Shown here piece by piece: positions 1 to 64,000 of a stretch of DNA of 64,000 nucleotides. The stretch covers positions 1,329,410 to 1,393,409 of the forward strand of contig NC_049985.1 of NCBI RefSeq assembly GCF_000003815.2. Reading direction: 5' to 3'. Source of the stretch: Branchiostoma floridae. Lineage: Eukaryota; Chordata; Leptocardii; Amphioxiformes; Branchiostomatidae. The position numbers and the translations under genes were made by a program. Under the pieces are notes generated by a model. It was not told the DNA's origin and ran no database searches. It saw only the letters and a list, made by a program, of their open reading frames with translations. Each line of letters starts with the position of its first letter. Position 1 is the first letter of the stretch.

Positions 1-191
1 CATCCCAATCCTACCTGAAGCTGGACGTGACGTCATCTGCTGACGTCAGACTGCGGGAGTCCAACATGAAGTTTTGGAACGAGGAGGTGCCGAGGCTGAT
101 GGGAAAGGAAATCACCACTGGTGGAGGGGAGAGATTTACGTGGAGTCTTTTTCTTGTAGTATTTTCAGCTGTATTACATTTGCTACAGTAA
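1..191 (+). CDS. Gene A: 3' terminal exon of a type-B carboxylesterase (partial)
   Basis: This is the last exon of an esterase that begins left of the window; the frame starts at base 3 and the TAA stop is at 189-191. It matches the last exon of gene B almost codon for codon, including the [10 protein letters not shown] and [14 protein letters not shown] segments that end the catalytic domain in every gene of this cluster. After that comes a short Gly-rich stretch (TTGGGE) and a hydrophobic tail ending HLLQ. Such a tail with no cytoplasmic residues is typical of a GPI-anchor signal, so the product was probably an outer-surface membrane-bound esterase. No catalytic residue lies in this exon. 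Possible poly(A) signal AATAAA at 491-496. Confidence 0.85.
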   Translation, partial: SQSYLKLDVTSSADVRLRESNMKFWNEEVPRLMGKEITTGGGERFTWSLFLVVFSAVLHLLQ

Positions 192-221
192 GGATGACTT
201 TGTCTGCTTCATTGCGGACCG

Positions 222-315
222 GCCCCCTGCTGTAGTGACTTGCACAAATGTGTGGCCCAAGGGCTTCGAAGTGGAGATGGGCGCCACCCTAATCATCTGC
301 ATAGATGCACGGGCA
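222..315 (+). repeat. SINE tail fragment
   Basis: The segment CTGCTGTAGTGAcTtGCA, then GGCCCA, then GAGATGGGCgCCACCCTA matches the body of the full SINE at 55180-55400, downstream of its tRNA-like head. The head is missing here, as in a 5'-truncated copy. Reverse-strand fragments of the same tail occur near 11908-11990 and 23075-23140. Confidence 0.5.
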
Positions 316-559
316 ACTTTAAATTTAACTTAACTACTATTTACTGGATGCCGTCATTTGATATATACTTTTATAACATTAACTAGTTTGGATGCAGGGT
401 GTGACATGTAAATACAGGTATGAAAACATTCGCCAACATTCCTTCCGATAGATACGCACACTTACTGAAAGAAACGCAACCAAATGAATGAATAAATGAA
501 ATATCTTTATTGTACATTTATGCATGCCTTTCAGGAAAGTTTAAGTCATTGTCTTTCCT

Positions 560-720
560 GCTTTTTCGTACACAGCTTACATCACAATGAGGCTAAATCC
601 CAATGTACGAGCCTCTAAAAATAGCCAGAAGCCCTAACTGTTAGTAATAGTCAGAACGTCCGCCGAAAATGCCCATATAGCAGAGCTCCCCGACACAGCT
701 CAGGTCTTGATTTGTGACAC
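560..720 (+). repeat. Unclassified interspersed repeat
   Basis: This shares an ordered series of short matches with 50430-50620: a GTACACA...TGACATCAC-like start, a 'taaatcccaacgtacgag'-like block, 'GAAGCCC', 'GCCGAAAATG', 'GAGCTC' and a 'CTTGATTTGTAA' end. Two dispersed copies show it is repetitive. I cannot assign it to a class. Confidence 0.4.
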
Positions 721-729
721 GGCCTGCTG

Positions 730-912
730 GTGTCCTTTCAAACTATTCTCAATCCTTCTAGGAGGAAGTTCCACGCTCAGAGCTTTTTTCCAAGAACAAC
801 TTCGCTATGGAATGAGCTTCCACTGACCTGCTTTCCCATGGGATACAATCTACAACTGTTTAATAACACACATCTTTCTTCACTATACAGTATTGTAACC
901 CAAAACGTCTAA
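730..912 (+). mobile_element. Non-LTR retrotransposon relic (3' end of ORF2)
   Basis: The 60-residue frame contains QSFFPRTTSLWNELP followed by CFP and YNLQLF. This wording is typical of the extreme C-terminus of reverse-transcriptase polyproteins of CR1/Jockey-like non-LTR elements of invertebrates. No reverse-transcriptase core is present upstream, so it is a short 5'-truncated remnant. Assignment rests on motif recognition only. Confidence 0.5.
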
Positions 913-1209
913 GTGGCTCCAACAGCCTTGTTTTGCGGTGAACTTTAAGTAAATAGAAAAAAAAAACTGCGCAATTTTTAGAGATCGGCCGATATCTGCA
1001 TGTTCTCTATATAGCTAGCCCCGTCCAGGGCCGATTTTCAAGGGATCTCCTGACCTTGAACAATTTCGTACGAAGGTTGATGGCTGTCTGACACCAACAA
1101 GGTGACTTCCGGTATTATGGCCTTTAAGGTTTGACGGCAACTTTCCAAAATAAAAATGACTCACTGTTAAGAGAGCAGGTATCCACCAAGCCACTGCAAG
1201 CTAAATTGA

Positions 1210-1319
1210 CCATATATGGTTTTCATGTCAATTTTATTAAAGGTTCATGCCCGAATATGGCAATCTCGATCGGAAATGCGCGGCGCGTATTCAGTCCGAA
1301 CCGTGATGACCATATATGG
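1210..1319. promoter_or_regulatory. Two CArG-like boxes upstream of gene B
   Basis: CCATATATGG occurs at 1210-1219 and 1310-1319, the second within the palindrome GACCATATATGGTC. This fits the serum-response-factor consensus CC(A/T)6GG exactly. The second box and its surroundings recur upstream of gene D (18325-18334). Function is inference; the box may simply be part of the duplicated block. Confidence 0.35.
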
Positions 1320-2103
1320 TCATCTCGCCTTGAAGCACTGAACGTGCTACAGGTCATTCACTCGAGCAATGCTGGGTCACATTTTGTAATCTGCATTGTT
1401 CTTTGCTGCATTGGTCAGACATGAGGAAACGGCACCAAATATAAAGCCCAACAAAAACACATAATACAAGTAAAAAATGTACTGTAATATCCACAGCAAC
1501 TCATGTGTTTATCATAGGAAGAAAAAGTTTGAAAATTAAAAGCAAGGAGGTCTAAAACTTGATGCTTTGATACTTCATTGAGTCCATTAGCTAACTTACA
1601 ATAAGAAGACATAAGTAGATGATATTCCTGGACCTCGGGTAAAAACATGAAGCAAAGAAAAGACTATATACAGTCGCGGTTCAGAGCTAGTGACCCCGGC
1701 TTTAATCGACCGTGAATACCTGACGCCGAAGGGTGAACGCGTAAATGACATCATCTTTTGTTATCCGCCGAGCAAATGTTTATAAACGTTGAAGGTACGT
1801 ATACAATACCGACATGGAGTTCACAATTCAAAATAATTTGTGTCGTTGATAGCCGTATCAATTTCATGCACATGTCTCATAGGGAAAAAAACAAGCTTCT
1901 TCTAACAGAAACAAATAACGATCAATTAAATGGTCTAAAACAGGATGGAAGAGTAAAGGTAAGACTGGTGGTCACAGTTCAAGGCACATCACCCAAGCTA
2001 TTGTGTGATTTGTCGGGTCTGTGTAAACACACAGGTAAATACCCGACGCTCGAAGTTTGATTGGTAACTGATGACTTCACTTCAGTCTTTGTTTGAGCAA
2101 ACT

Positions 2104-2111
2104 TATATAAA
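2104..2111 (+). promoter_or_regulatory. TATA box of gene B
   Basis: TATATAAA followed by a G-rich stretch lies 59 bp before the gene B ATG (2170). The equivalent place upstream of gene D has TATAAA at 18731. The sequence from here to the ATG is similar in both genes, including the shared CAGAGACACG just before the start codon. Confidence 0.6.
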
Positions 2112-2169
2112 GGGAAGCTTCCCGAGCAGAGTCCACATTTGCTAGGTTAGAAACAGGATCAGAGACACG

Positions 2170-5100
2170 ATGGGCCGGCGTGCAGGTAAAACCTCAGGTG
2201 TCGGGGACGTGGTCGTCTTGGCGGCGCTGCTGGGGCTCGCAGGTGGGTTGGACCTGGTTTTGTACATGTGATTCCAGTGTCAGCTCTCCAGTGTGGCAGA
2301 TGTACAACTCAACGTCCCCTCGAGCTATGAACTGCCACAGTACAAGCAATTCCTGTATTTTGATTTTAAGTACTAGATTATTGTTGTTGTTGTTTAAATG
2401 TACAGTCAAATTGTTCGTCCTTATGGGCCACAGTGCCTGACAATAAAGATTAACACTATAGAAGAAACCACTATACGATAAAAAAGCGTAAAAAATAGCC
2501 GGAGTCGAACCTCTGCTTGGAGAGTAGAAAGGAGGTCTGTCTAGGCAAGAATTAACTATGGCACTGGTCACCCGTCCAGGCGGAGTTGTGGTCCCCACCA
2601 CCTATGGAGACGTGAACGGGGCGGAGTTACCGACCTCGTTCATAGGGGGCGCTGTGTTTGACCGGATCTACACCTTCAAGGGGATTCCCTACGCCGCTCC
2701 GCCTGTGGGGGACCTCAGGTGAGTCTGACGTAGTAAATCACAGTGAGAAAATTTTGTTCTCCAAAATTTCGAGAACCTCCTGTCAATGTCGTGTGGTTTC
2801 GAAAACCAGAGTTGATTTTTATGGCGTAATAAAAAGCAATAGTTGAATAATGCAAACAGACAGATTATGCATAAAGGTATAAGCACAAAAGATACAAAAA
2901 ATCGAGGTTCTGCGGCAGTACCAAGGTCACACACCAGAGGTCGACTCTAACCTTCGTCTTCCCAACACCTACCCACATACCAAATATCATTACAATCCAT
3001 CCAGATGTTCTAGAGTTATGCTGACCACAAATATCCGGAAACACACACAGACGCACAGACAAAGACACAGACACACAGACAGACAGACACACAAAAAACT
3101 ACACCTCCATTTTTTTCATGGAGGTAATGACAACCTTCGCGTCTTCCCAGATGGCGCCCTCCCCAGGACCCGGTCGTCTGGACCGGAGTCCGGGACGCCG
3201 CCCAGTTCGGAGCCCGGTGCCCGCAGGTAGCCGACATCCAGGCACCGCCAGGGTCGCCTCTGAATGAACTCGTCACGTATCGCAGCAACAGCAGCAGTGA
3301 GGACTGCCTGTTCCTGAACGTCTATACGCCAAACGTGTCGTCCGCTGCGGATCTGCCGGTAAGTAGATTGAGACAGAGACAGAGGGAGACAGAGACAGAG
3401 AGATACCCTACTCAAGAAATAAAGAAAAAAAGTCGTGGACATTATTTGTGTATATCTTTAAGGCCGGGCCTCAGTTTTGAGGTTAGCCTCATGTGATCTT
3501 GTCTGACATATCACAGAATTTGAAAGGACTAGTTCAGGTTGCCATTTATTTAGAGGAATGGTCACACAGACCTTGTTACCTCTTTTTTTGATGACGATAT
3601 GTATCGCCTTTACTGTTCGTCTGTACATGAATAACTATGTCAAATAACTCTTTGTCTCTGAGTCGGGGTTGACTGCAAACATACCTGTCCACTAAGGAGC
3701 AAATCTTCTAACCATAACCTACATTCAATTTTGTGCATCTTTCGCCCAAAGCGAACAGTGAATATGGGGACTCTCACACTGTTGAAATTCACTCTGCAAC
3801 TTTCACACAAAACAGTGAATGTGCGGGCTGCCACGCTGCTGAAGTTCAGTCCTTTAAAATTTAGTTTACTAAACTTGTAGTTTTTCTCAACCTCCATGAA
3901 AATATATGCCTCATTTTTGGTTTGTGTGTGTTTGTTTGCCATGCCGTGTGTCCATTGATATTTGAATATTGGTGAGTGACAGGATATGACGTGGAAGCTG
4001 GTGTAATGGCAGGATGAGAAAGCTAAATTGGCCCGGTTCCAAAGTTGGTCATATAGGCCTGTAGAGAGAAATAGCGAGTATTTTTTTGTAAATGATGGAT
4101 AAATCAAGAACTCCTAATATTTTACGGATGGATGAGATATTTGATGTCTCTATACGTTGATATTTTTTAAGTGCTATATTTTTCTGCCCAGGTTATGCTG
4201 TGGCTCCACGGAGGAGGTATGGGGTTGGGCACTGCGGACACGTACCCGGCTGAGATCCCCACGTCACTCAATAATGTCGTCATGGTAACCATCAACTACC
4301 GGCTGGGTAACCTGGGCTTCCTGCCGACCCGGGACGCCGAAACTGACGGCAACGTCGGGCTAATGGATATGGTTGGTTATTATTTCACACTATATTGTCA
4401 AACCAGGTTCCTAGTATCTAAGTAAATAAGCAGACTCTGAAGTTGTCCGACCCGAGATGCCGAAACTGACGACAATGTCAGGCTAATGAACCTGGTTAGT
4501 TTCATGTGTCAAACTTAAATATCTAAAAGAGTAGGGGCAAGGGGGCACAAACCTATCTATGTAACTTCTTCCCGTGCACAAGACTGACAGCTAGCTACGT
4601 CCAAATTTGGTAATCGTACCATTTTGAAATTAAAATATATAAATTTGTATTAATTACTGTGTTAGGCAACAAGGAGAAGAAATTAAAGAATGTTCTTATT
4701 GAAACGCACATCATGAAAAGGCATATCGTTTATTTCTTTCGTGTTGTTTCTTATCATACTACATAGGCAAAAGCCCTCCAGTGGGTGCAGGCGAACATCC
4801 GGAACTTCGGAGGAGATCCCGACAGAGTCACTATCTTCGGCCAGTCCGGCGGAGCCTGGGGGGTCTCCCTGCTCGTCATGTCCCCGGAGACACGAGGGCT
4901 GTACCGCCGGGCCATCTCTCAGAGCGGCGTGGCCGGGATCCCGACTAGCCGCAGGGGAGACACCACAAAAACAGAGACTCTCGCCACCTCGCTAAATTGC
5001 ACAACAACCTCCTTCGATGACATGATGAGCTGCCTGCGAAGGTACATTTAACATTTATATGTTAAGTTTAAGTTAAAATTCCCAATCCATACCACATCCT

Positions 5101-8100
5101 TAGTACACCGATATCTTGTATGTCGCAAATGTTGACAATTTCCTTTATATGTCTCGTTATTCATTCATATAACTGTAGAACATTGGTTGTTCTTGAATCA
5201 AGAGTGTTTTTCACCCTCTCCTCCACAGCAAACCAGCCCTAGACTTGCTGACCTATGATCCTACAGTTCCGATAGTCGGAGGACGTTTCTTACCTGACGG
5301 TCTTTGGGTAAGTTTTTTTTTAAATCTAGTGTTGTCTTGTTTTATCCAACGTTGCACGGTACGGTGAAATCTGCTCATACCGAGGTCATGGGGGTGAACC
5401 TACTCTTTTCGAGAAGTGTTTTTTGCTCGGTGTGGCTGTCCTCAAACACGGACCTACGGCTTCACGTTCCATCCCAAAATCAAAGGACATCCCTAATTGA
5501 AGGTGTTTACTGATTTTGCCCTAAGTCTACTGAGGAAAGTGGTTTTAAGCTTCTTTCCCTTGGCATAACATCAGAGCCTGCGAAAGATTCAAACCCAGAA
5601 CCTCTAAAACGATTTTCTCTGTCCAATCCAGGACCTAATGTACAAGAAGCAGGTTAACGAGGTAGACTACCTCCTGGGCACCAACAACGACGATTACGGC
5701 TACGGGCTGTTGGCTGCAGTCCCACAGGTGACCGCGGACGGCCTGGACAGGACGGTGTTCGAGGAGATTCTGCCGGCCCAATTGAAATATGTTGCCGACC
5801 AGTTTCCTGTAAGTGTTACGCTTGGGCTCCATCATATTCATTTGTTGTTTGTCGGATTTAACTGCTCGGATGAGATATGAACCTGAAAACAGTCTGAGGG
5901 GAAGTCTGTACTTAGGTACATATATTTCAGGTGCAAGCTTTCAGCCCAGCCCCTTCTTACTTCAAGTGTCCGGGAGCCAGACAAATGAATCGGTATCACC
6001 TTTTCAATGCCATGGCAAAGATAGCAAATCTAATTTTTTTGCGAAACTCTGTTTACTCCACAGGGCGGCAATGTGGACTCCATTGTCCAGCCGACGATAG
6101 ACCAGTACATGAACCCCGACTCGGACGACCCGATCTACACTCGTGAACAGTTCATCGAGTTGATGACCGACTCGTGGTTCACCGCACCGACCGTACTGAT
6201 GGCGCAGGCTGTAGCAGGTCAGTCAGTATCTCTTTATAGTCAATGTCTGTACGTAAAAGACCCGAATACACTTACCGAGAAGACTAGAGCCAGTAGGGGT
6301 GACAACCGTGTGCTCTAATCTCCAAGCAGATCCTATGGTAGCATAAGATAGTATCAAAAGTGTGTTTCGTTAGCGAAACACACTCCTTGGTCCGCTTCAC
6401 TCCTCTGTCAGCTTTTGATACTATCTTATGCTACCGTAGAATCTGCTTGGAAATTAGTGTGCTCGGCCTAACGCGAGCAGTGGCATGGCACTATCACTGG
6501 TATCCTGGTTACCAAACCCCAGCCCGATCTCAAGTATCTATCGTGCAGGGGTCTGGCCGGATGGCATAGGCCTTCTTTTCAATTTTGCCCCTTATGATGG
6601 GCAAAAAACGCCACCAATTGAACAGCAGGAGGATCAGCAGGAGGTGATTACACCCCTACCATGATTGGTTAAAGACCCCAACTGTATTTTTTGAATCCAT
6701 AACAGTGACCACTAAGTGCCTTATTCGCTACTGTGATAGCCTGCTGACCAACTGTGGTGTGTTTTAGCTGGCTACCTGTGGTGTGAGTGGTCATCAATCC
6801 TAGGTTCTCCTTCCTCTGATCAAGGGCCTTCGAGAACCTTTCTACAGTCATCCTGCCGGACCCCAACACGAAAGATATTTGGGGTTGGGGTATGGTATCC
6901 AGGCACTATCACTGGCTATCATGCTTCATTCCAGTTTAGGTTTAGGTCCCAGTTGCACCGGTGTTGCACAGGGATGTGGCCCCGGCTGGGCTACGAAGCC
7001 ACAAATTTGTCCAGGCGGACTGTGATCCCCTCTCTCTGCGTTCCCCTCGGGTAGGCCACACTCCACAGTGTCTATTTGTTAACGAGTCCCGGGTTCATTT
7101 TAACTTACTTTTTACTTGGGCCCTTTGTTCCGGGCGGAACATAGGCCACCGATGATCGTCCTCCACTGGACACGTCTCTGGGCCTTCCTTCTCAGGTCGT
7201 GCCAGCTGTTACTTATGCTCCTCATCTCTTCCTCTGTGTCCCTTCTCCAGCTGTTCTTGGGCCTTCCCCTCTTTCGCTTGCCCTGTGGGTTCCAAGTCAG
7301 AGCCTGGTGTGTGGTGCTCGATGGTGACTTTCTGAGTGTGTGTCCTATCCAGGACCACTTCCTCTTGAGGATCTGGCTTTCCACTGGTTCTTGTCCTGCT
7401 CTTTCCCACAGCTCCAGACTTCAATTGAACCCAGATACCGGGGGTACCGCTCTGTGTTCCCCACGGATAGGTCATGCCGGCTATTTGTTACCGGGTCCCG
7501 GGTTCATTTTAAGTCCGGCTTACATTCAACCAAGAACCGCAAGGTGTCTCATAGAGCCACGTACGGGTCACGCCCGAAAGTGTCAATAATCATAAATAGC
7601 CCATAAACTGACTGGCAGGGCCCCTTTTTTTCCAATTGGGACCTAAGCCACGATTATTCAAGGAAAATCCTCCGCACGACTATTTTGATCCTCTTCAGAC
7701 AGCATAAAAGTACCGTCGCCGGAGACGTCGTTGACAACAACAGTCGCACGACTATATAATTGTTGTCTGTCTAAAGGGGGCCTAAGTATGGCTGCTTTAT
7801 GTCCTTCACAGCTCACGGTGACTCCCGTGTCTACCAGTACGAGTTCCAGCACCGCACGTCGGTCTTCTCCGAGAGACCTTCCTACACGAAAGCTGACCAT
7901 GGTGACGAGCTGCACTACATGTTCGGCATCCCGCTCCTGCGTGACGACACCGGCGCCTCCTGGAAGTACAACTTCACCCAGGAGGAGAGGGACCTGAGTC
8001 TGGACATGATGGCGTACTGGGTCAACTTCGCCACCAACGGGTAAGTGGAGTTCTTTGATAGGCGCAAATTTTTTTAGATCTCACTTTGAAGCAAAATTGA

Positions 8101-8506
8101 ACTGTAATCTCCAACACAAGGATTTGACTGCCCAACTTAAGGAATGAGCAATCCACCGCTTTCGATGTTTGTGTCAGAAATCATAGTTCCTACACACTTA
8201 CTTTGTTTCTTGATTGTTTGCTCATTTTCTCATTCCAATTCTTACAGAGACCCCAGTGACTCCACTGGGGCAGCGCGCATGCGTGACCTGGTGACCTGGC
8301 CACGTTACATGACGTCATCACAATCCTACCTGAAGCTGGACGTGACGTCATCTGCTGACGCCGGGCTGCGGGAGTCCAACATGAAGTTTTGGAACGAGGA
8401 GGTTCCGAGGCTGCTGGGAAAGGATGTTAAAACCAGCGGAGCTGAGAAATCTACGTGGAGCTTTTTGCTTGTAGCATTTTCAGCTGTAGTAAGTTTGCTA
8501 AAGTAG
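2170..8506 (+). CDS. Gene B: secreted, probably GPI-anchored type-B carboxylesterase, 590 aa
   Basis: Exons: 2170-2242, 2580-2718, 3151-3358, 4192-4371, 4767-5041, 5229-5307, 5632-5808, 6064-6217, 7812-8040, 8248-8506; all junctions are GT-AG and the sum is 1773 nt. Exon 1 is a signal peptide ([12 protein letters not shown]). Family marks are [11 protein letters not shown], the Cys pair [15 protein letters not shown], oxyanion HGGG at 146-149, nucleophile Ser227 in GQSGG, a second Cys pair (LNC/MSC) and His458 in DHGDE. Two departures stand out: Gln precedes the serine where Glu is usual, and the acid position reads Asp339 (NNDD) where the paralogues have Glu. The C-terminus after GAEKS is hydrophobic, as in GPI signals. 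The expected activity is hydrolysis of carboxylic esters at the cell surface; the substrate is unknown. I see no choline-site aromatic pattern, so it is not called a cholinesterase. Confidence 0.88.
6316..6457. mobile_element. Foldback/MITE-like element in intron 8 of gene B
   Basis: The ends are inverted copies: TAATCTCCAAGCAGATCCTA on the left and a matching TAGAATCTGCTTGGAAATTA on the right. The inner arms (GGTAGCATAAGATAGTATCA and its inverse) continue the hairpin. Related sequence is at 62775-63055 and 10797-10870, so this is a mobile family. No coding capacity. Confidence 0.6.
7112..7400 (-). mobile_element. 3' fragment of a non-LTR retrotransposon in intron 8 of gene B
   Basis: On the - strand the frame reads [31 protein letters not shown] and [13 protein letters not shown]. 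This is the standard ending of endonuclease/reverse-transcriptase polyproteins of invertebrate non-LTR elements. The polymerase core is absent and a second frame (7209-7475) carries part of the upstream sequence, so the copy is truncated and decayed. It lies antisense to gene B inside an intron. Confidence 0.65.
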
Positions 8507-8604
8507 TCGTGGCTATGTAGTAATTTCAGCTGTAGAATGTTTGCTACAATAGGGGTGACCTGGTAGCATTTTTAGCTGTAATATGTTTGCTACAGTAGGA
8601 GTGA
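8507..8604 (+). repeat. Tandem copies of the gene B tail in its 3' UTR
   Basis: The last ~38 coding bases of gene B (TTTTCAGCTGTA, then AGTTTGCTA, then a TAG) recur at about 8513-8552 and 8562-8600, each ending in TTGCTACAATAG or TTGCTACAGTAG. The GPI-tail segment has thus been copied twice downstream of the stop. Confidence 0.55.
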
Positions 8605-10052
8605 CCAAATCAGTTTGAGGATGACCTTCTTACTAAGTTGTCTTCCGTACCTTGTGGACCGTTTACTGAAATTTTTACTGACGTCATAACAAAACAATAT
8701 AGAAATTGTCACTATGGAAGTATTATCATATCATATCACAGTTACCTTCCTTAAAACAAGGGTACAGTACCAGCATACATGCCTGTAACATAATAATACT
8801 AACTGGTTTAGATGTAAGGTCCATCACATTTACAGCCACTCGAAAACCTGCACCATATTCGTACATACGCACACTTGCTGATAAAAATGCCATCAAAGAC
8901 TGAAAGTACATATTCCTTCGATCTCATTCCATAATACTTTCTCTCTTACGTAGCAGGTTACTTTCAAGTTTTTGTTAATAAGTAGAGATTGCCCTATGTT
9001 TACGTTGTATCTTATACAAATAATGAGCAGTGAACGACTGTCCCGTATAGGGTGTGATGTCATTCCACAAAAGCTTTCTAAGCTAATAAAATAGAAATTA
9101 TACTGCATACGCGCAAATCTTTTGCACCCTAGTATTATTTGTATTCTGCATTCATGTTTTAATGACTTAATCTGTTACATTTATTTCCATCATTTTTAAT
9201 GTATAGAAATGTACATGGTCATATATATAACTCTGAACTGCAGTCGTAGTTCAATTGAGGGGGTACTCACTGAAGCTGCCGTACGTTTGCGCCGTTGCTG
9301 CCGACCAGCAACTTGACATTGTGCTCATCTCAGTGAATCTCGTCAATAAAAGTATCTTTTCACTATTGGTGTGGGTTTTTTTTTAATTTTAGTCATGCTT
9401 GTACGTTTTGCATGATATTCCCATTCGAAAGTCTTTTTTTAACCTCCTTGGTAACACAAATTCAATTTAGAACGTGGCGACCAGTGAAATACCCCCCTTA
9501 TGCCAGCAGCTTGGGGCGCCATCCCAAACCGGGCCCGACTGGGCTGTTTTAGGAAGCAAAAAATACAAATGTATGTATGTACCTAGAAATAAACATAAAT
9601 CATGCTCACGACTCTCCTTTTGACGATTTATTTATTTTGGTGTCTTTTATGATCTTTTATATCACATTTTTCGTTCCCGATAGCTGCCCGGTGTGGCCCT
9701 GGTATGGAAAATGCGTATCAAGTGACTTAGGCATTAAAGGGATCATGTAAGAAAGACGAATACAAGAGTCATACAACTTTGATTTCACTTAAGATTTCAA
9801 CAAAGGAAGTCATTCAGCTTTGCCGAAGTCGACCATAGGATCGCGGTCTCGTTAGACGGCGTGTCACGTACACGACCTGTCAGTTGTTGACCTTTCACCT
9901 TTGTAGCTGGGGCGACGCGTAGCGCTCGGGTGAACACAGCCACTTGTTTTTTGGCCGTCTATAGCGTAATGTACAGAGAAACCGATATTTAGAGTATTTG
10001 AGAGGGCGTTGGGGGTGCTAAGTTTGTTAAGAACGGAACATTTTAGCTAAAC
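8605..10052. other. Intergenic region B-C with inverted-duplicated promoter block
   Basis: From about 8990 to the gene C start, most of the sequence reappears in reverse orientation between about 51720 and 51050, upstream of a first exon of gene F. Shared landmarks include GATGTCATTCCACAAAAGCT, CTGCAGTcGT...CAATTGAGGGGGTA, GGTAACACAAATTCA and GATTTCAACAAAGGA. A degenerate Harbinger-like MITE (about 9499-9732) is present only in this copy. AATAAA motifs at 9085 and 9345 could end gene B transcripts. Confidence 0.55.
9499..9732. mobile_element. Degenerate PIF/Harbinger-like MITE
   Basis: The ends contain CCAAACCGGGCCCGACTGGG on the left and GCTGCCCGGTGTGGCCCTGG with GGAAAATGCGT on the right. 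They resemble the inverted ends of the better copies at 44025-44230 and 45971-46302, and the inside shares 'acctagaaataaacata'-type wording. The target duplication is no longer clear. Confidence 0.4.
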
Positions 10053-13000
10053 ATGGCCTGCTGTTACTATATCTCTCGTAGCGGTGCGTTTGTTGTCTTC
10101 ACAGCGGTGCTGGTCGTTCTCAATCTTACGGGTGGTTCAGGTAAGGATCGAAGGATAAGGCTTTCTCACTGGCTTCAGTGGTGTTTTGGGGGGAGGTTGT
10201 TGGTTGGAGGGAGGCGAGGGTTTGAAAAACGGAGATTAGGTCGGCACTTTTGTACACACACATCGTGCACCAGACCACCAAGTGCAAACACAGCTAACGT
10301 TACACCTTGGATTACCGCCGGTGTAGTCGTATTACACACAGTAATCCAAGAACGTTACTAACTCCAAGAACAGTACAAATCTCAGTACAACTTCCTGATC
10401 TACGAGCGGGTGTCACCATGAGTTGGTGAAAGACGTAGGCCATAGTCTGTCTCCGACAGCACCCATTGCTTGGAGAATGCCGTCACGACTGTCCATTTCA
10501 CGTTGATTTTCAACGACTGTTGGGGGAGCGGGGGGTCGATCGGCACACTTGACCCATTTATGGGTAGCAGGACATTGTGTGGAACTTAAGTAGTCATCTG
10601 TGTTATGTTGTCTGACCCGTACCTGCTCACTATGCCAGGTAGTCTTTTGCACTAAAAATATCTTCAAATTATAGAATCAGTTACAATGATTTTGTATCCG
10701 GTTTTACAAATGCATACGTTGTCCTACCAACACCAAGTAGCTTTCCTGGCCTTTGGTCCTACTGGCGCCGTACATACTGCACATGTAGTGTGTCTAAAAT
10801 CTCCAAGCAGATCCTACTATATTAAAGATACCTGTAGTACCAAACTGGCCAAGGAGTGTAGTCAGCCAAGAGGTGTCCAGTTGCCATGTAGAATCTACCC
10901 CAGTCGGCTAGAACAAAGGCTATTAACACCCGAGATGCATATTGAAGCGCATCGGCACGTTTTCGATGGCTATTCACACAATCACAGCAGTCGTAGAGGA
11001 GTCACACAGGGTCGTATGAAGAGTGTGCAAATGTCGTGTAGGCTCGCAGGAGATATCGAGTAACTTATAAATACCATATTGAGGGGTTCTGACTAAGGCC
11101 ATGTTGATTTGATTATATGGATGGCGTCCTCGGCTGGGAATCCCAAAACTGATGTGAACGTGCGAAGAAAAAAGTTTCTCAATTAACGGCAAATATGTGC
11201 TCATTTTGCAACTATTTATACGATTAAACGTTACAGCAAGGTCAAAAACCTTTTTTTTTATTTGTAGAAACGGACGAAACTTGATGCGCTCGCTAATGTC
11301 ATCCATATAATCAAATCAACATTACCTTATCGTAAATACATAGGCGCTACCTAGGGTATTTTCTAGGCCACGACGTCCCAGGTGAATCAGAGAAACTTAT
11401 CATAACAACTTTTTCGATGTCTTTTTATAAGAGACTGTCCCGATATCGTTACAGTAGACGCCGTTGTTGTCTCCACCACTCATGGCGACGTGAGAGGTTC
11501 AGAGTTCCTGACCTCCTCTTTTGTCGGAAATGCCCACTTTGACCGCGTCTTCACCTTCAAGGGGATTCCTTACGCCGCTCCGCCCGTGGGAGACCTCAGG
11601 TGGGTTTCTCCAAGATGTAGAAAAATACGTGGAAAAAAGGATGACATAACAAAGAAACCAGTATTAGAGATTAACATTTTCCTTCAATGATGAAACGGGG
11701 TGGTTGAATATGGATGAATTTGTTATATAAAATGTACCGTAGCAGGCGAAAAACCACCGCTGCCACCAAATGTGGTGGGAACGAACTTAATGAACGAACG
11801 TTTGAATGGATGAATGAAGTAATTGATTGATGAATTAATGGATGAAAGGTAGATAAATGCATGGCTGTCATAGATTGAGTTTAAGTTAAAAGATATTAAG
11901 TCCTTCTCACACCATGTGATATATAGGGCGGTGCCCATCTCCATTTCCTTAGCCCTTTGGCCACACGGCGATGCAAACGCAGGTAGTGTGTTACTATGTT
12001 AACTAATACTGTAATTCACTTTGTCTTCTCGGTACCAAACTTTCACGCTGTGAGAAAATTTAACTTGTTCTCGGAACTGAATGTTCACTATCGCGGCAAG
12101 TGCACATAAAAATAGTCTGTGAATTATATGTTATCAGTAATGATAAGTTCACGTTACAGTCGTCACAGTGAAAACCGTGAACATAACAGTACATTGAAAA
12201 AAATCAGGAATTACAGTATGTTATCCATACCTTATGAGGGACAAGCAAAGAAGTATGTACCATTCAAGTTGCGTAAGTTGGCAAGTCTAGAGAAAGGATG
12301 AAAATAGAATAAATAGCGAATTCGCTGGTACGTTTCCGTAGTAATCAAATACGCCTTCGCAAAACTTGCATGTTCACGCCTAAGAAAATCTGTTCTGCCT
12401 GTCGTTTCCGCTAGATGGCGTCCTCCGCAAGACCCTAGCAGCTGGACAGGTGTCCGCGACGCCTCGGAGTTCGGAAACAGGTGCCCCCAGATCTTCAACC
12501 CGGACGATGTTCCCCTGATCGACCCGATCTGGGCGGAAACCATCTTCTTTCACAGCAAGGCGGAGGGCGAGGACTGTCTGTTCCTGAACGTGTACACTCC
12601 GAAGGTTGATGCCACTGCCAACCTGCCAGTAAGTACTGTATACATGTAAATGCAGAAACTGTCGCCGTGGTTTAATGTTCGCGGTTTTCGCGGTGGCCGC
12701 TTCACCGCGAACCTAAAACCACCGCGAACATTTTTCCATAGCAGTAAGAGACTACAGTGCAGGGTGCTACCACGAACTTAAAACCACCGCGAAAATTCAT
12801 TTTCCCGCTACCGCGAAATTAGATCCCAACCAAGATTCCCTGACCCTGGTTCAAGTCCCGGGGTCTCCCAGATACAAGCGTATTGGCCTCAGGATCTCAA
12901 CTGTGAGACCGTTACGAGTTGAGCCACAGGAAAACCTCATATCAACACAGTGTATCATACCTATTTCAGGTGATGGTTTGGCTCCATGGCGGCGGGTTGA

Positions 13001-16000
13001 TCGGTGGCAGTGGCGACACGTACCCAGCAGAGATCCCGACAGCTTTTCACAACGTCGTCATGGTAACGGTCAACTATCGTCTGAGCAACCTGGGCTTCAT
13101 GCCGACACTGGACGACGACTCGCCGGGTAACTTTGGTCTTGTGGATGTGGTCAGTACATTCGTCTTCAATTGTGTGTTAAATGTAGATCTACACTTTCCA
13201 GCAGAACAGAGCCAGATGTAGGTAGGACCAGAGACAACCTACTGGAATTGGGACGGGTGAACGCAGTGTCGTTGAGTTAACCCCATGCATTTCCCGTCTC
13301 TCGGACACATATTTTCATTAATTTAAGCATATGCGGCCTTACATTTCCAGATGAAATCTCTTGAGTGGGTGCAAGGCAACATCCGGAACTTCGGAGGAGA
13401 TCCCGACAGAGTCACCATCTTCGGGGAGTCCGGCGGAGCCTGGGCCGTCTCCCTGCTCGTCATGTCTCCCATGGCAACGGGACTGTTCCACCGGGCCATC
13501 TCTCAGAGCGGCGTGGCGGGAGTGCAGAGTAGCCAGAAGGGGGACCTCACACGGACGGAGACTCTCGCGCGCGGGTTGAACTGCACCACGGCCTCCTACG
13601 ACGACATGATGAGCTGTTTACGAGGGTATGTTCTAACGTTCGGTGTGTTCGAATGTTCGGTGCGTTCGAGCGTTCTGCGCAGTGGAACGTTCAGTGGGTT
13701 CGAACGTTCGGTGAATTCGAACGTTCGGTGAATTCGAACGTTCGGTGAATTCGAACGTTCGGTGTATGAATATTGAAGTTCAGCGTAGCTTTTGATTTGA
13801 AATTCATTTTGCGACATTTATTAATTATTGTGATTCTTGTTCAAGTTAGAAGCTCTAGTTTTAAGTTATGTTAAACGATGATGGGGAATACACAGCACCG
13901 ACAATTTGGTCCTTTGACAGAGCACATCATTGCAAAGGAAAAGAGATGTTACCAAGTAGTGAGTAAAGTCCACTCAGCCTCGGCGCTCGCTGTCATTCAA
14001 AATGACACATGAAGCCAACGGTCACTTATCCTTTGTGGGTTAACGTTACAAAAAGACGAAACTTAGTGTTCATAGACCAACGTTAGTATATTACAAGCAA
14101 GAGCAAGTTGACTAAAGGAATCTTATTTGTTAACAGAAAGTCGAGCCAAGAAATCACGAAGACGCTGGACCCGAACCTCGCCTTCATGATGAACGTGTCA
14201 GTAGTGGTCGGCGGCAGCTTCCTCCCGGAAAGTCCTTGGGTACTGGCTTTTCTTCATTCTGGCATCAAAGATTGGTCCCTTCAATCCATTGTGAACCATT
14301 TTGACGAGTAAACGTGTTTAAATGTGCCGACCCTAACACATATAAAAAAAAATTATGCTTCTGTAGTGTAGTCCTAGAGCTAGATTTCGTTTTTGTTCAT
14401 GATGAAGATATATATGACTATCATAAATCTTTATCCGTGGGGTAGGGACCTCATGTAACATTACACTCTTTTTTTTATTAGTCTTTTGTGAATTTCTGTA
14501 TATGCATATTGTTTATATGTATTTTCCTGTTTGTCGTGTTGTTTTGTACAACTATATATGTTAATGAAGAGGGGATACCTACAATGTAACGTCACATTGT
14601 CAAGATAATTGTGGATCTTAATAAACTAAAAAAACTCTGATCACTCTATATGACCATGTCCATGATGAATATGATGTAACATTAATGATGTAATGTCTGA
14701 TAATTGACTATGTGTTTCTCGCAGGACATGATGCACAAGAAACAGGTGAACAAGGTTGACTACCTTCTGGGTACCAATAATGACGAGTTCGGCTTCTGTA
14801 TGGTGGGAGTGCTCGGACCGGCGTTCATGACAACAGACGAGATGACCAGAACCGAATTCGAAGATAATCTACCGAATCACTTGCTGTGGGTTGCTGATTA
14901 TTTGGTGAGTAGAAAAAACATGTCTCTATCATCTTACAGCAAGCTTGGATACCAATGTTTGACGTTCTACGCATTTTGTGTCCTCTTTCGTATGTAGTGT
15001 CACTCTTACTGGTATGCGTTATACGTTTTGGATCGTCGTAGACATTTTACAACAAGTGTGGCGTCAATTGCAAGAACGGTTGGGGACGATGTCAACTTCC
15101 AACCGCGACATCAGCCATGACGTCACACTTTCATTAAGTCACGTGTTTAGAGAAACTGAGCCAGTCCTTCTGAAAAAAATTTAGTCTTTAGTATTAGCTC
15201 TTTGAGTTAATTACAGTTTAATAACGTTTTATAACCTGTTAGACTTCTGATATTGGAGTTTTCTTTTGCAGTTCCAGTATAATCTCACCTGGTTACGTTT
15301 CGATCTTCCTCCAAGCTTCTGACTGGAGTGCTGCTTTTCCCGGCTATGTTTAGCCAATTTTGATGGCAAAGCTGTTCTACTTCCTTTTCTCTATTCTGCA
15401 GGGCGGCAGACCCAGCGCGCTTGTGAAGCCTGTTACAGACCAGTACCTGGACACTGACACTGCAGACGACCCGGTCGCCACACGCGGTCGGTACCTCCAG
15501 CACCTCACAGACTCCTGGTTCACCGCACCTACGGTCATAATGGCTCAGGCCGTGTCGTGTACGATCGAGTATTGTACCTTCTACGCCAGAAGTAGCTAAT
15601 GAAGCAACTGGATATGGTTTCTGAAACTTCGGGTATATCCTGTTGCTTGAGTAACTGCTTTTTGGCTTACTAGTATCTTACTACCTGGATGTCTAGCATT
15701 CATCGACGTATCATGAGCCTTCTAGTAGTAGGCGAAAATTTCCATATGTTTCCTCCGATGAAACAATCTGGTGGGATATTTTTGATAACACAGTTTTGAA
15801 GATGCCTCGCTTTAAGAGGGTTAACGAATTGTATAAAAAGAGTTACCAACTGCTATTTGCTTTCTTTTGCTGTCAGTATTTGCCAGATGCCTACATCCTT
15901 TGTGTAAGTGATATTTTTAGAATCTCTGTCGGAACCAAAAGTGCATTTTATCGTCAATTTTTCTGTCATTCACAGCCCACTCTATCCGAGTCTACCAGTA

Positions 16001-17063
16001 CGAGTTCCAAGACCCACACGTCCTACTTCACGACCAGACCGGCCCGGGTCAGAGCCGACCACGCCGACGATCTGTGGTACCTGTTCGGGGTCCCGCTCAT
16101 GCGCGACGAGAACGCAGCATGGAAGTACAACTTCAGCGAGGAGGAACGTGAACTGAGTCTGGACATGATGGCGTACTGGGTCAACTTCGCCGCTAACGGG
16201 TATGTAACGTTATAAGCAAGCTTTATTGACACGACAAAAAGTACTTTGACTTTCGTAAGGTTTAAATACAAACTAAAAAATGGATATACAATAAATCTTA
16301 AAACTCTACTAACTAAACAATATAGAATAATAAGAAAACCTCCATACAATCAGGTGTTTTAAAACGTACACTGAAGAATGTTTAGATATTAGAAACGGTA
16401 GTGTAAACTGTAGTTAAACATATAAATTGAGATACCTGGTAATGACCATTTTAATTGAAATCGTTTTATTTATTTCTGTGTATCTATAGTTGTAGAAGGC
16501 TTTACGAAACTTCTTTTGCCGTGTCAATGAAGCTCTGTATAGAGAACAGAACATTGTGTATTCCGTATCAATGAGAAATGCACCAGAAATGGCGAAAATT
16601 CGGTGTCCTTAAACAAAAATTGTAAGAACTTCAATTCCAGCGTCTGAATCCAATATTCGGATTTTCGGCAACGGCGCACGCGGAGTGCGTTCTAATTATT
16701 CATGAGACCCCATCTGATACAAGTAGATGCCCGTGTGATATCATGATATACGGACTGGTCCAGGACACCCGTATCGCTGTTAAAATATACGACATAAATG
16801 TATCTATAAGCACGCGTCTTAAACTATTCACATTTCTTATTTTCCCATCTGAAAGGGATCCTAACGACTTCAGCGGAGCAGCGCGCATGCGTGACCTTGC
16901 AAAGTGGCCACGTCACACGCCGTCAGGTCAAGAGTACCTCCGGCTGAACGTGACGTCATCTGCTGACGTCAGGCTGCGGGAGTCCCGGATGAAGTTTTGG
17001 AACGAGGAGGTGCCGAGGCTGATGGGAAAGAAGATTCGAACCGCCAGGCCGGACGAACTTTGA
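10053..17063 (+). CDS. Gene C: type-B carboxylesterase with PDEL C-terminus; frameshifted in exon 9 (possible pseudogene)
   Basis: Exons: 10053-10140, 11455-11599, 12415-12628, 12970-13149, 13351-13625, 14137-14239, 14725-14904, 15402-15558, 15976-16199, 16856-17063. Exon 1 encodes a signal peptide ([13 protein letters not shown]). Exon 4 has HGGG, exon 5 the nucleophile Ser236 in GESGG, and exon 7 the acid Glu356 in NNDEF. Exon 9 is 224 nt where paralogues have 223 or 229, so one extra base near 16010 shifts the frame and gives a stop near 16150 before exon 10. Downstream of that point the old frame, with the catalytic His in ADHADD, is still well preserved, which points to recent damage, a sequencing error, or an altered splice of exon 8 (a phase-0 GT lies at 15552). 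The tail ends RPDEL with no hydrophobic segment. Exon 6 is 24 nt longer than usual. Confidence 0.78.
11908..11990 (-). repeat. SINE tail fragment, reverse strand
   Basis: TATAGGGCGGTGCCCATCTC followed by GGCCACAC is the reverse complement of the SINE tail seen at 55300-55375. It lies in intron 2 of gene C. Confidence 0.4.
12660..12830. repeat. CCGCGAA foldback repeat in intron 3 of gene C
   Basis: Alternating GCGGTTTTCGCGGTGG and ACCACCGCGAA blocks form overlapping inverted repeats (GTTCGCGGTTTTCGCGGT against ACCGCGAACCTAAAACCACC). The structure resembles a MITE that can fold on itself. No target duplication is defined. Confidence 0.5.
13630..13770 (+). repeat. 17-bp minisatellite at the start of intron 5 of gene C
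   Basis: Repeats of GTTCGGTGaATTCGAAC begin directly after the exon 5 donor. The last units (GAATTCGAACGTTCGGT) are exact 17-mers and the first ones are divergent. A related array occupies the same intron position in gene E (36340-36480). Confidence 0.75.
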
Positions 17064-18724
17064 CCTTAATTTTTTTGGATGCTTTTTTCCCTGAAGTGCG
17101 CATGCTCGTAGACTGGATAATACAGAATTCTGCCAGACACAAGGCAGAGTTTTTGCACAATGTGACGAAGATGATTTCCGCTGCTCATAAGTCTTGTGCT
17201 CATGTATGGTGATGTAAGGTCATTTATTAGCCTAAGATTGTACATATTCGTATTCTTTAGCATGGGATTAGAACTTGAGGCTCGTTTGAACGTTTGTTAT
17301 GTAGAATCTAAGATTAATCACTTTTCACTGACTCCATTCTGTGGATGGCATATGAACATCCCCAAATCGATGTACATGTGAGCCTACGCAAAAACGACTG
17401 ATACTTTCTTATAGAAAATGTCATTGCACTGGCATCCTACAATTGTGCTTTTTCTTATCAGTCAATCGCTGATTATTTTGGTCGTGAATAAACAAATGCA
17501 TGGCAATTAAAATACAGACATGTCATACTTATTTTACCCATACTTATGTGAGGTTATATCTACAATGAAATGTGTTAAACCTAGCGCCCCTACCGCACAC
17601 GTTTACAATGCAAATTAGGTAATTAGGTAATCCCCACACCTTACAGAATTTTGAAAGAAATTTTATCCTTTATTATAAAAACACAAAATTTTGAATATAC
17701 TGTATACGTGTCACAGCAGAATCGAAGAGACGAAATTCTTGTAAGGAAGATTAGAACTCCAATCTCTTCTAGGAGAATTTCAAAGTTTAAATTAAAACTG
17801 TACCATGAATTAAGGAAATTGATTTCCATGTGAAGGAGCTACATGTGTTGATCGCTAGAAATGCCCCCCCCCCCCCAAAAAAGTGTAAGATTGCGATTTT
17901 TGGATGTGTGTCGGTGTGTTTTGGTGGCCCTTTATTAAACATTTGACGGCAACTTACCAAATTAAAAATGACTCACGTCTAATTCGCCATGTATGGTGAA
18001 TGGTGAACACATTCATTTCAGCCATGCCCGAATATGGTAACCCCATTCAAATAAAATAGATGGGATTCGGTAACCTTTTCATGTTCAAAATATTGCAGTG
18101 ACACCGGCTTTACAGATGACTTCCGGTATTGCACTGTCTAACATTTGACAACTTTCCAAAATAAGAATGACTCACTGCTCAGTGAGCATGTTTCCACTAA
18201 GCCATTATATGCTTAATTATCCTATATTAACCCAGTTTTGCTGCAATTCCATGCCCGAATATGGTAAACTCTCTGGGACCTTAGCTGAGCTGACAGCCGA
18301 GCGTACCTGGTTGGACCGTGATGACCATATATGGTCATCTCGCCTTAACGCACTGAGCGTGCTACAGGTCATTCACTCGAGAGGCTACCGATCTGCAGGT
18401 TTTTTTTTACAACATTTAGTTTACAGTTTCGAACAATACGTGTCGTTCATATCCAAGGCAGTTCATGTCTATATGTCAATAAAAATTCTTCAAACGGAAA
18501 TGGAAAAATGAAAGCAAAGAGGTCTAAACCTCTTCAAGAGACAAGACAATGAGAATCAATATTACCGTCATGGTTCAGATGTCATGACCCCGGCTCCTGT
18601 CAGCCTTTGTCAACATACAGGTGAATGAATTCCCGGCTGGCGCTCGCGGTTGAATCATATATTGAGGTAACCAGCTCGGTTTAGCGAATGACATCATCTA
18701 TGATCTGTTGTTTAGCATCGAGCA
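17064..18724. other. Intergenic region C-D
   Basis: The first ~500 bp are the 3' flank of gene C and match the 3' flank of gene D (25677-26150), for example GAACTTGAGGCTCGTTTG and CAGTCAATCGCTGATT. AATAAA at 17487-17492 may be the poly(A) signal. From about 18115 the sequence matches the gene B upstream block (1090-1380), including a CArG-like box at 18325. No gene is seen. Confidence 0.6.
18325..18334. promoter_or_regulatory. CArG-like box upstream of gene D
   Basis: CCATATATGG within a 14-base palindrome, in sequence shared with the upstream region of gene B. It lies about 400 bp before the TATA box. Regulatory role is inference. Confidence 0.35.
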
Positions 18725-18730
18725 AACGTT

Positions 18731-18736
18731 TATAAA
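18731..18736 (+). promoter_or_regulatory. TATA box of gene D
   Basis: TATAAA within CGTTTATAAATGGG, 59 bp before the gene D ATG (18790), at the same spacing as the gene B TATA box. The following stretch up to the ATG also matches gene B. Confidence 0.6.
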
Positions 18737-18789
18737 TGGGTGCTTCCCGAGCGGAATCCACATTTCTTAGAGACACGATCAGAGACACG

Positions 18790-21700
18790 ATGGGCCGGCG
18801 TGCAGGTAAAACCTCAGGTGTCGGGGACGTGGTCGTCTTGGCGGCGCTGCTGGGGCTCGCAGGTGGGTTGGACGTGGTTTTGTACATGATTCCAGTGCAT
18901 TTAGCTCCCCAGTGTGGCCTTGTTTTCGTCCATGCAGTGTTCTAACATTCACTTTCGGCCCGGACAACCATTCGTAGGCGCTATTGTGTATGTGTGTGAG
19001 TTTGGGAATGGGAGGGGGGCGATGGAGTAAACCATTCATTCATTCAATTGTTACAAATGATCACCACATTTCAGTGCATTATTGTCCCAATTGCGTTGGA
19101 CATTTACATGTGTTTTCTTATTATGAACGTTTATGGTAGATGGTACAACGCAACCGTTGACCCCGAAGACCCAAATAAGATTCAGAGGGTAGCCCCATTC
19201 ACCCCATTAATAACACGTTATATGTTTGGGGTGTGTCTGGGTGTGCGCATGTAAACATTGTGTCCAAGTGATCCGGATATTTTTCAGCATGACTAAAGAG
19301 CCTGTCATGGATTGTGGTGATGTTTGGTAAGTGGGTAGGTGTCGGAAAAGTTAGACACAAAGGTCAGGGTTGTGGATATAAATATTTGGTACGTAGCCCG
19401 TAGCCAGGATTTGGGTTGGGGGGGGGGGTCATTTTAGCACTTGTGGGACCATCGAGCGGCGCAGGCGAGAGCTGCTTGGGGGTCCGGGGCATGTTCCCCG
19501 GAAAAGTTTGAAATCTTGACCCTCTGAAACGCTATTTCCTGCATTTGCTGGGAAAAATTTGCTGGCCAAGTTTAATGGAATTTCTATAAAAATATACAAG
19601 GCTTTTGGCGTAAGTCTTTGAGGGTGACTCCCCTGGCCTGACATATTTTCATATTGTCTGACACCAAAGACGCGAGGCGTCGTAATGGAGGTCCGGGGAA
19701 ATTTTGAAATCTGGACCCACTGAAACGATATTTCCTGCACTTTCTTTCTGCAAATTTTGCTGATAGATTGGCTTAGATTGAATGAAATGTCTAACAGTGA
19801 AAAATGCAAATCAGTCATGCCTTTCAAAAATAAATCTTGAACATGAAAAAGCGAACCTTCGATCGTGTGTGTGTGTGTGGGGGGGGGGTGGCTTCTGAAC
19901 CCCCAAACCCCCCCATGGCTACGGGCATGAGTGAGTAGTTGTTGTAGACACAATGGCCAGGGTTGATTGAAGTCCTGGCGGCCGACCATGGTACTGCAGC
20001 AATACTGACGGTTTTTGTATCTTTTGTCCCGGACATGCTTTGTTCTTGTTTCATATGTTTCAAACAACTTGGTGATTACGGCTTACAATTGTACCTTGTA
20101 ACCAGGGGTTAGACACGTAGGAATGACTTACTCTAAACGCATATCTACCGGTGACATGCATGAAGTTTGTATGATGAACTTTGATCCAAACTATGACACT
20201 TCTCACCCGTCCAGGCGGAGTTGTGGTCCCCACCACCTATGGAGACGTGAACGGGGTGGAGTTACCGACCTCGTTCATAGGGGGCGCTGTGTTTGACCGG
20301 ATCTACACCTTCAAGGGGATTCCCTACGCCGCTCCGCCTGTGGGGGACCTCAGGTGAGTCTGACACCATGCGTCAAAGAAACACCTCTTTACTTTAGTTT
20401 ATCCATCCGCTTATGCCTATTTAAAGGGGAAGTCGACGAGAGGTGTGAAGTAGTCATCATTCTACTGCCACATTGTCTCTGCTACTGTCTCTGTACTGAT
20501 TGTGTGACTGACATTCCGATTAGGTGACCAAACCAAGTTTTTTATTTATCTATTGATCTTTAGGGTAGTCCCTTCAGTCAACGTAGTAACTGATTTCCAA
20601 GGGAGCCCTATAACAATAATAATAACTCAAAGTACAAAAGATAACTACTAACATAGGATTGAACATAACAAAGCAATAATCCAATTCGGATTTGTAAATT
20701 ATATAAGCAACTTAGGAACACTCAAAAGAATAACAACTCATACTTAATAACAAAAACAACTCAAGATCACAAACTCATAGGGTCATTGGACGGTTATTGC
20801 GGTCAGAGGTCAGATGTCAGTGCCATTTGTCCTGATCAATCGGACCAAGGACCCTCTTCTTGGCAATAAACTTCAGGGCAGGTTTGTTTCCGACCATGTG
20901 TATAAATTACCTGTGATAATGAATAACAAAAAAACGTAATATTTGAAAGCAAATACACCTTCACGTGGTCGAGTCTAACAAGGATTTTAACCTCCTTGAG
21001 TCTGACAAGTTATTGCTCTGTCAATTTGTTCTCAAACACAATCGTGGTATGGTGACGAGCCACTTCGCGTCTACAACACTACATGGTGCCTGACACACCT
21101 GCACAACCATGGTGAAAGACGCCTGGTACAGGTTATTGACCTTATTGTAGGTATGAGAAGAAGAAGAAAAAATTGAACAAAAACAACATGTTTCCCTTCC
21201 ATAACATAACAAACTTCCCGTCTCCCCAGATGGCGCCCTCCCCAGGACCCGGTCGGCTGGACCGGAGTCCGGGACGCCGCCCAGTTCGGAGCCCGGTGCC
21301 CGCAGGTTGTGGAGATGCCTTTTCCGCCAGGTTCGCCTCTGTACGAGCTGTCCGGGCCGTTCCGCAGCAACAGCAGCAGCGAGGACTGCCTGTTCCTGAA
21401 CGTCTATACGCCTAACGTGGCTTCCACTGCGAATCTACCGGTAAATAGACATCAAGACAGTAACAGGGAGAAAAGGAGAGAGAGAGATGCATAGGGAGAG
21501 ATATATGGGACAACAAGAAACTTAGAGAGAAAGAAGGAAAGAGACCAAAAAGAGATAGGAAGAGAGACAGAAAGGCGGAAGGGAGACGGAAAAGTAGAGA
21601 GAGAAAGACAGAAAGAGAGGTAGAGAGATAGAGGGACATACAGGGAGCGAGGTGAGTAGGGAGGGAGAGACAAGGAGAGGGGAAAGGTTAGAGGGAGAGA

Positions 21701-24700
21701 GGGGGGTAGAGAGAAAAAGACAGAAGTGAAGGGAGGCAGAGGGGTAATTGTAAGGCTGCAGGAAAATTGTAGCCTTCAGTTGTTTGTTGTAAAGTTTGGT
21801 AGTATAAATGTGTTGTTTGTAGTTGTCTGTTGACGATCTTATGTGTTGGTTGTTGTGCCCAGGTCATGGTGTGGTTACACGGAGGAGGTCTGGCGATGGG
21901 TAGTGCAGACACGTACCCGGCTGAGATCCCCACGTCACTCAATAACGTCGTCATGGTAACCATCAACTACCGGCTGGGCAACCTGGGCTTCCTGCCGACC
22001 CGGGACGCCGACACTGACGGCAACGTTGCGCTAATGGACATGGTGAGTTCAACGTTTCAATAAAAAATAAAAAAAAGTAACTAGAAAATCCGTTAGACCT
22101 CTTTTCCAGATTACCAATTGGCGTAGAGTAATCGTCATAATTGAACTTGAAATAATGAGAGAGAGAGAGAGAGAGACAGAGAGACAGACAGACAGACAGA
22201 GAGAGACAGAGAGAGACAGAGAGAGACAGAGACACAGATAGAGCGACAGAGAGAGAGACAGAGAGAGGTCTTTTTGTTCTTGCGGGGGTCGGGGCGGTGC
22301 GCGTGTTTTGTTTATACCCTGTAGATGTGGATTTGGAAGGGGGTAAGGTTGTGTAGGACAGGTGATCATCGTGTAGCATTTGTTTGAACAGTTTGGTGGC
22401 GGCTTTCTTCATAGATTACTCCTTTCTTCACAGGCAAAAGCCCTCCAGTGGGTACAGGACAACATCCGGAACTTCGGCGGAGATCCCGACAGAGTCACCA
22501 TCTTCGGCCAGTCCGGCGGAGCCTGGGGGGTGTCCCTGCTCGTCATGTCCCCGGAGACACGAGGGCTGTACCGCCGGGCCATCTCTCAGAGCGGCGTGGC
22601 CGGGCTCGGGGCCAGCCGCAGGGGAGACACCACAAAAACGGAAACTCTCGCCGCCTCGGTAAACTGCACTACGGACTCATTCGATGACATGATGAGCTGT
22701 CTGAGAAGGTACATCCTACATACGACGTCACTTGTTATAAGTTAAAATCTTTCCTACCCCCCACGGTGTATTGGGTGGTGACCATCGGGCCACACAGCTT
22801 AGCCTGGGTACCAGACTCCTTAGTCGCCGTGGTGTAAGCAAGAGGAAGGTTTAATAGAACCATCGTTAACTACGTCTACGGAGGATGGTATCCCGGCTAC
22901 TCACAGCTTTTAGGCACATATAATACTGTAGTAGGGTGTGCGTGTGTCTACGCATACGTTTATATATTTCTGATTAATATCAAAACAACATGAGGATATG
23001 TCATTGAATGTTTATAATGTTCTCAACGTATTTTAAGTAGCGTAATAAGTTAAAGTCCTCCACACACCGTACGGTTTATAGGGCGGTAGCCATCTCCGAT
23101 TCCCTGACCATTGGGCCACACATTGTGCAGAATACTGTACAGCACCACAGTAGCGCCTGCGTTTCTGTGAAAACTGTGTTTGGTCAAATTTTAAGATAGC
23201 ATTAGTCTATCCATGTTAAACAAGTTGAAATGTTGAAAATGGCCTTTCTTATAAAACACACTGGCCATGAATGTACGACATCGGTTGCTTAGCTTGTCAA
23301 ACAAGAATGTTTTTTTCGTCCTCAGCAAACCAGCCCAAGACATGTTGGAACTCGATGTTCCAGTTCCGATAGTCGGGGGACGTTACTTACCAGATGCAGA
23401 CGATCTGTGGGTAAGTTTATCTAGATTTGTGTTGTCTTGTGCTATCTCCTGGCCTTGTGTTGTTTCGATTACAGATGTGCCCTATGAGAGACTATATTTC
23501 GGATAGGCCTGTTTGGCCATAGTCATGTAGGGTTGATGTGAATTAGGGTTTTACCATGGTCATTTCTGATCGACGAAGGCCATTTTAAAGTGTTGTGGCC
23601 CGGTCATACACGCCGTGCGATCCCCGTACGATCACAAACTGAGGTCGTCATTCAGACGTCGTGCAAAGTGCAACTCGTCTTGTACCTGAAAAGGCTGTTT
23701 TATATCCTTGTCGGCGAGTGGTTCTGTCACAGCATGCCTGAAAATTCGAGGAAATCGCACGACGAACCTATGTTGACGTGTGTGGCGTAAGTGGTAGATT
23801 GTTGAGTCGTTTGTTGGGCTCGAAACCTAGAAGTCCTTTACTGTCCTTAGTTTGATACTCGCTGGGATGGATCAAACCAAGAACATGTAAATTCCGAGTA
23901 AACTACCCCATATACAAGTGCACTAGATGACAGTCTACTGTTTTCATTCCCTTTTTAATCCAGGACCTGGTGTACAAGAAGCAGGTTAACGAGGTAGACT
24001 ACCTCCTGGGCACCACCGACGGCGAGTTCAGCAACGGGCTGCTGGGCATAGTTCCGGAAGTGACCGCGGACGGCCTGAACAGGACTGTGTTGCCGGATGT
24101 TCTGCAGGCCCAACTCAACTTCATTGCCGCCCAATTCCCCGTAAGTGTTTTTTTTAATCAATCGTTCGCTTGCATCATAGGTGTGGCGGCTACAGACAGT
24201 TCTCGCCACGTTGTTCACCACTGGGCAAAGACAGTCCAGTCGGATCTGGGGACCCCCAGCTCCTGGAGTGTGCCGTAGACCTAATCTTCTCATCTGCCGC
24301 TTGGGCGGCCTCTAGGACGCTTCCAAGATGGATGATGATCTGATGTCAGTATGATCACCTCTTGCGTGGGGTTTGCTCTGGACGCATGTTATTTTTAGGC
24401 TCAATAAATTCATTTTGTTTATCCCTGATATTCTGAACATGCTACCAAAGTCTGAGGGGAAAGCTGTACAGCTTTTTCAAGGAGTTACTGTAAGTAAATA
24501 TAAGTTTTCCTCCCAGCCCTCTGTTTTAATTTTGTCCTCTTCTTTTTCTTAAAAGGACGGCAATGTGGACAACATCGTGCAGCCCGTGATAGACCAGTAC
24601 ATGAACCCCGACTCGGACGACCCGATCTACACACGTGACCGGTTTATCCAGCTGATGACCGACTACAGGTTCACCGCAACGAATGTGCTCATGGCGCAGG

Positions 24701-25676
24701 CTGTGGCAGGTATGTCAGAGTCTCTACATCATCTGATCGTCATCAGTCTTTAGTACTGCATTTGGCCCAGGGATGATGGTTGGACACCTACACACTCAGG
24801 TACTCTACTTGTTAAGCTTTTGTCGGGGTAGCGACTCGGGAGTGTCGGGAGTGAACCAAGGCTAACAAGAGTTCGGAGAATTCATCCCTCCATGAAATAT
24901 TCTGATTGTGTCTGATATCAGGAGACACAAACAGACAGACAGGCACAGACAGACACACAGACAGACAGACCCACAAAAACTATACCTCTCTTTTTCATGT
25001 AGGTAATAAGGCTGGAATCCACTCTACAGTGGCGATTCGGTCTGTCGGCTTTGTTTTGAGATTTAAACTTTCTGTCCCATCCTCACAGAACACCCTGACT
25101 CCCGTGTCTATCAGTACGAGTTCCAGCACCGCACGTCGTTTTTAACGGAAAGACCTAGACACGCCAAAGCTGACCACGGCGACGACCTATTCTACATGTT
25201 CGGCATCCCGCTCCTGCGTGACGCCACCGGCAACTCCTGGAAGTACGACTTCAGTGAGGAGGAACGCGAACTGAGTCTGGACATGATGGCGTACTGGGTC
25301 AACTTCGCCGCTAACGGGTATGTTATTTGTTGAAGACCTGGCTACATTGGACAATGTTTAGATATTGGAAATTGTAGTGTAAACTGTGGTTGAACCCTAT
25401 GCATTGATGTACTTATATATAAGCACGCTTCCTAAACTATTCACATGTCCTATTTTCCCGCCTGAAAGGGATCCTAGCGACTTCAGCGGAGCAGCGCGCA
25501 TGCGTGACGTTGCAAAGTGGCCACGTCACACGCCATCGGGTCAAGAGTACCTCCGGCTGGACGTGACGTCATCTGCTGACGTCAGGCTTCGGGAGTCCCG
25601 GATGCAGTTTTGGAACGAGGAGGTGCCGAGGCTGATGGGAAAAAAAATTCGAACCGCCGGGCCGGACGAACTTTAA
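18790..25676 (+). CDS. Gene D: secreted type-B carboxylesterase with PDEL C-terminus, 576 aa (B/C chimera)
   Basis: Exons: 18790-18862, 20215-20353, 21230-21440, 21863-22042, 22434-22708, 23326-23410, 23964-24140, 24556-24709, 25089-25317, 25469-25676; all GT-AG, sum 1731 nt. Exon 1 (signal peptide) is identical to that of gene B and exon 2 differs by one base. The triad is complete: Ser228 in GQSGG, Glu342 in TTDGEF, His461 in ADHGDD; the oxyanion HGGG is on exon 4. From mid exon 9 onward the sequence stops resembling B and follows C ([28 protein letters not shown]). The protein ends TAGPDEL with no membrane tail. An ER-lumen or secreted esterase is expected. Possible poly(A) signal AATAAA at 25971. 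Confidence 0.88.
19394..19929. mobile_element. MITE-like element in intron 1 of gene D
   Basis: The left end GCCCGTAGCCAGG...GGGGGGGG and the right end CCCCCCCCATGGCTACGGGC are inverted copies. Inside, 'gtccggggAAaTTTtGAAAT' and 'CGcTATTTCCTGCA' are repeated twice. A 212-codon open frame on the - strand here lies wholly inside the element and is not a gene. Copies of this end sequence are common in marine animal genomes. Confidence 0.5.
21464..21725 (+). repeat. Purine-rich GA/GGGA tract in intron 3 of gene D
   Basis: Long imperfect runs of GAGAGA, GGGAG and AGAAAG on the + strand. Low complexity; open frames over it are artefacts of composition. Confidence 0.8.
22155..22270 (+). repeat. (GA)n / (GACA)n microsatellite in intron 4 of gene D
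   Basis: GAGAGAGA followed by imperfect GACAGA units. Open reading frames rich in Ser/Leu or Arg/Gln across it are artefacts. Confidence 0.9.
22799..22898. mobile_element. Short MITE in intron 5 of gene D
   Basis: Left end TAGCCTGGGTACCAGACTCC and right end GGATGGTATCCCGGCTAC are imperfect inverted repeats. The same ends occur at 42198-42360, so it belongs to one family. Confidence 0.45.
23075..23140 (-). repeat. SINE tail fragment, reverse strand
   Basis: TATAGGGCGGTAGCCATCTC then TTGGGCCACACA resembles the reverse complement of the SINE tail. It lies in intron 5 of gene D. Confidence 0.35.
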
Positions 25677-27479
25677 CCTTTTTGAGTGCTTTCGTCACTG
25701 AAGTGTTACTATGTGACGAATATCATTTTCGCTGCTCTTAAGACTTGCTCTATGTGTTGATGTAAATGCATTATTAGATTGTATATATCTGGCTTGGACG
25801 TAGAACTTGAGGCTCGTTTGGACGTTTGTTATATAGAATGTAAAAATTTAATTGCTTTGCTTCATCAACGTCATTTGCTATAGGCCATATGATTTTATTT
25901 TACACTGACTCCATTCAGTGGATGGCATCATCTGAACACCCCAAAATAGATGTACACGTGAGAATACGCAAATAAACTACTATTTAGACGTTATCATTGA
26001 TATACATATGTCATTGCATTAGCACCCTTAATTGTGCTTAATTTTTAAACGTATCAGTCAATCGCTGATTTGTTGGTCATGAACAAACATGCAAATGAAA
26101 ATACGGACATGGCATACTTATTTCATTCATACTTATCAAATGTTCTATAACTACAATTGTGTTAAACCAAGCGTCCCTAGCTCAAAGTTTGCACTGCACA
26201 TTTAAGTAATTCCCACACCTTAGAGAATTTTGAAAGGAATTATATCCTTTAATGGAAAGCACAAAACATTACATTTGTTCAATACATTACATTTGTTCAA
26301 AATCTCTGTTTTCGCAAAATAGAATTGAAATCTGGACGTGGTAGCCTTTTAAAACATGACAACATACGGGATTTACACTCTCGACTGCTTCAATTGGTCA
26401 AATGGAAAGGAAACTTGCACAGTATTCCATGATTCTGTTCCAGAAATGTATTGTCATTCTTGTTTTTCAAATTGTTCAAAAATGTTCGAAAACGAAGGTA
26501 AACAAGACTAAAAGATCTATGATCTTTTTTAAAACCTGTTCATACTAAGACATGAAACATGCTAAAGGAAATAGAAAATTAGTTGCAAATATTGATTAAA
26601 AGTCCATTTCATGTAGATCTATTGACAAATTTCAAACCTACAATCATAATAACTGTTCGAATACCATAGTTCTGAGTTGAAAACACTCCTAAAGTGGTGG
26701 TTTAGGAACAGAGAAAAGTTATGTAACGGTTTACTGGTATAGCGTCTTCTGAACATCTTCTAACTTGCTGCGATGTACATCGACAAGTTGCACATTTTAC
26801 ATAAGTCTATGCACAAAACACAAAAATGTCAGTACAACTACACTAGTTAAACAGCAGTCATACATGAAGTTGACAGTAGGGAATCTGTTACTTTGTAAAC
26901 AATATTTAAAAATAGGGAAACAACTTGCGTGTAACTCGAGAGAAATATAGTATTGAAATGTTAATGACTTGCTACTGTGATCCAATTCCTTAGCTCTAAT
27001 TTATATCCACGAAACACAAGAATAAATTTCTGTTCAACTACACTGTCCAAACAACAGTGTCTTCTATAAAATCCAGTAGAAAACATTGTAAATTATAGGG
27101 AAAAACTTGTTTAACAAAATTACACAACTTTAAGTATAGAGAACCTCACACCACAGTGTGTTTGAGCTATTTACAAAGAAAGGCGCTGTCGCATACAGTA
27201 TGGCCATGAGAAACATAATGCCATGTGACAAATCTTATTCCTATTTGCTTCCAATTGCAATCGATTGTGTGGCCATCATTATGCAGCCACAAGCATCAGT
27301 GGATGCGCTGTTTATTTGAGGCTAGTAGTAGCGGCGACTGTCATGTGTTTCTACTTTCTGCTTGTATCAACTGTTTGGAGGAACCTTATTAAGAATATCT
27401 TCTCGTTTCTTATATAGCACACATAAATAGTCTCATAAAATATCAGTGCAACAGAAGTCAAGATAGTCTCATCATCAGT
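25677..27479. other. Intergenic region between gene D and the LRR gene
   Basis: The first ~450 bp are a 3' flank shared with gene C. The rest is AT-rich with no convincing coding sequence; small frames near 26765-26985 have no recognisable features. TTTATT at 27311-27316 would read AATAAA on the - strand and could end the LRR transcript. Confidence 0.5.
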
Positions 27480-28196
27480 GATGACCTGAGACTGCCCCTG
27501 CCCCTGTCTGGTCATGACTACTCGTCACCACAACAGCTGTGATGTTTGTGTAAGATGCAGTGATGGTCTAAAACTGGCCCTGCCCTGTTTCTGTATCTGT
27601 ATCAATATAACCGGTATAACCGCCCTTCGGCGTAACACACCAGCTGTTTGATTATGTTAGAACATGTATGGTACTGGTGGTCTTGGCCAGTGGTCATTAC
27701 AGCATACATGTACGTGGTGTTTGGGTTGGATTCAGCTATAGCCTGAAACTGGCCATGTCATGCTTGATTATGTTTGTACATAATCATTACTGGTGGGTTA
27801 TGATCACTGGTTATTACAGCATAGGTGGTGCTTGGGTTGGATTAAGCAATGGCCTGAGACTGGTCCTTCCCTGTCTGATCATTGCTACTGGCCGCTACAA
27901 CATCTACGGTTTGTAACTCTGCTCTGTATGACTGCAGAAACTCTGATCTGTATACTGGTACTAATGGCCACTGGTAATCACAGCAGCTATGGTATTGTAT
28001 TCGATTCAGTGATGGCCTGAGACTGACCCAGTCCTGTCTTATTGTTATGTTCATTCATTGATGACCATTGGTTACATCAGCTGTGATATTTAGATTGGAT
28101 TCAGTGACGACTCAGGCTGACCTACGACTTTGTATTGAGACAACCTGACCTGTGCCATATATGATGGGTACTCGCCTCTGTGGTGTTAATACCAGA
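27480..28196 (-). repeat. Degenerate repeats continuing the LRR receptor tail beyond its stop
   Basis: On the - strand the sequence past the stop keeps repeating fragments of the cytoplasmic tail, such as the QTGxGQSQAIT coding motif (near 27857, 28020, 27550) and a second copy of the TGQVVSIQS segment (near 28130-28170). The units carry stops and shifts. They are probably 3' UTR or decayed tail units. Confidence 0.6.
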
Positions 28197-30026
28197 CTAA
28201 GTGATAGCCTGTGACTGACCTGCGACTTTGTATAGGGGACTTTGCACGGAGACAATCTGCCCTGTGGCATACGATGGGTTTCTAGCTTCAATGATAGCCT
28301 GAGGCTGATGATGGCCACTCGCCTCTACAGCAGCTGTCGCGTTTGTGTTGGATCCAGTGATGGCCTGAGACTGGCCCCGCCCTGTCTGATTAGGTTTGTC
28401 TATATCTTCATACGTGTGGTCATCACCACTGGTCGCTACAGCAGCTACGGCGCATGTGCTGAATCCAGGGGCGGCCTGAGGCTGGCTCTGCCTTGTCTGA
28501 TTATGTTGTTTGTCTATATCTTCATACTGGTGGTCATCGCCACTGGTCACTACAGCTGCTACGGCCTGAGACTGACCCTGCCCTGTCTGATAATGACTAT
28601 AGGTCACTACAGTAGCTCCCATGTTAAAGTTACTCGACGCAATGTTAGAAAGTGCGCCTGAAGTAGGGCCTGAAGGAGGATTCTTGGTCCTCCTCTTGTA
28701 CCAGATTGTAATAATGACGCCACCGATGAGAAGAAGACCAGCTATTGAACCGCAGAAAGAGCCAATGAGAACATGCGATCTGGGAACAGATTCTTTGGAA
28801 CTGCCGCTTTCCGGTTTGCCTGAAGTAGCTTGAAGGGTTAAACTTATTGTTGCTCTTGTTTTGCCTCTTTTGCCTGTAGACCCTGCTGTTGGGAGAACCG
28901 CTGTGCTATTGTAATAGTTGGAAGATGTTACTTGGTTATGTTTGCCTGCAGAAACTGTTATTGGGCCAGCTAGTGTGCTATTGTTCGAGGTCCCATGGAC
29001 ATCAACAGGCAGTGCTAATGTGGTTGGCTCTGCACATACCAATTCTTCAGGATTGATATCAATAAGCTTCTGTCCCCGAAATTTGTCGGGTTGAGCACAG
29101 ATTATTGGGCCTTCAAATGAAGGAAATCCAGTCGAATCAGGTTCGAAACGGAGCAGGTTACAGTCACACTGCCAGGGGTTCCCGTCCAGTTTTATGACGA
29201 GATTAGATGACAACAAGCCGTGAGCTAAAGGGGCAAGCACAGTTATCGTGTGAGCAATGGCAGTCATAGTGTTGTTTCTAATGTCTAAACATTGGAGTCT
29301 GGGCAGTTTTACAAATGCACCTTCCTGAATCATTGTTATCTGGTTGTTTGACAGCCACAACTTTTTTAGCCTGATAAGATTTGCAAATGCACCTTTCTCA
29401 ATCATTGTTATTATGTTATTGTCCAGGGCCAACGTATATAACCTGGGTTTATTTGCAAATGTACCGGACTGAATCATTGTTATGTTGTTGTAGGATATGT
29501 ATACGTCTTGCAGATCGGATAGATTTGCAAATGCGTCAGGGTTAATCATTGTTATCAGATTGTGGCTAAGATTCAACTCTATGAGTTTGATTAGATTTTC
29601 AAAATCATCAGCCTGAATCATTGTTATCTGGTTATAGGACAGATCCAAATCATGCAGCTGGGATAAATCTACAAATGTACCGTTCTTGATCAGTGTTATC
29701 TTATTGTAGGACAGGTCTAAACGTCGAAGCGTGCGTAGATTTGCAAATGCACCAGGCTCGATCATTGTCATCTCGTTGGCGCCCAAGTACAAATATTGTA
29801 ACGGGGGTAGGTTTAGAAATGCACCAGCATGAATCATTGTTATCTGATTACCATGCAAATCTAGCTGGGTGATGTATGTTGGGAGGTTCCGAGGGATGCT
29901 GGTGAGGCCCCTTTCGTTACAGTCGCAGCGATATGATGTTGCACAGCTGCAGCCTGCTTCTGGCATGTTGGGCTCCTTCAGGATGATGAGAAGGAACATC
30001 AGCAGGTGTCGCAGCTTTCTCCCCAT
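28197..30026 (-). CDS. Leucine-rich-repeat single-pass membrane receptor, 609 aa
   Basis: One uninterrupted frame. Residues 1-24 are a signal peptide; 26-46 an LRRNT Cys cap (CSCATSYRCDC); about 52-260 nine LRRs of 24 residues that almost all carry ITMI after the asparagine; 283-331 an LRRCT cap (NPWQCDC to ELVC); then a Ser/Thr/Asn-rich stalk, a transmembrane helix at about 419-442 (LIGSFCGSIAGLLLIGGVII) with a basic stop IWYKRR, and a 165-residue cytoplasmic tail. The tail repeats QTGxGQSQA and SGDDHxYEDID, giving two YEDID tyrosine sites at 501 and 539 that could bind SH2 proteins if phosphorylated. LRR receptors of this build act in cell adhesion or innate immunity; the ligand is unknown. 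AG at about 30043-30044, just before the ATG, suggests a 5' UTR intron. Confidence 0.88.
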   Translation of the reverse strand: MGRKLRHLLMFLLIILKEPNMPEAGCSCATSYRCDCNERGLTSIPRNLPTYITQLDLHGNQITMIHAGAFLNLPPLQYLYLGANEMTMIEPGAFANLRTLRRLDLSYNKITLIKNGTFVDLSQLHDLDLSYNQITMIQADDFENLIKLIELNLSHNLITMINPDAFANLSDLQDVYISYNNITMIQSGTFANKPRLYTLALDNNIITMIEKGAFANLIRLKKLWLSNNQITMIQEGAFVKLPRLQCLDIRNNTMTAIAHTITVLAPLAHGLLSSNLVIKLDGNPWQCDCNLLRFEPDSTGFPSFEGPIICAQPDKFRGQKLIDINPEELVCAEPTTLALPVDVHGTSNNSTLAGPITVSAGKHNQVTSSNYYNSTAVLPTAGSTGKRGKTRATISLTLQATSGKPESGSSKESVPRSHVLIGSFCGSIAGLLLIGGVIITIWYKRRTKNPPSGPTSGALSNIASSNFNMGATVVTYSHYQTGQGQSQAVAAVVTSGDDHQYEDIDKQHNQTRQSQPQAAPGFSTCAVAAVATSGDDHTYEDIDKPNQTGRGQSQAITGSNTNATAAVEASGHHQPQAIIEARNPSYATGQIVSVQSPLYKVAGQSQAIT

Positions 30027-33000
30027 GGTGTCTGATTACCTGAGCAATACAATAAAAAGGCTTCTTTGTTCAAGAAAATATCTGATAGTGTAAAATTTGT
30101 TACACTGTTTAGATGTGAAACAATCGTTCTTTGCCATACTTATGCCGCAGTGCTTGTGGGAATTATAAGTTTCATTAAAGGTCCCATTTTACCCTCATAA
30201 ACACCAGGTTTGTTGTTGAATGCAATATGGTGTGACCGCATACCGAATTCCATGACATTTCATCCATAGCGTCTTGAGTTATGCGGTTAAACCTAAACAT
30301 TTTTTGTCATACCTTTGTCACCAAACAAATGTCACAAAAACATATTACCTTCTGAACAAATGGAATGATAACAAGAGTCCGTAGGACGCAATCCTCCGTG
30401 AAGCAATTATGGTGTTTGCAGTGCAGCTAAGGTGTTTGATACCCTCTTTAACTGCCGACATGCCAACTTAAAGGCAATTCCATTAAGCATGCCGTAGATT
30501 AGTCTTACTGATATGGCTGTGTTGATAGTCTGAAGCTATTTCAATATGAAAATTCAACAAGGAGGTTGTTTACTCTTTTTCTTTTGACTGTCAATGAACT
30601 AAGAGGTTTAAAGAGCGCGGTTGTTAGGGTGCATGTAGAATAAGGGCTTCACCAGTTATTCTGAAAAGGAACCCAACAAGCAACCTAAATAAGTTTACTG
30701 ATATGTCGATTAACGTTAGATATCCAGGTAATAAGATACGCAAAACAGCAGTTACCCAAGCAACTGGATATGAGTTTAGAAATGGTAAGACGTGTCAGGT
30801 AGCTCCTGTACCCTAGCAACACGAGGTAAATGACTCATTTGCATCAACCTTGTTTTGACATAGTCTTACCATGGAGTCTGGATGACACTATAGTCCTACT
30901 TTGGTTCCTATTGGACTAGCCAAAATTTGTCCTCACCTCCTATTCATGGTTAGGTTAGAAAACCTGCTCAACAAGTTTGCGCAAACCATTTGCAAAATCC
31001 TATTCCTGAGTTGATCGAGTAACAGCTATTTGGCGAATATTACTGATATCGTTGTGCTGATTGTCTGACCGTTTCAATATTCATAGGTAACATGGAGGTT
31101 GTTTACTCGTTTTGCTTTGTACTGATATTTTAATGACACCGTTTGGACATTCATGGTGAGAAGTTTAGTAAATCAACATCAATTCAATTTCTTGGACCTC
31201 ATGACGGATGGAATATAAGCATTAAACAAGAAACAAGCATTCTGTTATGTACCGGGCACATTCTACAGGAGCCAAAGTCAACTGTTTGACATTTTTCTAC
31301 CGGTAGGGGGGTTGACTCACGCTCACTGTTGTATTTCCATGTATGTATATTCTTATCTAATTATTTAGTTATTATAGTGCTGTGTAATATATCATTTTCA
31401 ATTTTTGTGGCACTAAAATTAGTTGAGTATAACTTGAGTCGGCCGTCACTTCGTCCTCGTACCTTTATTTGTATTATTCAATGTACTTTTGAATTTAAAA
31501 AAAATCTGTTCTACATTTTGAGTAATACATTCTAGATTTTAAGCGTGTTAACAAACAGGAAACCTGAAATAATTAGGAAGGCAAGGATTGGTGGTTCCAC
31601 AGTATTAACTTTTGGCGTTCGTTCATGTACTAAATGACAAAGGTATCTTTTTTTTGGTTTGTCAACTAAAAGTGATGAACCCAAAAAAATCAAATGTGTG
31701 TAACTGATCGGATAGGAGACGAAGGCTGGTGGGGAACATGCGCTACGCATTTGTCAAAAGTGAGAATTCGACGTCAAATGCTATTTCCAATATTAATGAT
31801 CTGGACTGTATTGGGCTTGATCCTGTGGAAAGTTTCTTCATCAGTCTGATACGTTGTTTGGAATCAATGTTGCTGTTCATACAGTATTACAAAATCAGCC
31901 ATATATAGAGATTTTCTCCGCAACAATTCGGCACTTTTCAGCTGCCATCATCAACTGATTTCATTTCAACAATATATACTTACCTTAATTTTCTCTAAAC
32001 TTACCTCAGTCTCCAGCTGGGCAGACTATGTCCAGTTGGTACTCTCTTGGTAAGGAAGTCATGAAGGGCTGTCCTCAGTCGTCTTGTTCCAGGTCTAGCC
32101 TCTCAGATTCGAGCACGGTGTGGCTGCTCCGCAGCGGAGTGGGGAAAACGCTGCTTGATTAGTCTTACTTACGCGGGCGTGGTGATTGTCTGAAGATGAC
32201 GTCAAGGCTGGCACGTAGGCGCTCAAACGAACATTACAAACGCGTCATCAACGACAAACAAGCAAACTGCAGGGCGCCTCATAAAAGGGGCACAAAATGA
32301 TTGTGATGACTGTTGACATATCTATATAGTGTTCAAGCTCATATTTCATAACTTTGGGCATAAGCAAACAATATTCAGTGAAACATCTGGCGTCTGGGAG
32401 GGTTCTCCGGATGTAGGTTTCCACAGGCGCGAAATATTTTTAGAAACTTGAAAAAGAACGTAAAATCTACTTCAAGCCCTACCTACAGCATAGATGGCAC
32501 GTTTTTAGACCTTAAGGAGCCTTAATCACCAAGGATTGCGAAAAGCTGTCCGTGCCCTGTGTGCTCTCTTCCGTGACCTCTGACCTCCACCTAATGGCAA
32601 CCAAATGAGCTCAGTGACAGGAAGCGGAAATGTCACATTTAAGTATAAATGTATAATGATATGCATTTCTTCTGGTCTTTATTTCTGAACTTCAAGCAAT
32701 TTCATCTATTTTACAGCAATTCGGGTAGAGTAGTAAAGATAAGGTGTGAAAATAGTCATACTCTGTACCGAGTATATATATATACCCGGGTATTACTCCT
32801 TTAGAACAAAGAATCCGTCAATTTTGTACCTCAAAGTTTCAAACACAGTAGAATATGAAGTGCACTTCATCGTAGATTGTACTACGCATGTTAATGATAG
32901 AAATAATTCATTGATATAGAAAGTAGATTCCCTCACTTTAGGCACAAGGCTATAGCTAGGACTGAAAAAATATATTCCCCATGAGACAAACTGACTAACT

Positions 33001-33187
33001 GACTATACATAGATGTACAATTCTACATTTTCAGCATTACCAAAAAGCGAGAAGAAGCTTAAGCCAAAGTTCTATGCCAGACTAAAACTATAATAGTACC
33101 TTTACATGTTTGTTTTGTCTCTGTTGCAACCTGTACTAAGCTCCGTTAGGCAAAAATGCACAATAAAGGCCTTCATTCATGCATTCA
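30027..33187. other. Region upstream of the LRR gene and downstream of gene E
   Basis: No coding sequence is recognisable. Two ~110-bp related segments occur at about 30490-30610 and 31013-31133 (shared TTACTGATAT, TGTCTGA/AGTCTGA, TTTCAATAT, GGAGGTTGTTTACTC), and a shorter third at about 32150-32210. They may be duplicated LRR promoter segments. The part next to 33188 is the 3' flank of gene E. Confidence 0.45.
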
Positions 33188-35206
33188 CTAGGCAAAGACA
33201 TAGGACACACTCAGCACGAACGCCAGGAGAACATGACTTCGCGAAGGCCCTCCGTCACCACCGGACCTGACATCCTTTCCCAGCAGCCTCGGCACCTCCT
33301 CGTTCCAAAACTTCATCAGCTCATCTCGCAGCCTGTCGTCAGTAGATGGCGTCACGTCCAGCTGGAGGTAGGATTGTGATGACGTCATGTAGCGTGGCCA
33401 GGCGACGAGGTTACGCGTGCTCGCTGCTCCAGACGAGTCGTTTGGGTCGCTATAAAGCAAAGCAAGAACAAATTCAAGCTTTGCCACTTTCGTACAGCAT
33501 AGAACGACCTGTAATCTATTCCGACACGAGAACAATACATAGAGAATGTGTAGTTTATTAACCAGTCGTCAAATAGAGACAACTTTGGCATGATTTGATA
33601 CCAAGATAACGATGAGATGCTATGCAAAACGAAAGGGCAGGGCATAAATTCCATCAAAAAATCATAGAAACCATATACTGTATGATTTGTTACATAGTAG
33701 AATATAGGATCTTTTCGTTCTCTTTCTGGGCGACCTCAGGGATTGGCAATACGTTTTTGCTACAGCTTGCACATCAGCTCTTTAAAAAATTACAATACTT
33801 GTACTACATCATCATAAGAAACTCCCACCCGTTAGTTGCAAAGTTGACCCAGTACGCCATCATGTCCAGACTCAGGTCCCTCTCCTCCTGGGTGAAGTTG
33901 TACTTCCAGGAGGCGCCGGTGTCGTCACGCAGGAGCGGGATGCCGAACGTGTAGAACAGCTCGTCTCCGTGGTCCGCCTTGATGTACGAAGGCCGATAGC
34001 TGAAAACCGACGAGGCGCGCTGAAACTCGTACTGGTAAACCTGTTCGTTTCCGTAAACTGTGTGAAGACAAAATTTAGCATTTCAGAATTATAACGTAAT
34101 AAAGATAGCAATAAGACAACTCACAGTTCCAAGCGGGCACGTGCACCACTGATGTATGGTCATCTAAGGACAAGTTTAAGGGGCCTGGGACCATGAACTG
34201 TAACCTTAGACCACAATGCACCTGCTAACAAGGAACCGTGGATTGGACTGATCCATCATTTCTATCTATCTCCTTCAGACGCCTTTAACCACCCAACTGA
34301 AGCATTTGAATGGGCTAATTTTTACACCTGGGTGAGGGTGGAGTGAAACTTTTTTTTAGTGTCTTTCCAAAGATACAGTCAGAAATGCCGGGAATAAACC
34401 CACGATTTCTCGATCATGTGTCCGCTAGCCTATCGACCAGGTGACATAACATAGTGATATTGTAATAACATTGAGGCTTAATTGACATAACAAAAAAAGG
34501 TGACTTTCGTATGGTTGACTATAAACCACAAAAAAGCAAACTATAGACATGAGTGTCTTTATCTTTAATTTCTAAAACGAAACAATATTTTGTGTACCTA
34601 CCAATCTTGTAACTCTGAGAACTGATAGATCTAAAGAATTAGTCAAATGTACTTCTGGAATCGAGTTTCTTAAAATCTGTTGTTTTTAGACATACGAGTA
34701 CCCAGGAATGTGAATGTTTATGACAAGTGTCTAAACCAACTGCACACATGGACAGAATATTGCCATACCTGCAGCCTGAGCCATATGAACGGTCGGCGCG
34801 GCGAACGCCGAGTCGGTGCCCTGCTTTAGGAACTGCTCGCCCAGGTAGATAGGATCGTTCCCGCTGGCTGGGTCCACGTACTGGTCTATCACGGGCTGCA
34901 GAATCTCGTTAACCATACCTCCCTAAGGAACAACGGTGGAGGACGTAATTTCACTTTTTGTTCATCCGGATTTCTTACATGGTGAAGTCGAGACAAAGTT
35001 CTCCGAGTTTCTGTCCTTCATCAAGTTCACCAAGGCAGACCCGACGAGACAAATGTCTCTTTCCATAAGGCCTTAACCTGGTTTAACCATCCATTATGGC
35101 ATATATTACTTACGTAAATGTCACGTGAATGCAAATGCCCCAATACGGTAATCGAGCTTAACAAGTACTGGGAAGTATATTTTCATAATCCGACGCATAC
35201 GTACAG

Positions 35207-35237
<31 letters not shown>

Positions 35238-37568
35238 GTGTGTGTGTATGTGTGTGTGTGTTTGCCTGTTTATGTGTTTGTATATCACCCACTCATCAAC
35301 CATCCATCATGGCGTATATTACATACGTCACTGTCACGTGAGTGCAAATGCCCAAATAAGGGAATCAGGCTTACCAAGTACTGCGAAGTAATCCGACGCA
35401 GACTGTAGGACAGTTGCATTTCAAACTCCGGCCTGGTCAGTCCATCGTCGTCTACATAGGCAAACTCGTCGTTGTTGGTGCCCAGGAGGTAGTCAACCCT
35501 GTTTATCCGGTTCTTGTACATCAGGTCCTGTTGTAGACGTGGAATAGATATTAGTAAGAAATATCATGTGTATCATTTTTTTTAAGACTCAGGTTTCCCT
35601 CGGGATTTTGCCAAACGCATGCGCGATCCAAAATTCATTCATTGTCATCATTGACATATCATTGTTATCATTGAAAGATCATGACATATCTTTGCAAGAC
35701 TTTGGAGATTATTGAGCGTTCCCCGAACATCGTTGATTCAGAGAGCTATCAAATTTTGGATAATGAAAGAAAGACGTTTAGTTGCAAGTTCATGCCTGTG
35801 GGCTAATTGCAAGTACATCGTATAAACATAGGATACAATGAACAGTGGTTAAAATTATTGTGGAAAGGGGCTACTCGGATACTAGTGTTGGCTATTCCTA
35901 AACAGTTTGGGTTTGACTTCTTTTTTTTGGAAGCAGAGGGAGACGAAAAGCCCCACTCTTTTTTACAATTTGTGGGTTCTGCGCATGCGATTTCAAGAAA
36001 TAAGTGATCCCCCCTGTGTAAATCAGTTATGACAGAATACTGGAAACAGTACCCATGGACTCTCTGGGAGAAGCCTGCCGCCGATCAGAGCTGTGGCGGT
36101 CGTCCCTGCCGCGATGGCCTCACTCGGCTTTCTGTGCGCAAACAGATGACGATATTTCATAAAGATAGTTTAATGTAAGTTCATACTTCAACGTTTATAC
36201 TTCAACTTGCAATAGACGTGATACATAGCTGTGTATTCACCGCCTTCCTTTACCTCAACCTTATTTAGAACTACTGGAACCTCTAGCTTGAGCAGGAATC
36301 ACAATATAAGGTCCTGAAATAAAATTCTAAGTGGAAAGCCATATTCGAACGTTCGAACATACAGAACGTTCGCACATACCGAACACTGGAACACTCCGAA
36401 CGTTGGAACATACTGAACATTCCAACACACCGAACTTTCGAACACACTGAACATTCGAACACACTAGAACATAAGAACATACCCCCGCAGACAGCTCATC
36501 ATGTCATCGTAGGAGGCCGTGGTGCAGTTTAATCCGCGGGCGAGAGTCTCTGTTTGTGTGAGGTCTCCCTTCTGGGTGATTGCGATTCCCGCCACGCCGC
36601 TCTGAGAGATGGCCCGGTGGAACAGTCCCGTTGCCATGGGAGACATGACGAGCAGGGAGACGGCCCAGCCTCCTCCGGACTGGCCGAAGATGGTGACTCT
36701 GTCGGGATCTCCTCCGAAGTTCCGGATGTTTGCCTGAATCCACTGGAGACCTTTCATCTGTCATAAGACATTGTTTGATTCGTGGTCAAGACAGAAAATA
36801 CCACTACAGAAAACGCGACAGGTAAGACCTGATGGATGCACTAGCAACCGTCTTCGAACCATTGGTGATTTTATTTTCCATTTTAATAGTCAGTGTCATT
36901 AGGGCATCGAACAAAGGCACATGTATCTGGATCCTAGTCTTCACGCAGCAGCCTTTAAGACCTATCGCTATCGAACAAAAAACATTAAAGCAATGAATTC
37001 TTGAATTATAATCTTGAGATGAAGGCATTGAAACAGATGACTTGGCGAAAAATGTATATATGAGACAGTGTCGACTACCACCATGTTGTCATGCAAAGAC
37101 GACAATATTGTAACGTGTAAATCTTACAAAAAAATGGCAGGTGAATATGTACTCACCAAGTCCAGCAGCCCAATGTTTCCCGGTGCGTCGTCGTCCCGGG
37201 TAGGCAGGAAGCCCAGGTTGCCCAAACGGAAGTTGGTGGTTACCATGACGACGTTATGGAGTGACGTGGGGATCTCAGCCGGGTATTCGTCGGCACTGCC
37301 ACGGACCATGCCTCCGCCATGGACCCACACCATCACCTGAAATAGAGATTGTGTTATTGGTTATTGTTATTGTGTTATTGGGTGGGCCGACTACTCTCTC
37401 TTGGCAGAGAGCGGGTATGGAGCGAGCTGCCATTCGGCGCCACTCAGGTGACTTCAATACGACAGCAATTGCCCCAGGTGCGGCCGAGGGACTGTAGATT
37501 CATAGTGTCTCATGCGAAATGTGAAACGAATCTTGTTAATGTACCACAAGGCAGTAAGGCATCTCTTG

Positions 37569-37647
<79 letters not shown>

Positions 37648-39513
37648 CCTGCTCGCGCGCGCGCATGTGCGTTCGTGCTCGCGCGCGCGTGTGTGTGTGC
37701 TGTGCGTGTTTGTGTGTTTTCGTGAACCCCCCGTCCGAGCGGCGTACCTAAACTTTTCTTTTGATGCTTTGATGCTTTATTAGTCCATAAGCTGTAATAC
37801 AAAACTTTAAAAAATTGTACACAGCTTATCTTCCTGGACATAATACATATTTCGTTCCTTTTCGCACTTTCGATAGACCGATTCCGGGTATAGTACGGGA
37901 ACAAGGCGACATGCATGTGAGGCTAGCTAACACAGTACGTTAGAACTGAGATAATGACTCACAGGCAGGTTGGCAGTGTTGGACACTTCTGGAGTGTACA
38001 CGTTCAGGAACAGGCAGTCCTCGCTGCTGGCGTTGGTGCGAGCGAGGAACTCCCGGAAGATGGGGTACGGCTCTGGGGCCATCGCGGCCGGGTCCTGGAT
38101 ACACCTGGAGCCGAACTCTGTGACGTCACGGACACCTGTCCAGCTGGCGGGGTCCTGGGGAGGGCGCCACCTAGCGGTAGGGACGGAATAACAGAGGTGA
38201 AATGATGAGAAAGCAACTTTTTTTTTACATACACGTAGTTAGATGTGGAATGTCCTCCCTGTCATATTTCTGGTGTTTTCCATCATTATCCTGAGCAATG
38301 GCAAGACGCGTCGTCCATTCATCAAATCAATCGTTTATCCATTCGTTCACCCATCCGTCCATCCATCTATGCATGCCTCTATCCATCTATTAATTCTACT
38401 ATCGAACCCTTTCACACACCTATTCATTCATGATTTTTCATTTAGCTACCCCTTTTCTAGAACTACTTCACAGACCCACTTTTCGTAAATTCACTCATTC
38501 ATGTCTATGTCTTTCTTAGTTATCCCTCGTCTTTTTTCAACTCACCTGAGGTCCCCCACAGGCGGAGCGGCGTAAGGAATCCCCTTGAAGGTGAAGACGC
38601 GGTCAAAGACGGCATTTTCGACAACAGAGGAGGTCAGGAACTCTGAACCACTCACGTCGCCATATGTAGTGGAGACAACAGCGGCATCTAATGCAAGTGA
38701 AAGAAAAGATTGTCAAACTTTACAACTCCCAACAAAATTATTTTTCCGTAGAATACTAAGATTATATTTTTTTCTTTGCTAAAGAAAGGTTTTCCCTGCT
38801 CCCGTATCACTTTTGTCGACTTTGTGATGTTACGTGTTTAGAGGTTGATGTATTTCGTGATTTGGTCGCCTGAGCAACGGCTGGCATTTGAACTCTTGAC
38901 CTCTAAGCCCAACGTCGGCGTTTCTTACTCGTACTCCCATAACAAGTACTCTCACAGCCTTCAGTGTTTTAATCAAATAATTTTATTTCACCACCATTTA
39001 CCAAGGTACAAAGTATTGCATCTACATAACTACAGTTCTATAGCTTAACTTAAGGCTTTTCTAACAAATACAGGAGTTGTAGTATGGGATAATTATAAGT
39101 TTCTTACAATCAGTGGAGGCTTTAACAATCATTCGAGGAATTTCTAATGTCTAAACCTTCCTTGATTTATTTTATTATATATGCCATGTAGGGATTGTCA
39201 CATGTCATGATGTATTTGAATTTGCACTTCAGGTCCATTGAGATAAACCCTTGTGTTAATCGACGGTAAGTGAAATATAGCCACGTCGGTGAACTTTGCT
39301 TGTTCACAGACTCTAACTGCTCAGCGGACCAAAATCTGCGTCTGCCTCCAGGACAAAAATGACTAATGGATTACAACTTAAGTAATGTTCGCAGGCTGGA
39401 AATCTGAAAACAATTAACTCACCTGATCTTCCTACAATGACGAAGAAAACCACTGAGAAAGCCACAAACGCACGGAGACCCCCATAACGACCTATCGGTG
39501 AGCAAACAGCCAT
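33188..39513 (-). CDS. Gene E: secreted, probably GPI-anchored type-B carboxylesterase, 590 aa
   Basis: Exons on the - strand: 39513-39423, 38687-38546, 38170-37963, 37336-37157, 36757-36483, 36131-36053, 35527-35375, 34922-34769, 34057-33829, 33449-33188; all GT-AG, sum 1773 nt. Exon 1 is a signal peptide (FVAFSVVFFVIVG). The triad is intact: Ser234 in GQSGG, Glu346 in NNDEF, His457 in ADHGDE; HGGG is on exon 4. Both Cys pairs are kept. Exon 7 is shorter than in the paralogues (51 codons). The C-terminus, after SGGDGG, is hydrophobic and ends YVFA, as in GPI-anchored proteins. A second possible first exon lies 2.4 kb upstream at 41865-41982. Exon 6 is the least conserved exon and is placed by its splice phases and its ending ESPW. 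Confidence 0.88.
35206..35270 (+). repeat. (TG)n microsatellite in intron 7 of gene E
   Basis: Runs of TGTG broken by TATG units. It lies in the intron just upstream of two nearly repeated blocks (ATGGcaTATATTAC...GTCACGTGA) at about 35096-35130 and 35310-35340. Confidence 0.9.
36340..36480 (-). repeat. GTTCGGTGTGTTCGAA minisatellite at the start of intron 5 of gene E
   Basis: Read on the - strand, imperfect 15-17-bp units of the type GTTCGaatGTTCaGTGT begin directly after the exon 5 donor. The motif and its place match the array in gene C intron 5 (13630-13770). Confidence 0.7.
37572..37646 (+). repeat. (GT)n microsatellite in intron 3 of gene E
   Basis: About 37 uninterrupted GT units, followed by a shorter GC/GT-rich stretch to about 37720. 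Poly-Cys/Val and poly-His/Thr frames across it are artefacts. Confidence 0.95.
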
Positions 39514-39593
39514 CTTGACTGGAATGTTATTCGGCGGTGTTGCACGGCTGACAACACGACCTTTGGCCTTTTGCCTTACAGCGGCCCTTGTTA

Positions 39594-40539
39594 GGCCTAC
39601 GTCACATTTCCTTCCCGGGACCCGGCCGGGATGTTTTAAGAAACGAAAAATTAAACTGTATACCTAGAGATATACACATATTATGCCTATGAATCTTATT
39701 TTGACATTTTGTGTATTTTGATGCCTACGTCACATTTCCTTCCCGGTGCCCGGCCGGGTTGTTTGCGGAAACGAAAAATTAGATTTTATGCCAATAAATA
39801 TGCAGAAGGCATGCCGTTGAATTATTTTTTTGTCCATTTTTTTGTCTTTAATATCATATTTACGGCATCAACTACGGACCCAGCATTCACCTGCAGCCGC
39901 TGCGACCGACTCTGTCTGTCACGGCATCGGTTCGTCTCCCACCAGCGCGCCTGCACCAGTCGTGGGCTTGGTCAACGTCGTAGATTAGGGGTGGGTATCG
40001 GTACAGTGTATCGGTAAAAAAACGGTTTTTCTTATTGGACCGGTCCGGAAAAACCGGACCTGAAAAAAAACGGTGGACCGGATATTGGACCTATTGGAAA
40101 TTGAACAGATTATATTATCAGGTATTCACACTTTTTGGGGCTTACTGGTCGAGGAAAATAACAATAGCAATAGTGTAGAGTTTGTAGTCATTTCTACCAA
40201 GTTTTACAGCCAATCCTACAAAGGCAGTAAGCCTCGTAGGATTTTAAAATGCCAGTGGGAGTCGAATACTCCACTGAACAAATTTCTCTAAAGCGAAATG
40301 AACCATTGTTTTGAGTATCGTCCATTCAAAAGTTCTCACATACTGAATCAGGTCCGGTTCAGGTCAGGACCTGGACCTGATCATCTGGACCTGAATCGGA
40401 CCTGGACCTGAATTTTACGTTCCGGTACCCACCCCTATCGTAGATGATCTTCGCTCGCGAAGCCAAGCCGGGAGATATCATATTTATCGTTCCGGAAGGC
40501 TGCCCGGCCGGGCCCCTTTGTGGAAATGTGACGTTAGCC
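39594..40539. mobile_element. PIF/Harbinger-like MITE with internal insertion
   Basis: Left end GGCCTACGTCACATTTCC and right end GGAAATGTGACGTTAGCC are inverted, and each is flanked by TTA (39591-39593 and 40540-40542). A TTA target duplication is typical of PIF/Harbinger. A second left-end-like block starts near 39722, suggesting one copy inserted in another, and a 452-bp hAT-like element sits inside (39986-40437). The left end starts 81 bp upstream of the gene E ATG. Confidence 0.7.
39986..40437. mobile_element. hAT-like MITE nested in the Harbinger MITE
   Basis: Ends are TAGGGGTGGGTATCGGTA and TTCCGGTACCCACCCCTA, and both sides carry the same 8 bases TCGTAGAT (39978-39985 and 40438-40445). 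An 8-bp duplication with TAGGG-type ends is typical of hAT elements. The inside consists of GGACCTGA/GGTCCGG repeats and has no transposase. Confidence 0.8.
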
Positions 40540-41864
40540 TTAGCAGAGGCGGGGAACAGAGGTAAACAATACTGGATCGTACCACCTGGCAGTGCTATAA
40601 AAGCTGGATGCTGTGCAGTGACACCTGATCACTGTTGCTATTGTCCGGTGCCACGCCTTGTACTCGTACACGGCACCTGTATAGTTCCAAGGGGCCGATA
40701 GTGTTGACTTTGTAGCCTAACCTCCAAGCAAACGTTCATGGTGTAAGAGAAGGCTGTATCGTTTTCTGATAAAGGCAAATTCCTTCTAAATGCGACAGTC
40801 AAGAAACGGCACGTTCTTCTTTTCAAACATCTGCTTTGAGATGATTTCTTATATATACATGTTGCATAAGATTTCTTTAAAATGTATATCTTCAAAATAT
40901 GACTTTTTTTCATTCGTTCCAGAGTTATGAAATTAAATCAAATAAACTGGCTGTGACTACCGGACTGACTAATCATGTCGTGTCACTTTATCTTGCAAAA
41001 AGGGTAGGGAAAAATTTAAGTTCACCAAAAATTAAAGCCTTTTCAGATGTCAAACCTGCACTGCAACGTTGCAAAAAAAATCCTGTTTTGCTCGTAAGGT
41101 CAGTGGCCCCCAACACCTGAGTGAGGCTTGGGTCAATGGCCCAGCGACCATAAGTCGTTGGTTGATTAAACCACTATAATACCTTGTCCAGAGATATCTC
41201 GGTATGATTGACCGTCTGTCTAACGCAGAGGGATTTCATTTCTTTTTTATCCATGCTTTGACCACACCTCATCATTAGCAGCTGTGTTGAACTGAATAAC
41301 ATATCAAAATACATCACGCTGGCGAGTTTCTAGAAGCTCATGCACGACATGGCTTTTGCGTAGGACTTGTGTTACGTAGTGCTAATATTTTCTGCTTAAT
41401 TCTGCATAGGCAGTTAATCGTCGTAGAATAGTATCGTACTGGTCTCGCAAGTTCACCTGAGTCTGAAAGAAAGGTAAAAAAAATCGTGCTAGAACTATCA
41501 TATAATAGAACTAATTGATACCAACAACTGCAGGGGCATCATCGTAAGTTAGCTATAAACAACACTTGCAGCTAAATCTGCCAAGTCTGGTATGACAGGT
41601 CGCGTGTAATATAGCCAACTGCCTGACTGACTGATCATAGTATACCGGCTGTACAGATACAAAAACAAGTATGCTGTGTTTTTAGCATAAAAGTTCATCT
41701 GTGTTGGTAAATGACGTTATGGATAAACAAAACTTTACCTAACCAACACCGAATTGATTGGGACTTACCCCAATTTTACCATTCCGTGTTTATCCATAAG
41801 TATGCTGTGCGTTCTGCCGACACTAGAAATAGAAACAGATTTTTTTGCCAAAAAATAGCCTTAC

Positions 41865-41982
41865 CTGAACCTCCTGTAAGGATCAAGACAACCACTGAGA
41901 AGGCAAGGCAAGTCCAGAGACCTGCGGAGCTCGTGTGCCGGCCATCTTGTAGAGGGTTACACGATGAAGTAAACACGCCCAT
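41865..41982 (-). CDS. Orphan signal-peptide first exon upstream of gene E
   Basis: The frame on the - strand encodes a hydrophobic signal segment (LAFSVVVLILTGGSG) and ends at a GT donor in phase 1, exactly as the first exons of the esterases do. The ATG at 41982 gives the right phase. The more conserved-looking ATG at 41945 (start of ATGGCCGGC, as in the gene F array) would be out of phase, so the start has shifted or the copy is decaying. No other esterase exon lies between it and gene E, so it could act only as an alternative first exon of E. Confidence 0.55.
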
Positions 41983-42059
41983 TTCAAACCGCTGTTTAAA
42001 TTAAGGGGGTGTCGAAAATCAACTGTTTGTGCTTACATAACATGGCCGATTGGCTGAGC

Positions 42060-42454
42060 GTATCTTGTTCTCTAGGTCATTGACTCTGACAAGCACACCC
42101 GAGTGAGTGTTCAATGACCGCAAGGCCAAATGTCGGGGTCATATTTTCAAGGCGGCGCCCGGCCGGTCAGTTTGCAGGGGCGAAACGCATGATAAATTAG
42201 CCTGGGTACCATCCGGAAAGTAGTTCGCTCCAGTGTTCATTATATACTATATACTAGTACAGTCGCTTCTAGCTCTGACATTCATTATGCACTATATATA
42301 TCGCTTCTCTGCTGTTCCGACGGTTAGCAGAAGGAAACATAGGGATGGTACCCAGGCTGGTGATAAAGAAGACAACAAATATTAGTCATGAGCAGATTTT
42401 GTGTATATTCATTGATGTACGCTTATATTTAGTCGTTCCTGTTAACAGGCCGAC
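42060..42454. other. Flank of minisatellite with MITE remnants
   Basis: Contains a partial Harbinger-like end (GGCGCCCGGCCGG near 42155) and a short MITE at 42198-42360. No genes. Confidence 0.4.
42198..42360. mobile_element. Short MITE with TAGCCTGGGTACCATCC ends
   Basis: TAGCCTGGGTACCATCC on the left and GGATGGTACCCAGGCTGG on the right are inverted repeats of at least 16 bases. TGATAAA flanks both sides (about 42190 and 42360), fitting a 7-8-bp target duplication. A related copy is at 22799-22898. Confidence 0.65.
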
Positions 42455-43055
42455 GAAACGGTTTTTGACTAAAACTAAACGGTTTTTGACCAAAGACTAA
42501 AACTAAACGGTTTTGACTAACGACTAAAACTAAACGGTTTTTGACCAAAGACTAAAACTAAACGGTTTTTGACTGAAGACTAAAACTAAACGGTTTTTGA
42601 CTAAAGATTGAAACTAAACAGTTTTTGATTAAAGACTAAAACTAAATGGTTTTTGACTGAAGACTAAAACTAAACAGTTTTTAATTAAAGACTAAAACTA
42701 AATGGTTTTGACTAAAGACTAAAACTAAACGGTTTTTGACTAAAGACTAAAACTAAACGGTTTTTGACTAAAGAATAAAACTAAACGGTTTTTGACTAAA
42801 GACTAAAACTAAACGGTTTTTGACTAAAGACTAAAACTAAACGGTTTTTGACTAAAGAATAAAACAAAACAGTTTTTGACTAAAGACTAAAACTAAACGG
42901 ATTTTGACTAAAGACTAAAACTAAACGGTTTTTGACTAAAGAATAAAACAAAACAGTTTTTGACTAAAGACTAAAACTAAACGGATTTTGACTAAAGACT
43001 AAAACTAAACGGTTTTTGACTAAAGACTAAAACTAAACGGTTTTTGACTCAAGAC
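42455..43055 (+). repeat. 28-bp minisatellite, array 1
   Basis: About 21 units of TAAACGGTTTTTGAC plus TAAAGACTAAAAC, with point variants (CTAAAG/ATAAAA, CAGTTT/CGGATT). The array is followed by a unique ~150-bp block and then by a copy of the last coding bases of gene F. Not a CRISPR: units are contiguous with no unique spacers. Confidence 0.95.
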
Positions 43056-43205
43056 AAAAACGCCTTTGTAGAGAAACTAAAACAAAACTTTACTGAATTC
43101 ACCGCAAAGATAGCCCTGTTGGTACAACATTACACAAGAGGGGTTTTACATGACTAGAAAAATACAATGGTGCTGTCGCCTGTAGTACGACGGTTGTGGC
43201 CAGGA

Positions 43206-43262
43206 CTCAGCTTAATCAGTCCATCAAATACGAAACAACCAAAGTGAACGCCAGAACAAAAA
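43206..43262 (-). pseudogene. Duplicated end of the gene F last exon
   Basis: CCATCAAATACGAAACAAC and AGTGAACGCCAGAACAAAAA match the final coding bases of gene F at 44237-44281. It is a fragment that came with the minisatellite duplication; nothing upstream of the tail is present. Confidence 0.65.
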
Positions 43263-43312
43263 GCAGAAGCAACATAGGAACTTATGTGAGTCGTTCCTGC
43301 TAACAGGTTGAC

Positions 43313-43866
43313 GAAACGGTTTTTGACTTAAGACTAAAACTAAACGGTTTTTGACTAAAGAATAAAACTAAACGGTTTTTGACTAAAGACTAAAACTAAA
43401 CGGTTTTTGACTTAAGACTAAAACTAAACGGTTTTTGACTAAAGAATAAAACTAAACGGTTTTGACTAAAGAATAAAACAAAACGGTTTTTGACTAAAGA
43501 ATAAAACTAAACGGTTTTTGACTAAAGAATAAAACTAAACGGTTTTTGACTAAAGACTAAAACTAAACGGATTTTGACTAAAGAATAAAACTAAACTGTT
43601 TTTGACTAAAGACTAAAACTATACGGATTTTGACTTAAGACTAAAACTAAACGGTTTTTGACTAAAGAATAAAACTAAACGGTTTTTGACTAAAGACTAA
43701 AACTAAACGGATTTTGACTAAAGACTAAAACTAAACGGTTTTTGATTAAAGACTAAAACTAAACGGTTTTTGACTAAAGACTAAAACTAAACGGTTTTTG
43801 ACTAAAGACTAAAACTAAACGGTTTTTGACTAAAGACTAAAACTAAACGGTTTTTGACTCAAGACT
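43313..43866 (+). repeat. 28-bp minisatellite, array 2
   Basis: About 19-20 units of the same 28-mer as array 1. Both arrays have the same left flank (GTCGTTCCTG.TAACAGG..GACGAAACGG) and the same right flank (CGCCTTTGTAGAGAAACTAA to CCAGGACTCAGCTTA). The whole ~800-bp segment is therefore duplicated. Confidence 0.95.
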
Positions 43867-44024
43867 AAAACGCCTTTGTAGAGAAACTAAAAAAAAACTT
43901 TATTGAATTCACCGCAAAGATAGCCCTGTTGGTACAACATTACACAAGAGGGGTTTTACATGACTAGAAAAATACAATGGTGCTGTCGCCTGTAGTACGA
44001 CGGTTGTGGCCAGGACTCAGCTTA

Positions 44025-44230
44025 GACTTAGGTCACATTTCAAAACCGGGGCCTGGCCGGGAGGTTTTAAGAAATGAAAAATCAAATTACATACCTAGAA
44101 AAATGCACAAACTATGCCCATGAATCTTATATTCACATTTTGTGTATTTTAATGTCTTTTTTAAACTCTTTTCGCTCCCAAAAGCTGCCCGGCCGGGCCC
44201 CTTTTTTGAAATGTGACCTACATGTAAGCC
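44025..44230. mobile_element. PIF/Harbinger-like MITE 4 bases past the gene F stop codon
   Basis: TTA (44022-44024) precedes and TTA (44231-44233) follows. The ends carry GGTCACATTTC with CCGGGGCCTGGCCGGG on one side and CCCGGCCGGGCCCC with GAAATGTGACC on the other. The duplicated segment at 43203-43216 reads CAGCTTAATCAGTCCATC with no insert, a natural empty site that confirms the TTA duplication. Confidence 0.8.
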
Positions 44231-44234
44231 TTAA

Positions 44235-47200
44235 TTAGGCCATCAAATACGAAACAACAAAAGTGAACGCCAGAACAAAAATGCTACACGAAGTCTCGGG
44301 AATCCCGCCGCTTCCGGTGTTTATATCCTTCCCCATCAGCCTCGGCACCTCCTCGTTCCAAAACTTCATGTTGGACTCCCGAATCTTGACGTCAGTAGAT
44401 GACGTCACGGCAAGCTTCAGGTAGGATTGGGATGACGTCATGTAACGTGGCCAGGTCACCAGGTTACGCATGCGTGCTGCTCCGGTGGAGTCGTTTGGAT
44501 CCCTTTGGAAAAAAATAAATACCTCAGGCATCTGTGAAATATCGTCCGTTTTATTACAGTTTATCCATTAAGCAAATAATTTTTTATAACATTAAATATG
44601 TCCAGTTTCTGTCATATTGATTGTTTCATGATCAAGTAATACAAAATCTATAACTGACAGGCAGACAAAAACAACACCTCCCCGTGAATTAGTAGTCTCT
44701 TCCATTGACCCTATGACCTGTCATGTCTGATGCATCCTCACACTCACTTTGTGGTGCCCCATGTTTAAACCTCCTTCCCACTTTCTTCCCACACTACTGA
44801 TAGTATATTCAAAACCCTACAAAAACACAAGAACACAGACATCTAGACATGGAGGCAGAGCTGTATCCACATACCCGTTAGTGGCGAAGTTGACCCAGTA
44901 CGCCATCATGTCCAGACTCAGGTCCCTCTCCTCCTGGGTGTAGCTGTACTTCCAGGAGTTGCCGGTGTCGTCACGCAGGAGCGGGAGGCCGAAAACGAAA
45001 TACAGATCATCAGCGTGGTCAGCTCCCGTGACAAACGCCGGACGGAAATAGGAGAAGACCGACGCTCTGTGCTGCAGCTCGTACTGGTACACTCGACTGG
45101 AGGCTGCGTAGAGAAACAATCAACGTTTTAATATGTCACATATGCACAACTCTACTTTTCTACCGCATAAATAAGAAATAAAACACATGGGGTGATAGAA
45201 GATCGTATATTGTTTAAAAGAGCACAACGGTTAAGGAATGCAAAGGTTAGTGTGACAAGTTCTTCAGTGTAATATAGCCAGCTGCTGCCTTGCGTGCTGG
45301 TATGATACAGTGCAAAGGGTGGCTATACCGCCTATATATTATGGGACCGGTGAGGTGAGGTGATTTATTGTATAGATGCGGATTCAAATATACGAATGAT
45401 ACGGTGTCACAGTTTCTTCCCGTTACCACAGTACCACAAGAACCAGTAAGACTCTCCCACCCTGCCACGCTACTGCCGGCATGCCTGCCTGGGCCTGCGC
45501 CATCATGACTGTCGGTGCGGCGAACCACGCGTCCGTCAGGAGTTGCTTGAACTGGTCACGTCGGTAGATCGGATCGTCCGCCATGTCGGGGTCCAGGTAC
45601 TGGTCTATCGCAGGCTGGAGGATGGTGTCAATGCTGCCGCCCTGTGAAATATATCAAAGGCGAAGGAGTTTCGTAAGGCCTACACATCCTCCTACGCAGG
45701 GACATCCAACAGCCAAACCGCCTGTCTGGATGTACCCTGCTGTTTCAACCATCACCCTTAGTTCCTTACCGCCCTGGTTTTGAAGACTAATGAGCCCACC
45801 TTATATATGCGAGACCTCTTTTGAAAATAGAAAGGCCTATTCTCTGATTGGCTGACAGCTGGTTTGGGGGGACGTCTACAGGAACTAAGGCTGACGGTTG
45901 AGAAACCATGTACTCAAAACAATCAAACACGATCCCTGACAGTAATTCAGGCAGTCAAAGGTGTCTCTTAGGCCTATGTCGCATTTCCAAACCGGGGCCC
46001 GTTCGGGCACTGTTTGGGAACAAAACGTATTATTTAAAAGACAACAAACTACACAAGACATCTGTGCATATTCTTACGTCTACTAGTACATTTCTATTTT
46101 TCGTTTCCACAAAAAAGCGATGGAGGGACCAAGTCACAAAGGACATCGGACAAAGTATCGAGTTCGCGGAGAGAAGTGCGAAGGATCGTGCGGCCTGGAA
46201 ACTGCTAACGGAGGGGGGCAAGGGGCCAGTCCCTGGCCTAGGCACTTAGGCAGGTAGGCAAACAGCCCGGCCGGGTCCCAGTTTGTAAATGTGACGTTAG
46301 ACTTACCAGGTACTGATCGACAGTGTGTTGTAGTTGGTCGGGAAGGTTAGTTTCGAACTCTGCCCGAGTCATCCCGTCTGCGTCTACATACGGGACCTCT
46401 GATGCTAGGGTCGCGAACTCGTCGTTGTTGGAGCCCAGAAGGTAGTCCACCCTGTTGATGAATTTGTTGTTCATCAGATCCTGTGATCAAAACAACGTAG
46501 ATGAGTGTGAATTTTTTCATCCAAAACGCTATAGAAAAAAGTTTACACTGTCCCATCAGAAAGTCGAGATTTTGGCCAATCAAAAAGTTTTCTCGTGAGG
46601 GAAATTAAAGATCAAGACGCATCAACCTTCAACAAACCAGGACGGGGGTCGATACCGACTTCCACTAACCATCACCAATGGAAATGAAAAATGAAGAAGA
46701 AGCTCAAATCGGCATGCAGTCCGCTTTTTATTAAGGTAATAATGGTAGAGGCAAGGGTCACCGTATATGGCAGGGGTACAATGTACATCATTTAGACTTC
46801 TAATGAGTTTTGAAAGTCTATATACCCAATTTTAAAATACATGATACAAAATACATAATAGTCGTTAGAGTTACCACATAATTCGAGTTCGTTCATTTTG
46901 TTCGTTTCCTTTACTTTAAGACTCTCTTAAAGGAAGTTGGGACTGTGCTGATGTCTTGTATAATAGACTGCTCAAGATGCCATTGGTTGAGCAGATGCAC
47001 TTCGCACATGTACCATTACAATTAACAAAGTTCAGCACATGATAAGTGTGCTAGGTAACATTACTTAAGCATCATTCTTACCCACGGACTTTGTAAGAGG
47101 AATCTTCCATCGATGACCACTGGCGGATACAAAAGCGTCACCAAGTACTCACTCGGTAACCTGTCAGAACAAAAGACAGTCTATTTGGTTGAACAATCAA

Positions 47201-50200
47201 TTTGAAGATAAATTATGATAACTTTATTGCACAACAATTGTACGAGGTACAAAATATGACATCTACATAACTATAGTTCTATAGCTTAACTTAAGCCGTA
47301 ATTAACTATAGAACACCCCTCTGAACATACCAATACAGACAAGTCATCATATCATCGTAGGAGTCCGTGCTGCAGTTCAGGCTATGAGCGATGAGTTGTG
47401 TCAGTGTGAGGTCCCACTTCTGTACGACTGGAACTCCCGCCACGCCGCTCTGAGAGATGGCCCGCTGGAACAGTCCCGTTGCCATGGGAGACATGACGAG
47501 CATGGAGACAGACCAGCCTCCAGCTGACTCCCCAAATATGGTGACTTTGTCGGGATCTCCTCCGAAGTTCCGGATATTGCCTCGTACCCACTCCAGGGCC
47601 TTTATCTGTGACAGGACAGTGTAAGGGTCATCAGGCAATTTGAACAGTGACTGGTGACTTCTTGTAATATCCGTAATATTAATAGTTACAAAACACCCCT
47701 CTACTCCAACGTGCATAGCCCAGACAACATCTTAATATTAAGTGGCTCTAGGTCTTAAGCAACAGAACACCGAACTCTGATCCTCTTTGCCCTACCATAA
47801 CCGAGCATCACATATCCACCGTCTCCTCTGTACACTACAAACCCTACCTCAGAATAGATGACTACAGCAGCACCTGAATGTCTACGACTGAGTCTATTTG
47901 AGAAACCTACAAGGCACAACATGGTGTCAGAAGTGGGATTCGAACCCACGCCCCCATTCAGGACAAGTTCTGATCCAATTCCAGATTGAAAATGCTTTGT
48001 GAATCATGAATCGCAGAAACACATGTAGACAGACAGACTACACTCATGGCTTACAGACGGACAGACAAAAACAATACCCCACTCCCTTGTGTCGAAGTGA
48101 TGAAGGGAAAAAAACTTACACCAAACTTATTTTATTGCGAGGATCTAGATGGAATCTAACCTGGTCCAGAAGTCCAAAGTTGCCCGGTGCGTCGTCGTCC
48201 AGGGTCTGCATGAAGCCCAGGATGCCCAGCCTGTAGTTGAGGGTTACCATGACGACGTTATGGAGTGACGTGGGGATCTCAGCCGGGTAGGTGTCCGCAC
48301 TGCCACTATTCCAACCCCCGCCATGGATCCACACCATGACCTAAAACATATGGTATATCAAAGTCTCCGTTGATAAGATACGTTCTGATGGAAGCGATAA
48401 GTGAAATGTCTATATTGAGTTCCAAGGTCACAAAGTTGGTTAGAGCGTCAGTACGTAAGTATATGAACAGGACTGCTTTAAGTGAGGAATAAATGAAGTC
48501 ATCTACATCAGGTCAGATCGTCAGTTCGTTCATATATATACATCTACATCTGGGAAACCAACATTCTCTCAACCAGGACGGGTGCTGATATTGGCTTTCG
48601 ACAGCATTTACCCATCGCTGAGGTCACGTTTCACAGGGATCGAATTAGACAACTGAAGAAGCCCCAAATTCTGGTGAGTGAAACTTTTGAGTTGGAAAAC
48701 AGTCTACAACCTTTCCATAATAGTTCCTTACAAGATGAAATTTTCCCTACCAAAATTTACATTTCATGACTCTCCTCTCCCTTGCATCTGGTAACGTTAA
48801 GTGACAATCTAATTTTAATTTGTAGATGACAATGCACATCAAAAAACTTTAATAGATAGAACAAAGTCTAGGATATCTCACAGGCAGGTTGGCAGTGTCG
48901 GACACGTTTGGAGTGTACACGTTCAGGAACAGGCAGTCCTCGCTACTGGAGTTACTGCGGAAGGGAAAGGCGTCCAAGATCGTCCCAGTCAGGTTGTATT
49001 GAGACAGGTCGAACTCGACCTGTGGACATCTGGAGCCGAACTCTGTGACGTCACGGACACCTGTCCAGCCGGTGTGGTCCTGGGGAGGGCGCCACCTAGC
49101 GGAGAACAGAGGGAATGTTCAGGGCAAAGGTCACTTTTGTACTTGGACTATGGTAAAAGTGGGACTATTAGTAACCGTGTAAATGTAGGTAATGAATGCA
49201 AGAGTGCAGAGTATAGATCACGATAAATTTGGTCTTTTTTTCCTATACCTCTTGTATGTACCAAATTGGCGATGTCGTTATCCTATTCGGCCGAATAGAA
49301 ATTGTTTATACTGAACTTTTTGGACATTTTAACATCTCGGAATACTGGAAGTTGGTATGACCTGGAAAGGCGACAGATGAAATTATGGCAACTTGTATCG
49401 AGTCATCTTATACAGATTTCCCTTATTGTGCTTTTCTCTTCAAATGGCGTTTGTGTGACAAATTCTCTGTAAATTCTGTGGCTGGTTCAATCGCCTAACC
49501 GTTTGGCCAGGCAATGTCAAACTTATGCAGTTCAACGTCAGCATGAAAACTATCAATTATTTCTTTTGTGTTCTTCAACGCGACTGCGGAATAGTAAGTA
49601 TTCGACCCATTTGATCTTTCCTATGTCAACTAGCACCCACCTGAGGTGAGCCACAGGCGGAGCGGCGTAAGGAATCCCTTTGAAGGTGAAGACGCGGTCA
49701 AAGACGGCATTTCCGACAACAGAGGAGGTCAGGAACTCTGAACCGCTCACGTCGCCATGCGTGGTGGTCACAACAGCAGCATCTACTGTAACAATATCGG
49801 GACAGTCTCTTACAAAAAGGCATCGAAAAAAAGTTATCATGGTTAGTTCATCAGATGCTGGTAAGAAAGTAGCCTCGTTGTCACATCTATGTATCTACGA
49901 TTTGTAAAGACCTCTCAATAAAACATGGAATTGACTGGACTTCGCCTTTGTGACTTCGCACCCTTTTCACAATATGGATAGATCTACATTCAACCTCTAT
50001 TTCATACTTCAAGGGGTTTGTCTAGTATATATACTAATATTTTTGAGTTTTCATTCCCTCCTTTATCCTTTCGAAGATCGTTGAAACCCATTGTGAAAAT
50101 CCGGGATAGTCGTTTCTTTGACCGTAACATTAATGTCCTCGCAGTGGGTGCTGCCAAAACTGCGAACTGACGTCTGAAAACGCCACAATTTTAAACCCCC

Positions 50201-51049
50201 AATATCTGCTGCTTGGAGATCAGGATATTTGTAGTAATTTGTACTAATATTTTGCACTGCAAGCCGACTTTACAATTCATGTGAACGCCGGCCGAATTTG
50301 TGGATCGGTCAGAGCTCGCCGAATTTCTACATTGTAAGAGTATCGGCTGTATTTTTTTATCAAACAATCTGCTCCGTCACAAATTGGACGGAGCTCGGTG
50401 TTTCACTCCGAAAAGTTCAAGTAATTATCTTTCTGCTTTTTTGGTACACAACTGACATCACACGAAGGGTTAAGCCCCAACGGACGAGATGTTAAAAGTC
50501 GCCCGAAGCCCCTGCCAGCAATCGTCAAAACGCCGGTCATACTCCGGCCGAAAATGTCCATTTGGAGCTCGCCAACAACTCGGCCGAGCTAAATTCTTGA
50601 TTTGTAAAGGGGGCTTAAAGAAGGCTTTAAATAGCGCCCCAAACTCGACACTAATGGGATATTCCAACGTGTAACGTTAACCTTACGTCACAGTTTATAC
50701 CTGGTGCACGACAAAGGTGCCAGCCTAACCTCTATTTGTCAAACCCTCCCCTCCTCCCCACGCACAACAACGTCCCAAAGCACCACTGAAGTCAAAGGCT
50801 TCCTTATAAACCAAACACCCCACCTGTAAGGGACAAGATCACCACTGTACAGACGAAAAACACACAGAGACCCCGGGAGGCGCAGTACATGCCGGCCATG
50901 TCGTCAGGAATGTTCTTTGGGATAGGACTAACACTAACACGATCTTAGCCCCACCTCAAAACCATATCCTTACCTGAACCACCCGAAATATTTAGAACGA
51001 CGAGCACCGCTGTGAAGACAACAAACCCACTGATGCGACGAGAGGCCAT
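44235..51049 (-). CDS. Gene F: secreted, probably GPI-anchored type-B carboxylesterase with multiple candidate first exons, about 598-601 aa
   Basis: Exons 2-10 on the - strand: 49785-49641, 49095-48882, 48340-48161, 47605-47331, 47160-47082, 46480-46307, 45641-45485, 45103-44875, 44502-44235 (1721 nt). The span is drawn to the first exon at 50974-51049, whose flank matches that of gene C; a nearer one is 50824-50899 and four intact ones lie further up. Exon 4 has HGGG, exon 5 the classic GESAGG nucleophile elbow, exon 7 NNDEF, exon 9 ADHADD. Exons 2 and 3 have the same lengths as in gene C (145, 214 nt). Intron 8 has a GC donor; intron 7 has a donor completed by a MITE. The C-terminus after GSGG is hydrophobic and ends YLMA, as in GPI-anchored proteins. 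Confidence 0.85.
45971..46302. mobile_element. PIF/Harbinger-like MITE abutting the exon 7 donor of gene F
   Basis: Left end GGCCTATGTCGCATTTCC and right end AAATGTGACGTTAGAC are inverted and flanked by TTA (45968-45970 and 46303-46305). The right TTA is part of the gene F splice donor (GGTAA on the - strand). About 332 bp, with an unrelated-looking middle and no transposase. Confidence 0.75.
47925..47980 (-). pseudogene. 3' half of a tRNA (tRNA-Leu-like) in intron 4 of gene F
   Basis: On the - strand GCGTGGGTTCGAATCCCAC forms a perfect T arm with the B-box GGTTCGAATCC. It is followed by TTCTGACACCA, which resembles the acceptor end of metazoan tRNA-Leu; the part before, GAATGGGGGC, fits a long variable arm. 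The 5' half (A box, D arm) is not seen, so it is a fragment or a short retroposed piece. Confidence 0.45.
50270..50640. repeat. Unclassified interspersed repeat between gene F exon 2 and its first exons
   Basis: Shares ordered blocks with 560-720 (GTACACA, TGACATCACA, GCCGAAAATG, GAGCTC, CTTGATTTGTAA). It includes short GAATTTCTACATT / CGGAGCTCGG imperfect repeats. No coding sequence recognised. Confidence 0.4.
50824..50899 (-). CDS. Signal-peptide first exon, array copy a
   Basis: Starts ATG at 50899 and encodes [20 protein letters not shown] then ILSLTG. It ends in phase 1 at ACAG followed by GTGGGG, whereas sister copies run on for GGTGGATCAG before the donor, so this copy uses a donor nine bases earlier. 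It is the copy nearest to gene F exon 2. Confidence 0.65.
50974..51049 (-). CDS. Signal-peptide first exon, array copy b (gene C type)
   Basis: Encodes [20 protein letters not shown] then ISGGSG, ending in phase 1 at a GTAAGG donor. It is closest to gene C exon 1 ([18 protein letters not shown]), and the ~700 bp upstream matches the gene C upstream region in inverted orientation. It is therefore the likely original first exon of gene F. Confidence 0.7.
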
Positions 51050-51962
51050 GTTCAGCTAGAAATGTTCCTTATAAACCAAACACCCCAGCGCCCCCTGAAA
51101 TACTCAATGTCAATCTCTCTGCACGCTACGCTATAGACGCCAGGAAAACAAGTAGTATCGCAATGCTTGTCTGTCACGCTTCACCTGAGCGTTACAAAGG
51201 GAAGGTCAACAACCGACAGGACGTCTAACGCGACCCACATTTATTAAGTTAGACTTCGGCAAAGCTAAATGATCTCCTTTGTTGAAATCTGCATTTTGAT
51301 CAAGTTTCATCAAGTTTGCGTATGGCGACTGTTGCATATTTTCTTACATCCACTGGTACGTTGGAGATGTCAGCCCGGCTACGTTCTGAACTGAATTTGT
51401 GTTACCCTTGAATTTATAATGAAAATTACATGCAAACCATGCAAGAATTACTAAAAAGACAAAAAAAAACGCTCCGCAGCTTCAGTGAATACCCCCTCAA
51501 TTGACACGACTGCAGTTCAGAGGTATATGGCCAAGTACGTTTCTACACATTAAAAATAATGCTAATACATGCAACAGATTACTTCCAAACATCAATGAAG
51601 AATATAGACAATACAGTACTAGGGTGCAACAGATGTGCACTTATGCAGTATGCTTTCTATCTTATTATCTTAGAAAGCTTTTGTGGAATGACATCACGTC
51701 CTAAACAGAACAGTCGTGTATAAGATACAGCGTATACGTAGGTAAACGTCTACAATGACTTGAAACTAACCTGCTATACAAAAGACAAAAGTAGTATGGA
51801 TTGAGAGCGAAGAAATATACTTTCACAGTCTTTGGTTGCATCTCTTTCGGTAAGTGTACGTTTGTTTAAAAGAAGTATGACTGGTCTGAACCTAATCTCG
51901 CGCCGGGACAGATTGTGTCTGGCTTCTAGAAAATTTGTGTGGTGAGGTAAAACCAATCTTAC

Positions 51963-52047
51963 CTGATCCACCTGTAACAGACAAGATCACCGCTGTACAG
52001 ACGAGAAACACACAGAGACCCCGGGAGGCACAGCACATGCCGGCCAT
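51963..52047 (-). CDS. Signal-peptide first exon, array copy c
   Basis: 85 nt: [20 protein letters not shown] then ILSVTGGSG, phase-1 GTAAGA donor. Its upstream block is nearly identical to that of copy d and carries a TGACGTAA site 82 bp before the ATG. Confidence 0.7.
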
Positions 52048-52128
52048 GTCGTCAGGAATGTTCTTTGGGACAGGACTAAAACTAACACGACCTATGTTTC
52101 ATTTAATAACTGTGGCTGTTTCTTTCCA

Positions 52129-52136
52129 TTACGTCA
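52129..52136 (-). promoter_or_regulatory. CRE/ATF-like site upstream of copy c
   Basis: TGACGTAA on the - strand, 82 bp before the copy c ATG. The same site occurs at 52689-52696 (copy d, 82 bp), 54620-54627 (copy g, 81 bp) and 63216-63223 (gene G, 75 bp). The conserved spacing supports a promoter element; the bound factor is inference. Confidence 0.5.
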
Positions 52137-52522
52137 AGATTGTTCACAGATTACCAAGTAACGATTGAAGGGTTGTGAGTCAGAAACACGGGACTGTCGA
52201 CAAACGATACTCCCTTACACGTCTACTTGCAGATCCTTTACCATTCATCCTTAAGACGTAAATGACCTGATGACGTCAATGACCTCATGATCTCAGTGGA
52301 AAGCAGCCTCCAGGCCGATTTGAAATATGAATAAACAAAGGTTCAAACAAACAAAAACTTTAGTCACTGGCGTATAATGTTCTCGAGAACACGCCGTATC
52401 AAGTCTAAAGGAATCATGACAAGATTTAGCCTGCTACAGTCGGCACAGATTGTGTCGTCTGGCTTGTATGGAGTACTAGTAACAGGTGAAGTTATGTACT
52501 GAAGAAGTAAAACCAACCTTAC

Positions 52523-52607
52523 CTGATCCACCTGTAAGAGACAAGATCACCGCTGTACAGACCAGAAACGCACAGAGACCACGGGAGGCGCAGTACATGC
52601 CGGCCAT
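52523..52607 (-). CDS. Signal-peptide first exon, array copy d
   Basis: 85 nt: [20 protein letters not shown] then ILSLTGGSG, phase-1 GTAAGG donor. It lies 560 bp from copy c and shares about 170 bp of upstream sequence with it at near identity, which indicates a recent duplication of promoter plus exon. Confidence 0.7.
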
Positions 52608-52688
52608 GTCGTCAGGAATGTTCTTTGGGACAGAACTAAAACTAACACGACCTATGCCTCATTTAATAACTGTGGCTGTTTCTTTCCA

Positions 52689-52696
52689 TTACGTCA
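52689..52696 (-). promoter_or_regulatory. CRE/ATF-like site upstream of copy d
   Basis: TGACGTAA, 82 bp before the copy d ATG, in the block shared with copy c. Confidence 0.5.
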
Positions 52697-52905
52697 AGAT
52701 TGTTCACAGATTACCAAGTAACGATTGAAGGGTTGTGAATCAGAAACACGGGACTGTCGACAAACACGAGAACACGCCACGTTGGGTCAAAAGGAATAAT
52801 GACAGGATTTAGCCTGCTACAGTCGGCACAGATTGTGCCGTCTGGCTTGTATGTAGTACTAGTAACAGGTGAAGTTATGTACTGAAGAAGTAAACACAAC
52901 CTCAC

Positions 52906-52990
52906 CTGATCCACTTGTAAGAGTCAAGACCACCGCTGTACAGACGAAAAACACACAGAGACCCCGGGAGGCACAGTACATGTCGGCCAT
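52906..52990 (-). CDS. Signal-peptide first exon, array copy e
   Basis: 85 nt: [20 protein letters not shown] then VLTLTSGSG, with a phase-1 GTGAGG donor. Its upstream block has diverged and lacks the TGACGTAA site. Confidence 0.65.
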
Positions 52991-53307
52991 GTCGTCAGGA
53001 ATGTTCTTTGAGATAGGACTAGCACACCCTTTGCCCCACCTAACAATTTCGGCTGATTATTTGTGTGACAGAGCCTTGCCTCTTCCCTAACTACCTCAAT
53101 CGCGATCGCGTGAGAAATATCTGTGCCGATCCTTGGTCTGCCGGGACGTCAGAGGTGGCATGCCGCGGCGACAATAGTGCATGGGCGCGGCCTATTCACA
53201 CCGCGATGGGCATCTAATCCTACCAACCGGACCACCGTGGACCTCAATGGAAAGCAGCCTGCAGGCCAATTTGAAGAATGACTAGACAAAGGTTCAGACT
53301 AAACCAC

Positions 53308-53385
53308 CTGTAAGAGACAAGATCACCACTGTACAGGCGAAAAAAACGCACAGAGACCCCGGGAGGTACAGAACATGCCGGCCAT
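53308..53385 (-). pseudogene. Signal-peptide first exon, array copy f (broken)
   Basis: The exon resembles copy a but has seven T where copy a has five, which shifts the frame after residue 15 and brings a TGA within a few codons. At 78 nt it also ends in the wrong phase for exon 2. Confidence 0.65.
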
Positions 53386-53727
53386 GTTGTCGGGAATGTT
53401 ATTTGGGACAGGAATAATACTTACAGGACTTTTTTCCCACTTCATAGCTGTGACTGTTTCTTTGTGTACCAGAGCTTTGCCTCTTCCCTCATCACCTCAA
53501 TGAGAAGCGACCCGCAGGACGATTTGAGCTTTTATGAATAAACAATTGCTTCTAACAAACAAAAACGTTATTTACTGAGTCAGACGTATAATGTTCTCGA
53601 GAACACGCCACACCCCAGTCTTTTCTGTTTTCCGATTGTCAAGTAACGGTTGAAGGGTTGTGAGACAGAAATACGGGACTGTCAACAAACGATATTCCAC
53701 ACAACATCTGCTTGCATATTCTTGATA

Positions 53728-54180
53728 CCCCCCTCACATTAGGCGCGATTCGATCGGACGACGAGTCTGCGAGCTCTAAATTACGAGGAGTCATGACGCT
53801 GACGGGAAGGGGGAACTCTGCCATTTCGTCGGCTCTGGGGGGTAAAAAAACTTGACCTTCTCTACCGAACCAATGCACAGNNNNNNNNNNNNNNNNNNNN
53901 NNNNNNNNNNNNNNNNNNNNNNNNNNNNNNNNNNNNNNNNNNNNNNNNNNNNNNNNNNNNNNNNNNNNNNNNNNNNNNNNCGTGATAAAGAATGTTCATA
54001 TCACTCGACTTAAGTGCCATGAGCTCGGTTCCTGTTTTTAATAGCTTAAATTGAGGTGAAGTCATCACCCTGTCGTGAAGGGGTAATTTGGCCATTTCGT
54101 CGGCATCAGGGTCATGCCTCCTTGTAATTTAGAGCTCGCAGACTCGTCGTCCGATCGAATCGCGCCTAATGTGAGGGGGG
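53728..54180. mobile_element. Long-hairpin MITE spanning the assembly gap
   Basis: The left arm CCCCCCTCACATTAGGCGCG... (53728 to about 53790) and the right arm ending CGCGCCTAATGTGAGGGGGG (about 54115-54180) are inverted copies over roughly 55-60 bases, with TA on each side. The gap of 100 N lies in the middle. Such arms can fold strongly, which may explain why the assembly breaks here. Confidence 0.75.
53881..53980. other. Assembly gap (100 N)
   Basis: A run of exactly 100 N, usually a placeholder of unknown true size. It falls inside the hairpin element and within the first-exon array, so the real number of first exons could be larger. Confidence 0.99.
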
Positions 54181-54454
54181 TATTACCATTCATCCTCAAG
54201 ACCTCAATGAACTCATGACCTCAATGAAAAGCGACCTGCATGCCGATTTGAGCTTTTGTGAACAAATAAACAAACAAACAAAGGTTCTAACAACCAAAAA
54301 CGGTAGTTACTGGCGTATAATGTTCACGCCAGTATAAACGCCACGTGAAGTTTAAATGAATCATGACTGGTCTAATATCGTCGGGACAGATTGCGTCGTG
54401 CTTCTAGAGAGTAACAGGTGAAGTTATGTGCTGAAGAAGTAAAATCAACCTTAC

Positions 54455-54539
54455 CTGATCCACCTGTAAGAGACAAGATCACCGCTGTACAGACCAGAAA
54501 CACACAGAGACCCCGGGAGGCACAGTACATGCCGGCCAT
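54455..54539 (-). CDS. Signal-peptide first exon, array copy g
   Basis: 85 nt: [20 protein letters not shown] then ILSLTGGSG, phase-1 GTAAGG donor. It has a TGACGTAA site 81 bp before the ATG (54620-54627). It is the copy farthest from gene F exon 2 (4.7 kb). Confidence 0.7.
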
Positions 54540-54619
54540 GTCGTCAGGAATGTTCTTTGTGACTGGACTAGCACACCCTTTGTACTGCCCCACTTCACAA
54601 CTGCGGGTGTGTCTTTGCA

Positions 54620-54627
54620 TTACGTCA
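54620..54627 (-). promoter_or_regulatory. CRE/ATF-like site upstream of copy g
   Basis: TGACGTAA within GTACATGACGTAATGCAAA, 81 bp before the ATG. The neighbouring GTACATGACGTAA matches the gene G upstream site at 63216-63228. Confidence 0.5.
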
Positions 54628-55179
54628 TGTACACAAAAGATTGTGTACGGTTGAAGGGGTGTGCCACATTATCTGCTTGGAGATTCTGTATCACCCAAAA
54701 CCAAGGCTTCATGCGTTGACTAACAAGACTACAATCTATAGACAGGTCAACAAAAGCCCAATGCATCATTTAGTTACCGTAAACGATATGTTTGTATGAC
54801 GGGAGTCCCCCTCCCCTCACGCTCCTTGAAACCTTGTTACCTTTAACCTTCGATGACCTAGCGGACCTTATCCAAGCTGGTGGGACTCCAAAGCTTGCTC
54901 TGGTTAAGGACTTTACAATTTGTTAAATGTTATGCTGACCCAGTTAACGTCTGAACTTGTTTTCAGCTATAGGCTTTATTTGCATTACAATTAATATGAT
55001 ATAGATAGCGTATATGATTGAGTTTCTTGAGGCAGGTGTTAGTCAAATGACAATCATATGGATATCCTTCGTCACAGTTAGCCGTATTGATGGAAAAATA
55101 CTGGTCTTTAAAAAGTGTTTGGGTGATGGGTAAGTTATAAGTGCAATATATCTGTAGTGGTAATGTTGGAAACAGGTGC

Positions 55180-55400
55180 AATGACCTAGTAGGTAGAGTG
55201 TTCGCCTTGCGTTCTGTAGGTCGTGAGTTCGATCCCCGGCCGAGTCATACGAAAGAATTCGTGAAAGAGTATGGAAGTTGAACACACACCACTACCAGTG
55301 GACTAACCCCTGCTGTAGTGATTGCATTGTGAGGCCCAGAGCTACTGACACGGAGATGGGCACCCCCTATGCGCCATTAGGTGCGTGAACGAGCTTAGAT
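55180..55400 (+). repeat. tRNA-derived SINE
   Basis: The head (about 55181-55248) has an A-box-like CTAGTAGGTAGAGTG, a B box GTGAGTTCGATCCCC and paired ends ATGACCT/GAGTCAT, as in a tRNA. The body (CTGCTGTAGTGATTGCA, GAGATGGGCACCCCCTATGC) recurs in truncated form at 222-315 and in reverse at 11908 and 23075. It lies between the first-exon array and the 3' end of gene G. Confidence 0.65.
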
Positions 55401-55791
55401 TTTGTTAATGTTGGAAAGTAGCGTAACTAAACCTATTTGATAAAGGACCAAAATGTTTCAACTTTACCTTCCTTACAGTAAAAGAAACACTTGTCCATTC
55501 TGAACAGAAATGAAATAGAATGAACTAATCATATGTACTTTTATTGAATCCTTAAAATAATATTTCTACTCAGTTTTTTCATCAATTTTAACTTCCGTTA
55601 TTAACAAGAGGATATGCAAGTTTAGAAATGTACTCTCCGTATTGCACACATAAAATCAATGGCATTAACATTACGATTGAAGTCATGAGCAACAAAACAT
55701 TTTCTAATGCTGCCAGTCAGATCCACTGTTGCCCCAAGAATACCGCAAATTTGCTGTATTCACCTGCCTTACGACGATTGTGACCAGAACC
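55401..55791. other. 3' flank of gene G
   Basis: AT-rich sequence next to the gene G stop. The part at 55680-55790 (GACGATTGTGACCAGAACC) is related to the right flank of the 28-bp minisatellites (GACGGTTGTGGCCAGGACTC), which marks both as esterase 3' UTR sequence. Confidence 0.5.
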
Positions 55792-58700
55792 TTAGGCGAA
55801 CAGATAGGAAACAAGAAACGTGAACACCAGAACAGAAAGGCTACACGAAGTCTCGCGAGTTCCCCCACTGGAGTCTGCCCTGGCGCGGTGAGAGTGGACG
55901 TGCATTCCCATCAGCCTCGGCACCTCCTCGTTCCAAAACTTCATGTTGGACTCCCGGAGTCTGACGTCAGCAGATGACGTCACGTCCAGCTTGAGGTACG
56001 ATTGAGATGAAGGGGTGTAACGTGGCCAGGTCACCATGTCACGCATGCGTGCCGCTCCTGTCGAGTCATTGGGGTCCCTTTAGAAGAAATAAGAAATATC
56101 TCAGGCATCCGTGAAATACCGTCCGTCTAATTAGATTACAGTTTATCCATTAAGCAAAATAAGATTTTTTATCAACATTAGATATGCCCACTTCCTTTCA
56201 TATTGACTGTTATAAGTATAACAAAATGTATAATATATTACTGACGGGCAGACCAAAAACAAGACCTCCCCGTGAATGAGTACTCTCTTCCATTGACCCC
56301 GTGACCTGTCATGACTGAGGCATTCTCATACTTATACTTTGTACTGATCTATGTACCAACCTCCTACTCACTTTCTGTCACACTACCGACAGTATGTTCA
56401 AATACCTAAAACCACACAAGAACACAGACATCCAGAGACAGAGGCAAAGGTATATGCAATTAGTCCTGTACCCGTTTGTGGCGAAGTTAACCCAGTACGC
56501 CATCATGTCCAGACTCAGGTCCCTCTCCTCCTGGGTGAAGCTGTACTTCCAGGAGTTACCGGTGTCGTCACGCAGAAGCGGGATGCCGAACATAAGAAAC
56601 AGGTCGTCACCGTGGTCAACTTTTACATACGGCGGACGGAAGGGGAAAACAGAAGCTCTGCGCTGCAGCTCGTAATGGTACACTCGACTGGAGGCTGCGT
56701 AGAGAAACAATTCAGCATTAGGATCTAAGATATGTACAAATGTAAAATTGTCTACTGCATCAAGAAATACAATAGATAGTTTTATAGACGGTACTTGTAT
56801 TGTACACTAAAACACCAAAATGCCGTATGCAATTATATGTAAATATTACATTGTGTTCGTTTCTTTGGGAAATCACCTAATGTACGAAGATTTAAAAGCG
56901 TGTCATCTGCCAATCAACATAATTGACCTAAAAGAAGAATGTTAGTCCGTTTCCGTGGCTCCTTAAACAAAACAACCGACTCAGAAGAAAGGGAAGAGCT
57001 GTGATATTTTTTTATTTCTCTGCATGCGTGAAGCATCCACTCTTTTTCATTTCAAAATTCCAAAAAGATAAAAAAAAGTCGTGAAGCTTGAGGTCTTAAA
57101 AATCCGTTGTTTTTCGCCTAAAACTATCTAGTCAGTGAGTAACTCGTTGCCATCGGTTGCAGTAGAGGCATTCCCATTACATAGCTGGGCATGACATAGT
57201 GTTACAGTTTGTTCCCTTTACCACCTAATAACTACAGTACCACAGGAACATGAGACTCCCCTACCCTCCCACGCTACTGCCGGCATGCCTGCCTCGGCCT
57301 TCGCCATCATGACTGTCTGGGCGGTGAACGTCGCGTCCATCAGGAGTTGGAGAAACTGGTCACGCAGGTAGATCGGATCGTCCGCCATGTCGGGGTCCAG
57401 GTACTGGTCTATCACAGGCTGGAGGAGCGTGTCAACACTGCCGCCCTGAGATAACGACAAAGGATAAATACTCGACAAAAGTAAACATCATGGTCAACGA
57501 TGTCATCCCTTGATAGAGACGGGGACGCCATAAAAGTTCTGCGACTTATGATCCGTTTCTCAGCAAGTCAGACACAGTGGGCACTATGTCACTGTAGACA
57601 GGACTCCTCACGATGTCACGATGGGACATTATCAAACGGAACTCCATAATTATAAACTGGTCTCATTGACTAGGTGGTCCTTATGCAGAGGTGGTCAAAT
57701 GTGGTGTTTCACACAGGTCTTCGGTATTTGCAACTAAGGATTTATTTTACATCTTTAGATTCAGCTGGTGCATCACATGCTGGAGGATCTCGTCAGCACT
57801 AGCTGCTACCCTTTATTTGGAATATATCACAGGCGAAGGAGTTTGGCAAAAAGGCGAAATGAGCTCGTTATATATGGCCATGGCCATGAGTTTTGGGGCC
57901 TCTTAGCGGCAAGTTCTGGAATTGCAGGGGCATTTCTGTCAAAAATTTCCCAAGAGGATAAACCAACAAAGAAATAACTGATTTTCAAGATTTTTGGTAT
58001 GAAATCTACAAAAGATGTACAAAATTAGATACAAATTATGCAATATAGGGGTTACATTTGCATAAGTAATGAGAAAAATATTCTACCATAGCATTTTTTT
58101 TCAATGTATGTCTTGCCCAAGACATGACATGGTCTTGACATTTTGGTGTCAGGTAGCTTTTGACGTCAGGGAAATGTGGAGCAGCTTTGAGCCCACTAAC
58201 ATATAATTTTAGAACTGCATTGGTATTTTTGTCAAAACATTCCGAGCAACAGGATACCTGAAGAAAGGAATGAAGGATGTCCATCATTTTGGGGATGCTT
58301 TAGCAAAGCTGTAAATAATATGAGGACTTGATTTGCATAAGTGAATGAGGAAATTGTATAATTCCATTGTTTTACATAACTGGACTTCAATAAATGCATC
58401 TCAAATAATTCATAACAGGTGGGAAATAAACAAATACCAAACATGCACACGAGGAACTTTTTGCATAATTAATACAAACATGGCAAAAATGTTAAATAAT
58501 ACATAATCGGATACTTTATACTTAGTGTGTTAGTTGAAGGTGAACATCACAATGCTTAAATTATACAAATGGTAAGCCTTTTACAAAAAATCTATTTCAT
58601 GGAGGTATGAGGTCGCCGAACTCTTGTTTTCAAATAAATTCAAGCAGCCGAAGTGTCTCCTACCAGGTACTGTTCGACCACCTGCTGTAGATACTCCGGA

Positions 58701-61233
58701 AGGTTAGTTTCGAACTCTGCCCGGGTCATCCCATCTGCGTCCACATACGGGACCTCTGATGACATCCACCCGAACTCGTCATTGTTGGTGCCCAGAAGGT
58801 AGTCCACCCTGTTGATGAACTTGTGGTTCATCAGGTCCTGTGAAAACAACAACGTAGATTAGTATGAAAGTTTTTCTCCATAACTTTATCGAATAAAAGA
58901 CTCGACATTGTCCCATCAGAAAAGAGTGAATTTCAAAAACCTAAGACACACCATCTATTTGGACAACGTCGAGATATGGGACGATCAAAAATGTTTTCTC
59001 GTGAGGGTATTAAAGATCAAGGCCCAACAACCTTCCTTAAACCGGGACGGGGGCCGACACCGGTTTCCACGCACCCACCTTCACCAATGACAACGTGGAA
59101 ATGCAAACAACGATATAAAGAGGAACAACATCACCATTGTCATAGGTTCAGCGGACGCGCGTAGAGCCTGTGCCACATACAATCAACGAAGTTCAGCACC
59201 GTTATAGGGGTGATGGGCACAATAAATAAAGCAACAGTCTTACCCAAGGATTTTGCAAGAGGAATCTTCCATCGATGACCACTGACGGAAACGTCGTTGT
59301 CACGAAGGTTTCGCTCGGTAACCTGTCAGAGCAAAAGATCGTCTATTCTATTGAGCAATCAATATCAACATAAACTTGGCATTCCATTTTGCCGTACTGC
59401 CATATACAAAACCCACCTACTCCGTAACTCGCCGGACTGTTGAATACTACTTAATCATTACTTTACCATTCTCCTTTTCACCTGCGATTGCTGTCTGCCG
59501 TATATTGTACAACAGCACAGACGTCTTCTCGTAGATTATACTGAATTAAGAATGTGATGTGGTTGGTAATGCTTGTGAATTTGCAATAATAGATTTTAGC
59601 GTACTTGTAAATGTTCAATGCTGGAAATCTAGAAATTGCCGTAACTACAGAATTCAGAATCAATATGTCTGCGATGCTGGTTCAGCAAAGATTGAATTGA
59701 ATTGAGTAAGATCGTAAGATAGAATTATGGCACTGGGTTTGTTGAATACGGTTGGAGTTTTATAAAACGAAACAGTATCTCTACATTATAACGAAAGTAC
59801 TGTGATCTTAAACTTAAACTTCTAAGGCTAGCATGCAAATTGGCTCAGTAACCCACTGTGTTCTGCTCCTTCAATGGTCTAGGCGCTCTGTAGCAACGGT
59901 AGGAGTGCTTTCTTCAGCCCTCTACAAATCGACTAATAACTAATTAAAGATAGAACACCCCTCTGAACATACCTTCTCAGACAGCTCACCATGTCATCGT
60001 AGGAGTCCGTGCTGCAGTTCAAGCTAAGGGCGAGGTTTTGTGTTTGTGTGATGTCGCCTTTCTGTGCGACTGGAACTCCCGCCACGCCGCTCTGAGAGAT
60101 GGCCCGATGGAACAGTCCCGTTGCCATGGGAGACATGACGAGTAGGGAGACGGACCAGCCTCCAGCGGACTCTCCAAATATGGTGACTCTGTCGGGATCC
60201 CCTCCGAAGTTCCGGATGTTGCCTTGTACCCACTCCAGGGCTTTTACCTGCGACGGGATAGGGTAGAATTCATCTGTCAATGTGATGCATGACAGGTGAC
60301 TGAGACAACTGCTGGTCAAATTCAAGATTGATAGTGTTTTACAATACTTCTTTGTGTGAATCAGGAATCGCAGAAACACAGACAGACAGACAGACTACAC
60401 TCATTGATAGCAGACAGGCAAAAACATCACTCCCTTGTGGCGAAGTGATCATGAAGGGATATAATTTAAACAAACTTTTATTGGGAAGATCTAGAAAGAA
60501 TCTAACCGCGTCCAGGAGACCAAAGTTGCCCGTTGCGTCGTCGTCCAGTGTCGGCAGGAAGCCCAGGGTACTCAGCCGATAGTTGATGGTTACCATGACG
60601 ACGTTATGGAGTGACGTGGGGATCTCAGCCGGGTAGGTGTCGGCACTACCAGAGTACCAACCCCCGCCATGGATCCACACCATCACCTGAAACAGCAGGT
60701 GGGATATATCAGCTTGAAAGTCTCAGTTGGTAAGACACGCTATGAAGAAAGCAATAGGTCAAATGGTCAAAATATTTCGTCGGAGTTTTTGTATATACAT
60801 ATTTGAGAAGACCTATTTTAAAAGAGGAATAAATGAAGTCATCTACATCAGGAAAACCAACATTCTCTCAACCGGGACGGGGGGTGATATGGATTTTCGT
60901 GAGCTTTTTAGCTATTGCTGACGTCACACGTGCTGAAAGACACGTGACACAGCGATCGGATTAGACAGCTGAAGAAGACCCAGATTCTGGTGAGTGCAAC
61001 TTTTGAGTTGGATTGGAAAACAGTCTCCAACCTTTCCATTATGGTTTACAGTTTCATAGTAGATGCAGGACATATCCATGGAGGATGCAGTGAGGAGGGG
61101 TCGCATTGCGTCACATGGTGGGGCAAAATTAACAAGATAAGAATGACTTGACCTTGCTTACGTAGAAGAGCAGTACCTTGCAAGATGAAATTTCCCCTGC
61201 CAAAATGTGTATTTTATGACTCTTTCTCTCCCT

Positions 61234-61283
<50 letters not shown>

Positions 61284-63141
61284 GAATTAGCTAACTTCAC
61301 ACCGTCACGTTCATATATTGTCTCTAGTATGCAAACATAGATCGATATGTAAAAATTCATTCAGTTCGATCATCTGGCTAAAACATTCTCAAGCCTCACG
61401 AACATGCACATTTCGAGAGTCTAAATTTGTAGATGCATCAATGCACAGCAACAAACTTTAATCAACATAACAAAGTCTAGGATATCTCACAGGCAGGTTG
61501 GCAGTAGCGGACACGTTTGGAGAGTACACATTCAGGAACAGGCAGTCCTCGCTGCTGGAGTTACTGCGAAACAGAAAGACCTCGTTGAAGATCGATCGTG
61601 ACAGCAGGTATTCGACCTGTGGACATCTGGAGCCGAACTCTGTGACGTCACGGACACCTGTCCAGCTGGCGGGATCCTGGGGAGGGCGCCACCTAGCGGA
61701 GAACAGAAGGGATGTTCAGATCAATGGTCATTATTTTTCCGGGCACAGCTTCTGTGAGACTTTAAGAAACTGTAAAAATGCACTTGACATATATTTCATG
61801 AATGGGACAGTGTGGGTATAAATTTCGATTTCAAAAGATCTGGCCCATTTCTCTTTCTACCCTTATATGAAGTAGTCAATTCCTAGCATGGCTTAATTGG
61901 AATCAAAATGGAGTTTTTTTTTAATTGGTGGCGTCGTTGTCCTGTTCCGCTGTATAGAAGTTGTTTATATTGAACGCTTTGGACACTTTGCATATTGGAA
62001 TACTGTGTGGTTGAGTTGGTATGACCTGGAATGTCGGCAGATGATATTATGACACCCTGTATTTAGTCATCTATATAGAACATTTCCCTTATTGTGCTTT
62101 GCCCTTCAACGTCTGTTAGGCCACTACTTACTATATTCTGTATCCCAGATACTGGCTCAATCACTTAACCATATTGGTAACGCGATGTCAAAACGTGTGC
62201 ACTTCAACTTCATCATGAAAACTGTCAATTATTCATTTTGTTTGTTTCCTTTGTATTTTTCATTGAGACTGTGGAATTACAATCCTAAGTATTTTACCCT
62301 TTTGTTCTTTCCTACGTCAGCTTAGCACCCACCTGAGGTCCCCCACAGGCGGAGCGGCGTAAGGAATCCCCTTGAATGTGAAGACGCGGTCAAAGACGGC
62401 ATTTCCGACAACAGAGGAGGTCAGGAACTCTGAACCTCTCACGTCGCCATGAGTAGTGGAGACAACAGCGGCGTCTGGAATTCAAATCGGTCAATATCAT
62501 CACAACTTTTCGTCAAAAGGATATCTGGTATCACCGATCATTCGTCAACAAATTATGTTTCCCTCTTAACATTAGGTGTGATGATTCAAATTCCTCCCTT
62601 TTCTTCACTGAAAAAATGGACGATTCTGAAAATTAAAAGGAAAGTCTATGAAGCTTCGTTTTCCAAGACTTCCAAGCTTTTCCAGCTGACTCTGTCTGTC
62701 TTGCTTGTAGAGACAGGCAAATGTGTCTGTTGCAGAAGTAAACCTTCTTTCCAGGCAGATTTACCAGCGGTATAAGTTAGTATCAAAGCTGGCAAAGGAG
62801 TGCACTGTTGGCAAAAGGAGTCATCACTTATTCAGCCACTGATGGCATATAGTAGTATCAAAGCTGGCTAGCTGTCTAAAAGGAGTCATCAGCCACTGGT
62901 GGCATAAGATAGTATCAATGCTGGCTGAAGAGTACAGCTGGCCAAAGGGAGTCACCAGCCACTGGTAGCGAAACACGCTACTGGGCCGACGTCATTCCTC
63001 TGACAGCTTTTGATGCTATCTCATGCTACCGTAGGATCTGCTTGGAGATTAAAGTAAAGCCACCCCACCTGATCCGCCTGTAAGAACCAGGATCATTGCT
63101 ATACAGACGACAAGCACGCGGAGACCCCGAGAGCTAGCCAT
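55792..63141 (-). CDS. Gene G: secreted, probably GPI-anchored type-B carboxylesterase, 596 aa
   Basis: Exons on the - strand: 63141-63069, 62474-62333, 61692-61491, 60686-60507, 60247-59973, 59322-59244, 58837-58664, 57445-57289, 56694-56472, 56077-55792; sum 1791 nt. Exon 1 is a signal peptide (LRVLVVCIAMILVLTGGSG). The triad is Ser226 in GESAGG, Glu338 in NNDEF and His455 in DHGDD, with HGGG on exon 4. Both Cys pairs are present. All introns are GT-AG except intron 8, which starts GC. Intron 7 carries a decayed second copy of the start of exon 8 (about 57766-57850). The tail after SSGG is hydrophobic and ends YLFA, fitting a GPI signal. It is the closest relative of gene F by exons 5-10. 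Confidence 0.88.
57766..57850 (-). pseudogene. Relic copy of exon 8 in intron 7 of gene G
   Basis: On the + strand 'CTGGTGCATCACATGCTGGA' ... 'TCAGCACTaGCTGC' ... 'GAATATATCAcAGGCGAAGG' lines up with the exon 8 start and the adjoining intron of gene F (CTGGTCTATCGCAGGCTGGA ... GAAATATATCAAAGGCGAAG). The frame is lost. It is a leftover of a partial duplication. Confidence 0.55.
61235..61284 (+). repeat. (CT)n(CA)n microsatellite in intron 3 of gene G
   Basis: About 17 CT units followed by six CA units. Confidence 0.95.
62775..63055. mobile_element. Foldback/MITE-like element in intron 1 of gene G
   Basis: Several copies of GGCATAaGATAGTATCAA.GCTGGC alternate with GGAGTCATCAGCCACTGGTG, and the right end reads GGATCTGCTTGGAGATTA. 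This end and the inner TTTTGATACTATCTTATGCT-type arm match the element at 6316-6457. Confidence 0.6.
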
Positions 63142-63215
63142 CTCGACTAGAATGGTCGTTGGCATCGAATAAGCCACACGACCTTTGTCCCACCTGACCT
63201 CCACGTTCCTTTACG

Positions 63216-63223
63216 TTACGTCA
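63216..63223 (-). promoter_or_regulatory. CRE/ATF-like site upstream of gene G
   Basis: TGACGTAA on the - strand, 75 bp before the gene G ATG, in the same context as upstream of array copies c, d and g. Confidence 0.5.
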
Positions 63224-63229
63224 TGTACA

Positions 63230-64000
63230 CAGTTCGTGTTCAATCTCCAAGCAGATGTTTGAACTGAATGTAGAATCGTGTTCTGAGTGCCCACTTACCT
63301 ACCATAGAATGCAGTGTTAGGTTACATGTACAAGGACACGTCTTTAGTGAGATTATGCTATGTTAAAGTGGGACAACTACCAAACCCCACACAAGAGTAG
63401 ACTAGTCTGCATGCTCTTTTCCGTAAGGTGTACGCAGCCTATTTTTATTTCCCGTAACTTGTAGGGAAAATCATCTAGTCTACGTAATTCGTAGCAAGGC
63501 GATCAAATTTAGCGTAATTGCCTTCCTTGATTTAGCGTAATATGTTGGGGGTTCTTCTAAATTCAGCGTAAATCGTTGCTCCCCCCCTCTCCAAGAAAGG
63601 GTCAGAAGAAGCACTTGGGAGAGTATCAGTTGCGTCTGGGGTTTATATATTTATTAGCGAATGTCTGGGGTTTCCTGATAAGTGAGCCGTGTGGCCACGA
63701 GGTGTGGAATGTGGAGACCGAGATCTGGTGTGGTCTACTCGTCCTTACTACATACATGACATAACGGACCCTACGAAAAAGTCAGAGTTCATGATGTAAT
63801 TATTAACATGCATTGGCATAATACCGGTCATAAGCCTTATACCGGTCGATTAAAAATAGTGGAACTTAAAGAGATCTACACATGCAACAATAGTTATTTC
63901 TGAGGTATGCACACTTCAGACATCTAGGTGTCCAATACATCATTTACAAAGCATCGATAACAATGCATTCGAAGACAACAAGGCCAAAAGTTTTCAGGTC
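63230..64000. other. Upstream region of gene G
   Basis: No gene is seen. AATCTCCAAGCAGAT at 63242 is a foldback-element end. Four spaced TTTAGCGTAA / ACGTAAT-type motifs occur at about 63480-63575. The 62-codon frame at 63576 has no recognisable features. Confidence 0.4.

Follow-up and report, generated by a model that had tools for sequence, protein, structure and literature searches.

Gene F belongs to a cluster of esterase genes in Branchiostoma floridae and is preceded, on the minus strand, by seven exon-1-like copies (F1 to F7) that lie upstream of its exon 2. An earlier note on this DNA had read the copies by analogy with variable-first-exon loci. We asked whether they form such a working locus or are by-products of recombination around one or two first exons that are actually used. 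All positions refer to the window, i.e. the whole stretch of 64,000 nucleotides that was analysed.

Layout of the first-exon array

The joined exons 2-7 of F match the PF00135 (COesterase) profile with 330.6 bits, compared with a cutoff of 27. By eye, the motifs GESAGG, GSNNDEF and GADHADDL, which we take to be the serine, acid and histidine motifs of a carboxylesterase, were spotted in exons 3-10, together with a hydrophobic C-terminal tail. The esterases of the cluster are probably secreted or membrane-tethered.

All seven first-exon copies were matched by a profile with E-values of 2.9e-28 to 3.3e-15; this profile was built from the same seven copies and their paralogs. A single-sequence BLAST with F1 recovered five of the other six copies at 1.7e-39 to 6.4e-26 and reached F6 only at 0.001. 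Taken together, these E-values exclude a chance origin of the copies. As the earlier note had counted, six of the seven have an intact frame and a phase-1 donor (Table 1), so that their donor phase matches the common acceptor, which fails only for F2. Its statement that the array holds no copies of exons 2-10 was confirmed as well: tblastn of F exons 2-10 found none, at E up to 1, from F exon 2 (49783) as far as the final exon of the preceding gene, G (55846 and higher). The locus hence shows homologous first exons in tandem before one common exon set, with none of the common exons interspersed, and the description of signal-peptide first exons arrayed for one gene with compatible donors is supported. 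Since the leader is removed, the choice of first exon would leave the mature enzyme unchanged. F is the exception within its esterase cluster: in the same scan, 11 of the 12 other esterase genes have one intact first exon and gene I has none.

Two details of the earlier description changed. The acceptor that it had placed at 49785 is one in-frame option of a NAGNAG site, but the position used by the paralogs G and D corresponds to 49782. Further copies had been suspected in the 100-N gap (53881-53980). This gap sits inside a dispersed element with inverted terminal repeats of 78 nt (96% complementary) and therefore need not hide any. At least 63 matches to the element are listed in the genome, where the best 40 of 1496 first-look candidates were scored, and the sequences flanking it are contiguous in the F4-F5 spacer.

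Table 1. Features of the gene F array and first exons of neighbouring esterase genes used for comparison.
Feature	Position	Strand	ATG	Phase-1 donor	Remark
TGACGTAA upstream of F1	54620..54627	-			
F1, type II first exon	54455..54539	-	54539	54455	Intact; counterpart by position of gene N's single first exon
Dispersed element with inverted terminal repeats	53725..54183	-			Holds the N gap
Remnant unit	53487..53723	-			Exon missing
F2, type II first-exon copy	53308..53385	-	53385		Frameshifted, usual donor lost
F3, type II first exon	52906..52990	-	52990	52906	Intact, without TGACGTAA
F4, type II first exon	52523..52607	-	52607	52523	Intact, TGACGTAA at 52696
F5, type II first exon	51963..52047	-	52047	51963	Intact, TGACGTAA at 52136
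B-like segment	50711..51865	-			Colinear with B 8863-10253 except where the F7 patch cuts in
F6, type I first exon	50974..51049	-	51049	50974	Intact
Patch containing F7	50795..50965	-			Replaces roughly 21 nt of B-like intron sequence
F7, type II first exon	50824..50899	-	50899	50824	Original donor replaced
Gene F exon 2	49641..49785	-			NAGNAG acceptor (49785 or 49782)
Gene F exons 3-10	44235..49094	-			Carboxylesterase body
Gene G first exon	63069..63141	-			Neighbour, single first exon; comparison
Gene D first exon	39423..39513	-			Single intact first exon; comparison
Gene B first exon	10053..10140	+			Single first exon, type I, the class of F6; comparison

Origin of the copies

F1 was taken as the ancestral first exon of F because, by position, it corresponds to the only first exon of gene N. 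The two genes are colinear over 889 alignment columns (69.9% identity), from just past the stop of the preceding gene through F1, and colinearity resumes at the acceptor and exon 2, which supports the by-product reading. In the alignment, F2 to F5 are partial tandem copies of the F1 unit. The segment around F6 instead corresponds to gene B and comprises distal and proximal upstream sequence, the type I exon 1 and the start of intron 1; its sharp borders likewise favour by-products of recombination. With promoter, exon 1 and the start of intron 1 (51865-50711) matching B, a body that most resembles G and N (4-fold identity 0.86 with either, against 0.68 with B) and the old head F1 retained, gene F has the make-up of a 5' hybrid.

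The F7 patch (about 170 bp) lies inside the intron of F6 and contains 23 nt (50822-50800) that exactly repeat the F6 core promoter (51087-51065). The ATG of F7 is found about 70 bp from the F6 donor, and the donor that remains to it, CAG/GTGGGG, is a 9-mer identical to that of gene G. In the remnant unit, promoter-side sequence (53723-53626) is followed almost at once by the post-exon spacer (53609-53487).

The copies are a mosaic. F4 and F5 share 146 of the 150 nearest aligned upstream sites, but only 79 of 85 exon sites, and the exons of F1 and F4 differ at 3 of 85 sites while one 30-nt upstream bin shows 19 matches out of 30. Owing to this mosaic structure, exon and flank identity among the copies give no usable contrast. 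Part of the common upstream or 3' sequence is missing in three of the seven copies (F2, F3, F7). In a tree built from exon 1 together with 65 nt, support was 92 for F4 with F5, 100 for B with F6 and 13-63 for the other nodes; the order of the type II copies is not firm. The array is a composite and not a series of seven equal promoter-exon units. Exon copies without the rest of the gene, ragged unit borders and signs of decay (the broken F2, the unit without an exon, the F7 patch and the mosaic borders) were all found, as for by-products of partial duplication.

In genome-wide searches, the type I exon with its upstream region matched nothing beyond F6 and B. The type II exon gave nine matches, all of them within this cluster; it is therefore not a dispersed element, and the idea that it travels in a mobile element was rejected.

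Promoters, splice sites and selection

The main rival reading is a working variable-first-exon locus, in which several first exons, each with its own promoter, are spliced to the common exon 2, giving one enzyme with several expression programmes and two promoter classes. We regard this as rather doubtful. In its favour stands, to begin with, the number of intact phase-1 first exons in F compared with the other genes of the cluster.

Regarding promoters, the earlier note had placed the block TGACGTAA 81-82 bp before the ATG in several copies. This is correct for F1, F4 and F5 (three of the seven copies), and G and H carry the block at the same place, a conservation of position that again suits a working locus. 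Among the seven copies compared, it is absent upstream of F2, F3, F6 and F7. The conclusion that promoter plus exon was the duplicated unit could not be upheld: the shared block is common only to F1, F4 and F5, F6 has a separate, B-like upstream region and thus another promoter class, and the upstream region is absent or truncated in F2, F3 and F7. F7 has no promoter of its own, which argues against a working locus.

A second upstream block, AAAGGTC(G/A)TGT, also weighs against a working locus. It is kept in all six type II single-exon paralogs and altered in all six type II copies of F. Mismatches within it amount to 1/66 in the paralogs versus 8/44 in the F copies (Fisher p 0.0027), in a count that treats F1=F3 and F4=F5 as one each and for a block picked after viewing the alignment. 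Invariant upstream columns are clustered (P 0.0002), and the broken extra first-exon copy of gene D (41945-41865) likewise lacks the block. Against the by-product reading, F1 has 4 mismatches at 46 other conserved upstream columns, which is no worse than N (7) or K (6). Similarly, the last 24 columns before the ATG show only 0-3 mismatches across N and all six type II copies, and this near constancy would be expected of a working locus.

The splice donors point in the same direction, as five of the six type II copies and F6 are in frame with usable donors. Apart from that of F5, which is near consensus, every donor 9-mer recurs at the first exon of some single-exon paralog. Splice-site matrices made from the cluster's own exons gave low ranks even to the donors of the first exons of B, N, M and G and were dropped; because related sites bias such matrices, the donor strings alone were used. 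Acceptor-like sites within the first exons, which might permit the first exons to be spliced one to the next, were scored with this biased matrix: the main site came out poor and one site in F1 (54463) good.

Coding changes among the copies (first 75 nt) were 8 nonsynonymous to 4 synonymous, few in number and not different from neutral expectation (p 0.40-0.47). In simulations under neutrality, the probability that at least five of six frames stay intact was 0.16-0.46 at three substitutions per copy, the observed mean, and dropped to 0.02-0.14 only at six. Five intact frames out of six are unsurprising at this divergence. All six nonsynonymous changes in codons 11-25 preserve the hydrophobic core, as a working locus would have it, but the chance of this is 0.11. 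Intact frames and substitution patterns thus carry no signal for or against selection on the copies. Altogether, the case for F as a working variable-first-exon locus is weak.

Discussion

On the sequence at hand, we somewhat favour the reading in which one or two first exons are used and the remaining copies are by-products of recombination. The 5' end of F would have been rebuilt by repeated partial duplication and by exchange among sister genes of the tandem cluster. In the alignment, a B-like segment, with another upstream region, F6 and the intron start, lies downstream of F2 to F5, and the F7 patch within the F6 intron. F would be transcribed mainly from one or two first exons spliced to exon 2, most likely F6 and/or F1, with F4 and F5 as the next best candidates. 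The other copies would be tolerated inside the present 4.7-kb first intron, since a first exon without an acceptor gets skipped.

That F is instead a young, still forming variable-first-exon locus, one that retained its leader exon, gained further copies of it and took over promoter and leader from a sister gene, appears possible but on the unlikely side. Distinctly improbable is that the F6 segment and the type II units are the heads of deleted whole sister genes, multiplied afterwards. F6 with its upstream region and intron start does resemble the head of a B-type gene, and a broken extra first exon does stand upstream of D, but exons 2-10 left no remnant between the copies (E up to 1) and colinearity with N marks F1 as the gene's own first exon. 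Least probable is an assembly artefact, in which alternative haplotypes or collapsed repeats were strung together next to the gap. The gap does lie in the array, and identity between the units of F4 and F5 is 95% over 262 nt (including the exon), a divergence possible between alleles in such animals. But most copies diverge further and have distinct breakpoints, the gap falls in a dispersed inverted-repeat element across which the flanking sequences fit together smoothly, and segments of type I are clearly different from those of type II.

Variable-first-exon arrays, UGT1 among others, are long established, and cytochrome P450 genes provide examples of extra lone exons in a fast-duplicating gene cluster. 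F is like the latter, except that five of its six extra copies (not F2; F1 is uncounted) are in frame and could be spliced to exon 2. For cytochrome P450 clusters the term ‘detritus exons’ is in use (PMC4365919). In UGT1 and other clusters with multiple variable first exons, homologous first exons stand in tandem before one common exon set, as in F, and evolve by birth and death; the UGT1 variable exons encode the signal peptide plus the aglycone-recognition domain and are spliced into mRNAs, whereas those of F encode the leader alone and are known from DNA (PMC1885805). Human CES1A2, of the same esterase family, is described as a hybrid of CES1 and CES1P1 in which a sister gene contributes promoter, exon 1 and early intron 1 and another gene supplies the bulk of the coding sequence; the part from the sister gene has the same extent as the B-like segment around F6; there the head was replaced, whereas in F the foreign head was added beside the old one, which was also multiplied (PMC9778508). 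Judged by titles and abstract openings, the literature yielded no paper about this locus or about first exons of amphioxus esterases.

With N as the unexpanded counterpart, B representing the class from which the head was captured and another ten esterase genes open to scanning, the cluster would illustrate the beginnings of such an array. Should F be a young locus of this kind, a single mature esterase, probably tethered to the membrane, would have as many as six leaders under two classes of promoter, and the change would lie solely in when and where the enzyme is made. If the copies are unused, they would be a clear case of partial-duplication debris whose frames are open simply through youth, and a caution for gene annotation.

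The esterase cluster and the first exons of gene F

The window holds part of a carboxylesterase-family gene cluster, and at least eight further esterase genes were found in the fetched flanks, two in 10 kb on the left and six in 50 kb on the right (H, I, J, K, M and N). In the case of gene F, exons 2-7 joined matched PF00135 with 330.6 bits, and the closest PDB sequence was a mammalian carboxylesterase (Ces2e). At the end of its last exon it encodes a hydrophobic tail suggestive of a GPI-anchor signal; G and D have corresponding tails. Exon 2 shows about 90-96% nucleotide identity between F, B, D and G whereas most other exons diverge more, which hints at gene conversion. In F it is preceded by a NAGNAG tandem acceptor with two in-frame choices, differing by one valine. 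A minisatellite (28-nt unit, about 50 copies) lies between F and D.

BLAST, repeats and profile concordantly gave seven first-exon copies in F, named F1 to F7 from the one farthest from exon 2. This bears out the earlier note, as do the six intact copies (F1 and F3-F7, in frame and with phase-1 donors; F2 is frameshifted) and the lack of any exon 2-10 match between the copies. The intervals upstream of exon 2 were scanned for an ATG, a hydrophobic leader and a phase-1 donor in 13 genes, leaving out one gene at the left edge and with each exon tallied once, whatever its alternative donors or start codons. Six intact first exons were detected in F, one in 11 of the 12 others and zero in I. Besides its intact first exon, D has a broken one (in-frame stop, phase lost) that lies about 2.4 kb farther upstream. 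All nine matches of the type II exon (the class of F1-F5 and F7) in the assembly of 513,431,437 bases and 431 contigs fell within this esterase cluster. A third first-exon class of the cluster is that of A, C and J, whose 24-residue leaders are identical.

Because the junction of the last exon-1 base with exon 2 would be in phase 1, and the leader would be cleaved off, the mature enzyme should be the same whichever first exon is used.

Positions of features (window coordinates unless prefixed C7; the window is C7:1329410-1393409)
Feature	Position	Strand	Remark
Genes A, B, C	inside window	plus	exon homology
Genes D, F, G	inside window	minus	exon homology
TGACGTAA in F1, F4, F5	81-82 bp before ATG	minus	
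TGACGTAA in G	matching place	minus	
TGACGTAA in F intron 1	50690	minus	
F exon 2	49640-49784		
NAGNAG acceptor	49782-49787		
F hydrophobic tail	44312-44235		
Minisatellite	42467-43871		
D broken first exon	41945-41865		
Leader of A; C; J	2170-2242; 18790-18862; C7:1412706-1412778		
N exon 1	C7:1429087		outside window
F-N colinearity	55161-54338		889 columns, 69.9% identity
F-N, second segment	49810-49640		88.3% identity
F-B colinearity	F 51865-50711; B 8863-10253		
Inverted-repeat element	53725-54183		78-nt inverted repeats; 100-N gap in loop

Origin of the array

Only one first exon is present in gene N, which lines up colinearly with F from just past the stop of the preceding gene; by this colinearity, its exon 1 is the positional counterpart of F1. 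F2-F5 are partial copies of the F1 unit with ragged borders, and the F1-F2 interval holds one more unit with its exon missing. F6 is the exon of a segment colinear with the upstream region, exon 1 and intron start of B, and a genome-wide search with 185 nt (F6 upstream region and exon) matched F6 and B only. F7 is part of a patch (about 171 nt) that replaces about 21 nt of B-like intron and finishes with an exact 23-nt copy of the F6 core promoter, the kind of trace that would be expected of templated repair.

The arm of the inverted-repeat element had at least 63 genome matches listed (40 of 1496 initial candidates scored) and is near-identical at many places. Both flanks of the element are contiguous in the F4-F5 spacer. 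As arm pairs at other sites frequently cover about 190 nt from one outer end to the other, it is probably a short palindromic mobile element.

Upstream elements and selection

The earlier note had placed TGACGTAA upstream of several copies. This holds for F1, F4 and F5, the other two of its five occurrences in the window belonging to G and to the F intron, where the corresponding stretch of B lacks it. It also occurs in H, with variants in N, M, K and D. Each of the six type II paralogs (N, H, M, G, K, D) also carries, at -41 to -51, the block AAAGGTC(G/A)TGT, which resembles an NGFI-B-type nuclear-receptor half-site; identity in this second block is 97% versus 54% across the remaining aligned upstream region. 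The block is altered in all six type II copies of F; mismatched sites were 1/66 in paralogs versus 8/44 in four F lineages (p 0.0027, for a block picked post hoc). At 46 other conserved upstream columns, mismatches numbered 4 in F1, 8 in F4, 9 in F5, 11 in F3 and 17 each in F2 and F7, and among the paralogs 7 in N, 6 in K, 14 in D, 1 in G and none in H and M. Each type II copy differed from N at 0-3 of the final 24 columns before the ATG. The counts in F1, F4 and F5 beside those of the paralogs, and these near-unchanged columns, speak against decay. F1, F4, F5 and F6 are thus still plausible candidate promoters, and F2, F3 and F7 much less plausible ones.

The five intact type II copies carried 12 distinct changes in their first 75 nt; 8 of these were nonsynonymous and 4 synonymous, in line with neutrality (p 0.40-0.47). 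The open frames prove little, because neutral simulation can leave at least five of six copies intact: at the observed mean of 3 substitutions per copy the probability was 0.16-0.46, varying with indel rate, and across all settings (2 to 6 substitutions per copy) 0.02-0.68. F4 and F5 are alike at 146/150 aligned sites just upstream and at 79/85 in the exon, a pattern that also speaks against the exon alone being strongly constrained. Within codons 11-25, none of the six nonsynonymous changes lost hydrophobicity (chance 0.11).

Comparison with known systems

Altogether, we lean towards one or two of the first exons being used and the copies around them being by-products, and rank this above a working multi-promoter locus at F, which seems rather unlikely. 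Lone exons in P450 clusters are termed detritus exons (PMC4365919). UGT1 is the standard variable-first-exon cluster; its variable exon additionally encodes a substrate domain (PMC1885805), whereas those of F encode the leader alone. F resembles a CES1A2-type 5' hybrid of sister genes and detritus exons combined, and could turn into a UGT1-like variable-first-exon cluster.
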